Below are positions 1-64,000 of a stretch of DNA of 64,000 nucleotides, one piece after another. The notes beneath the pieces were generated by a model. It ran no database searches and was not told where the DNA came from. It worked only from the letters and a program-made list of their open reading frames with translations. The DNA lies in the NCBI RefSeq assembly GCF_041260155.1, contig NC_091941.1, forward strand, positions 38,822,747-38,886,746, read 5' to 3'. Both the position numbers and the translations under genes were made by a program. How positions within the stretch are numbered: position 1 is the stretch's first letter; every line of letters begins with the position of its first letter. This stretch comes from Ptychodera flava (Eukaryota > Hemichordata > Enteropneusta > Ptychoderidae).

Positions 1-886
1 CATTACTGATCACTTCATAAAAATCTCCTTGACTAATCTTCGAATATGAACACTGCTGAAAGATTGTCTTGCAGCGAAAATAGGAAAATTGTGTGTATTC
101 GCTTTCTTGTTTTTGTTTTCTACAAATATTTTGCGCTTGATTATGAGGCAGGAAAGTTTAGAATTTATGCAGAATCGTTGAAATTAATTCACAGTATTTG
201 TCACTGAATGCATACAGACGTGCAACTCTCAATTCCTTACCAAACTTTTTAAGTTTCGTCATATGAATGAAATCAAATGAGAAAGCTGTTAATAAATGTA
301 ATAACTTCACATATATATCATTCACATCTCAGTGCCCCGCCCTCTTTCCACATGATAGCGAAAGATTTGACTGAAAATGTTGTTTCAAGCGATCTAAGAA
401 TCTTTAGGGAGGTCTGGCGGCTACACTTTCTCAACTATCAAGTATTATTTATCTTACAAATTACACGTAAATCGCTGTTTTTGGGGAAGGTGATTCACCA
501 TGAAAGACTGGATATCATCTTGGTTTAACTGCACTAACCGGAGTTTCCACCATCCGAAACGCTGGAACTTTATCAAGAATGATTTGTATATACATACTGT
601 ATATTAACGAATAAGTAGAACTCCTGAATTTCCCGGCATCCCCGGGATAGCAAATGTCATAACTGCATTGATTTTCAGTGTATTGCAGCAACTTGATTGA
701 ATAAATGCGCTGTTTCATCAAACAGAAAAACGAATTGGAAGACAGGGTGATTGCACTTTACGTTATTGACTCTCTCTTAAATGTCAATTTGAATTCTTTC
801 AAAGTAGACATTTTTCTCATGGGTGTGCTTAATCAATATTTGCTTCAAAATTAACAAGAGTGTACCAGTATTGAACCACATTAGTA
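1..886. other. left flank, no gene seen
   Basis: AT-rich sequence with only short open frames that carry no recognisable domain and no convincing splice-site framing. I see no RNA gene or repeat here. Confidence 0.5.
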
Positions 887-1120
887 ATAAAGGTAGAGTG
901 CGCCTTGGGGACAGATATTCGGACTCTCAAAACTTTTTTCAATTCTTTTCTGATCCCCCACTAGTGGGAGTTCATTTTAGCCCTTTTAGAAAGAAAAACT
1001 TTCACCGGTGACCCGCGGTTTTTATTCTTAATTTTGAAAGTGAATGGCTGGAAGATTTCTTGGGTAAAATTTTAGGGAAAGTTTTAGTCTTTTACTTTCT
1101 AGGCGCATACTACGGTTTAA
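887..1120. mobile_element. MITE, short copy of the AAGGTAG inverted-repeat family
   Basis: The left end reads AAGGTAGAGTGCGCCTTG and the right end is its approximate inverse (GGCGCATACTACGGTTTAA). The interior shares long stretches with the element at 27189-27548, including the phrases ATTCGGACTCTCAAA and TTTTATTCTT. This copy lacks about 120 bp present in the middle of the other copy. It has no coding capacity and is a non-autonomous DNA transposon. The superfamily is uncertain; the TTAA at the ends of the better copy suggests a TTAA-targeting (piggyBac-like) source. Confidence 0.7.
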
Positions 1121-1734
1121 AGATACTGGAAAATACCAAGGCACGGGAATATTATCAACTCCCTGTTTGTGAACAGCAATGTGGCGGAAAAATAGAGAAA
1201 GATGTTGAACAATGGAATTATGGTGAAATACCATTTTACTTCCACCACTTGTCGTTGACTTAGACATTATAATAACATGTTCAAATGATTTCACGGAAAG
1301 TTCACGCCGTTACTGGATGTATGTAGACACACGTGTCTTAAGTATAAATCTTGAAAACACATGTGAAAGAACAGAGAACTCTATAGTATTCCGGTTGCCT
1401 TTGTTGTTTTTGTCTAAATAGCTATTTGCTAATAAATTTCAAAACTCCCATTTGTTGTTTCGATTCTATTCTTGTCCCTTTTAAAGAAAACGCTAATGAT
1501 TTGGCTTCAACAGCTATAGTACCGAGCATGTACTGAATACGGGGCCGAGTAAAAGGCCCACGGTATGATTGAAACATCAGTAACAACATCAAACCTGTAG
1601 TCTCCAATTTTATTTACAATCACAACACAAACATAACCACAACAACCAGATTACTCAGTCGCCGGTGGTGCAAGGACAGAACTCATGTATTATTTAATGT
1701 TTTAAGTGGTGGTTGGTTATCCCGAATCACTTGT

Positions 1735-1747
1735 GTTGCCCGGCGAC
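1735..1747 (+). promoter_or_regulatory. candidate RFX X-box upstream of CCDC60
   Basis: GTTGCC, one spacer base, GGCGAC: a perfect fit to the X-box pattern RYYNYY-N(1-3)-RRNRAC bound by RFX factors, which switch on ciliary genes. It lies 1.03 kb before the CCDC60 start codon, in the locally GC-richer flank. CCDC60 is associated with ciliated cells, so the site makes sense, but a 13-bp match can arise by chance and the transcription start is not known. Confidence 0.45.
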
Positions 1748-1891
1748 ACACTGAAATTACAATGCCAGTAAAATTAGTGAATAGCCTAGCCATCTTGCAA
1801 ACAGCCTTTAGTTTTACCATGGAGGTAGTAGGAGCTCCATGAGAGAAATACATGTATTGATGCTGTACACAAATGTCAACTGAAAGGTGTC

Positions 1892-1922
<31 letters not shown>
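1892..1922. repeat. (TTG)n microsatellite
   Basis: About ten TTG units in the CCDC60 5' flank. The opposite strand reads as a poly-Asn run, which is an artefact of the repeat. Confidence 0.9.
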
Positions 1923-1979
1923 CAATAAAAATTGAATCGTATATCCGTACCATTCAGTTTTCACGTAGAAGCCTATTAT

Positions 1980-2779
1980 CTCACAAGTCAGCAGGTCACT
2001 TCGAGCTCAACTTGGCGACGGTCTTTGACCGGACTGTAAGAGCTTTATGTAGTAGGTGAGTGTCCACGCTGCAGCGCTGTCACCGCGCCGACGCGTAATG
2101 CAATAGAGACGCACTGCCGTCATTGTTTACAGCTAGTAGCTAAGTAACATAATTCATTCGTCTTGGCTGTTCCGTCCTTTGTTACTACTCCACTCGTGAA
2201 CCATGAAGTATGCTGGCCTCACCGAGGTTTTCTGAAATGAATCGGCTACCATTCTACTTTCAGACAAATATAACTTTTTACCTTTGTTTTAATGTTACAT
2301 TAAAATTGTGAAGTTGTACCGTTATAAATGTCCGTGAAGACCTTAGGTACAGCAGTTTAGTGTGGAGTGATCAATATTAACAGAAGAGCCAATTCATCAC
2401 TCATTGAATGCCGCGTGAAATCACTTCTTTCCTCCAGAAGTTTAATCAACTGTCTCATTCCGTGTTACACAGTATGGAGACGATTCCCCGTCCATAACTT
2501 GGCCCAGCTGCCATTAGTATTGAATCACCAAGCTGCGAGACAGCCAGGGCTTCCATAAAATAGTCTTCAAGTTTTGCCGAAGAACTGTTGTTGTGCGCGA
2601 CTGTACGGTGTATCGCTTTTGGCAGTGGTGTTGTGGTACTGGACTACTGGTAGCATGTCTTCACTAGGTTTGTGATAAGGAGTTGCAACTCTTTCGACAA
2701 GTGATACATGTTTACCTGATATAGATATCCGCTGTTTAACTTGCTTCCCAAGCCAGAGGGAAAAGGCTTACCCACGACC
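1980..2779 (+). promoter_or_regulatory. CCDC60 promoter / 5' UTR zone
   Basis: This stretch is locally richer in CG dinucleotides (for example around 2060-2110) than the rest of the window and leads directly to the CCDC60 start codon. I see no clear TATA box. The exact transcription start and any 5' non-coding exon cannot be placed by eye. The open frame before the ATG at 2780 begins only with TTG codons, which supports 2780 as the start. Confidence 0.4.
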
Positions 2780-3904
2780 ATGGCTCCCAAGAATCGAGAT
2801 CCCCGGGCTTACATTAAGCCAGTGGCGTTACCGATACCGTCACACCAGGGTATGCATATACAAGCCCGCTCGGAAACCGTATACAACTGTTCCAATCCGA
2901 CAAGGGAGGCTGTTTTTCGCGAGAACTATGCGAGGCGTAGACGACAACTGACAGAACAAGGCTACAATGCAGTCATATATAGGCAGTATCAGTGTGTTGG
3001 AGATAAGTTTTTCCTGAATGAAAAGAAAATGATCTTACATGCTTTAGGACAGCTTAATAATCCGGTAAGTTACTGTGTGCACGAAGTCTATTGCTATCTT
3101 GCTGTAACACTTTTGAAGTTTTGTCTAGTTTAATGGTCGCTTGCAGAGAAAGTTTAATAATACGAGGAACATTTGACTGTTCGGTATCAAATCAAGGAAA
3201 TTCACCAAGCAGAAAAAAATCAGCATGATTTCACGTTTTGTGTGCCGTTCATACGGACAAACAAGTCAAACACAGATCACGGAAGTTGACCTAAACAAGG
3301 ACATAGTTACAAAGACCATTTGAATCCGTGCATCCGAGGTCACAAACAGACATGTTCACTGTGACGGTCATTGGAAAATCATGACATATTAAAGTTTTCA
3401 CCCTTTCACGGCTCTGGTGATAAACCTCGCTTAACACATGCTTGCCTCTGTTTCTTAATTTTTGTTGTGTTGAATAATAAGAAATTTAAAAGGTACACAG
3501 GTACTGCAACTTTAATATCGTTGCTAAATATTTTATTTTAAACATCGATACGTACCACCAGTCAATTCTTAGTTTCGAACCCCTTAACTTCAGATGTCTT
3601 TGATATGGTGTGTGTCTACATGTGTTGATATATGTTGTGTGTATAAAAATAAATGTTTGATGTTCCATCTTTATACTGCTCTTCAAATCTGCTTAGAACA
3701 CTACACTTTCCTTGGGAGACTTACAAAAGTCTTGTACGTTGATGGGTCAATGTGTATATGTGTATGTGAGTATACGTCATGTATAACATATGTATGTTAC
3801 ATATATATATGTATGATCGCTACACAGAGCACGTGTAACGTGAAACTCTGAGTAACGCCTAAGTCCTGTGTTCTACTTGTTATCATTTTTTACTGTATAT
3901 TATA

Positions 3905-3936
<32 letters not shown>

Positions 3937-4437
3937 AATATTTATTTCTTTAAAGCGCACTACACATGCGTCTCAGTGCGCTTTACACATTTAAAATTGA
4001 TAAAATACCAGCAAAGCATGACAAACTAAAATGTTAAAACAATCAAATTAGGCTAAAAACATAAATGGTTAAAAATGATGAAAATTTCTGCAGAGTAAAA
4101 ACAGTTAAAATACAAAAAAAAAATTATATATATACACACACACACACATCACATGAGTTTTTGCTAAGGTTTGGGAATATTTGTAAATGAGTTGGGAACC
4201 CAGGTAACATTGCTGCTGTCCCCTATTTGATTCTATTGATATACCAAGGGGAACCCCAGTAAAATAAATGGGGAAACCCGGTAACATTTACCTGCTTACC
4301 AAAACACAGCATACAGTGTAATTTGTGCGATTATATATATAGTGTATATATCATGTATCTGTGTATTTATATATACAACATGTATATCTATTATACTACA
4401 TGTTTATACATATATAATCACACAAATTACTTCAATG

Positions 4438-4506
<69 letters not shown>

Positions 4507-7500
4507 ATTTTTATATAGTTCTCAAGAGCACATAAAAAACATGAATGTCACTATATATGTAGCTGGACAAATATGTGTGAAGAAACATGTGAAATAGAAA
4601 TCATACCAGTAAAATACCAGTTTATTAACAAAACTGTCATTTCACTTTTTTGACACCCAAAAATTTTAGGCTTCACCATGTTACAGTGAAGACTGTAAAA
4701 ATGGTGAAACTTTTCAGTGTAGAAACAAAGCGTGATGATGAAAACAAAATAATTACTTTAAGAGACTGAAATTGTAAGCATGAACACTTCGTTTTAGTGT
4801 GGTTCCATTTACTGAAGTTTAAGTTTGGTCGAAGGCTGTTTATTTTGATGATTCAGAAACGGCAAAGAAAAGACTACATGATACCATGGTGTAGTGTTCA
4901 GTGATGTTGCAAAGATATTGTCAAACTTAATGATGAATTTAAGCCCTGACCTAAATATTTACCTGTCAACAACAACAATGCTTTTTGCATGTAAAAGTTA
5001 TTTTGACAAGTTGTACTATGAGTGTTTTAACTGTACTGGAGGCAGAGGAACAAGAAACTGTAGTTTAGAACAAAAAAAGCTGGATCAAGCTTCGGGCAGT
5101 TTTTCCCCGAAATACACCTGCTTGTAGGAGGAGAACATACACAAGCATGTGTAACTGTTCAAAGATAAAGTTTGTGCACAAAGTAAAAATTGCAAAAAAC
5201 AATTGCCCTATCAAGGGCGAAGGAGGAAAGCTTGCAATTATGGTTTGAAATATGCAATTATTAGTTAATGAGTTACATTTATATGTAAAATTCACCAGCC
5301 AAGATGAGGATGTATTGACTCAAAGTCACTTAAAGAGACTCAAAACTATACTGACCTCTAGATTTCAATTGTTCAATTTAGTCACAACATTACTGTGTTG
5401 AGTTTACTTTGCAATTGTAAAACACTTGTCATTCTTTGCCTTTGGTGTATTGTCAACTCAAGGCTATCAGTTCATTTGCAGTTTCTGACTTCCTTGAGCC
5501 TTATCAGGTTGTATTTCAAAATTTTATTAATCAAGCACCTGACATGCTCATACTATAGAAAATTGGGAATCATTAAAAGACAAGCCAAGTCAGTTGCCAC
5601 TTTAGGAAACAACCTGTATTTTTTTTCATTGGACTGGGAAAAAAAGGTGTGTAGATGTTTGAAAGTTGAGGCAATGATGCTAGAGGTTTGAAACACATAC
5701 AGCAATAAGGCACAGTGAGTATTCAGCAATCGATTGCTGGACAGGTTGTCACTGTCAGTCACTGAGATTATAATTACAGCTTGAAAATAGTAGAAACTCC
5801 TGTCGTTTATATCCATCCTTTGCCAACACATCAATGCCAGTTTACATGTAGCTGTAATCCAAATTCTACAAATACTTTACCTTTGACAACAGTGAAATAT
5901 GATGTCTCTGTTTGGTGTTGTCGATAGACTCTTTTTAGAGTTCATCTTCTTGGTATCAAAGCAGAAAGCACATTCTGTCATGCATTACATACTTTCTATA
6001 GAACACATTTCAAGCGTGGAGCTGACACAGGCAAGCAGACTTTGTCCGGCATTTCTTGCTGTGTGATGTTTCACAATATGAATGCAATGAATGGTTCCTC
6101 TACTGAAGTAGGAAGTGTTAGCTAGCACTTAGCAGTGTGGCTGACTACAACATCAACATTGTTAGAGTACAACGTAGGCTCATCAAGTTGTGGTTGTTTT
6201 TACATGTAAGAACACCTAGACTGCAGACCTATGGAATCAAAATATACTTTATCTGTGATGCCTATTTTGCTATTTTCATTGCTTTTCCCATACAACAGTA
6301 CAATTGTTACAATGTGCCATCTAAAGTACTAAACATTACATAAAAATGAGAGAATTCTCACTGATTTGTCTGTTGTTGAGAAATATTAAGTCATAATTCA
6401 AAATAAAGTACACAGTACACTGTACATGTATATACACACATAAATATACATTTATATTTATATAGGTAGATATAATAAATGTTGTCCTGACTGATATAAT
6501 AAAGGGTTTGTAATAGTTGGGCTTTTACTTACCAGCAGTTGTTGACAGATTTAACAAAGAAGAATAAAGTTACAATTTTTCTGAGTAATTCAGAATTCAA
6601 ATTGCAACTTTACTGTAGAAACCCATTCACATCGATAACTGACCTTGTTACAATAGAGTATAGTGCCTGTAATTACTTCTCTTGTGAAAATCAAATAAAA
6701 ACCAATTTGTGAGGTGTTTCATATTTCCATAGCTCCAGGGAAGAGAGAACATTGAATTAATTCAATAACGCACAGTGTCAGAAAGAAAATGCTTAGACAG
6801 GAAATGCATTTTGCAACCAGCTAGGTTTTTTGAAAAGGCTCTTAACGTGTGACATTTATGGGAACAAAATACAATTTGCATAGAGAGACATTAAAACATT
6901 GGAAAAAGAATGTGAGCAATAGAAGCAAGGAAACTGTAAAGCAGTTGCCAGCTCCAAGTGTACTATAATGCAATTAGTATCAAAAGAGAATTGCATGTAA
7001 GGTATTTAGGTTTTTACAGAAACAAGTATCTAGTTTCAGAAATGTTTACTTGCATTTTTTAAACAAGTCTGAAATGAAATATTTTTCACTATGTGTTCAT
7101 TTGCAGGGTTGTTAAATTTGTATGTTGCTGTACATGAATTTGTATGTATGATACAGCTGCTGCACTCATACTAGACAAGAGTTTACAAAACTACTGTACT
7201 TTGGTTATAGTTGTGTATGATTAACATAGCCACCTAGATTAGGTAGAATAGTGGCATTTTCAGGTTGTGTTTAATATATATGTAAATAACTCTATCAAGT
7301 GTACAGTAGGTTTACTATTGAGCAGTTCAAAATGATTGGCAGCTTATAGTAACCTTAACATGATGACAGTAGGGATGATTGACACACCATTGATTTTTAG
7401 AATTCATTAACATTTAATCAATTATTAATTGATTGTTTTTAAGACGTAGTTACTGAATCATTGTATAGGGTTTCTATAATAATGTGGTAAAATAGACTTA

Positions 7501-10500
7501 ACATAAGCACTTCATTGAGTGGTATGACAATAGTCGATCAAAAATATTTTTAAAATTTGTACATGCTGTATATCTTTGTATATGAGTGAGCTTGCCTTTA
7601 GTTTGATTAAAATCATCCTACAGACTGTACAGATTATTAAAAAATAGAAAGTATCAATAGAAGTCATCCAAAGTAGATGTCTTCCTCCATTGTCTCTATG
7701 TATCTGACAATTCAATAGAATTACAGGGTGTGGCATAAAATCAAAGCATTTTCATTTCAATTTCCCACAATGCAACATATGTAGGATGATGTCGATGACA
7801 AGTCAAGCAGTGAAGATGAAGACAAAGATAAAGAGAAGGAACAAAAAAGTCGTGAGCAGCAGGAGGATGAAGAGAACCAGGCACAGCCATTTGTACTCAG
7901 AAGGAAATCAACTAAAAACAAGAAAACTCTCAGTAAAGAGGTAGCAGAAGGGAGGTGAGGATTTTTTTACATTCTGTATAACATCTAATAATTCTGCCAG
8001 GTAAACTCATTACTACCATAGCGTTTAATGCCCATGAATTACATGCCCTGAGTGTGAAAAGTTGGTCTTTAACCTTCTTTGTTTTGCAGTTTTCTTATAA
8101 AGTTAGCCCCTCTTTGCTCATTTGAAAATTGTACCTTGCCATTTCATGTATGATTTGCTGCCAGAAATAATTGCTGAGAAAATGAAGGAGATGCTGTAAA
8201 CTTTTTGTCAAAGGTCAGATGACGAGATAGTGTTGTAATTGGAATTCCGTGTAGTTGTCATCGGTATCTATGATTGTACCCTGATAGGTATATTTGGCAA
8301 ACATGTCTGAAGGGATCAGCGCTTACACTTCCATCATGAAAGGAAAACAAAACAAAACAGAATTTACTCAGGCACTCACTTATGACTATTGAAGGACCAT
8401 GCTGTTTATAAAATGTACATCAATGTTTGCTAAAAGGCTGAAATGGACAACCTGAAACCAAACCCCACATTGTACAGTGTATTGAGCGAAATTTGCAAAT
8501 ACTGAAAATACCAGTGTTAATGAATAATGCATGACAATTACTATGTACTCATTTCATGCCAATGATTTTAAATTCTTGACTTTTTTTTGTTCCAGGCGGA
8601 TGATTACATCAGTCAAACTTGGACATGGTCTTTTTTCTATCATCAGAACTCAAGATCATGCTAGGGTAAGAGTCCAAATATTCTTTATCTGTGATGTTGA
8701 TATATCTATTCTCATTGCTTTCCCATGACTTCATATTCTGAATCATCTTCTTCAATATATATGTTCTATTGTCACCCTACAGATTATTCTGATAGTGTAG
8801 TTTGGGCCAAACTGATCAGTGATAATGCAAATGTAAAACTGAAACTAACCCATGTTTGATTAGGCAAAGTAACCACAAACTGGAAAAATCAAATCCTCTA
8901 CAGTAATGTGGTACTCTTTACAGTTACAAGAGTTCATTTTCTAAAAGTTTGATTGTATCACGACAAATTTTTAATTTCATTTATTTAAATTTAACAATTT
9001 TGTTTTAAAATGGGCTTCGATGAGTAACATTTTAAGTTTCTCTTCAACTGTAGCGAAATGCACAAGAAATTGAGCAGAGTCGGCTGATGGAAAAACGTCG
9101 CAGAGAATGGCAACCGGCACATATTCCCAGTTCATCAGAAGATGAGACAGATGATGAACTCTCTGAAGAAGTAGATTTAAGGTGAGATTTTGACATCCGC
9201 TTGTCTCCACATGTCAATCACTTTGTCTTTTTCATGTCGAGTCATTCAGAGAGTTTGAAGTCGGATCTACCCTCCCTCAATAATAACGGTCGGTGTTGCT
9301 AACAATTGCAATGACACCAGCACTAGGGAGTTTTACGTGTCTTTATTTCGGAGTATAATGCCTTGCTTGTCAATTGAATTGTTGCACTCTCAACAAGACA
9401 AAACAAAAAGACTTTGATTGGGTCAACAAGTCACATAGCATTGTGGAGTTACCATATTGCACTGCTTGCAGAATGACAATGCCCTAGTTTCAATGACAGA
9501 AACGATTGTATCAGCATTCCAGGGGCAAAGAGTTCGATTCCAAATAGGTAATTATCTTGATGAATTGAAGCTTATTATGGATACAGTAAATCTAGCAACA
9601 GTGAATAGCTGTTGTGTCGATTTACAATAATCACAATACTTGCTACTGGGAGAAGGAAATGTCGATGACATCACAGCCACCATTTTTTTATTTTGAAACT
9701 GCCGCATTTAAACATACAAGATACTATTCTTGTACGCTGCATGTAGCATTCAGCTGAGTGGTTAAATTTCTATGTGGTTGCAACTTTAAGTGGCATCAAT
9801 TCCTATTGTTTGATATTTAAAGCAAATCAGACAAAACTTCTTTCCAATATATTGATGACGAAGCCATGGAGGTTTTTGTTGAATAAATATCTAATGCATG
9901 TATTCAAGAAAAAAGAGGATAAAAAATAGGTAACATTAAAATGCATGCTTGTTCTATAGATAAAATATTATACCTGATATGAATAATGATTAGTTGCATT
10001 TTTGAAATTTAAAACCATCATTTTCGTGTTACTTTTGGGGGTTTCTGCTTCCCTTTATTTTCCATTGGGAAACGATAGCCCATTTCTAGAAACAGACTGA
10101 TAATATAGTTTCACAAGTCAGTATTTCTGACAAAACCAAATGTACAGCATGCAATGTTTTAAAGTCATAAAATAGTAAAAAGAATGTATCAAATGATTGT
10201 AAAACTCATGGTAACAATATTGCTAATTGATTAGATTAAAATAAGCCAACAGCTGAAACTTTGACTTGCAGTCTTCTTTGTATGTTTGCACTGTGAACAC
10301 TGCTACGCTGCAAACCTATGAGCTACAACCTCAAAATATTTCAGTGTTTTATCAGCACTGACCAAACAACCATGGTACTTCAGTGTAATTCTTTGCCGCA
10401 GTGTTTTAGCTTTAGTAGAAAATTTTGTAAATGTGTAGCTCCACCTGTCGGAGCACAGTTCATCCTTTAATTCAGCTGATTTTCTTTTCGCAAAATACAA

Positions 10501-13500
10501 ACTTTGACTCTCGTAAGTTTGTGAAACTGTTTAGTTGTTTGTAAAGCTGGAAAAGATGATTCTGAAAATTGGTTATGAAAGGGTGATCTGTAAATCTGAA
10601 ACATTTTTCACTGGATTCTCTCACAACAAACTTTTGCTTGAAAAGTGTGTATAACCAACTGCATTGGCACAAACCTAGAGCTGAAAAGCTGAAAACCGCT
10701 GATTCTTTAATCTATCTGCAGTTTATACATGGCTCACAGAGATGGTCATTTTAGTGATCATGACCATGACAGGAAGGAAGTGGCGTTTTCTCGGTAAGAA
10801 TAAAAAAACAACAACAACAAACAACACTAACAACAAATATGAGCTTCTGCAGACAGCACCATTTTGTTTGTGTTTTCTAACCCAGCGTCCACTTCACCAA
10901 TGGTGATTGACATGTTCTCAGTGTTACTAGCACAATATGCACACTTCTTTGTAGTTTCTCTACAACACAATTACAGCTTGCTTGCTGTGTTTATGGCTTC
11001 TTTGCACTTCAAGGCAGTAGAATTCAATTATGCCTATTAACCATGGATAGCTAGCCATTGACAAGACACGCTTGCAAGACTATAATATGTTTGCTAATTT
11101 TATTGTTATGATATTGTTGACTTTTATACTGTATTTGTCTACAAGTTGCATGAAATGTGTCATGTCCATTTTTGCATGTACATACATGTAAGCATTGCTT
11201 GCAAGAAAGGTGCTCAGAATGAAGGTTACCAAGGTTGAAGTCTGCATCAAATCAGAAATCTCAATTCTGCTTCCGCTGTAGGATCTTATTTCCAAAATGA
11301 GTATGATAATAAATTTGTATGTTTAACTTTTGATTGATCTTTATTCTACCAAGCTACAAATAGAAATCTCATCATTTTTCAGTGATATATGATAATATCA
11401 TTTTAGATAAATGTTGAAAAGCTTTCACTAGAATCTAATGAACAATGTAAAAAATAAAAGTGACGGTACCGGTAATTATATTACTTTGAAAGTCGCGATG
11501 TAAAGATGTAGAACTATCAAACATCCTTGAGAAACTTCATTTGAACACAACTATTTTGTTTGTCAATCAATATAAGAAAACATTACCTGCATGAAATGCT
11601 GAAAGGCTTAGTGTTGAGTTTTTGAGATTCAGGTTTAATCACCATGACTGATTTCTTTGTAGAGTTAAGTGCACCCGTGTGAACTTTGACCCAAAGCTCT
11701 TGTTATCTGTATCTTTGTTTTGTGTATACTGACTACCGGTGTTTCTTTTGATACCCTGACTGTCAACACTCCAAACAATTAATTTAAAAAGTTACAATGG
11801 AGATTATTTGAGCAGCATGTCGGGGCAAGCTTCAAGACTTGCCAGATACTATGACAAAAGAATGTATGTAATACATTCACAAATTTTCACCACATTTGGC
11901 AAAATGCTACCTACTGCCAGGTGGTTTTGTTCAAAGTGATTGACTAATACCCTACATGTATATTATTCTGATGTGCTTCAAATATAAGGAGTGAAACTGC
12001 AAAATGCTTATTTGCTCAATGATTTGAGGAATTTGAATGGCTTTCACAGTGTAGTTTGACACCACATCATCTTGTGTAACTGTTTATACATGAACAGTGG
12101 ACTGGAATTTTACTATTGATGTGATTTATTGCTTTCAAAAGTTTGTGTTAAAAAGGTTTAACATTTTTCAGAAACCTGTTTAAAAAATGTTTTATGATAA
12201 TTGTTTCAAAACATTTAAGAGATTTTAACCAACTTACACGTACACGTCAATGTTCCTTAGCATTGCAGCAGCAATGGTAAATAGATTTGTTTGTCTTTGG
12301 TGTGAGTGTCATTCAACAAGCTAGCCTAATTGCTTTCATGTGATATCCATTGTAATCTTTTGTAGACTGGAAAGTTTCAGGCCTGGTAATACACACAGTG
12401 TGTGTTGCACAACAAATTGTGTAGACTGTCACCTTGAATACAATCTCTATTTGAGTTGAAAATCTACAAACTGCAATCCTGAATCAGGTTTATGCAACAT
12501 TGCAGACAAAACCAAGAATAAAGACAATTGTCTGCTGAATCTTTTGACCTTTCTTGATTGCAAACACAGAAGTTGTGTTCAAGAGCAAATCACCAAGCCT
12601 GAAATTTTACTAATTGCACTAACATTCCGCATGATATCCTCCTTGCAATCTCACAAAAACTACTGACAAATAGTGAAGTTAGCTTGTGACTGACCCATCA
12701 CAAACAGTACCATTCCATGCATTTTCACTTTTTCACTTTAATTTATTCAAAGTTTCCATAGCAATACAATCCCAGAATCCCCTGCTTTGGCATTATTGAT
12801 GAGATGCTTGTTAAATATCTTAGTCAGCAATGTAATATGTATGATGTAGACTCAGAAATTATTTATCACTGGTCACTTTACTTTATTGATCTCCCTAAAG
12901 AGAACACAAACTTTTACATGAGTTTTAAATTTATTATGTCCAGTGTCATCCCATCATGTGTATGCAAATGTAAACTACAGATGTGAAAACTCACAGAATT
13001 TTACATAACTGTATGAGATCACAACTTTTCACAGGAAGTATTTTAAGATGGACACTGCTGTTTTTTCCAGGACAAACACCTTGAATGAGGAAGGAACCAA
13101 TGCTACGGATGTAACCACAGATGATGACACTCCCCGCTATGATTCTCTGTCACCTTCCAAATCAATTTTGACAGAACTGTCATCATTTAGCTTAAAAAAG
13201 AAGAAGAAAAAGAAGAAAGTTGATCCTCCAAGACCGTATACTCCATGCCATTCTAATATTAATATCCACCCAGACACTGAAATTCGTGAAGATCCATCTA
13301 AGTGAGTTTATACACAGTCATCAAATGTTCATATGTATTTTGCCATTTCAAAAACATTTGGTATTGTCTGGTGGCTGTAGACGGATATTTTACTCCATAA
13401 GGAATTGTGAACAAAACTTCAACAATGTTTAGACAAAATGTATTTTTTCTCTTTGCTAGCTCACAGCTATTTCTTACTAATTAGAAGTGTGTACATGTAA

Positions 13501-16500
13501 TTCATGCTGATTTATGTTGGCTGTTTTAGTCAGTTGTCTAAAAAGATATTTTTTAAAGAAAACATTGAAAAATAGTGCTCCTAAAATTTACATGTTTTAT
13601 AATGAAAACCCACACGGATTACATTTATTAATGCTTAAACTGTCGTGATATCTTAATCACCTGTTAGATCAGTACTCTAGATTACTGACTGAAAATTTGA
13701 ATCTGTCTTGTCTCAATAAGATAAGACTGTGTGGTTGAAACAACAAAGATATACAGCAATCTTATTCAGACTTATCCACTAGGCCTTGAGTTATGATTAA
13801 AATCTACAGATACTAACTGGTTGCCTTGCCAACCGACGATTTGTTGTCAAAACAAAAAACAAATTAAGAGTGAAAAGATATGATGTCATTGACAAGCCAA
13901 ATTACTCTATAATGAAAGACCTAATGACAATTGCTGCGTTAATATTACATTTATTAGTTTATATTAAAAGGGAATTGATGTGTGGAATATGCAATCAAGT
14001 CTTTATTGAATTATTTCTAGGGATTTTCTGTACCAAGTCAAATATCACTCTACAATGATATAACAGAATTCTGCACAGAAGATCGATTGTGCAGATTAAA
14101 AACGTAATGACTACAAAACTTTACAAATACAATGTTTAGTGACAGACCTTTACGTGTGTGTTCTCCTATTTTCAGGGATTCTATTTTTCGTCAACTTTGT
14201 GCTGTAAATTGGATACTTGAAGCAATGAACGTAGAGCCTCCAACAGCCATGGGTCCCATTCTGCAGAGTTGGAACATTAAATACAAGTATGTCAGAGAGC
14301 TGCCATCACATTATAAGAAGATGTATAATTTCTGAAATTTTCTAGGAAAACATTTCTTGATTTCAACAACCACTGTTCAATTGCATTGCTATTAACAAAG
14401 TTTTTCACATGTTTACTCTGTGCAGGCGATATTTTTGCTAAACAAGGTGGCTACATTCTCTTTGCTTTAACATAAATTATGAACAACTGAGATGATCGCT
14501 ATCTAACAATTATGCATTTGAAAGTCATATATCAGTATGAAAATACACCATTAAGATTTTCACTAGGGTCAAATTTTACTTCTATGATAGCTGCCTTCAA
14601 TCTCATAATTTTGTTACATGTCTGATTTTGTAATTTCTTACTGGGAAATATCCATGATTGCTATCGATACCTGTGATGCTCTGCACTGTGACTTTAAACC
14701 ATTCAGTTTGCATCTCCAGTTTTACAGAGGTAATTTACCTCTGCGCTATGTGTCAAAAGTCAAGTATAACCAGCTGCGTTTCCTTATTTTCTCTTGCAGT
14801 GATCTTGAAAACAATATCTTCAACAAAACTACAGTAAAGAAAGTCACCAGAGATAAAAATATAGATGTGGCATGGAAGGGTTTTCTGACGCACAAGAAGG
14901 GAGATTATTTAGACAGGGTAATTATGCCAGTATAGATATTACAATATGACCAATATCTAAACTATTTTGTTGTTGCATTTAGTCAATTTATGCAAGTATT
15001 AAAGTTCATCAAAACAAAGTGCAACACTACCACATATGTTGTAAAGAAACTTCAATATTACACCAAGAATGTGCTGTGAACACACAATTACTTTTTGAGT
15101 GTTTTCTTACCAGTAAGTGGCACATCTGAGGGCCATGAGAGTATGATCAATTCATACCGTGGTAGTATTGTAAATTCTGAACATTCCATGAAATCTACTG
15201 TTTCTTTCCCAGACAAAGAAAATCTTGCGGAACTTTGGAAGCACACTGACTTCAACGCCAGCTTTCCAGGGTAGCCTACGCAGCACACCACGCAAGAATT
15301 CATTTGCAAATGCATTGAGTTTAATTCAGAGATCACCATCCACACTGTCAAGTAATCAGAGCTCTACACCAACTCCAGTCATTCCTGATAATTATCAAGA
15401 CAGAGAAGACGCAATGAGTCGAGTTGATGAAGACGCAGAATTTGAAAAATGTGAGTTTCACTGCGGTGCTTTGTCTAATCCTGTTGTACAAAAGTGATTG
15501 TAAATTGTGTTTGACTTTCAATTTGACAAACTCCTCAAACTTTCCAACAATGCTGTAATGCCTTTACTGTGTACAGTCACACTTAGAGTAGATATCATGT
15601 TCTGTTTGCAAACACACACACACCTTTCAAATTGATAAAGTCACTTAGCTAATGGATGTACACTTAGCCAATGCATTTACATAGAAATGTGATATCCACA
15701 GCTCACTTCAAAAATATTTGAATTAAGAACTGAGATGCAAAGACCATTTACGCTCAGTTTGAACCAATATAGTGTTAAAATTGATGACAGAAACATTGTC
15801 CCTGTGCAAAATAGCTGTGCTCATTTTTTTGTCAAACATTCACATATAAGCTTTGCTGTACTGTATTCAAATGAACATCTCCAAAGTGGTCAGTGAGTTG
15901 CACTGTTTTTGGTCCCAACAACATGAAGATTTAAGATTTGCAGCGAAGATTACAAGTGAAATTGTTTAATGAACATGGTTCAACTTGGTTTCAGAAAGTC
16001 TTTTTTCATCATCATCAGATAGTATTAAAGTGACTGATTACCTTTCTTGGACAATTGAGAATGAAATTTGTAGTCCATTTCTCTTGCTTCCAAAGGAAAA
16101 CAACAATTCTTGAAGTTATTGTAACCCGTTATATGTCTCATAACACCACTGAATTATAACTTCTACATTTCAGGGCCATCTGATGCAGCATCTAATGTTA
16201 TCAATGAAAGTGTTGATGAAGCACAGATAGTCAGAAGGTAATGTCAACAATTTATTCAATTTCACGGCCTCTCTGTCTTGGTGTCTTTTCTCCTCTCATT
16301 GAAGCTCTATCCCCGTCTTTCTTCCCACTCATTACTTTGCCCCTCCCTACCTCCCTCCTTCCCCCTCTCATCTTTTTATGTACAAAACATTTGCATGAAA
16401 TATACATGTAGAGATTTTACAATACAAGAACATGCTTACTTTACTGTACTACAGTAGATGTTTCAGTAGCCACTCACAGTCATTTTCTTTGATTCTGTGT

Positions 16501-19500
16501 CATTTTGTCATACTTTTGTTTAAATTTTCCACCTCTCCGGCCATGATATGTCATGAATAAGTCTTGTGTCACTGGATCTTTGTAATCTCATACTGAGTGT
16601 ATCCTCAGACATATTTCATGAAATCTTTAAGTCAGCATAGAGATTTCTGGAAATTTCTGAGTGTCAACTCTGTACCAGTACATGTAAAGAGTGAAATTAT
16701 CCTGCGTCTATTAAAGAAAACTTTTGTGAGTCTGCAGTGTGTCAATTTAGCTTAGAGGCAGTACACTGGTTTTACATTTGTCTACTTCATAATAATGAAA
16801 TGCAAAAAAAATGCATCAATAGGTAAGTTATACATGTGTACCAAGGCTAACAATGTATAAAGATGAAAAATTATCCATTAATGAAGTTTTGTAGTTATAC
16901 ATCTCTGGGAATGCCAGAAACAATGACATATTCAAAATGCATGTCACTGCACTGGTTTGTTATGTTAAAAGTGTGTGAATGCCTATAAGTTTCAATGGGA
17001 TATCCTTCCAGTGTTAAATCTCTGATACGTATCTATCACTTCCAACTGGATTATTGTAAATCCTAATATCAAGATTGTCATTTTTGTTGCAGGCAAAGAA
17101 CTGGTTCTGTGAGTAGTATGAGGAGCACTAAGGAGGCACTGGCCATAGCAGCATTGAAAAAGGATGCACGACAAACTAATAAACCTCTTTTATCTGTAAG
17201 TGTATTTCGCATGCCATAGACTTTGTTCTTGAAATTCAAGTATATCTTTCCAAAATTACCAGTGCAGAATACCTGGTATTAGTCTTATTGTTTCTATGAC
17301 ATGGTCGAAATCCCAAAGAATTATATTCTTAACTTATGCAATGATTGACTCTATAAGACCACATGTATTGGTAGTTATTACATTGTCATGACAAGTTTTA
17401 AAGTATATATTTTGCAGATATCATCATTAAACTCACCAGAATTTCAAAAGTTCTTTTTTGCATCTGTGTGATAGGATTTGATGATATCTTTGTGAGAAAG
17501 TGAAAAAGGTTAAAATGTCAGCTGTAACTACAAGTGCCTGTGATGCAGAGTGCCATTGGGTTGTGTTGCTAAGACCTTAAATGAATTCTTCTCATAGTGT
17601 TGTTGAAGTGTCATTGACTCAGTGGTAGATGATTTGGAATTTAGTTCTATGAATTTTCTTTCTTCATTTTCAGCAACAGGAGCTTGAAACCAGAGGTCCT
17701 CCTTCGAGGAAATCTGACAGAGCCATCAGTACATGGGTGAGATCCACCAGTAGAATGCAACTTAGGTCACAAAGGTAAGGACAGATATCGCTAAGATGTA
17801 CATGTTTGTATGGCTGATTTTGTAATAACAGACCAAGTATATCAATAATTTATAAATGAATTCAGCTGATTTTAGCACAATTTTGGCACGATACTAGTCT
17901 GATGTTGGTCTGATGATGGGTTTTCATAAAATGTTCTTTTCTGCTCTTTGTAGTACTCCACCAGATCTAAAGGACCCAAAATATTTTCCGAGTAAAAAAC
18001 ATGGAACTCTGGCCATTGATTTGAGACACAAATTTAATGATGTCACGGAAGATAAGTCACTGGTGCTACATGATGAACTGGAGGTTCTTGAAAAGTAAGT
18101 ATGTACAATATACAAAGTGATAATATGAGCCAAGCCAAGCAGTGTTCTCCCCAGAGGGTTTTAGCGTATCGGGGCCGATACGCTTTAATTTTGGCCGATA
18201 CGCTTTCACACCGGCCGATACGCTATCCGATACCCTATTTGAACCAACCGCCGTGTACAAATGACCTGCTAATGGGTAGCTGATTACCGTGCACCAGCAA
18301 GTTTATTGTCAGTGACGGACAAAAAGTGTACTTCACAAGTTTATTTTTAAATAATTCACAACAAAAAAAGGTGTCAAACGTGATTTGATGTTGCATATGG
18401 GACAAAGAGATCGACATTTGGTAACAGACAGACGGTCGTCCGTAACTTTATCAAGATGTTGACAGCTGCGTTTGGGCAGCTAGGTTTGAATTACGGTAAA
18501 CACAAACCATCGACCGTTGACAAGTTTGTTCCCTGTGGTAGACATGCTAAAATAAACTCTAGGGCCTACAGTCACTATTAATTTGTAACTGAAGAAGTAA
18601 ATCAAGGTTGTAGGGCCTCGGAAATTCAGTGGTAAAGCATAACGACATCGACATCTCTGAAGTGTCAGTGTCTCTTGTCTGTCAATTACTATTACACGCG
18701 TACGCTGTACTCTCAATTGAGCGATACGTACACACCGTCTTTCCGTCAATGATAATATACTAACCAGCCATTTACAAACCTTTTGTTCAAAGAATTCATC
18801 GTTTTTTGGTCCAAAACAACATAAAATGGATAAATGTGGCATTTTAAGTCTCAAAGTTTGACAAGAAATATCGACGGCATCCAAACAGCCACACTGCAGC
18901 CGACATATTGACAGGCCATTTTGTGCGTCACAAAGGTAGACACCCTAAGATGCCGGTTTGTGATTAGACTCCCCAAGTCCTTCGGAATACGTACAGTTCA
19001 ACACGAACACAGAGGAAATGACACTATGCAATATATCATCTTCAGGTTAAAATTGTTTTCATAAATTTTAACGAAAATTAATTAATATTCATGACATATT
19101 GTTATGTAAATTTATGCTAATTAGCCGATACTCTATGATTTTTTTCTGGGGAGAACACTGCCAAGGTTGAGGTGACCGGTGCATTCAGTGAATTATCTGC
19201 TGACACGGTCCCTCCACAAACGGTCAAGAAACGCTTTTGTTCAAAGGTGCTAATCACCTACACAGTTGCAACAGTCCGCGTTGCGGTGGATGCAGGAAGC
19301 GAATGACGTCATAGGCAAGTTAGCATCTTGTTTCAGTGGCGTCTTGTGACACGGTCCCGCTCCAGTATCCTACGATTTTCAGTCAATCAAGCTACTTTAT
19401 TTTCATCTTTCTGCACTGTTTCGCATGTATTTGAAGACTGGTGAGAAGATGAGTAAAACAGTTTCTTAAAGATCTAGGTCACTATTGAGAAATCTTGGAT

Positions 19501-22290
19501 GATATTTTATGGCTGAGTTCAGCCATGAGGTGATCTTGACCGACGCCGTGCATTTCGGAAACACTATGAATTTTACTCCCCCGTTTGTTTTTTTCACCTT
19601 TCATCAAAAAAGTAAGTCATGCACCTCCTTACAAGGCAAAGACTTCGAAAAAATAGGGAATCGTGTTGTGTTGTTTTTTTGAAACCTAATTCGACAAGAA
19701 AACTAGTCGTTTTTGCCGCGTTTATATTTTCAACTGAAAACAAAATGGCGTCGCTTGGGATCGACGAGTCGTATCTGCATTACATAGGAAAATCCTAAAA
19801 TGTCTTCCTTAACTCCCTTTTGATATCGATTTAACATGATAATTCCTCAGTTCCAAACTTTGAGAGTTCGATTTGAAATTTTTAATCGTTTTCAACAAAA
19901 TTCAATGCACGAAATCAAGGAACTCTTACGATGACCTTGTTTTTGCAAGATGCTCCCGTCGACCGTGCGTCGACCCATTGAGAGTTGGCGTTATGGTAAT
20001 AGTGCAACGTTTTTGTCCCCTTTTTTTCTCCTTTATCGATCGTTCAGAGGTGTCAAGTGCGTCCCTACCGATCGTTCAGTCTTCTCAAAAGTAGGCAATC
20101 AGGTTCATGACGGAATCTGTTCTTTCTTAAAGACACAAGTTACTGCCGAACCCAATGTTTTGATTTTGTCGACCTTTCGAATTCTCAGACCGCCAAATGT
20201 AGAGAATCTAGAAACCCTATAAGTGTCGCGACATTTTGGTGACATGACCTCCCCAAGCCTGGGTGCCAAACTCTCTGCCATACATGCCATGGATTTTCCT
20301 GATTGAGGATCAAGTGAGATACAAATCATGTCGTGTATGGGTTTTGTATGTTACCCACGAGAGACCGTGGTCAGCCCATCGATGGGTATTTATACACAAA
20401 CTGATTGTATCGGTTGCTACACTGTGGACATTGGAAGACCACGCAAGCTAAGGCTTGGGTTTCGCAGCAGTACGTGTCGACACAGGATTTTTATCTTCCA
20501 AAATGAAGTCCCAATCAACATGGGAGTCGTCAAAATTGACGAAATCGTCTCCGAACTTGTACATAGTTCACGCTGCGTGACTCCACGGCAGGCAGATGTA
20601 AACAAACTTTGGCCTTTAGACGCATGCGCAGACAATAATCAGAATGCATTCTGGGAGAATTAAGTTTCTGCTTACGATGATTTTATGTACGTAACTGTTA
20701 ACACCTCCCGCCACACGCGTGATAATCCAGGATTATCCCCATCAGTAAAATCAACAGAAAGCCCAATCGAAACCCGGATTATAACAAAAGAAACTGGTGG
20801 CGTTTCTTGACCGTTTTGTGGAGGGACCGTGCTGCTGATAATGGTCCCATCTTTTGTCTATCTACCGGTATAGTCTACACAGCAATCATATCTAACCAAC
20901 AGAACTACCACCTATTGTGAGGAAATCAATGACACACTGTGATGTCATTGTTATTGCCGTACTCTCACCAGAGGCACTAAACTGTGCTACTTCCATAATT
21001 TTCAGGATTTAAGAGAATGAAAGCAAATACTGGTATCTTTGCAACTTATCATTTCAAAGAAGAGAAGAGAGACAGTGCATTCTGGAATACATGACCAACA
21101 CAAAATCCAATAAATAATAACTTATTTATCTCATCAGTCATTTGTCATTCACTGTGCTCAGAAAGATGTTTGCTCCATCACCCTGGATTTATTGAACAGT
21201 GCTAGGTGTGTTCGTAAAACATTCATCAAGCGCTGTCACAGCAGGTTTCCATAGCTCTGATACCCAGGCCCCTTATGTCTTCGTTTTTTAACTATACACA
21301 GAAAACGCCGGCAGAGAAGTGAAGACAAGTTCAAGGCCATAACACATAAGAAGCATATTAGTGAACAGCTTGAGGTGATCAAAGAGGCTGCTAGGGACCC
21401 AGATGAGATAACTGAAGAAAAGAAAAGAAGGAAAAAACAAGATGAAGAAATTAGATGGTATGTTAGCATTTGTTTTTGTCTTTTCTTGCTAAAAACATAA
21501 TCAGATAATTTTCTTTATTTCTTGTGAATTTCTTTGATATGTGCACTTATAATTTTCTCCAATCTTAAAAGTAATTTTTCAGAAAATTGATAAATGGGTT
21601 TAGGTTTGCTGATACCTAAAATGCTACAAAACATAACGAAATGTTTCAAATGCTGTGTTCTATATTATAGGTTTCAAGATTTAAAGAATAATCTACCGCC
21701 AGGGTTTATTAGTGACAGGAGAATAGCAGCAATAATGGAAAAATTGGAGAGCATCGGCAATATTGAAAGTAGGAAAATTACACCACAGAAATTCCTGAAT
21801 GTGTTGTCTGGTTTGAGAAGTTGGGAGCTTTGTTCGCCTGATATATCAGCAGCAGTTGAGGTATGTAGTTGAATTTAGAGTAAATATGTCTTGGAGGAAA
21901 AGTGTTGTTACTTAATCCAAATAATTTGCGGGCACGTTATGATATCATACAAGTTATACAGCAGAATGTCAATGTAGTTCTGACATGGAGTGTTGACATT
22001 GTCTGTATGTCATGGTTTCTCTCAAATCAGCTGTGGCTTTCACTTTGAATGAAATGTCTTGAAGTCAAGAGTGTATGCCACTCTCTGAATGCAAAAGATG
22101 AAGCGGTATTCCTTGTTGCTTGGTTCTTGTCAATAGCACTTCAGTCTCAGGAGTGTGACTGCATGTTCTACGCTTTTTTTTACAGTTTGTTCGTGAGAGA
22201 GTTGTCAACATGGCGGTCGATGACTTTGAAGAGTGGTGTCAACACCACATGCCAAACATACTCCGAGCACAAAGTGCACCACCAAGATGA
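2780..22290 (+). CDS. CCDC60: coiled-coil domain-containing protein 60 (CCDC60) orthologue, 16 exons, 760 aa
   Basis: Exons: 2780-3064, 7785-7954, 8596-8665, 9054-9181, 10722-10793, 13071-13301, 14176-14286, 14800-14917, 15213-15450, 16174-16237, 17093-17195, 17674-17774, 17954-18094, 21302-21457, 21671-21860, 22186-22290. All introns are GT-AG, phases agree at every join, and coding length is 2283 nt including TGA. The ATG has a strong context (A at -3, G at +4). Diagnostic matches to vertebrate CCDC60 (recalled; Pfam DUF4698): SVKLGHGLFSI (about residues 157-167), RPYTPCHS (about 297-304), FRQLCAVNWILEAM (323-336) and LRSWELCSPDISAAVEFV near the C-terminus. The protein is charged and largely helical, with a lysine run at about 286-293 and no signal peptide or membrane segment. 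It is about 200 residues longer than human CCDC60, partly through an N-terminal exon of 95 codons that I do not recognise. Its molecular role is undefined, but the family is linked to ciliated tissues. A missed small exon in the 4.7-kb intron 1 is possible. Confidence 0.93.
3894..3941. repeat. (TA)n followed by (AAT)n
   Basis: About 14 TA units run straight into six or seven AAT units, abutting the retroelement-like tail that follows. Confidence 0.85.
3922..4000 (-). mobile_element. 3' tail of a LINE/SINE-type retroelement
   Basis: Read on the - strand, a short hairpin built from AAGCGCACT and AGTGCGCTTTAAAG is followed by AAATAAAT and an (ATT)n tail. This hairpin plus ATT-tail layout is common at 3' ends of L2/CR1-type LINEs and their SINEs in marine animals. 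No coding part remains. The upstream boundary (higher coordinates) is unclear and may reach about 4100. Confidence 0.45.
4440..4503. repeat. (TA)n microsatellite
   Basis: About 32 uninterrupted TA units, probably length-variable between individuals. Confidence 0.95.
18140..19160. mobile_element. non-autonomous DNA transposon, CAGTGTTCTCCCCAGA termini
   Basis: Perfect 16-bp inverted ends CAGTGTTCTCCCCAGA / TCTGGGGAGAACACTG, with CCAAG directly on both sides (18135-18139 and 19161-19165). CAGTG ends recall hAT elements, but hAT target duplications are 8 bp and only 5 bp match here, so the superfamily is open. Near the left end GCCGATACGCT occurs three times, and a relative, GCCGATACTCT, sits near the right end in the same orientation; these look like subterminal transposase-binding repeats. 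A 134-codon open frame on the - strand inside shows no transposase motif, so the element looks non-autonomous. Confidence 0.85.
19204..20831. mobile_element. non-autonomous DNA transposon, CACGGTCCCTCC termini, 7-bp target duplication
   Basis: Inverted ends of about 31 bp: CACGGTCCCTCCACAAACGG continuing to AAGAAACGC, mirrored at 20801-20831. CTGCTGA is duplicated exactly at 19197-19203 and 20832-20838. The 1.63-kb interior has several 60-110 codon open frames with no recognisable transposase. A 29-bp end-to-end derivative of the same family, with its own 7-bp duplication, lies at 36132-36160. Confidence 0.88.
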
Positions 22291-23086
22291 TGACAATGGG
22301 AACTGTGTCAAACAATCAACTCTGCCTCCACAAACTGGAAAGAAACACCCAATGCTTCAATGCAATAGTTTATGTTATAAGCAAATTTGATAAAGCACAT
22401 CTGTTGTGTTGACCAATAGCAGTTCGGTGAACTGCTAGTGATGTCAGATTTGTTTCCCAAGCTCTGATGAACAGGTTAATCAAAGATCAAACGTGTTCAT
22501 GAAAAGACTGGATACCAACACATTACAGATGCTAAAGATGTGCCATGCACACAAGTACCTCGCACTCTCTGGCCTTTGCTGCAAGTCAAATGTTGCAGTT
22601 ATAACACTTGTTAAGGTATCCAAAGTATGCAAATAGAAGGAGCAAGTCAGTATGATGAAAGTTGCGATTATCATATTGGAATTCTGCATTTGGTCAGAGT
22701 GTTATAGTGCTACAACAACAACGCCATGCATAGGAATATAAGCAGACACTAGGCAATTGTCTGAAGATAACTGAAGCCACAATTCTATGCTATATGTCAG
22801 CATATCAACCTTACCAAATTCCCTTAATGCAAAATACATGTAGACCCAAACTGTAATCATGAATAATTATTCAACAGAAGGCTGAAATATATTTCAAACT
22901 CAAATTCACAGTAAGTGGGCATTTGCAGTTGACAAGAATGACCCTAACATTGGACTTTATGTCATTTTTGTGGATTTTTTTTATATTTGACTTACAAATA
23001 CTGTTTATATTGTACATACTGAGAAATGTTACAAAAATTTAATGTAATATCGAAAGGCGGTTGCATCTAGCTAAAATATGATTTTT
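22291..23086. other. CCDC60 3' side, no further gene seen
   Basis: Presumed 3' UTR and intergenic DNA after the CCDC60 stop. I did not find a clear AATAAA close to the stop, so the transcript end is unplaced. Confidence 0.4.
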
Positions 23087-23790
23087 AGCTCCCATTTGCC
23101 ATACATATATGGCAATTTGGAGGTTATATGGTTGAAAAAAGTCTGTATGTGAGATGTCTGTCTGTATGTATGTATGTATGTATGTATGTATGTATGTATG
23201 TATGTATGTATGGATGTCTGTCCGTCCAACGCAAAAACTCCAAAAGTGCTACACGTAGAAAGCTGATTTTTGGTGTAGTGATGCCATATATGGTCTAGAT
23301 GTGCCGTTGTTAAAATGAACTTGTTAGTCTCATGGATATGCAAATGAGGTAGAAAAAAAGGCGAAAATGGTCAAAAATCAATAACTCAGGAACTACTTGT
23401 CTGATCATTGTCATATTTGGTTTTTAGGTACCTTAGGCCCCATTCATTCAAACATATAGATTTGGTGTCAATATTGGCTGCTTTCTATTTTTAATGAATT
23501 TTTTTCTCTATTTTTTTTTGCCATTTCAGTAGAAAATTGTTTCCTCTGAAACCAATGGTCTGTTCGCTTTAAAATTTGGTTTGCAGGTTTCTTGTGATGA
23601 CCCAAAATAGGATTCATTGAAATTATGGCAAAATTTACATATTTGTATTTTTGGGCAATTTTTGCCATTTTTGGTCAAAAAAATCTTTGAAACTGTGTAT
23701 GCCATTACTTTCTAATTGGGTGTGCAGGTTCCTAGGAGTGACCTGAAGATGACTCGGTGAATTAAAGGCGAAATTAGCAAATTTGGTACA
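23087..23790. repeat. GTAT microsatellite plus degenerate tandem repeat, locus 1
   Basis: A (GTAT)n run at about 23163-23213 is followed by degenerate units. Their hallmarks are TTTGCCATTTTTGGTCAAAA, a phrase like ATTTGGTTTTTAGGTACC, and a stretch resembling AAATTTACATATTTGTATTT. The same head-plus-units arrangement recurs at 25.5 and 30.0 kb. Confidence 0.7.
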
Positions 23791-24299
23791 CAGGTGAAAT
23801 GTAGTAGGTCATTCATTTAAAGTCAAGTACTGCCAATGTGAATGAGCAGATTATGATTGTGCTGTTCCAGCCTAAGATGTTATTTATAGGAATGATGCAA
23901 TGTTAGACGGTAATTGATATTTAACTGAATTTGACTTACATTGTATGTAACTCTTGTACTGTGTAAACCCTATCAATTCACCCAGAAAAAAATAATTAAT
24001 ATGATTTTAAATAATTCAATTAATTAGGAAATCAACAAAGCCTAAATAATTTTAGTGTAGAATTATCAGAAAGTTCAACTTTCTTTGACAGTTCATAGTG
24101 AAGTGTTTACCATTTTGGATGATTAAAACATGTAAAGGCAACTTTCCTGAATCCCAACTTTGACATATTCTGTACCTCATGTATTGTTCTCTGTATGTCA
24201 TCTAAAAGAAATTGCTGATAATAGTTTATCATGATAGGTTGGCCAGATAAAGAGAGATAGAGAAAGTTCTGATTTCCAGTTGTGGTCAACTTGATAAAG
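23791..24299. other. no gene seen
   Basis: AT-rich spacer between the tandem-repeat locus and the next inverted-repeat element. Confidence 0.5.
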
Positions 24300-25137
24300 A
24301 TGTACTCGTCCGAGTATAAGCCCCCGGTTCAGCAACACTAAACAGCTGTAAAACTAGGGGAGGGGCTTATACTCGAGCAACCCCATGTTATCCGGCATGG
24401 ACGCATAATTTATGCTAATTTTATGCACGATTTTTTTCAACACCACTCGATCTTTCTATCGCTTTCAAAATCGACTTACACATCCAAAGAAACTGATTGT
24501 ACAATCTCTGAACACACAAGTGACATTTTGGTGAAATTCAGCGTCAAAAAACCCCCAAACTTGAAACAAAGACGTCATGTATGCTGCTGATCAACAGTAA
24601 TGTGAACAGGCATGCATTGCTTACACGGAAAGGCAACTCAATATTCCAGTATCAAACTGTCTACATCTTGTGAAAACAACAACATAGCAGTGAAAATTGT
24701 AATAGTCACCAGGAAAAGTCTTCACAAATGAAAGGATAATTGCTTCAAACAAAAGAAACTGCACGTTTCAAGCATGAAAACATCGTGGCTGTGCATGAAA
24801 ATGAACAATGGCCGACGTGAGTGAGACTATTCTATTTAGGCAACGGGGGTGAGTAGGGTCAAAGAATCAAGATAGTACTGGGAAAACGTGTCATTTTCCT
24901 TACGATGCTGTCAAGGGAACTCCAGTTTCCCATTGTTTTAACATCATTTAATGGTTTCTTTATTATCTAAAAGTAATTTTGCCAAGTTAAATGACCAAAT
25001 ATACTCTCCTAACCTTTCTGTATTTGAGTTACACTAGGGTAGGGGCTTATACACGGATGTAATGCATTTTCTAAAATCCTCTGAAATCAGTAGGGGGGCT
25101 TATACACGAGCAGGGGCTTATACTCGGACGAGTACAT
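24300..25137. mobile_element. non-autonomous DNA transposon, ATGTACTCGTCCGAGTATAA termini
   Basis: Inverted ends of about 25 bp: ATGTACTCGTCCGAGTATAA followed by GCCCC at the left, and the exact inverse ending at 25137. The sub-motif GGGGCTTATAC recurs just inside both ends (about 24361, 25043, 25096, 25113). I could not find a clear target duplication. No transposase-like frame is present. Confidence 0.82.
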
Positions 25138-25499
25138 GTTCTATTTATAGCAATTATGCAATCTGTGTAAACAGTGCAATGAAAGAGGTACATGATTCGG
25201 TATAATGCTTTTGATAACCTTGAACTTCTTAAGTTGCAAACATTTGTCTTTTCAGTGTGCTTTCTCTGAGTACGTACAGTTTCAACTTATTCAAAAGAAC
25301 TTACTTGCAATGTTAATTTGAGAGTTAAAATGTGCTTGTTTAATAGGATGAAAATACTGATAAAGATAGCAAGCTGAAGATTCTTTATAACCTGACAGAT
25401 ATGCTGGGGTTTTTTTGACATAATCTTGATAAGCAAGGCATGTTTACTTTAATTAGAATGTAATTAACTCTTGTTCATATTGTTATAAGCAGTAGTACC

Positions 25500-26210
25500 G
25501 GGTATCAAGTTGAACAAGCTGATATTGATAGGTTGGGCGGCTGTTGGAGGTTAAAAGCTGTAAAATAAATGTATGTATGTATGTATGCATGTCTATCTGT
25601 CTGTCTGTCTGTCTGTCTGTATGCATGCATGCATGCATGCATGTATGTATGTATGTATGTATGTTGGTATGTGTGGATGTATGTCCATCCACATTGAAAA
25701 CTCCTAAACCGCAGCACCTACCATCTCAGTATTTGGTGGACAGGTGCACCCAGGGGTGAAGATGTAAATTTGTTCAAATGAATATGCCAAAGTAAAAAAT
25801 ATGCAAATGTGGGGGAAATAAAGCAAAAATCCTGCAAATCGCTAAAACTCTGTAACCACTGACCAGATTTGGTTGAAACTTGGTATGCAGGCTCTTTATA
25901 GTGGCTTTAGTTACATTTCTTCAAATTGTGGTGAAATGTTGAAAGTTGTATTTTTGGGGCGATTTTCCCATTTTTGGTCAAAAAATCTTATTTTCTGAAA
26001 GCGCTCTTCCCGTTGCCTTGAAAACTTGTATGTATTATCCCAGGGTTTGCCTTTGTCAGATTCGTTCAAATTGTGGTGAAATTTTCATATTTGTATTTTT
26101 GGGGCAATTTTTCCCATTTTTTGTCAAAAAATCATTTTCTCCCAAAGTATTTGTTGGATTGCTTTAAAACATGGTAGTCTTGATCCTAGGGTTGTTTTCT
26201 GTCAGACATG
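25500..26210. repeat. ATGTATGTCTG microsatellite plus degenerate tandem repeat, locus 2
   Basis: Mixed ATGT, CTGT and ATGC tetranucleotide runs at about 25569-25665 precede two clear units whose TTTTTGGTCAAAAAAT marks are about 146 bp apart (near 25970 and 26115). Same family as 23.1 and 30.0 kb. Open frames across it on both strands are produced by the repeat. Confidence 0.75.
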
Positions 26211-27188
26211 TAAAAGTCATTATGAGATGGAGCATTTCATATTGCTGGGGTATAAGATTAATTTGGACTTACGATGGAATTTTCTCAGTAATCAACCTGT
26301 AAGAATGCAATGTCATGTGTGTACTAGTACTTAGTATTTCTGCAAAATGGGAGCACAGTGTCATTGACACTATTTTTGACTTAATCTTGTAAAACTTCAA
26401 GTGATGACAAATTAGTGATAAAAGGCTCAGCATACCAGGAGACAGATAATAGAACTATCATTGAAGTCAATGAAAGTATAACTTGGCATATTGCTGCAAC
26501 TTTGGCACTGTACATACCCAGGTACAGCAAATATCTTGTGTGAAATCGCACCTCAAGGATTACATATTTTCAGAATGCTTTAAATATTGCATATTGTCGG
26601 AATGTAAGAATTGTATAAAATTATACTTTCATTAAGTCCAGACCAGGGCTATAGTCAGAAGAATTGGTGCTTACTTTATAGGGCTGTAGTGGCATCTGAA
26701 ATCCTAACAATCATGTTGTGTAAATTACTATTCAAAGTACTCCTATGAACTTTGTAAATAATAGAGGAGTTCTAATTGGTTGTCAATACACAGGTGAATA
26801 TAGATGAGCAGAATGTATAGCCAATACCACTGTGTTTTGCATGAACCTTATCCCCAGCAAAGGTTATTTGAGACCCATGCAGTAGCACATTGGATCATAG
26901 AATACTGTACTGAGAATGGTAGGATCAGGCAGGGTAGATGAACTTCAATATTTACAACAGTGTAATTAGTGTAGATATTACTAAATTATTATTGCATTTG
27001 GCAGAATGTCATTTAAAGAGCAAATGTCATAAGGCTTCCAAATCTGACTGTCATTGACTTTCACAGGTCAATTTATTTTATGTGTCATTGAACTAACATG
27101 TACATATATTTAATACACCTTCATGATACCTACCTTATCTACCGATTTCGTAATGAAACCTTCCAAAAGTGTAAAATGATTTCTTCAA
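26211..27188. other. no gene seen
   Basis: AT-rich intergenic sequence with no repeat or coding signal that I can support. Confidence 0.5.
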
Positions 27189-27548
27189 TTAAGGTAGAAC
27201 GCACCTCGGGGACAGACATTCGGACTCTCAAACTTTTACAATTCTCTTCTATTATACCACATGTGGGGGTTCATTTTAAAGCTCTTGGTGAAAGAAAACT
27301 TTTCACCGGCTTAGTTTTTCGAAATTCGAAAATTTTTATTTTTCTCCATAGAGTTAACACAGGGATGGCGGCCATTTTGAATTTCAAATATCAGTAAATC
27401 TTGAGTAATTTCTTTCTCTAGTACCAAAATTTGCACGGTGACCCCTATTTTTATTCTTGATTTTGAAAGAGAATGATTGAAAGATTCATTGAGGAAAGTT
27501 AGAGCAAAAGTTTAAGTCTTTTACTTTCGAGGTGCATACTACCTTAAA
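27189..27548. mobile_element. MITE with TTAA ends, long copy of the AAGGTAG family
   Basis: Bounded by TTAA at both ends. Inverted repeats are AAGGTAGAACGCACCTCG and, on the inverse of the right end, AAGGTAGTATGCACCTCG (16 of 18 match). A TTAA target points to piggyBac-type mobilisation. The copy at 887-1120 lacks about 120 bp of its middle. Confidence 0.8.
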
Positions 27549-29999
27549 TGAGAAGAGAGTATTACACACAGAGAACCAAATGGCATACCTTCATGATCAA
27601 TGACCGTTACTGTAAATTGAAATACAATCACTGCATTTTTGAATGTATTGATTTCATGTGAGCTGCATTTCTTGTAATGCTCCATTGTCTGTTCATCATA
27701 TCAAGAATATAAATCTTCAGGTATTAGGAACAACAAAACACAAGTGAATAAGATATTAAAGGTTCATGTAGGATGAAAAGGAGAGATCAAATTTAGTTTT
27801 GGATGTACTACACAATCAGTTTGAAATTCAATTGTACAATTCAATCAGACTTTGGTGATGATAATAGTGAATTTGAGTATTTTTCAATCATCTTAAAGCA
27901 TTGTTGTGACACGTTTGAAAACATTGATTGAGGATACACACAAATAATTGCAATGAGGTGTTCAGTTTCTAAGCACGAGTGTAGTGCCAATTAAAGTACT
28001 GAATGTAAATTAGTAAATACACACTGCAGGTTCAGTGGATGTCAATGTAAATTTTGCATAAAATATCATTTACATTCTGAAGTAGTCAAATTCCATTCTG
28101 CTACAGTAACTCCAATGGCATTCACAATAGTTCTAATCAAAATCTGCTTCATTTATATTTTCACTGTAGTAGTATTCCCAAATGTGAAAAGACACTGAGA
28201 TTAAGCATGGTTTGTAGGTCAAAGAGTCAAATATTCCAACATCAAGTCGATTCATTTAACTCACTGGAGTCTACAGTCATGAAAATTCTACAAAATATTC
28301 TGCTACCTCACAAAATCACAAATCATGAGTTTGAGGTTTTTTATGCTGCATAATTAAAAGTGATTATTTCTGTCTACACGATTTTCTTCCATGATGCATC
28401 AAAATAGCAATATCAAAAATGTTTTTTGCAATTTTTTTAAAATGTTTGTAATGTAATTCCCAACACACGTGCCGTGTTGTTTAAAACTCACACAAAACCT
28501 TTGCAGTTTCTCAGGCAAGAGTTTTGTTTGTTTGTTCATTTGTGTTCTCCACAGAGCAGACTCACCAATGATATATTAGTCATCAAGAACTTTAATCAGT
28601 GTGAGAGATCAGAGTGCAGGTGTGTGCGTTCAGTGGATTTGAATTTTTTAAGCCAAAGGATTGTCACATTTTTATTACATTCCAACACTGCTTTAAACAG
28701 TAAGCCATTTTCAAATACTGCAACATGACTTTTTTTTAAATAAATGACTTTTGAAATTTCATGAGACGTCCAACTTTTTATTTTTCCATGGATCAGTGTA
28801 TTTTTCATGGGTACAGAGTCAAATAATGTAATCAAACAGATTTCTTATGTCCATTTATAAAATAATGTCATTGGCAAAAGCATAGTTTCCTGATGTCAAT
28901 TCATGAAGTATGCTATTAAACACACCTATGGTGTTGTTAGACTCCAAATTCCACACATCTTCTTGTTCAAGACAATGCAAACAAGGCTTACAGATCTTTC
29001 CACTGTCAGTGACTGTAAATTATCTGAAGAAATGTTTTTCAACTCAAAAAATGCCCACCACCACCATACAGCTAGATAACAGTGTTTAGTTACCCTACAT
29101 TCAGAACAAAGATGCCAAAAGGTGAATTTTGGTACCTTTAATTTCAGTGTTCTGAAGAACCCACTCCCCTTGCACAAACACATCACCCAGTTAAAATATT
29201 TGCTGAGACTTCCAGAGAGCCTTGCATGTTCTGTAAGTTAATCCTCAAGAGATTTCCTATGAAAGACGTCATATTTGATTAAGTTCAGCAGAAAATCTGA
29301 CCAATTTGGTGTGTTTAATTTTGCTGACCAGTAGATCTGTGTACATGTCAACTTTTCGCAAAAAAAGGCTTTGATTATCTGTCAGGTCTGGTACTCTGTC
29401 ATTTGTGGTTCCACACACAGCACTCTTTCCAATGCATAAAGCATACAGCCTTCACTGTGTATCAAATCACACTGTAGTCTGGTACTGGATGATCACACAG
29501 AGGAAATGGCGTCTCATTTGTACAGTCTGTGTGAAAAGTGCCAGTGATAATTCCCAGATTTTAGTCCCATTGTATGTACTATGATGCAGAGACTGGAGAC
29601 ATGGCCGTTGTCTTTTGTATGCCAACTGGAAGAACACCATGCTCCACTGTTTATATAACATTTAACTAATGCCCGGTGGCTAAATGCATTTCTTTGTTTA
29701 GAGTATGCTTGCCCATTGCACTCTACCATGCCCTCCAGAGAGAGGGGTCATTATTCTGGCACACTGATGATCTTATGTCGAGATATCTTTCATTTAAACT
29801 TCTGCAGCAACATTGCATTTTTATGTGTTGTATGATAAATATATAGAAACTATCGTATATTTAAACTGAATAATACACTCTGAATAGAAGACCGGTCAAT
29901 CCCTACAAACTGACTTCAAGTACTCAGAATTAATTTGTTATAGATACACTCCAGTGTCCATCGTCTGTCGTCCGTCATCCATCAACTTATTACATTCCA
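27549..29999. other. no gene seen
   Basis: About 2.4 kb without a recognisable domain, repeat or RNA gene. The open frames of 60-90 codons here have no family resemblance and no consistent exon framing. Confidence 0.5.
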
Positions 30000-30790
30000 A
30001 GCTTCTTCTTCAAAACAACCAGTCTGATTCCTTTAATATTTGGAGTACAGATCCCCAGGGATGACCGTAATCAGATTTGTTCAAATTGTGATGAAATATG
30101 CAAATTTGTATTTTTGAGGCAGTTTTTGCTATTTTTGGGAAAAAATGTTCATCTCATTAACGGCTGGTCTGACAGCTTTAATATTTGGTATACAGGTCCC
30201 GAGAGATTACCTTATTTTGATTTATCAAATTGTGATGAAATATGCAAATTTGAATTTTAAGGCAATTTTTTGTCATTTGGTCAAAAAAATCTTTAAAATC
30301 TTCTACAAAAATGCTGGTCAGACAGCTTTGATATTTGAGATATAAGTCCCTAGATTGGACATATTTCAAACTTGTTAAAATTGTGTAGCTCATCTTATAG
30401 CTTTGATATTTGGTATGCATGTTCTCATGGATTAACTAAATGTAATATATTGAAATTATCATGGAATCTGAAAATTTGTATTTTGGGAATATTTTTTGCC
30501 ATATTTGGTCAAAAAAAATGTTTCTCAAAAAGTACTTGTCTGGTAGTTTTGATACTTTGTATACAGGTTCCTAGGGATTATTGTACTGTGATATATTGAG
30601 ATTATGATGAAATCTGCAATTTTGTATTTTTGGGTCAATTTTTGCCACTTTTGGTCAAAAAATTTGTTTCTTAAAAACTGCTCATCTGATAGCTTGATGT
30701 TTGGTAGTCATGTTCTTAGGGATGATCTTAATGTGACATTTATTTTTAAAGCTATTTTTGCTATATTTGGTCAGGCCATCCTGAAATGAG
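30000..30790. repeat. degenerate tandem repeat, locus 3
   Basis: Four or five diverged units of roughly 145-170 bp. Each carries a phrase like GCTTTGATATTTGGTATACA, a CTAGGGAT-type stretch, and TTTTTGCCATTTTTGGTCAA. A GTCCGTCATCCATC phrase at about 29970 matches the heads of the loci at 23.1 and 25.5 kb, although the tetranucleotide run is missing here. Confidence 0.75.
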
Positions 30791-31430
30791 CTATCAAAGA
30801 TTCTTACCTTCATCAACACATGTCACATTATTCTTTACGTAACACAGCGGAGCAATATTGACTGTAAGGTCGCTTGTTATCAGTCTTATAATGATGTTTA
30901 ATGCATATCTGTAAGGTCTCTCAGTGTAACTTTGTAGGTTTTGTTCGTGTCATTTTCATTTTTTAAGGTACTGTAGCACAGAAGGCCAAGCTTTATGGGA
31001 CCACAGTCTCTGAAAAATCAAGCAATAATTATCTCAAATAATTCACCTTTACAAAGTGGCTTATGTACTCAGCAAAGATTATTAATCTTTAACGACCATC
31101 AGGTTTATTGCAAAATATTAAAATAACCTGTCCATTTGGTATATAACCTACAATAGTAGTATGGCTTAATGACATATACTCAACCCAGACAGTGAAAGAG
31201 TGACCATCTGACTTGCAGTGATCATTCTACCAGGCTAACATCCATTGCAATGGTATAGAATTGGTTGCAGAAAGTTGCCATGGTAGGCAGTCATTAATTA
31301 ATTAACCTCAACTTCACTAGCATCACACCACCACCACTATCATCATCATCATCATCATCGTCATCTTCGGGAGATAGGGTCACCGGACTTTGTGTTTACT
31401 TATTTTACTTAAATTTCCCATAAAATGTTT
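30791..31430. other. no gene seen
   Basis: Intergenic; contains a short (ATC)n run near 31340 and nothing else that I can name. Confidence 0.5.
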
Positions 31431-31594
31431 CAAATATCATTTATGTCATTTTCCAGCGCAAGTTTCTGTTCATTCTCACACCAAAAATGTCTCAATGGAT
31501 ACCCTAAATATAGACATCCCTGAATGAAAAATTTAAAATTACATTTTTTGGAGTGCTGTGTTTGACATTTTACACAATGATTGGAGCAGGGTTG

Positions 31595-31968
31595 GGGCTA
31601 AAGATGGCATCATTTATTATATCCTGCAAAACAGGCAATAAATTCAGAAAAATACATCAGACTTTAAAAAATGAGGAGGAAAATGAACATCATGAAGATT
31701 CTTTGATAACTGAAGTGTTTCAGCAGTCTGGTGTTATAGTTTCAGTCTCTCTTTGAATGGGCTACTTGCTGGATGTAATGATTGCTCACGCTCCTGTCTT
31801 CTTCCCTTGTTGCAAGTTAGGGTCACAGTTCCACGGCTGGAAAATGCCCTCTGTCTCACACATTATGCCGAGTACACAAGTTGTAGAAATCACCTCGCCC
31901 AAGTTTCTTTTCTGTCTTTGCTATGGTCTCTAGGATAGGTTGATACAACACATCAAACATACTAGACT
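31595..31968 (-). other. MTLN: probable 3' UTR exon of MTLN copy A
   Basis: A donor (CAG then GTAAGC, intron beginning at 32959) lies 53 bases after the MTLN stop. Conserved acceptors TTCTTCCAG (exon from 32015) and TTTACCTTTACAG (exon from 31968) are both kept in the copy at 47.2 kb. An AATAAA on the - strand at 31618-31613 would end the transcript. The segment is repeated with high similarity at 45.39-45.92 and 47.36-47.74 kb in the opposite orientation. The splicing is inferred, not shown. Confidence 0.45.
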
Positions 31969-33011
31969 CTGTAAAGGTAAAACATTTGATGTTGTGAAAA
32001 TACGTACTGTTGGTACTGGAAGAATGAAATTAGATGCAAGTACAACTGTAACAAGCAAATTTAACAAATTTTGCCTCCGCAGATACTAAGATCACGCATT
32101 TCAGGGATTGTATGTCTCCAACATAGATTCTTTGTAACTTCAAACGAATTTTGTGGGAAGAATTTAAAAGCTACGGTATTCCAGTGTGAATTGTTAATGT
32201 CAACAGGTAACTTTCCTCGAGGCCTTCCATATCAACCGATTTGCTACAGTCACAATTAGGCTTGTAGATTGTGTGATTTAATTACAAGATGGTTTAATTC
32301 TCACATTGATTTGTTTACAGGTTGAGTGTTTTAAGTATTGCACAACAACACAACATGTTTGCAGTCTCCAGGGAAACTGTAATCTAGTAGACATTACATG
32401 TAACTTAGTGTCTCAACACTAAGTTTCGTACATATAATCGTTTTATTGTATCTCTCAAAAGCCTGAATTAAACCTGGCTGAGTCTCTTCGAGGTGAAGGG
32501 ACTGTGATTAAACTCAACAGATGCTCTGAACAGTTTTTGAAAAAGTAAATTCTCACATTTTAAGGATAACCGAGCAACTGGGTGAAATAAAATTGCAAGA
32601 GGATTCAGATCGCTCTCCGCACACATCTAAATCTCCTACGATATGAACGCTATTGCTCTTATTCATATGGGTGTTTCTGTTGAGTCACTTTAGAATCATT
32701 CATAAAGGGTGGTATCACCCAACTCTTAATTCAAGATAGCGTTGTTTGTCCAATCTTTTGTTGAGGTGGCTGGCAGAAAGAAATTCGTTGCTGGGGACGC
32801 AGAACTGACCTAAACTGACCTTAAATTATATATAGCAGACTATTGTTGTTACACAATGTACCAGTAATGTGTATTTTGTTTGGGGCATAAATATTTGTCA
32901 TTCGGGGAGAACCCAAAAGGAAATAAAAAAGACATTACGGAACGATATAAAAGGCTTACCTGTGTCTGGGTCAGCTAGTCGACTGGTCTTCTCTTTTGTT
33001 CCATGACATGT

Positions 33012-33182
33012 TTAGTCATGTCTTTCTTTACTGCGGAATTTTTCTACAGCTTTTCTTCTCCTGTACTCGTTGTAACCTCTTCTTACAGAGTTCAGTTTCC
33101 ATCCAACACAAACTCCAGCTACAAAAGTTAGAGAGCAAAGAATAAAAGCAGCAGTCCCACTAAGTTCTGTATCAGAGCCCAT
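33012..33182 (-). CDS. MTLN: mitoregulin-like single-pass mitochondrial microprotein, 56 aa (copy A)
   Basis: Starts at ATG 33182 (G at -3, G at +4) and ends at TAA 33014-33012. Length is 56 residues, the same as human mitoregulin as I recall it. A short N-terminal part (MGSDTELSG) leads into a hydrophobic segment (about residues 11-28), then FVAGVCVGWKLNSVRRGY (residues 20-37), to be compared with human FASGVLLGWQANRLRRRY, and finally a basic tail (YRRRKAVEKFRSKERHD). The shared GV..GW..N..RR.Y core, topology and length make the call strong for so small a protein. Known vertebrate mitoregulin sits in the inner mitochondrial membrane, binds cardiolipin and supports respiratory supercomplexes and fatty-acid oxidation; the same role here is inference. 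The 5' end is probably near 33236, where similarity to the copy at 46.1 kb begins (TTGTCAGTCGAGTGCAAG). Confidence 0.82.
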   Translation of the reverse strand: MGSDTELSGTAAFILCSLTFVAGVCVGWKLNSVRRGYNEYRRRKAVEKFRSKERHD

Positions 33183-33538
33183 CTCCAAAGATTTCACTCT
33201 AAAATATTAACTGCTCTTGCACTCGACTGACAAGGCGTAGAAAAACTTGCACAGCGCCACTCTGTGCCCGCACCTATCAGAGTTTTTTGTTTTCACTCAA
33301 CCACTCATGTGACTTGGCATTGACAAGGGGTCAGTGTTACCATGGAAGCTGTGGATAAGGTCAACTCACTTGAAATAACGATGAAGCATCGCTAGGATAT
33401 GTGACTTAAGGATTGAACAAAGACAGATTTCGGCTCAAACTACTTGACATATTCTCAGTGTTATGGCACTATTTTACTGACCATTCACAAATATGATAAC
33501 AATGATCAGCTTTCCAAACACAAGGTTTAGGCCTAAAT

Positions 33539-33882
33539 CAGTGTTCGAAATAACACCTGTCCGGCAGTCCGAGACTGGTTGTTTTTCTGCCGGACTGGTA
33601 ATATAAAAAAGTTACCAGTCCGGCGGACAGGTTGACTTTAGCGTGGGGAGTCTTCTTTAAAACTATGTCTGCTATTTTTTCTCCGGGCTCCCATTCAAAT
33701 TTTATGGCAGGACAGTTTTCTTTCCCGTAAATTCATCCTACTCAATAGCGCATAACAAAAAAACTTAGGCACATAAAAGTGATCGCAGTATCAGGACTGA
33801 TAAGTTTTTGGCAGGACAGGCAACTTTTTGAAGTTACCAGTCCTGGTGACTGGTTGATATTTTCCACGAATTTCGAACACTG
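33539..33882. mobile_element. hAT-like MITE, CAGTGTTCGAAAT termini
   Basis: Inverted ends CAGTGTTCGAAAT / ATTTCGAACACTG bound 344 bp. Inside, ACCAGTCCGG and CCGGACTGGT recur in both orientations, giving strong internal hairpins. CAGTG ends suggest a hAT source. Flanks share TAAAT, but a full 8-bp duplication is not evident. No coding capacity. Confidence 0.72.
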
Positions 33883-35015
33883 TTTAAATATGGTCGCCTA
33901 ACGTAATAACTTTGTGAACTGCTTTCGATTAAATTTAACTGGATGAAAGATACCAAGTACTGATTAGAATGTATGAAGCTTGCCATTCATGTTGTCAGTT
34001 CCAAGATTATATTTTCCTGGGTGCTTTATTGACAATATATAACGAGTCAAATGGAAAAAAGAAAATAACAAAACTCCGACAAGTTAGCTCTATAGCTTAA
34101 GCATTACATTACTTGCAGTAATACACCGTAGACAGTTATTCACATGGATATTCTGAAGGGAAAGGTCGGTAGTGGTTGCCTTACATTTTGGAGAAAGTTT
34201 GGCAAGTATGGAAGATGCTTATTTCTGCCTTACCTTGGTTCTTCAAGTATGTAAAGGTTTGACAGTGAATTCTCGTTCAAAGATGATAAGACTTTGGCAT
34301 AGTCCAAATATATAATTTTTCTCTAAACGGTCCCAATTTCCAATCAGCTTTATCGAACAAGGGATTGAGAAAGGGCCTCTAAGTCATCTTGGGTTGAAGT
34401 CATGATAAAGTGAAGTCACAAATAACTTCACTCTTTTCATGTGGTAGCGACTGCGTAACTTGAATAAAGGGAAACGGGTTAGTAGGAGCAAAGTTTGAGA
34501 AGATTTCACATTAAAATATTATAAATTTCAACATAAAACAAACTGACAACTGTGACATATTAGTCTCCATAAAATAGTACCCGACACTTTTCTGAAATAT
34601 GCGTCATGGTTTCGATGGACACAATTGGTACAAATTTGGTATATGCATAGCGTACTAAAGTCGGTTTAATCTGTAAGATCATCTACTTTTCTCTTTAAGC
34701 AAAGCACTTGTTTTTTTATGAGTATATTTGTAATATTGCAACATTCCGCTGTACGACATCCAACACTTTTGAGAAATTTGAAAAATATAAAGATCCTATT
34801 CTCCCGAATAAGTTGCAATGGTTACATTTTCTTTTGTACTTAAAACTTGTGTCTTCGTCTGCACATTGGTCTCTATTTTCAGTGACAGACGAAACGAAAA
34901 TTTTTCAATTTAGAATTTTTTCTCAATTTAGAAATTACCTGCAGTGATATGACATGACATGACACCTTGCATTTCCTCACCAGAATCCTTCTGCGATTCT
35001 TAACGCAACAATTCT

Positions 35016-35016
<1 letters not shown>
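33883..35016. other. no gene seen
   Basis: Intergenic AT-rich sequence without a feature that I can support. Confidence 0.5.

Positions 35017-35080
<64 letters not shown>
35017..35080. repeat. (CT)n microsatellite
   Basis: 32 uninterrupted CT units. Confidence 0.95.
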
Positions 35081-35085
<5 letters not shown>

Positions 35086-35779
35086 CCAAGTGAAGGAGGG
35101 CGCTGTTTTACTATAAGTAATTTTTCTTCACAGAACTCTGCTTCTATTACATCTGAATCGGAGGCAGTTTAGTTTCGAGTCCCTCAAACTCCCCAAATCC
35201 CTTCAAATGCCCAAACATACCCTTGATATTTCAAATCCCCTGTCAATTCTCCTGACCCTTCCAGAAGTGTTTGTGAATGCGCTTTTACTGTTTCCTAATG
35301 TTCATTATTAGATCATTAGTATTGACAGTCACCTATCAAGTTGTTTTCGTTGTTATTGGATTAAACAGAATCCGAACTAATTTCCGAAAAATAATACCAC
35401 TCTTACTTGAATCCATACAATGTCATGAGTGTATGTTGGTAGGAGGTTTACAAATATGACCCTAAATTTAAATTTGTAATCCTAGAATTTGTGTCACACC
35501 ATTCCAAAAGTATGTGATCAGTGTAAAATTCAGCTGAATTTTCTGGGGATCGCATTAATCTGTCAAAAATTATTTGGCTTTTTTCAACTGATTTTCCACA
35601 GCTGAAAATTCTGGTGAATATTTCTTTTTTAAGAGAATAAGCTGCTGGATTAATCATTATTAGATATTATCTGAAAAATCAGCTGCACATCTTGTTTTTA
35701 GACAAAAATTTAGCATATTTTTTTTAGAAATTGTTAGAAAATTCCATTCAGCAGAAAATTTCAGCCAATTTTCAAAAAT

Positions 35780-35925
35780 TAAGCTGACTTTTTTACTGAA
35801 CAATGTGTTCTTCTGAAAATTTAGCTGAATTTTTTACCGAACGAGGTGTTCATCCAAATAATCAGCTGAATTTTTTACTAGATAAAGTGTTCATCAAAAA
35901 ATTCGGTCGAATTTTTGTGAATATG
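35780..35925. repeat. short tandem repeat, about 44-bp unit
   Basis: Three diverged units with the pattern AGCTGAATTTTTTAC, then a GAACGAGG-like stretch, then GTGTTCATC. Weaker relatives (CAGCTGAAAATTC) extend upstream to about 35590. Confidence 0.6.
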
Positions 35926-36131
35926 AATTTTAAAAAGGCATTTTTGGGGATGTGAAATATCTTATTTTGAAAGTTATGGTGCAATTATTTTCAGTATTAT
36001 AGTAACATTAATATCTGGTAAGAAAATTTGAAATTAAAAGGAAATTCCGAGATTTAATCGGATTTTCCGAAATTAGTTCGGATTGTGTTATTAGTAATTT
36101 CTAAATATTTGTTTTCCGTATTAAGGCTAAT

Positions 36132-36160
36132 CACGGTCCCTCTTTGATGGAGGGACTGTG
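36132..36160. mobile_element. 29-bp end-to-end deletion derivative of the CACGGTCCCTC transposon family
   Basis: CACGGTCCCTC, a few bases, then GAGGGACTGTG: the two termini of the family seen at 19204-20831, joined with almost nothing between them. It is flanked by exact 7-bp repeats GGCTAAT (36125-36131 and 36161-36167), the same duplication length as the long copy. Confidence 0.7.
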
Positions 36161-36264
36161 GGCTAATAAGGTTATTTGTAACCAGTCCTTTAGAAATGCG
36201 AATTCATTGACGAGGTCACTTTTTTAATCAAATAAAAGAAAAGGGGATCAGCATATGTATCTTG

Positions 36265-36420
36265 TAGTCTGGCAGCCAAATCCACTTTTTGTTCTGAACC
36301 TTGTGTTAGGGACCGGATTTTGCTAATCAAGATAACCAAAGTGAAAAAAATAGTTACTGGATCTCTGTCAGTATTGAGCAATTTTAGATAATTAGCATAA
36401 ACAAAATGGCCGCCAAATTA
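36265..36420 (+). repeat. left arm of a diverged inverted repeat flanking the Penelope-like remnant
   Basis: Matches the inverse of 40555-40725. The best-kept part (36353-36415) includes CTCTGTCAGTATTGAGCAAT and AAATGGCCGCCA. The match continues more weakly on both sides. See 36950-39300 for the enclosed element. Confidence 0.65.
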
Positions 36421-36724
36421 TCACAAATTACCATTGGAAGCAGTAGAAGTAGGCTTTATATTGTTAAAGTCTGCTAATAAAAGCACATTTCTATTAGTGC
36501 TTCAACTAAAAAAAGGTTAGTGATAATAGATGAATAAATTTAAATACCAATTTGCATAAATTAACACAAAATTATCACAAATTACCATTGGAAGCAGCAG
36601 AAGTAGGCTTTATATTGTTAAAGTCTCTCTAGTAAAAGCACATTTCTATTAGTGCTTCAACTAAAAATAGGTAAGTAATCATAGATGAATAAATTTAAAT
36701 ACTCATTTGCATAAATTAACACAT
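36418..36724 (+). repeat. tandem duplication, 154-bp unit, two copies
   Basis: The phrase TTATCACAAATTACCATTGG starts at 36418 and again at 36572, and the two units stay highly similar through AATTTGCATAAATTAACACA. The high identity suggests a fairly recent duplication. Confidence 0.9.
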
Positions 36725-36949
36725 TCACCATATTTTATAGGAAAGTTTGAACTGTACCAAAGTAGATTATAAACAATGCTACAATGAATGCTAAATGAAT
36801 TGGTGCGGCAAAGGGGAAGGCAGCTCCACACACCATACTATTTTTGCGGATATTCAGTGTTTTCCTATATTACTCGTAATATGTTTAATATTTTAGTCTT
36901 CTATAATTTGGACACAGTGTTGGGACACTATTGCGAAACAAAAAGTCTA

Positions 36950-39300
36950 CAACGAGGTAAAAGTAGGCTCCGTGTTTCATACAGCTCTCTCAACATTATA
37001 CACGTGCCCGAACACAAATATAACCGGTCCAATAACTGGCAAACGAAAATACCACAACAGTCTTACAAGGAATACAATTTCTAACAGAAAGAGACCAAAT
37101 ACAACAAGCAAAGAAGCTCCTCGGACGTTTCGAAGATTAAGTCAAAAACAACTTACACATAAACTCAAAATCAAACCAAAGGGCTCTTTTTCAGGGCCAC
37201 CAAATTTTTCAGCCAAAGAACTACCATTGAAATACGATGGCCAGGCCGCCATCATATTCAAAATACACACAGAGAAAATTTAACAGATTGAGGAAATCTT
37301 CTCTGATAATGGAAGCAAATGAAAAGAATTAATTAAAGAAAAAAACAAAAAATAAGACGCAAACAGGCGTACCAAATACAAATCCCTAAGAACTCTAAAT
37401 GTATTAAAATATCTCTCGGAATATGAACAGCACGATTGGAACTAATTTGGGATAATTGGATTTTCATATTTTGCGAATTTCCGAAAAGTGTTCGGTGCCA
37501 TATAACTGAATGTTGCAGTATCGCAAATTACTCATAAAAACAAGTGTGTAATATAGAAGAAAAGCAGATTAGATTACATTTGAAGATTAAATCGACATTA
37601 CGTCACCATCCAATTATCCTAAATTAGTTCCAATTGTGTTAAACTATTAACTTCTGAAATAACATTGAAAAGAGGCTTATCCCTGGAAAATTCCGAAATT
37701 CATTTCAAAATGTCAACCAAATCTAACATAACATAGGCAGAAAAAAATGCCATTAAAACACTATCAAATTGAACCATAACATTACCATAAAACCATTAGA
37801 TAAAGACAGGGGAAATGGAATAGCAATATCATTGAAGAAAGTAACAGACTTTTAAGCCAAAAGAGATTACGATACAAAAGTGCATGTAAATGACAGCGAC
37901 AACACAACCAGAAAACTACACGGACATGTACTAAAATAAACAAATACACAAATGATACGTTCAAATATCATGATCCCTTGAATACACATATTATGCACAC
38001 CAACGCAGTATCCACTCCAAATATTCAAAAAAGTCACCAGCATCAGCAAAATTCATTTGTCGTCACAGTCCAAATTATTAATGGCTGCTCTAGCCCAACA
38101 CACAAAATATCGGAATACATAAGATAGACTATTTCTGAAAACTGATCGTACAAAACCAGGCAATGTACATTAAAGACACAACGGACTTTACCAACAAACT
38201 AAGCAAGATAACAATACAACATAATGCATTACTAGTCACTCTGGATGTAATCTCGATGTACACAAATACTCCACAAACTGAAGCAAACTGTCACAAATGC
38301 ACTTGATTCAGTATCAACTATCAATTAAGCTTACAGCTGTAAAATATAAAGAAAAGATCGAAGCGTTCCACTAAAGAATGACTAAAAATATTTCTGCAAC
38401 ATAACACGTTTGAATTTAACAGCTGTAGCATGTGTTCACCAGTTTCGCCGGAAATCGCTGATACAACATTATACAACATTGAAACTGAGGTCATTAAACT
38501 ACAGAGAAGCAGACTTTCCTTTTGGAAACGATTCAGAGATGATGTTTTCATGATCTATACGGGAACAGAAACTGAGCTGAATGTGAATTTATGGCTAACT
38601 TCAAAAAGTTACACTGAACTTTCAAATTTACAATAGAGTATTCTCCTCAAAGTGTCATTAATGATTTACAAAGTCAACGATACAATAAAGGGAGAATTCT
38701 CGACACAAAAACTCACACCAAAATAACGGACCATTTCAATATCTAGCCAGAAACTCGTGCGACCCAAAAACGTATTTTTACTGGTTTAATTAAGGTAAAT
38801 TGCTGAGATATGCCCTTGTAACAACATATGATAATAACCAGGACTTTCACAAGAAAGTTGAATTTTCAACCAAAAACACAAACAAAACAAAAACAAGGTT
38901 ATAAGACCACAGAAATCGCACAATCAGAAAAAGGAAGTTGGACACACAAAGTGCGAATCGTACCTCAAACTAGGGAAAATCAATAATAACAAAACTAATA
39001 TACATACGCAACCAAATACAGTCCACAAATTAGAACAAACGATGTAAAAGCACTAACAATGAAATGGAAAATAATTGAAAGCGATGAACGTCTTCAGTTT
39101 TTGTTCCCTGAAAAACCAATAATAGCATACAAGAGAAACAAAACTTAAAAGATAAATTACTTGTAGTAAGAGCCAAAATCAACGCAAAGGATCAACGAAA
39201 AAGAGAAAAAACAAACAAATCAACACATAAGTAAAGAACAAGAGAGTTCAACAACATCCAAAGGAAAACAGGCCATACACAGACAATACAAATATACAAT
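36950..39300 (+). mobile_element. decayed Penelope-like retroelement (RT remnant)
   Basis: Translated fragments on the + strand show reverse-transcriptase blocks typical of Penelope-like elements: MYIKDTTDF-like (about 38164), LLVTLDVISMYTNTP-like (about 38230), a SPVSPEIAD block (about 38440) and WKRFRDDVFMIYTG (about 38520), where DD is the catalytic pair. Downstream there is a KTHTKITDHFNIYLARNS-like stretch (about 38705), the post-RT part in this group. The copy is clearly broken, with several interruptions, and looks old. It lies between diverged inverted repeats (36.3 and 40.6 kb), a complex-end layout reported for this group. No GIY-YIG endonuclease block was recognised. Confidence 0.65.
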
Positions 39301-39319
39301 CTCACACTGGATTGAATTC

Positions 39320-39455
39320 AGATCCAAATATATCAATAATAGTTTCGTTACTAATTCGGATAGTTTTCAATCGGATTCGAACCCACAACATACGGCATCA
39401 GTCGCCTAGCTGGGAGGCCACAGACAGAACCAGTCGGCTAAATCTCCACTCCCAA
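39320..39455 (-). mobile_element. possible tRNA-derived SINE head
   Basis: On the - strand, TTAGCCGACTGGTTCTG resembles a pol III A box. About 50 bases later GGGTTCGAATCC is a perfect B box. A tRNA-like middle (GCCTCCCAGCTAGGCGACTG) lies between them, but the A-to-B spacing and arms do not fold into a clean tRNA cloverleaf by eye. A tRNA-derived SINE fragment is the likeliest reading; a degenerate tRNA pseudogene is the alternative. Confidence 0.4.
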
Positions 39456-40554
39456 AAAAGAGTGGTTCAATAGCCGGCTAAGTTGTTACATTTTTCTGAC
39501 TGAGACCGCTCAACACGTTGTAGAGTTCGTGAAGCACTCACGCACGCATGCTCACTATCATACATCGCACATACACACTTTATCGAAGCGAAGAAACGAA
39601 CAAATGAACAAATGAACAAATGTAATTCTAGAGGTCATACACGAACAAAATAAGGATAACAATATTAAGAGACTGAAGAAGAACTCACATTTAAGAGTTT
39701 CGAAATGCACGTTAAAATGGATAACAAATGATTTTTGACACTACAGACCGAACGACGAATCGTCATAGTACATCCAAAAATAAATAAACCCCCTCCCCAC
39801 CCCAATACACATATTAAGAGTAACATACGAAAAAAAACTGAACATCCTCAAAAATAGTATATGAGCCGCCTTCCCCTTTTTACCTTTAGAAAACCCGAGT
39901 AACTTTGGAAATATCTTCTATAAGTCATTGTACTCCAAACCCATAGTCTTTTTCTGATACACAAAGTGTGACTTATCATGGATTCAATGTGACGTCAGCA
40001 GATTCCATATCAACCTCGAAAGTAGTGTAAATCACAACGTTTTTTTTCTTAAATGTACATAAAATGCATTTATAGTCGAGCTAGGAAAATGTACCCACCT
40101 TACTAAATCATTGTTTTGGTTAGAAAATCACTATACTCAGGTTGGTTTTAGCCAAGGCATAAAGATCACTAACTTACTTAGAAACATAACAGAGGCTCTT
40201 GGCAGAGCGAAACACAATTACCAGAACACTGTCGGCATCAGTTTATATCTTTTTACAAGTAAACAGACAAGTACTCGACAATGAGCGAAGGCTAAACTAG
40301 TCGGCTGCTTATATGTCTGATTATCAACATTAAATTTGCAACAGAAAAAGAAGTTTATGTACGCGCAACCATTAAAACAGTGATGTAAAAGCCGGCATCT
40401 TGAAATTATGCAAATTAGCATGTCATTCAAATAATATATGCCAATAGTTATGTTCCAGTTTGCCGTTAGCAACTGCTTGGTGATATAACGAGAAAAACAA
40501 AGTTACAGTATGTATAAAGCTATTTGAGTCTTCTTTCTCATACAAAGTGCAATA
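39456..40554. other. no gene seen
   Basis: Contains a short (AACAAATG)n run near 39600. Otherwise there is no recognisable coding or repeat signal. Confidence 0.5.
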
Positions 40555-40725
40555 AGCTGGCGGCCATTTTGATTATGCTAATTTTCTCAAATTGCTCAAT
40601 GCTGACAGAGGGCCAGTAATTAAATTTCTTTTTGTGGTGGTCTCGACAAACAAAATCCACCAAGAAAAAAACTTAAGACCACAAAGCAAGGTTTACCCCA
40701 CTGGCTGCCGGACTATTGGTTAAGC
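40555..40725 (-). repeat. right arm of the inverted repeat flanking the Penelope-like remnant
   Basis: The inverse complement of this arm matches 36265-36420, best over 40558-40620 (TGGCGGCCATTTTGATTATG and the AATGCTGACAGAG phrase). The similarity extends inward to about 40500. Confidence 0.65.
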
Positions 40726-40924
40726 TCGCAATCATGGGGGTCAGTACTGTTCACGCATCCAGTTTTTGAAATGCACCAGCCCTCCTCATATTAATTCTGT
40801 TTAGACCCTGAACGATTGACTTATTTTTAGAGGCAGCGGACAAAATTCCTATAAAAGCTGTCCGTAAGCAATTTCCTGACGAGCCGGAGGGGCGGGCACA
40901 CTGTTTCCGTATCAACGGAAAGGC

Positions 40925-41062
40925 AACAGTCAACTGTGGTCTATTCCGCTCTGCATCTATATATGCGCCCCATAAACGTGTGTACTTCTTCTCAGGCATA
41001 TGTACACACGTCTATGGGGCGCATAGACGCAGAGCGGAATAGACCAGAGGTGACTGTGGAAA
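40925..41062. mobile_element. palindromic MITE-like repeat
   Basis: Two inverted arms of about 60 bp (40925-40985 and 41003-41062) are separated by 17 bp. Each carries TCTATTCCGCTCTGC or its inverse, and the TGCGCCCCAT motif. A single arm of the same family (CTATGGGGCGCATAGACG) is found at 63788-63840. No coding capacity. Confidence 0.7.
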
Positions 41063-41861
41063 GGCCAAATGGGGAGGGCAGGGAGTATGATTCGGGTGCC
41101 AACAGGAGCTCATCGATTGGCAGAGGGGAGGTATTTGACAAGCAGATTACAATGGAAACATTGGGGGACAGTCGGAAGTTTTGTTGGAGAGAGGGGCAAG
41201 CAGGCAGAAGGCAAATCCATTTGGCGGCATTGGAAACTTTTCAAATCGAGCGGAAGTTCAAAATACGTTAGGGCGCCTCCATCCCTTTACAGGGATTAGG
41301 GTCGATGGATTTTAAGTTGCGTAGAAAGTGTAAAATACGGCCCGTTCATATCGTAAATACATCGGACCCCACAAATGTAAAAGGTGACCCTCCCTCCTTA
41401 AATGACCCTTTACAACAAAATAAGTGTAGTAGAATATCACCCTGTACATAGTGGCATACGCGCACTACTGATGTGTTATGGAGCAATCGTCAATCGTAAC
41501 TGAGGCTAAAGTACCTGTATGTATGATTTGAGACAGCTTGCCAATCAGTACAAAGGATACATTGGACATCCGCTGGTACCACTCCTATGATGGCTGGGTA
41601 TCCATTGGCATAATATAGATTTCAAGATAATTACTAGACACTTCAACAAAAAGACGCAGTTTTTTTAGATATATAAGAGTACATTTGATCAAAAAGTATC
41701 CGCTAATTTACAGAATCAAAGAAAAGGGGGACAGTATCACAACACAGAAACAGCAACGTCAATGTTGAGTAGTGTCAATGAGATCGTTTTCAATATTAAC
41801 GTATCAGTGTATTCTATTATTGCTGTCTTCAAGTTATGACCGTACCTCGTGTAAGATGATG

Positions 41862-41873
<12 letters not shown>
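41063..41873. other. no gene seen
   Basis: Two overlapping open frames of 76 and 111 codons cross 40936-41299. Both run into the palindromic repeat and show no family resemblance. Confidence 0.5.

Positions 41874-41924
<51 letters not shown>
41874..41924. repeat. (AG)n microsatellite
   Basis: About 25 uninterrupted AG units. Confidence 0.95.
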
Positions 41925-41926
<2 letters not shown>

Positions 41927-42655
41927 ATTCTGTAGCAGGGTGATTAAATACCTTGCTTATAAGTCTCAGCATTCCTGTCGAGTAAATATTTTGCAGTCAG
42001 TATCTTTGTTAGTCTTTCTTTGTCCTATGGTTTATTTGTCGTTTTTTTAATTTTTTGTCTTTTTGCCCCTTTGGGCGACAGGAAAAAATAGCTCTTCGAC
42101 GGGCCCAACTAACCAAGATTTGGTACATTTCCAAACTTTCTTTTTTCCCCCAAATCAGTCTCATGAATGCAACAAAGTCTCATTGACTAGTTTCCCGTCG
42201 AAAGTGATATATTTTAGTATGAGCAAGGTTAGGGACTCTAGTAAACTGAAAAATAATCTCGGAGACGGACTGCCCAGACATGACGCTTCATGTTCATGGG
42301 AGACATATCTACTATTAAAGTGATTATGTGTGAATAAGTTTTACTTCCTTTCAAAAAACTTGGAAAAACAAGATGTAGTGTTTTGCGTTGTGTCGTGTGA
42401 AAAATTACCCCTTCACAAATGGTTGCCGCAATTTGTCATGGTCTATCATGACTGCCAGCCAAGAGCCTTAATGTTCATAAAATCAATCATCTTCTTATAC
42501 TTCGTAACCAGGACTCTACATGGAATTTCCCCGGATCAAATTCTTTCACAAACTTTTTCAATTTTTTTTATTGGAGTTATCAATAAAGTTTTAATACATG
42601 CCTTATAACATCTAAGAAAAAAATTGTTTTACATTACAGAAGCCAATAAAGTATT
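41925..42655. other. no gene seen
   Basis: Two + strand open frames of 86 and 92 codons lie here back to back (42063-42323, 42330-42608). Neither has a recognisable motif or exon framing. Confidence 0.45.
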
Positions 42656-42659
42656 GAAC

Positions 42660-43703
42660 ATTCATCATATATTATCATTATCATGTGTCATGTCTGTTGT
42701 GGATGGGTCTCGGTAGATATTAGAATTGTAAATTCCCCACTTCCTATTATGTGCAGACATTTTTTCTCTTTTCTTAAGGCGATGTGAAACTCAGTATTTT
42801 GTACAGAGTTAACAAATCTTTTGTATGCTATAAAGCTGGGTAGCTCCTTTCTCGTACGACAGATATAAATGTACCTTTTACCAATAAGAATTAGGAAATT
42901 CACAATAACAGAAAGTTTGGGATCACCTAGTATGATCTGTCATATTTTTGGTCTTATTCTCAATTTTAATTTTTGTCCCCATAACATAAAAAACTATTCC
43001 TAAAATAACTGTACATGTTGACAATCATATAAAATATGGAGTACAGTTTCCTTGTTGTTTTTGCAGAAAGAACATAGAGCATTATTAACCATGGGCAGAT
43101 TCATTTTACTCAGTTTAGCATTTGTATATAGGATATGGTGTAATATTTTAAACTGAAACTCTCTCATTTAGAGTCTGTAGTTATTTTAAATGGAAGTTGA
43201 TAAATTTGGTCCCAGTTGTCAATATTGATTTTAAATTCATCCTTAAAGTACAGTTCTGATTTTGGTTGTATAAAATTAATGTCATTAATTATCTGTGTGT
43301 CTACTTTTGTATTACACAGTTCAACACTAATTGACCTGTTATTTTTCAATACAATTTTGATTTCATCGTCATCATCAGCTGTACTTCGCTGATTTACTTG
43401 TATGTTGGCTGGTATAACACTTTTTAGTCCAAACCATTTCGATATGGATGATTGACGGATACCTTTACTATGTACAGAATCCCAGTCCAGCTTTTGACCA
43501 TTTTCATTGTACAGTTGTTCTAAATATAGAATTCCTGCTTCCACAAATTCCTGGTAAAACACAGAACGTTTGCCAATCAAAATGTCCTTATTGTTCCATA
43601 GAGGAGTTTTTCTGGAATTTAAATTATTTCCATGGTGTGGTATTTTCAAAATCAACTCTTCCCATGCTTTCAACATGGTGTAAAAGAAACCTGTGATTTT
43701 CAA
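42660..43703 (-). mobile_element. LINE (non-LTR retrotransposon) 3' fragment
   Basis: A 179-codon open frame (43703-43164) reads as the post-RT C-terminal region of an L1/Tx1-type ORF2. The pattern PLWNNKDILIGKRSVFYQEF, then EAGILYLEQLYNENGQ, is the familiar (P)LWNN..I...(K)PVF...W...GI..(V)..L...NG signature. Beyond an interruption, the - strand continues with CSFCKNNKETVLHILYDCQH, a cysteine/histidine knuckle, and SFIAYKRFVNSVQNTEFHIA, near the normal protein end. The reverse transcriptase and endonuclease parts are absent, so this is a 5'-truncated dead copy. The intact 179-codon frame suggests that it is not very old. Confidence 0.8.
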
Positions 43704-45390
43704 CGGTAGTTAAATAACTTTAAAATAACATTTCAATAATAACTTTAAACCTCCAACTGGCTTCAAATTTACCAAAACAGATCATGTCAAGGGCAAGTTA
43801 TTGTGGTGAATTGGACATCACAGCCCAAGGTTGTCCAGTGGACTACATGTATATCGAAGAAAATATTGATATACTGTATACAAAGTCTGCTAAACAGTAT
43901 TCAAACCTATTTCGCGTATATTGAGCAATTTCTTATTTCTAGACGTGAGGTTTAAGTGTTTGAATTCATTATTATGTCTAATATCACCTTAAAAATTATG
44001 ATATTGAAATCAAATAACAAACTCATGCATAGAATAAACAGTAAATCAACAGATTAGTTTGCCTTTACCATATAATTCTGAGTCATGGATAGTGAAGTCG
44101 TTTCTGTGTTCTATAAATCTGAGGGAAAGGTATTTAGATCGGACTGTAAGATATCCATGGCCAGAAGTCAAGAATTGTGCCAGTTTTACATTAATTAATC
44201 TTGCACTGAATCCACTATTTACAGATTTTACAACAAATATCCGCATGAAATACATCTAACGATCAAGACTTCGTCGGGAGGGCCGATGGGATATGATTCA
44301 AGTTCGGGAGGACCTTCCATGGAAATTGTGCATGAAATACATTTTACGATTGGAAAATCGCCGAGAGAGCTTTCCACGAAATACATTATCTTTTTTACGT
44401 TGAATACATTATATCCATTTGTTTCATTTAATGTCTACTCGAAGTAGATTTTACCTTCGGTATTTTGTCGAGAGGACTGTTAGAGTTTGGGGTAAAAAGT
44501 GTAAAAAATGTATAAATACAAAACATGTACTTCGTTTCGTTGTCTGTAGACATTTCCCTGACAAATACAAATAGTAGGACAAACTTGATTAAGTCAAATA
44601 TTTATGTAATTGAACAAATTAAATGTACAGGAAAGTCAAAATTATGATTGAAAATTGGTTAAGAAGCAAAACAATTGATCGAAAAACAACTCAGTAACCT
44701 AATGTCGTTTAGAGCGACCATCGATGACGTCAGTTGACCGCAATGACGAGTTTCTTATGATTTCTACATTTTATCTGTAGATCGTCCGGCATTAATATCG
44801 TGATCGTTTTTAGCTTGCACTTCTGCTGTCAATCCTTACTGAGGAATCATGCATTACTAAGTGTCGAAATGCAGATCTTATTTGGTTTATCGGAATCACC
44901 TGATCGTGTATGGGTCTCCGCCAACTCCAACGTTACTGTTACAACAAGGGTCGGAGTTTGCGGAGATCCATACAAGACCGAATATTTCAGTCAAATGAAT
45001 CACCATGTAAAACTAGAGTTAACGTTTGCTATGCTCTGTAAAGTCAACTGTTTAGTCACTGGTATTTTCAGTCAACCATTACAAAAATTTCGTATGAATT
45101 ATAAAATGCCTAGATATAAGATGAAATATAAGATATAAGTGAGCTTACTTGCCCTTAATATGGACACGTGAAAGACAAATGAGTAGATTATTAGGTCGAT
45201 CTTGTCGAGAAAGTTAGTTACGTTGTGAACGCTGACTAACCTGGTTAGTTTGGGTGTAGGTTGACAAGATACCACGAGGACATATTGCTAATATAAGTTG
45301 AATAACGACAGCATACTGATATGATCACACGATAGAGAAATATCTGTGTTAAAATTTCTATCGTTGTCTCTGAGCCGGACATAATGCAAC
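43704..45390. other. no gene seen
   Basis: Intergenic. The consensus CRE site TGACGTCA occurs near 44727. Two opposed 66-69 codon frames at 44046-44259 overlap each other and carry no motif. Confidence 0.45.
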
Positions 45391-45394
45391 TTGC

Positions 45395-45920
45395 ACGCAA
45401 AGTCCTTCCCTATAGTTGAGACTGTAGAAAGACAGGAAACATTCTTGGGTGAGGTGATTTCTACAACTTGTGTACTGGACATCATGCAAATTTCGGCCAT
45501 GACATTGTGACCCTTTCTCCTGGTACATCGGGGGAAAAGAGTCTAGACAAGAGTCTGAGCGTTTCAGCAAGTAGCACATTCAAAGAGAAAGACTTAAACT
45601 GTAACACCAGACTGCTGAAACACTTCAGATATCAAAGCACCTTCGTGATGTTCATTTGCTCCTCACCTTTTAAAAGTCTGATTTTTTTTTCTGAATTAAG
45701 TGCCAGTGTTTTGCTGGATACAATAAATTATGCCATCTTTAGCCAAAACTCTGCTCTTAGATTATTGAGCGCAAAAATATCAAACATAGCATAGGAAAAC
45801 AGGCAATTTACTTATTTTTCAATCAGGGAATTCTGTAGAAGTATCCGTTGAGACATTTTTGGTGTGATAATTAACAGAAAATTGCACAAAATGGCATTAA
45901 ATACATAAAGGTAGCATTGA
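45395..45920 (+). pseudogene. orphan copy of the MTLN 3' exon (copy C)
   Basis: Highly similar to the inverse of 31930-31430 and, in the same orientation, to 47360-47735. It carries the ACCAGACTGCTGAAACACTT core, the GAGACATTTTTGGTGTGA phrase, and AATAAA (about 45721). It has no coding exon, so it is the 3' end of a lost tandem copy just upstream of copy B. The 108-codon frame crossing it is antisense to nothing known and is not a gene. Confidence 0.75.
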
Positions 45921-46147
45921 CGGTACTAACATAAAATGACTCAGATTGACGATATTTCTTTTGGTGGCAGGAGTGAGAAATGGTGCTACTAATGTATGCT
46001 GTCATAAATATTAATTATAAGACATTAATATTTATGAGTGGCCATCTTTGATTTGTTAACCGTTATATCCAAACACTTAGTATTACTGCGCTTATTGTCA
46101 GTCGAGTGCAAGCGCAGTTACACACTTTTAGAGTGCAATCTTTGGAG

Positions 46148-46324
46148 ATGGGCTCTACTATAGAACTGAGATATGATGATATTGTTTTTCTTTGCTTTCT
46201 TTGCTTACTGATTTTCCTATTCGGAGTTAGTGCCGGATGGAAGCTGAACTCGACAGTAAGAAGAGGTCATGAAGTATTTTGTAAGGCCATTTCGGTACGT
46301 ATCCATCGAGTACTCCTCGAGTAA
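46148..46324 (+). CDS. truncated/diverged mitoregulin-like paralogue, 58 aa (copy B)
   Basis: Same start context as copy A (TTTGGAGATGGGCTC). It keeps MGSxxEL, a very hydrophobic membrane segment (about residues 12-28), and GVSAGWKLNSTVRRG, with one Thr inserted before VRR. After RRG it departs from copy A: DNA equal to about 33065-32895 is missing, so the basic tail is replaced by unrelated residues ending at TAA 46322-46324. The same deletion removed the 3' UTR splice donor. The surrounding DNA, 46.09-47.74 kb, is an inverted duplicate of 33.24-31.43 kb. It may be a pseudogene or a tail-less variant that still inserts in membranes. The open frame spans the whole region, so coding is possible but unproven. 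Confidence 0.5.
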   Translation: MGSTIELRYDDIVFLCFLCLLIFLFGVSAGWKLNSTVRRGHEVFCKAISVRIHRVLLE

Positions 46325-47273
46325 CAGATATCTATGCCCCAAACAAAATACACATTGTAGGTACATTGTATACCAACAATAGTCTGCTCTATATGTGGGT
46401 TATTTGAGGTCAGTTCGGCGTCCCAAGCAACGGATTTCTTTCTGCCAGCCACTTCAACAAAAGGGGACAAACAACGCTATTTTTGTGAGTGGGGTGATAC
46501 TATCCTTTATGAATGATTCTGAAGAAATACTGTGAGAGTAACAGCGTTTATACCGTAGGAGATTTAGATATGTGCGGAGAGCGATCTAAATCCTCTTGAA
46601 ATTTAAGTTCACCAAGTTTCATGGAATACCCTTGGAATGTGAGGATTTGACATTTTCAAAAACTGCTCAGAGAACAGTATAGAGTTTATATCACAGTCGC
46701 TTCACCTCGAAGAGACTCAGCTGGGTTTAATTCAGACTTTTGAAAGATACAATAAAACAATTATATAAAACCTAAGTACTGTTCACCATAGCTTAATGTT
46801 TACTAGAAGACCAGTTTCCCTGGAGACTAGACAGTGCAAACATGTTGTGTTGTTGTGCAATACTCAAAACACGTTACCAGTAAACAAATCAATGTGAGAA
46901 TTAAACCATTTTGTGATCACACAATCTGTGGGTCCTATCGTGACTGAAGCAAATTGGTTAATATGTCCAAAGGCCTGGAGGAAATATAAAGTTACCTGTC
47001 ATAGACATTCACAATTTCTCGCTGGAGTACGGCTAAGTGTTTAAATTCTTCAGACCACATTTGTTCACAATTTACAGGTTCACTTTGCTGGAGGCATGTA
47101 CAGCTTAGTAATGAAAAATCTATTTTGGAGGAGACACACAATCCTTGAAATGCTTAGTCTATTATCTGCAGAGGCAAAATTATTAATTGTTACAGAGTTT
47201 TTATTCTTCCAGTATTAGAAGTATGTATTTTTACAAAAATGAATTTTTATTTTACTTTTACAGATTCTTGTGT

Positions 47274-47740
47274 TTTTTGTGTTTTGTTACTGCCTATTCA
47301 TGATCCTGTGGTAATGTACCTGATTTCTAAAGTTTGTGTATGACAGCCATCAGACAGCGACCCTTACATAGGGCGAAGAACGGAAGACAGAGTCTAAGCG
47401 TTTATTTGGATTCAGCAAGTTAGTAGTGCTTTCATCAAAGTGTACAGACTGAAAGTATAACACCAGACTGCTGAAACACTTCAGTTATCAAAGCGCCTTC
47501 ATGATGTTCTGGTTGGCTCCTCTTTTTTAAAGTCTGAAGTATTTATTGCCAGTCTTTTGCAGGAAATTAGCCCAAACTCTGCTCTTAGATTGAGTTCACA
47601 AATGTCAAACATAGCATACCAAAAAGTAATTTTCTTATTTTTTAAATAAGGAATGCCTATATTTAGGGTATCCATTGAGACATTTTTGATGTGAGAATGA
47701 ACAGAAACTTGCATATTTTAAATGGCACTAATGATAAAAA
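47274..47740 (+). other. 3' exon-equivalent of MTLN copy B
   Basis: Follows a conserved acceptor (TTTTACTTTTACAG) that matches copy A. It contains the shared ACACCAGACTGCTGAAACAC stretch, but the AATAAA present in copies A and C is deleted here. This favours decay of copy B's transcript structure. Confidence 0.5.
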
Positions 47741-47947
47741 TTATTTGAAACGTGTGGTGAAACCCATGTTGAGGGATAGTTATTTTGAATCCACTTTTTC
47801 TCATTAAATTTCACGTTTGGCGCCAAACAAGTCATGTATTTTCTGTTAGCTCTATATCTGAACATTTTGAAAAATGTGGTTATTTTCCAAAATCACTGTG
47901 CGTAAGCTTATGTTTGTTTCTCTCAAAAATATGCGTTTTTTAGTTTT

Positions 47948-48823
47948 TTACTTAAAAAATAGGTATGTCTGGACTATGCAAACTTGTGATCTGTAAACAG
48001 AAATCAACAATTGAGTCCCCTTGGGAAAGCGGTGCAACAGATATTTTATTTCTTTTAGTGTCAGCACAATGAGATGTGAAAGTATGAACTGCAGACTTGT
48101 GAATAAATTATCGGTTTTGTTCACTTCAGCCAAGGTTTCTCTTGTTCCGTTTAACAGATAAGCGTATGTATTGTTACTGTCACCTGGCAAAATATCAGAA
48201 TGATCTATGCTCCCAATCTATAATTTCTTTTTAAGTTGGCGCGTCAGGCCATAACTTCCTGTCTATGTCTCCATCGATGCTGAAAATTTATGCATACACA
48301 TCGCCTGACACATCCACAAGTTTCATTCAAGAATGCAGTAGATATACAGTGAGTGGCCAGAAACCAATGTATGTGTATATGGCATATAACTTGGAGTGGA
48401 CCAACCAGCTGGATCTGTCGGCTGGAATTTCATATATTCTGATATGTTGGACAACCCAATTGCAAAATCAGATTTCACATGCATTATCCCTTAAACTAAA
48501 AGATATTTTCTGCCAAATATGCAAAAAAAAAACATCATGCTTCCTTGAATTGTGACAGATTGAGGAAGAATTTGTCGAGAATCAGTGTCTTCTTTGTAGT
48601 AGAGAGTAGCTTTGTACACCAAGGGATTATGTACAGAAATTAAACCAGAGCTTATGGTTAGGGAATGGGTAAATGATGTTCCCATAGAAGTCCTATGTTT
48701 GTTGGTCAGCAAACCATCATTGTTTATAGGGTCACCATAGGTCCAAATATAAGTAATAGTTGTTATTATGACTAAATTAAAAAATGTAAAATCAAGAGAA
48801 ATTTGAATGCTGTCTCTCAGCAT
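47948..48823 (-). other. unexplained open-frame cluster, possible relic of a secreted or membrane protein gene
   Basis: Two - strand open frames of 110 codons (48823-48491) and 80 codons (48190-47948) read like real protein: TYGDPINNDGLLTNKHRTSM and LYYKEDTDSRQILPQSVTIQ in the first, NNTYAYLLNGTRETLAEVNK (two N-glycosylation sites) in the second. The first begins after a plausible acceptor (TTTTTTAATTTAG). Between them, - strand frames are interrupted, while the + strand holds a 96-codon frame (48265-48555). I do not recognise the family and cannot join the pieces into a gene. It may be a decayed gene, part of a repeat, or chance. Confidence 0.25.
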
Positions 48824-49092
48824 TCATGTACGTACAGATCCTCTGGAAAATGCAAACATTGATGTTATGGTTCTATGCCTTTCTAATTTCCGTAATTTTG
48901 TTACCAGTTGTGACCTCTGAAAGAATTAGGAAAACATATCTCCAGCGTAGAAATGAATAAAATGATGTCACCACAGTGAGCGTGTGTTTCTAGGGAAAAA
49001 ATAATGTATTCTGTACAGAAGCTAGTGAAAAAATCTGGCATTAAATCAATCTTCCAAAAGGTTCAGTGATTACTTCTGAAACCTAACGGTGA

Positions 49093-49937
49093 ATTTGAGA
49101 TTGTTCAAATGAAGGCATGCAGATACATTCTTGGTGTTGATAAAAGTGCATGCATTCATGCCTGTTTGGGAGAACTTGGGCGTCTCCCACTTCTGCTATG
49201 TATTATTGTTAATGTGATTAAATATTGAAGTCGTTTTGAAAGCCTTAAAACAACAGTCTCCTTGCTGTAGCATTTGAACTTGAAAACAAATTGCATGAGC
49301 AAGGTCTATTTACTTTTTCAGACTTTGTTAAATCTGTGTGCATTCTGTAATTGTTCACACTTAATGAGAGTGAAGAATGGTAATAGTTATTGGGACAATA
49401 CTAAAGTCCTTGAAAGCAAAATTTGTTGATCTCTGGAAGAAAGCCATAGAAAGAAATGAGAAACTAAATATTTTTTGTAAGATTAAAACTGTTTTCAAAT
49501 ATGAGAAGTATCTGTCTCTTGTTTAAAATCCTTTTGATAGAACAGCATTAACAAAAACAAGAATTTCAAATCATATTTTCCCAATAGAAGTTGGTTGTTA
49601 TAAGAATATTCTTAGACACCTTAGACTTTGTACTTTATGCAAAAGTGATTTGTCAAAGTGCACCTACTCAAGGCCAAGATACTTACTGTAATTCTATTTA
49701 TGATATTCACTTTCAGCTGAAACATTTTGACAAGATGTCCTTCTTCAAATACATAATGTCTTGTTCTGATGATTCTTTTGTGCATTTCACTGCAAAGTTC
49801 TTTAATGAGCTGATGAAAGTATATAAAATGTAATTTTGAGATGGCTTATTCATCTCTTTCTTGTGAAGTTTTTCAATCTTGTAATTCATTTTGTTTTGTA
49901 TTTCATTTTATGCCAATGTCACGTATGTGTACACTGC

Positions 49938-49972
<35 letters not shown>

Positions 49973-49975
49973 ATA
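49093..49975 (+). mobile_element. LINE 3' end with AAAT tail
   Basis: Translation gives EFEIVQMKACRYILGVDKSA and then CLGELGRLPL, the region after the reverse transcriptase in many animal LINEs (pattern F.K..LGV.K......(L)GELGR.PL). Further on comes RTALTKTRISNHIFPIEVG with RLCTLC, the terminal knuckle region. The frame is interrupted several times. The element ends in about nine AAAT/AATA units (49939-49974), a usual LINE tail. It is 5'-truncated and inactive, and its clade cannot be assigned by eye. Confidence 0.75.
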
Positions 49976-50171
49976 GCAAGTAAAATAAGCTTTCTCCAAC
50001 GTGAAAGTCAGCGACAGATTCTGTCTATTCGCGTAAGCTCTCTCTGTGAAGGTCAGCAATAAGTGAACAACTTTGTGAATGAAACTTTGTAATATTTAAC
50101 TAAACATCATCAGAGTAAAGATGAAAGGACAACAATAATGTAAATTTGACAAGTTTTGAGTTGCATTTTTC

Positions 50172-50177
50172 TTTATT
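50172..50177 (-). terminator. candidate poly(A) signal of the TPR gene
   Basis: AATAAA on the - strand, about 420 nt after the TPR gene stop codon at 50594. It is the nearest clear signal and would place the transcript end near 50150, just short of the LINE tail. Confidence 0.4.
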
Positions 50178-50593
50178 TCACAAGTTTTGTAACGAGTAAA
50201 ATAACAACAGAGACTTGAACATTAAATGACAAAAAGACAGAAACTGAACCTTTACACTGATGTAGAAACTGCCATGACAATGTGCCTTTCAAATATCATG
50301 TCTTTAACTTAAAAGATACTGTGTCTCGAAACGTGCAAAAGATCCATTCAGAGATATATGAAGTCCAGAATGCTGTACCTACAACTTGATTTATAGTCCC
50401 TCAGAACAGAAGACACATTTACACTTGTAATAGGGAGTTTGATCACAGTGGCTAGAGAGGGGGTACTGTTTATGAATACACCTAGCTTGAGGAGAAAATA
50501 TTCACTCCCAAGCAGACTTAACAAGTGCAAATATGCCTATGGTTCCCTTAAATTACAAAAGGCATGTTTGTGGTACTCTTCTTCGGACTTGAT

Positions 50594-53500
50594 CTACATG
50601 AAGATCATCTGAACATTCAGAGATGTGGTTGGCTTCCATGGAAACGATGTGGCCCTGCTGAGATCGAGGATAATGCCCTGGTAGATAAATTCAAGGGGTA
50701 AATCCTTGAAACTATGTTCAGTTCTGCTTCTGTTTGGTATTTTTTCTTTTGGTTTGTGTTGCAGACTTTGACTATGTGATATGAAGTAGAACGTCATGTG
50801 TAATTAGGCAAGTATTCATTAAATGGTGCCTTGTTTGCCTCTTCCACTGTTAGCCTAGGATACACAAAGAAATATAGTACACAACACATGGTTAGTTGAT
50901 TGTGGTGCAATCATATTTTGATGGTTTGAATTTTTCTCTCTCTGTCATTCAAAATTATATGTATGGGGTATAGGAGATGCTGACATACAAAGAATTCATT
51001 GCTGTGTTTGTTTGCAATGATTTCAGTGCTCTGGTGGAAATTCCAGAAAGTGATATCACTTTGTGAGATTTGTTTTCAGAGCTTGAGGATGGATTCACAT
51101 CAAATGATTGTCCTTACAGTATGTTCTGCAGAGGAAGAATGTGACAGTTTTTGATGAAAAATTAAATAATGAATATGACGTGTACAGTGTCAAATCAGCC
51201 AATCAAGGTGCTTTGAGTCTGAATTCCAAGAGAAGAGTAAATCAAGTTCGTAGATGCTTGAACCCAGGACAAGTTTTTTAGTCTCACATACACTTATCAA
51301 GAAATTCCACTGATAAAATGGTCCGTTTCAACCAGAAGATTTGTCACTTGCGGGCGTACTCAGTGAGAGCCTGGAGGATTATGGTGCACCCCCTCTAGTG
51401 ATGAATGATACTGATGGTCTATTGGACTAATGAAGGGTGAATCCATCGATCCATACAGACAACACTGATCTTAGACTTCTGACAGCTGTGATGTTCTCAA
51501 CTTTATATGTGAATGTAGGGATGAATTACATTTGTTGTTACTGTCTGGTTCTTGCTGAGTCTCCTTCTTTGAAATGAAAGCTTACCTCAAGACTACACTC
51601 TGTATTGGTTTCAGATTGGATGTGTCTTGAAATACTAGACTCTGTGAACCAGTGTCTGTATTGACAACGCCAGACACATACACTTTGTGCATGTCTTCTG
51701 ATTTCAATTTACGTTGAATCTGCAGGTCTCTCTCTGTCAGACTGAAACGGTAATAAAAATCAATCAATTAATTGACATATCAATCAAGACTTTGGATGGT
51801 CTAGACAAAACAAAACTTGCAATTTGAAGAATTCAAAGTTACAAGTTTTTGTCTTGATCTGATTAAAGGGTGTATCATTGAGTGAGATTGATAAAGCGTT
51901 ATGATATACAAATACGATTGCAGCAGCAATGGACAAAGTGGACACGGAAAGATATCTTTACCATAACTGCATGGGCTTAAAGGCCCATGAACTGCAACTC
52001 TTAGAAGTACCTCCAATTTCCTTAGATATTCATTGACATCTACAAATTGAATGTATAGTCATTAACTTTGTCTCAACAACATTTGCTTGTGGCAGAATGG
52101 GCAAAAAATTGAACATATTTTTGTTCATTTTAAATTTCCTGCCATTTTCAAAGTCTTTCCATGTTATGTGAAAAACAGAATTTTTTGTCAAAGTGGAGTT
52201 AATCCCATTCCCGCCCTTTCAGTTGATTGCACCACGTTGTATTTATAAAGATTCAAATGTATACATGCGCCGTACACTGTTTATTATGTAGTTGCATGGA
52301 GGCGGCCATATTTTGGTGTGACACCCGTTTATTATTTGTCTTACTGAAATCTCCCATTGCAGTCTCACTCAGGGGATAATTACACTTGAGTAAACATTTC
52401 TGAGTAAGGACATTTCTATGAAATAATTTTAATCTAAATATAAAATCATGAAACTAATGTCAAAATTGCAGCTCATGTGCCTTTAAGGCAGGAGTAGAGA
52501 ACAAAGCATCATTCTAGTTCTGATATGAGTGTTGTATGCAATACTTACGCATTTACTGGAACTTCAGTGAGCATTAGAACACCAAGATGATCTATTATTG
52601 TGGGTTGTGTTCCTCGAATCTTATCCTTGCCTACAGCAATACATATACAATAATACATGAAATACTGTCATTGGCATTAAAGCTCCTTCAGTATGTAAAT
52701 GTATATTCAGGTACTTGTATGTGTGAAAGCAGTATTGAATGTTAAGAAGCTCTAATGTACTGTGATCATTTTTGACCTGATTATTTCTGCTCAAAAAAAG
52801 ATGTTTGTATGCAAGATATGTGAACTGAATATATTCCCATGTATTGGACAATTTGTTTCAGAGAAGATAATGTTTTGACAGATGATGAGAAAATTGGCCT
52901 ATATGAAAGATAAATGTCATCAATTTTGGGGTGTTCCCAAACTACATTTGGAACTTGCAAGTAAATAAATTACAGAAACAAAATGGCTGCCGCTCACCAC
53001 CTTCATACGATGCAATCTTGCCAACATAAAATTTGGGCTGTTAGGAACAAGAATTTTTTGGGAAATAGAATACAGCAATAGTCAATATGTTGAATGTTGT
53101 AATGTTTTTCTTTGGTAGTTCCTCTGAAGTTCTTGTCATTTCTTGTGCTGGCTCCAGAAAAAGAGGGTCACATAGAATGGTCTACTTTCAAATAGGTAGT
53201 AAGTGCATGGCGCCATAGTGTGATGTTGTAACACCTGCAACACCTGTTGACATGGTGACTCTAAGGGTAAACAAAATTACCACCACTTTCTACTCCTTAT
53301 GACAATCAAGTGTGATATCGATTGGGAAGCTTTTGAAGCACCATAGAGTTTTGGATGGATATCAATTATAATACCATATTAGACCACACGTTCCTCTGGG
53401 ACTTTTTTAATCCTGTTATCTTTTCTTTTGGTTTTCAGTAAGATTTGCATAAAAAGTCGCACATGGTGTTTACTTCACTTGAAATCACATATTGTTTATA

Positions 53501-54972
53501 AATTAAGCCCATTTGCATACATATTTCCATATTAATGCTGGCTTTCACCCTAGTAAAATGTTAAACAATCATAGATTCTATTGTTTCACTGACAAACCTG
53601 TGAATAAGATGTCAGTGATGATGTCTCAAATATCAAATACAGTAAAATAACATCCCTAGGAAAATTAATGACTTGCATCTTACAAAATCCCAGTTGAAAT
53701 CTTAGGCCTTTTGAGCAGGAATCATCATTTATCTTCTTGTTATATACAAGGGACATTTTGATTTTTTATCAATATACCATAATATATCATGGATAATTTT
53801 ACTGAAAAAGTCAAATATACTTTCTCACCTTTTATTGACAGCCTCATTATGTCTCTAGCAAATGACTAAAAAATTGAAAACGAAAAAATTAAAGTAAGAC
53901 AATCTTGATTATCAAAAGGCCAGCAGCTGTAACTTTTAAGGAATTTTTCACTATTTTTGTTTTTCCTGGTAATTGCAACCACAGTTTCTTGTACATACTC
54001 CCCAAAGCATTATGAGATACACAGTATACAGCTTGTCAACTCAGTCTGTATATGTGTAAACTGCATTGTCACAGATGGCCAGTGAACTCTTGTCAGTACT
54101 AAAATTCACATGTAAACAATTATACAAATGTAATAACAGTGCTTTTTACATATGAAGACACTGTGTTGACAAGCTAAATAGTAGGTATTTCAATATGCTT
54201 TGGGGAGTGGAACAAGAACTTGCAATTGACATGCAAAACAAATTAGTGAAAAAATCATCAAAGTTAGAGTTACTGATCATTGTACCAAATCCATGATCTC
54301 TACTGAGAAAATTTCCAAGCTAAAGGGATAATTACATTTGTAAAGTGAAAAGAATACAAAAGAAATCTTGACACTTGAAAGATATTGACATTTCACTGTG
54401 ATGTGAGTGTGAATTTCTTAATCGGAAGGAAAAACAATGCGACCTTCAAAATATAGAGAAACTGATACGTTAACGGGTATTATTATGAATGATGGTATAA
54501 CTGGGCAGTTATACATAGTTTTCACTCAAAATAATTTTAGTCAAGATCTCAGCATTTTTGTAGACGTCTGCAGTGTCTAATGATTATAGAAAATAGATCA
54601 TGTTAACTACTCTATATCAATCTTGACCTTAAAACAACTGTGAATATCCTGCACATGCTGATATTTTTGAGCATCACATCATAGTTGTTTTGACAGCCAA
54701 TGTATGCAAACCCTGTCAACTGACATGCCAACTGAAATATGTAGGATACACTTACATCTGTTTTGATGAAATTTAGATTTCTTTGGAGAGATTGGTAAAT
54801 ATTAAGTTGATCCTCTGATGAAAATGCTTCAAGCTGTACATGGTGTTCTTGGCAGTACTGTATGGCAGAGATCTTAAATTGAAAATCTTCATCTGTTGGG
54901 TCAATGTGAAGGCCAGTCTGGAAAAACAGATACAGAAATCAAGCAACCTCTATCGCTTCATACGATGAGCAA

Positions 54973-55027
<55 letters not shown>

Positions 55028-58000
55028 TACACACACAATGTACAAAAATATTACAAGTACAGCTTTTCTTGTAACACTTGTGACACTGATATTGGGCTCT
55101 TAATACGATCATTGTTGATACAATTTTAAAATGGGTAGATTGAAGCTAAGGTCAACTATCTAATTGTACAAATCAAGATTTAAAAATGACAAAACATCAC
55201 AAAGTGTAATGTACAATAGCACATTTCATCATACTGCTCTGTGTTCTTTCATTGTGACGAGTAAATTTATTCTAATACCTGAAATGCTTTGATGGAATCC
55301 TCTGGTTCTTTTAAATAAAATAGGGACATGCCCTTCCAATAGTGACCTGCAGAAATGAACAAAGTAACCCTCCATACATAAATGTAATTCATGGACAAGT
55401 TTGAGATAATTTAATATCAGAGTAATCTCTAAAAGACAGCTACTCACACAGGGTAAAGTTATTATTACTATTATTATTCATACTGACAAACACATAAACT
55501 GGAAATGATTTTTATTTTTTTTAATTTTTTATGGTATTGCATATTGGTAAATATTGACAGTGGAAATGGACTTGAAGGAAAACCTTATCTCACTGATTTC
55601 ATCTACATTCAAATTAAATCAATTGGCATTAAAACATAGAGTCAAAGTTGAGCACATTTCATTATCACTGCAACCACCAGGAATGTCCTCGTTTATTAAA
55701 TGTTGCCACACAATCGGCTCAACAAACCTTTTTTCCATGTTGGGTTCAATTCTGTTGCCATGGTTGCTGCTTGTAAACATCCACTGTGATCCCTAAGTTT
55801 ATGAAGAGCATTTGCCATGTTACCAAATATGAGTGACTTTGCTTCTGCTGGAATTCTATCAAGAAAGCAACATTTGTAGGTGTTAAATGCCATTACCATA
55901 GTTACAGATGCACTTACATGTACTATGGATGTCAGGGTGAACATGAACCACGGACTGATAGCACAGCTAAGATTCTAATTGACTGATTACACTGTAATAG
56001 TTCACATGAACTTCAGGCCAGATGAATGACTCTTACTTTACAGACTACACGATAATATCATTGAGGATAATATCATTGTTTAAATCTTTTAGTTGAACTG
56101 TTTTTGAAATTTGAGGACTGTACCATCATAGCTGCTCTTACTGGGTTGAAGTAATCTCCATTTCAATGTACACTGTTGACTGACACTACGGAGGTATACT
56201 CCTCATCAAAGGGGTATCAGTTAACTTGCACCTTTTCTAACCCGCCCGATACCAACTTGCCCAATACCAACTCGCATGAAACCAACTCTCCCAATTGCAA
56301 CTCATCTTAAACCAACTGGCCCGCAACCAATTTTTAATTTTTATGAGTACCTTATCCTGACAAATCATTGACTAAAAATAACGTGTGACCACAGTATGTG
56401 GTGTGTCAGACGCGATATTCAAGACGCAAGATACTTGAAATTGACAACGACAATCAACCAAAATACACATGGAGAACATGTACAGGACTGTGCTCAAAAG
56501 ACACAGTACCACGTATGATGGCTTTAGCTACTGCTTACAAAATGTTAAATTTGTGATGTATTGGAACTTATTTTGTAATTTTTACATGGCAGAACAATAT
56601 TTTCTTCATTTAAGAGGAAGAAGAGCAGTTTATTTCGCTAAAATGTGGTGAATTTTGGCAAAAATTTTCCCACTGGTCAATAGCCAATTTTCGACAGGTG
56701 CTTGTCAATAGACACTCCGTAAAACTTTATAATAAAAGGTACAGGGAATCTATAACACAAGATATATTATAACATGTAAATCTTAAGCAACAGGCAAATT
56801 GGTATTGGGCTAGTTGGTTCTGGGTGAGTTGTTCTGGATGGATTGGTAAAGGTGAGAATTAACTGTCATTCAACCAAAGAGCTAGTACCATACTGACACA
56901 ACAAGAAAAAATCTAGTAATCTAACCGTACAAGGAGCATGTTGGATGTAAATCATTTCTAACATCAATACCTTATTCTAAAAGACAACACTTGCTAGTTA
57001 CTATGAGAAAACAGTCTTCATTAAACTTTGTGAAAGCAACTTTTGGAGGCACATCATTGCATTCAGTCATGTCAAATCATCATCGCATTCAGTCATGTCA
57101 AATCATCATCGCATTCAGTCATGTCAAATCATCATCGCATTCAGTCATGTCAAATCATCATCACATTCAGTCATGTCAAATCATCATCGCATTCAGTCAT
57201 GTCAAATCATCATCGCATTCAGTCATGTCAAATCATCATCGCATTCAGTCATGTCAAATCATCATCGCATTCAGTCTTGTCAAATCATCATTGCATTCAG
57301 TCATGACAAATCATCATCACATTCAGTCATGTCAAATCATCATTGCATTCAGTCATGTCAAATCATCATCGCATTCAGTCATGTCAAATCATCATCGCAT
57401 TCAGTCATGTCAAATCATCATGGCATTCAGTCATGTCAAATCATCATCGCATTCAGTCATGTCAAATCATCATCACATTCAGTCATGTCAAATCATCATC
57501 GCATTCAGTCATGTCAAATCATCATTGCATTCAGTCATGACAAATCATCATCACATTCAGTCATGTCAAATCATCATCACATTCAGTCTTGTCAAATCAT
57601 CATCGCATTCAGTCATGTCAAATCATCATTGCATTCAGTCATGACAAATCATCATCACATTCAGTCATGTCAAATCATCATCACATTCAGTCTTGTCAAA
57701 TCATCATCACATTCAGTCATGTCAAATCATCATTGCATTCAGTCATGACAAATCATCATCACATTCAGTCATGTCAAATCATCATCACATTCAGTCTTGT
57801 CAAATCATCATCACATTCAGTCTTGTCAAATCATCATCACATTCAGTCATGTCAAATCATCATCGCATTCAGTCTTGTCAAATCATCATCACATTCAGTC
57901 TTGTCAAATCATCATCACATTCAGTCATGTCAAATCATCATTGCATTCAGTCATGACAAATCATCATCACATTCAGTCATGTCAAATCATCATCACATTC

Positions 58001-61000
58001 AGTCTTGTCAAATCATCATCACATTCAGTCTTGTCAAATCATCATCGCATTCAGTCATGTCAAATCATCATTGCATTCAGTCATGACAAATCATCATCAC
58101 ATTCAGTCATGTCAAATCATCATCACATTCAGTCTTGTCAAATCATCATCACATTCAGTCTTGTCAAATCATCATCGCATTCAGTCATGTCAAATCATCA
58201 TTGCATTCAGTCATGACAAATCATCATCACATTCAGTCATGTCAAATCATCATCACATTCAGTCTTGTCAAATCATCATCACATTCAGTCATGTCAAATC
58301 ATCATTGCATTCAGTCATGACAAATCATCATCACATTCAGTCATGTCAAATCATCATCACATTCAGTCTTGTCAAATCATCATTGCATTCAGTCATGTCA
58401 AATCATCATCACATTCAGTCATGTCAAATCATCATCACATTCAGTCATGTCAAATCATCATCACATTCAGTCATGTCAAATCATCATCACATTCAGTCAT
58501 GTCAAATCATCATCACATTCAGTCATGTCAAATCATCATCGCATTCAGTCATGTCAAATCATCATTGCATTCAGTCATGTCAAATCATCATCACATTCAG
58601 TCATGTCAAATCATCATCGCATTCAGTCATGTCAAATCATCATCGCATTCAGTCATGTCAAATCATCATCACATTCAGTCATGTCAAATCATCATCGCAT
58701 TCAGTCATGTCAAATCATCATCACATTCAGTCATGTCAAATCATCATCACATTCAGTCATGTCAAATCATCATCGCATTCAGTCATGTCAAATCATCATT
58801 GCATTCAGTCATGTCAAATCATCATTGCATTCAGTCATGTCAAATCATCATTGCATTCAGTCATGTCAAATCATCATTGCATTCAGTCATGTCAAATCAT
58901 CATTTGCTGCAAGACACGAAGTGGATTAGTATTTATTTATGCAAATTATATTAATGAGCATTGTTTCAGTATTAAAATTGTATGGTATTGATTCCTTATC
59001 AATGCAAATCATACCAAACATCCAAGATAATTAAATATTGGTATCTTATCGTAGACATGCAGCTTAGATTGATTATTCCCATTTCCATACTCTTTTTTCC
59101 TCAAAAAATGAAATTTTATCAAAAAGAATAATTCAGGAAACTTTAGCATGCTTTAATTTTGAGAAAAACGCCACACCTTTAAAATTAACAAAGAAAAAAA
59201 TACAAAGAATTACGGGGAAAGATTTTGAAAATCAAAAAACTAGATGTCAACAAGCATGTATTACTACTTCAAAGTCTGGTTCAACAAACAGTAACTTACT
59301 CCAGTTTGACAGCTTCATTATAATGCTCCACTGCTTTTTCGTAGTTTTTCTGCTTGAACTTTTCATTGCCATCCGTTTTCAGTTTCTTAGCTCTGTTTTC
59401 TACATCTTTTAATGATGACATCTTTTCCTCACATTTCTTCAACCACTTGTCAAACTTTTCTGAAAAGGAAAATATCACTGTTATACAGGGCTGTTTATCT
59501 GTTTTCATTTCAATCTATTCCAAATTCCATTCACAATCACAATCAACGATACTCTCTCTTGCTTTTGGAACTGTATGGATTTTGGGTTTTATTCTAACAA
59601 ATTCTTCACATTTGTCAGATAAGGAAATTCCTACAGCAGGTATTGTTATGGTAAATTGTAGAGGGTATCCCCTGACATTTCAATTTCCATCTGCACCTCA
59701 CACAATCCAGGTTAGTGCAGTCCCTTAACCTTACCATGATTTAACTTTAACATTCTCATTCTTACACTCATAAATAACACCATATCTATACTTTTAATCT
59801 TAGTGTTGTATTTTTCCATATCATGAAATTTTTGTTGTTTTTTTGTTACGTATTTACTTTTCTGTAGTCATTCACCATTCCGTTGACATTTTCGATTTTA
59901 TCCATTTTTGTTTGTTAGTTTTTACCCTGAGGAAGGCAATCTGTGTTTTGCCGAAACGCCTGTTTTCAATAAAGTTTGTTTGAAGATTGAAGAAACTGGT
60001 TGAGTACGTTCTTCGTTGCTCCTCACTTTATCAAGACTTTGGTGTACTCCCCATCTTCTGATGACTTCAATATTTGCAGTTAGACTGAGTCTATTCCTGG
60101 GAATACTTGAATTACAAGTGAATAACTAGGAACTCATTTTACAGTACCTGTTGAATCTGATTCTAGTTGTTTGCCTTCTTGTAAAACCTGGAAAAGTTTA
60201 AAAAATAAACAAAATTGGTAATTCCTACCTCAGAATAAAAAAGCCTTGTGATGACAAGAAAACATTTTTCAAGCAAATAAGCATATAACAAAGGACAAAT
60301 AAAAATGTGAAATTACGACATTTATCATTAAGGAATTACAAAATAGATGATATCAGTTCATCAAAATCTCATATAAAGTAAGGTAGCCAATCTATCACAG
60401 TGTTATTCCATGAAAAAAAACAGACTAATGCAAAAATTTGTTTTGCTTTCACTGTACTTGTCAGCATTCACTAGAAAAATGCAAAACAAGGAGAATGAGG
60501 CAAAAAAACCCGGCAAAGATTGCAATCACCTTGTAAGCATTCTGTACATCATGGACTTCAAACAATGCTAGAGCTTTCCTAAAATGTGCCAATGCATTGC
60601 ATTTATCCAATTGAAGCGCTTTCTCTGCATCGTTTAAGGCATCTGTGTTGAAAGACAAATACAACACAAATATGATGACAAATCCATGAAACTGTCAAGC
60701 AAACTAAACAGCTAAATAAATGATTGCAATGCTGTAAAAGAATACAAAAAACATTAACATTACAAACTAAAATTGTATCACATATTTCATGCAACGATGA
60801 ACTTTTACAAAGTGATTGTTAAAGGGGAAGGTCACTAAGGATGATTTTGACATATGTGCTAGCTTTGTGGTCACTTACCCCGGAAAAGCTATTTTCGCCA
60901 TTTGTAACTCGCAAGATTTTTTACAAAAAGCGATAGAAATAGAACAGGAAGTCGCCCATGTAATTTGAATCATGGGAAAAAGCACCAAGTTTGGAGCTTG

Positions 61001-63486
61001 CATAATGTAATATGGAAGGGACCATAAAATTAACATAGAAAATGCTTCCACTTTGAACTTCAAACATTGGTTACTTTTACATGTAGGAATTTTCTCAGCT
61101 GATCAGAATCCTAAAGTTGCACAGTGACACTAAATTTATTTATTTATTTATTTATTTGCTTGATAAAGCTTGAGCAAAGCAAAAAATTAGAACTCATGTT
61201 TACATGTGTATTAATACCTTACAATAAAATATTTACTATTGACCATTAAAGAAAATTATGACAAAACATCATGAAGAAACAACAATGAATTTCATGAAAT
61301 TTGAGATAGATTTTTTCACTCTTTCACTTTTGTGTTAGATTTAAAATCTCTTATTTGTTTGCAGGAAAGAATGAGATGTTTTCCATGCATAAACAATCAA
61401 ACAGGATTCTTCCCCATAATTTGAGTCATTCGATACGCTTAGTCTAATTGTGGATAATTAATGAGAATTGTTATATGAGGAACCTGAAACTTTGACTTGC
61501 AAATATTAACCTTTAGAGACAAATTATACACTGATGGTTAATCTAGCATTGACTGACAGTCTAGTACCTTGGAATTTCTCGAGGGCTTGATGAGTTGCTG
61601 ATCTCTGTAGGAAATACTTGACATTTTGTGAGTCTGTCTGGATGGCCCTTGTAAAGGCAGCCTGGTGATAAAATGAAACAAACATGTACACACAAAGTTA
61701 TGAAAATGTAGCTATGAAGGTAAATTTCAATGACAGTTACTCTAGCTGTTGTGTCTGGGAAGTCAGATTGATGATAAGGACTTGACATTTTAGATCCCTT
61801 GTGGATAAAAGGCATCATAATACTTGTATCCTCTACAGGTTGAAATCGTTGTTTACATACCTAACTAAATATGACCATGATAAAAGTATTGTATTGTACT
61901 GGGGCATTATAATTACATTGGGATAAAATTCTGAGATGTACACCTACTAGAGGAATAGGCTGATTAAAGTAATTGACAACAGTCCTTCCCTGGGTCACAA
62001 TCAATCTCTACATCTCACTCAATAAGTGAAAGGTATTACAGCCTACGCAAGTACAATGATGTGATGATTGTTATTGTATCACATACCGGTGAGTATATTG
62101 AATAATATAGCAATCTCCTTGGTGGAGATGTGAACATAACTACTTATGCTATATTTGCAGTTACATGTAGAACACACACACACAAGCTCTTATTTAGAGA
62201 GAGATTCCTCTTTTGATCGACATTTCATGCCAAAATTAAATATACTGTTATGATGTAAAAGCACTAAACCCCCTCAGCAATGGTTATAATCACTCAGTTT
62301 TGACCAGTTTATGACATACACTCGCTTGTGCATATTAAATTGTCAAAACTTCATATATGCACAGTTTGCTATCACTCATATCTTTACATTGTGAACTGCT
62401 TAAAGAGTGGTGGTAAACCATTGATAGTTGTGGATTATTGCTTACATCAAATATTTCTGCCAATTAGCCTGGATCTGAGAAATATACTGGTGAATGATAG
62501 TGTAATAATAATAAAGTACGCTTAATGCACCTAATTTCTGAGAGCAGTGAGTGCTCGAGGCACAAATGACATTACATGACAGTCAAGACAAGTTAAGGGC
62601 TATATGAAAGTAAAACAATGATGATGATGACAATGATGATGATGTTGGTGATGAAGGTGAAGATGATGAGGGTGATGTTTTATGATGGGGTTGCTGAAAT
62701 AATAACATCATGACTAATGGACACAGGTGTTGTGTACATGGAAAACAACATACCCAGGGGCACTGAGTAATATTGGAAGGTAAACGACAACTCATGACAT
62801 ACAAAGAAATTTGCGTAAGGGATTAAATCACAATTTTTACAGTGACCTTGGTTCATTGAATACAGAGTTTGATCGGGCCCAGTAGTACAAACTTATATTT
62901 ACACAATGAAAAATAAATTAAGGTTTGGGTTTGAATAAACATGGTGACAGTTGTAACTGGTAATATATAAAGCTTGGAAGTAGAACGACAACTGCAGATA
63001 TGTTGGATTATGGTGTATACGAGCTTGTACTCCATCATGTCCATGGTTGGATCACAGTCCCTCCGCTCACTGGGTGGGATGCTTGAATACTGCACATATG
63101 TTGGCTTCGAAAATTTCACCTGCGGCTAAGATAGCTGCAGTACCATAGATAGAAGTTTCGCTTGGGTTACATAGGTTAGACTGTGGAGCCAGAGCTTTGC
63201 TTATGCCGTTCCATCCCAAACATCGAGCTAGTAGTAGTACTGGTATGCAATCTGCATCAGCTTCACTGTCCCTTCTCACGAGTATTGCACATCCTTCGTT
63301 GGTGGTAGTGGTACTTGACAAAGCCACTAAGACCTCAAAAAGCCTGACAAGGGATTGACGTTGGTAAAATATGGACACATTGCTACGGACAACTTTTTCT
63401 CGTACAACAAAGAAATATCTCACCAAAGCTTCAGTGTACTTCTCATCAACGAAAAATTCATTACCCAATGCGAAGTCTTCCGCCAT
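50594..63486 (-). CDS. TPR-repeat protein with SGT1-like N-terminus and unrecognised C-terminal region, 12 exons, 426 aa
   Basis: Exons, 5' to 3' on the - strand: 63486-63424, 61661-61568, 60642-60530, 60187-60148, 59459-59300, 55855-55728, 55346-55279, 54917-54756, 53865-53829, 52630-52549, 51741-51586, 50771-50594. Phases agree at all joins; total 1281 nt including TAG. The start codon has A at -3 and G at +4. Residues 1-90 form TPRs (GNEFFVDEKYTEALAAFTRA, then KALQLDKCNALAHFRKALAL), like the start of SGT1/SUGT1 proteins. A charged linker (91-128) leads to a second TPR block (GNEKFKQKNYEKAVEHYNEA through YWKGMSLFYLKEPEDSIKAF, about 132-222). No CS or SGS domain follows, so it is not a full SGT1. 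Residues 277-426 (for example IRGTQPTIIDHLGVLMLTEV) match nothing I know. TPR proteins of this kind usually bind chaperone tails; a co-chaperone role is inference. The first eight exons are secure. The last acceptor (exon 12) and the absence of extra 3' exons are less certain, as is the weak GTTTGT donor of exon 6. Confidence 0.8.
51977..52486. mobile_element. MITE with TTAA ends in TPR-gene intron 10
   Basis: Left end TTAAAGGCCCATGAACTGCA and right end TGCAGCTCATGTGCCTTTAA are near-perfect inverses bounding 510 bp. TTAA at both tips suggests a piggyBac-type source. It is unrelated in sequence to the AAGGTAG family at 0.9 and 27.2 kb. No coding capacity. Confidence 0.75.
54975..55024. repeat. 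(TC)n microsatellite
   Basis: 25 TC units in TPR-gene intron 7, starting only 57 bp before exon 8 is reached on the + strand coordinate. On the - strand it reads as a purine (GA) run. Confidence 0.93.
55856..59299 (-). other. TPR-gene intron 5, carrying the 26-bp minisatellite
   Basis: A 3.4-kb intron, over half of it the tandem array at 57051-58903. The remainder (55.9-57.0 kb) has a short ACCAACT/GCCC-rich patch near 56240-56330, in which CCAACTNGCCC-like words repeat, and no coding signal. Confidence 0.75.
57051..58903 (+). repeat. 26-bp minisatellite, about 71 units, with higher-order variants
   Basis: Unit ATCATCATCGCATTCAGTCA followed by TGTCAA. Units differ at a few fixed positions (TCG/TCA/TTG before CATTC; CATGTC/CTTGTC/CATGAC). 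The CATGAC variant always follows ATTGCATTCAG and recurs at 57301, 57535, 57639, 57743, 57951, 58081, 58211 and 58315, that is at 104-, 130-, 208- and 234-bp steps, all multiples of 26. This shows block (higher-order) duplication of 4-5 units. The + strand unit has no stop in any frame, which explains open frames up to 328 codons. They are artefacts: the array is inside an intron and antisense to the gene, and units have no spacers as in CRISPR. Confidence 0.97.
59924..59975 (+). ncRNA. hammerhead-ribozyme-like half motif with AATAAA, possible retroelement end
   Basis: CTGAGGA (59927-59933, fits CUGANGA), a stem GGCAA...TTGCC with an eight-base loop (59935-59952), then GAAAC (59953-59957): the conserved core and stem II of a hammerhead. 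AATAAA follows at 59968-59973. Minimal hammerheads are known in Penelope-like elements and related retrozymes. I could not find a convincing stem III partner with the cleavage site upstream, so activity is doubtful. It lies in TPR-gene intron 4, opposite strand. Confidence 0.35.
61134..61158. repeat. (TTTA)n microsatellite
   Basis: About six TTTA units in TPR-gene intron 2. Confidence 0.85.
62144..62206 (+). repeat. segment duplicated at 63713-63775
   Basis: About 60 bp containing TTTGCAGTTACATGTAGAAC and CAAGCTCTTATTTAGAGA. It recurs in the same orientation 1.57 kb away, upstream of the TPR gene. The second copy is followed at once by the single palindromic-repeat arm at 63.79 kb. Confidence 0.7.
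62616..62690. repeat. impure (GAT)n repeat
   Basis: GATGAT-rich stretch interrupted by GGT and AAG triplets in TPR-gene intron 1. The serine-rich frame on the opposite strand is an artefact of it. Confidence 0.8.
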
Positions 63487-64000
63487 GTTGAACACTCGCT
63501 TCACAACAATACAGCGCCCTCATACAAAAACAAATGAATGAACACAACACTGGTATGGGTGAGTCACAGGCGTGGATTACCAATCAGTGCCCGTGTACTA
63601 TGATAGAGGATATGTTTGTCACCCAGGCGTTCAATATTTTTATGGATGATGAACAAACTATGGAACATTATGAAAATAGATATTCATTTAGAACATGATT
63701 TTGAAAGATAGACTTATGCACAGTATTTGCAGTAACATGTAGAATACACACACAAGCTCTTATTTAGAGAAAGATTACATATATGTACACTCGTCTATGG
63801 GGCGCATAGACGCAGAGCCGAATAGACGACAGGGGACTGTGACTTATGTTTTCACTGTCTTTGTAGGCAATGCAATAGAATATTAAATCGTTGTAGATGT
63901 AAATGACATGTTTTCAAGCATATCAAAGCATAGGGGCCTCAGGCTCCTTGTTTGTTTGTTTGTCTGTTTTAAGTGAATGTGTTTATTTGTTAGTTACATA
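63487..64000 (-). promoter_or_regulatory. 5' flank of the TPR gene
   Basis: Upstream side of the TPR gene. It contains the repeat copy 63713-63775 and the single arm 63788-63840 of the palindromic family at 40.9 kb. No TATA box or other clear promoter element is visible, and no further gene begins before the window ends. Confidence 0.4.

Follow-up and report, generated by a model that had tools for sequence, protein, structure and literature searches.

Vertebrate mitoregulin is a single-pass protein of the mitochondrial membrane, and its placement in the inner or the outer membrane is disputed; HADHA, HADHB, cardiolipin, CYB5R3 and CPT1B have been reported as its partners, with little agreement between studies, according to one account (PMC11920140). 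Two further reports describe Sloth1/SMIM4 and Sloth2/C12orf73 (BRAWNIN) as inner-membrane complex III assembly proteins, and Sloth1 and Sloth2 occur in Drosophila (PMC9681215, PMC7066179).

Here we describe a locus in a window of 64 kb, by which we mean the whole stretch of DNA that was analysed. The initial annotation had placed an invertebrate mitoregulin of 56 residues at 33012..33182. The locus holds the frame itself, a similarity to mitoregulin (MTLN), a duplication, and splice and poly(A) motifs. In our reading, the minus-strand segment 33182-33012 is probably the first exon of a small nuclear gene that encodes a divergent mitoregulin (MTLN/MOXI/LEMP) homologue. Its features are as follows.

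33012..33182, minus strand: mitoregulin-like 56-codon frame of copy 1, stop codon included (translation, PF22002 match, shuffle and ORF controls)
33183..33233, minus strand: 5' leader common to copies 1 and 2 (90.2% identity over 51 aligned bases)
31969..32959, minus strand: putative intron of copy 1 (motif scan; donor CAG/GTAAGC, acceptor TACCTTTACAG)
31440..31968, minus strand: putative exon 2 (3' untranslated) and 3' flank (three-way alignment; similar in three copies)
46095..47731, plus strand: second copy (copy 2) of the ~1.8 kb unit, in the opposite orientation to copy 1 (blastn and alignment)
46148..46324, plus strand: copy 2 frame, 58 codons and stop (tblastn within the window: 44% over 54 columns, E=2.5e-6)
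45409..45900, plus strand: copy 3, partial, exon-2/3'-flank part only (blastn 31440-31939 vs 45900-45409, 73.8% over 522 columns)

A 56-codon frame on the minus strand

The copy 1 frame runs from an ATG at 33182 to a stop codon at 33014-33012. The coordinates proposed earlier were thus exact, stop codon included, and both length and span stood; the strand, which is minus, had been absent from that proposal. The plus strand is not open over 33012-33182, as a stop interrupts the reading, and we discounted the two plus-strand frames on this span, of 42 and 45 aa, as shadows of the one on the minus strand. Read from stop to stop, the frame covers 33015-33206 (64 aa), the upstream stop closing it after 8 sense codons. 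The start context, GGAGATGG, carries G at both -3 and +4, in agreement with the good context claimed for it.

The encoded peptide begins with an acidic N-terminus (charge -2). Its single hydrophobic segment spans residues 9-27, where the highest Kyte-Doolittle average over 19 residues is 1.96, and its tail counts 11 K/R versus 4 D/E. The single hydrophobic segment and basic C-terminal tail described in the initial annotation were therefore confirmed. So was the core pattern GVxxGWxxNxxRRxY, which is present at the membrane exit as GVCVGWKLNSVRRGY (residues 23-37). AlphaFold2, given both window copies as input, returned one helix spanning residues 3-55 (mean pLDDT 80.4, pTM 0.37), a model that would be as expected for a mitoregulin-type build.

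The length of the frame alone is uninformative because ORFs of this size are common: with the minisatellite at 57-59 kb excluded, the list for the window comprised 154 ATG ORFs between 45 and 90 aa long. It is the similarity, not the ORF size, that is unusual about the copy 1 frame. The minisatellite, with 71 copies of a 26-bp repeat (95% matches), occupies 57052-58903, where all three plus-strand frames are open over long stretches.

Duplicated unit, putative gene structure and selection

The blastn comparison of the window with itself revealed a duplicated unit of ~1.8 kb, present as two copies and one partial copy in both orientations between 31.4 and 47.7 kb; the initial annotation had missed it. 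Copy 1 lies on the minus strand, from 33233 down to 31440. The segments 31945-32912, 33075-33233 and 31458-31748 of copy 1 matched 47287-46310, 46267-46095 and 47712-47446 of copy 2, respectively, and 45580-45900 of copy 3 matched 47435-47731 of copy 2. Homology between the first two copies sets in abruptly ~50 bases ahead of the ATG, with 90.2% identity in the leader versus 49.0% just upstream, and because it begins there the transcript start probably lies close to 33183..33233. A donor motif, CAG/GTAAGC, was found at 32960/32959 (GT at 32959), 51 bases past the copy 1 stop codon. The AG of the copy 1 acceptor ends at 31969, and the acceptor is kept in copy 2 as TTTTACTTTTACAG, ending at 47263. 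The AATAAA motif was located at 31618 in copy 1 and at 45722 in copy 3; the motif scan did not find it in the copy 2 tail, 47264-47731. Read from these motifs, the simplest gene model suggests two exons, with the entire ORF in exon 1. Pfam matched the plus-strand frame 31514-31753 no more than weakly (E=0.024).

The copy 2 frame keeps the MGS..EL start, the hydrophobic segment, which is stronger than in copy 1 (2.78), and GV..GWKLNS(T)VRRG. Its C-terminus is short and different, without the basic tail, and the alignment indicated that the stretch holding the ORF tail and the splice donor is absent from copy 2. Candidate donor motifs were seen by eye inside or after the copy 2 core, and splicing from these to the conserved acceptor was considered. 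The copy 2 peptide alone had no MTLN match in Pfam. No mitoregulin-like frame was found upstream of copy 3, and 42000-46000 contained no further match to copy 1. Other repeated elements in the window comprise a dispersed repeat of ~145 bp with several diverged copies (23514-23682, 25904-26193 and 30006-30743) and palindromic stretches that match themselves on the opposite strand (40926-41057 and 53921-54275).

The comparison of copy 1 with copy 2 gave dN 0.28 and dS 0.38 over 36 aligned codons, or dN 0.31 and dS 0.36 with an alternative gap placement. The two copies were 74.1% identical over the shared frame and 82.7% over the intron, compared with 90.2% over the leader and 71.6% over exon 2 and flank. 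With a dN/dS of ~0.75 and a frame that has changed more than the intron, the pair gives no evidence of purifying selection. The initial annotation had held that a ratio near 1 would speak against the gene; the value of ~0.75 over the 36 codons did not come out in the gene's favour, and it stems from a paralogue pair only, in which copy 2 may be decaying. Decay or change of one copy would yield the same picture of dN/dS and identity. Both gaps in the shared frame (9 and 3) are multiples of three, compared with 6 of the 24 in the intron, and the ten residues GWKLNSVRRG are the same in both copies apart from the insertion of a single codon, the stretch carrying two silent changes. These frame gaps and the retained decapeptide would favour some constraint, though the numbers are small.

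The most serious alternative is that the two frames are remnants of a mitoregulin-like gene located elsewhere in the genome, carried on a duplicated, possibly mobile or low-copy unit of 1.8 kb. We consider this unlikely. Two copies and a partial copy in both orientations within 31.4-47.7 kb speak for it, as do the loss of tail and donor from copy 2 and a frame conserved less than the intron. Copy 1, however, is intact from start to stop and is accompanied by donor, acceptor and AATAAA motifs, and the gaps of its shared frame respect the reading phase in a way that those of the intron do not, few as two gaps are.

Similarity to mitoregulin against chance backgrounds

The preferred reading, a divergent mitoregulin homologue, was examined with profile searches. 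The top Pfam match of the copy 1 peptide was MTLN (mitoregulin, PF22002; E=1.1e-5, 25.7 bits), in which peptide residues 17-49 fell on profile positions 14-46, an offset of three on a 56-position profile. The next family was DUF6019 (E=0.076). The initial annotation had asked whether other families would rank above MTLN, and in Pfam none did. The score was 1.3 bits below the curated Pfam cut-off of 27 bits, and because this cut-off was missed copy 1 was not filed as a member of PF22002. No match to the peptide was obtained in NCBIfam, a bacterial and archaeal library, and phmmer against the PDB returned one match only, the BM2 protein (E=1.6), which was taken as chance. Rfam found nothing in the window.

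Of the window ORFs of 45-90 aa, 150 were scanned (4 of the 154 listed were dropped), and a single one matched MTLN. The other families below 1e-3 among these ORFs, within the best 25 of 42 families, were DUF4698, three TPR models and zf-RVT, and these matches trace to obvious genes or to a retroelement. We also used shuffles in which the N-terminus, the membrane segment and the tail each retained its own composition. When 70 such shuffles were run against Pfam, one matched MTLN, at E=0.029, and the best match to any family, within the best 25 of 36 families, was 8.1e-4. Consistently, in the run of the first 40 of the 70 with the window peptide added, MTLN was matched by the peptide and one shuffle.

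The human MTLN sequence used for direct comparison scored 106.8 bits on PF22002 over positions 1-56, a match across all 56 positions that confirms the sequence. Local alignment of copy 1 with this sequence gave a score of 78, whereas 20,000 segment-preserving shuffles had a mean of 26.2 and a maximum of 62. Among 2124 stop-to-stop frames of at least 20 residues in the window, copy 1 ranked first against human MTLN and copy 2 second (score 42; when copy 2 was shuffled 20,000 times, 33 shuffles reached it). BLASTP aligned the copy 1 peptide to human MTLN with 12 of 37 residues identical and 25 of 37 positive. Copy 1 is ~30% identical to human MTLN, and hhalign compared the two window copies with human MTLN at a probability of 92.4. 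Human MTLN also matched the bacterial LapA domain (E=4.7e-5), which shows that weak matches come easily to a build of this type. E. coli LapA scored 9.9 bits on the MTLN profile. The likeness between human MTLN and LapA is probably due to shared build rather than kinship, and it calls for caution with weak profile hits.

Chance or analogy would make copy 1 an untranslated or unrelated small ORF, in which a hydrophobic and then a basic stretch happen to carry well-placed GW and RR. As a natural null, we used 299 genomes of one bacterial phylum, that of a Rhodobiaceae MAG, scoring up to 21 candidates per genome among the rows listed, for which reason this null may be somewhat low. There was no MTLN match above the cut-off in the 299 genomes. 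Matches at E<=0.01 occurred in 14 of them, the best among those listed reaching 24.5 bits. This best match was a 125-aa frame (24.0 bits in Pfam) nested within a frame of 577 aa and read in a different phase, and it is probably not a gene; its score of 24.0-24.5 bits speaks for chance. In 14 well-known control genomes, some MTLN match at E<=10 was present in 10, and none was found above the cut-off or at E<=0.01.

Searches for relatives of the copy 1 peptide found none in the contigs of a genome collection (133 pattern stretches) or in viral contigs (12 pattern stretches). A three-row alignment query, combining the two window copies with human MTLN, found none in the viral contigs (31 stretches) and matched 1 of 14 stretches in the genome collection, in the Rhodobiaceae MAG (core 44% over query residues 20-53). 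That match was rejected as chance, being antisense to a 473-aa frame, which we take to encode glutamine synthetase. As neither the bacterial nor the viral collections yielded a true relative, a bacterial origin is unsupported.

That an antisense frame can match the core at 44% again favours chance, as do the missed Pfam cut-off and the selection that is not visible between the copies. Such matches, however, arose from 299 bacterial genomes and an 84,980-species collection, not from 64 kb. We estimate that ~25.7 bits would be rare yet possible by chance in ~1 gigabase and very unlikely in a single stretch of 64 kb. Moreover, none of the 20,000 segment-preserving shuffles reached the score of copy 1, and the match places a complete 56-aa protein on a 56-position profile at an offset of three, with a donor motif shortly after its stop. 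Chance therefore appears quite unlikely. The identity proposed in the initial annotation was upheld by the profile match, the shuffle and ORF controls and the profile comparison, and it was weakened by a score under the cut-off and by a bacterial frame, probably not a gene, that reached 24.0-24.5 bits. The best reading of these sequences is that the copy 1 product would be a divergent mitoregulin-like homologue that misses the cut-off.

Host, proposed product and comparison with known systems

Exon-like frames of a DUF4698 protein lie on the plus strand at 14111-21869, and we take this gene to be CCDC60-like. Two of the frames match in Pfam at E=4.6e-10 and 1.1e-15, and a third, at 17898-18095, does so weakly (0.0097). 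On the minus strand, 54615-63519 contains exon-like frames of a TPR gene, with TPR_1 matches at 59299-59514 (E=3.9e-6) and 55699-55974 (0.0036) and a TPR_2 match at 60464-60694 (0.01); the extent is a guess, as the outermost two frames have no TPR match. A LINE remnant (43003-43709, minus strand; zf-RVT, E=1.2e-6) is adjacent to a frame of 181 codons that had no match in Pfam. The separate exon-like frames of the DUF4698 gene and the LINE fragment indicate an animal nuclear genome.

A vertebrate host (e.g., a jawless fish), which would make the gene an ordinary though diverged vertebrate MTLN or a paralogue, is highly doubtful, for although the window CpG observed/expected of 0.50 is also compatible with some fish, vertebrate genomes are usually AC-rich and the window has only three AC runs of at least 6 units (38 bases in total, none longer than 14 bases; AG runs, 172 bases), and 30% identity to human places copy 1 far outside the mammal-zebrafish range. 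Between mammal and zebrafish MTLN, identity is 71% (PMC7214441).

The host is likely to be an invertebrate, and the claim that the gene is older than vertebrates depends on this. If the host is an invertebrate, the best reading is a divergent homologue of mitoregulin, which would be new to invertebrates; no report of an invertebrate gene was found in the accessible portions of the mitoregulin, MTLN and LINC00116 literature. On balance, we lean towards the view that mitoregulin predates vertebrates and that the locus is a duplicated one holding a genuine, expressed invertebrate orthologue, with copy 2 reduced to the membrane anchor and the GWKLNS.VRRG core. If so, anchor plus core would be an ancestral unit that can stand by itself, and the basic tail would be a module open to loss. 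An invertebrate homologue would imply an earlier origin, and comparative sequences would point to the residues that matter. It would also offer simple invertebrate models for the disputed location and binding partners of mitoregulin, and the locus could be another short gene overlooked by annotation.

According to the proposed working, copy 1 would be transcribed, spliced and translated, and its product would be targeted to mitochondria and functional there as a predicted 56-residue single-pass membrane protein. A short acidic N-terminus would be followed by a single membrane helix that contains a GxxxG patch and closes with GW, and then by a basic helix (LNSVRRGYNEYRRRK...) that may lie against acidic phospholipid heads, e.g., cardiolipin, or a partner enzyme. 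By analogy with vertebrate MTLN, the acidic end may be on one side of the membrane and the basic helix on the other. The protein may tune lipid oxidation and respiration beside membrane enzymes, without catalysis of its own, as has been proposed for vertebrate MTLN. After the duplication, copy 2 would have retained the membrane part and GWKLNS.VRRG and lost the basic tail, and it may be decaying or altered.

Among the known systems, the LapA domain (PF06305, bacterial LPS assembly protein A) resembles the product in its membrane helix, which continues into a further helix, and human MTLN matches it weakly; unlike MTLN, it is absent from the Pfam matches of the copy 1 peptide at E<=10. Sloth1/SMIM4 and Sloth2/C12orf73 (BRAWNIN) are likewise small, with a single predicted membrane segment, and are mitochondrial, as is predicted for the copy 1 product. 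Pfam has models for both, but neither family appeared in the copy 1 Pfam scan at E<=10, in which the HMMER filters drop most matches above ~0.1. The closest counterpart is mitoregulin (MTLN; MOXI, LEMP, MPM; human LINC00116; PF22002). It differs in that the N-terminus and last residues of copy 1 fall outside the matched stretch and in that the window locus is duplicated, with one copy devoid of the tail. The two are alike in their length of 56 residues, the one hydrophobic segment and the basic C-terminal part predicted to be helical, and the core residues G, V, G, W, N, R, R and Y are identical in the copy 1 peptide and the human counterpart, as BLASTP aligned the two.
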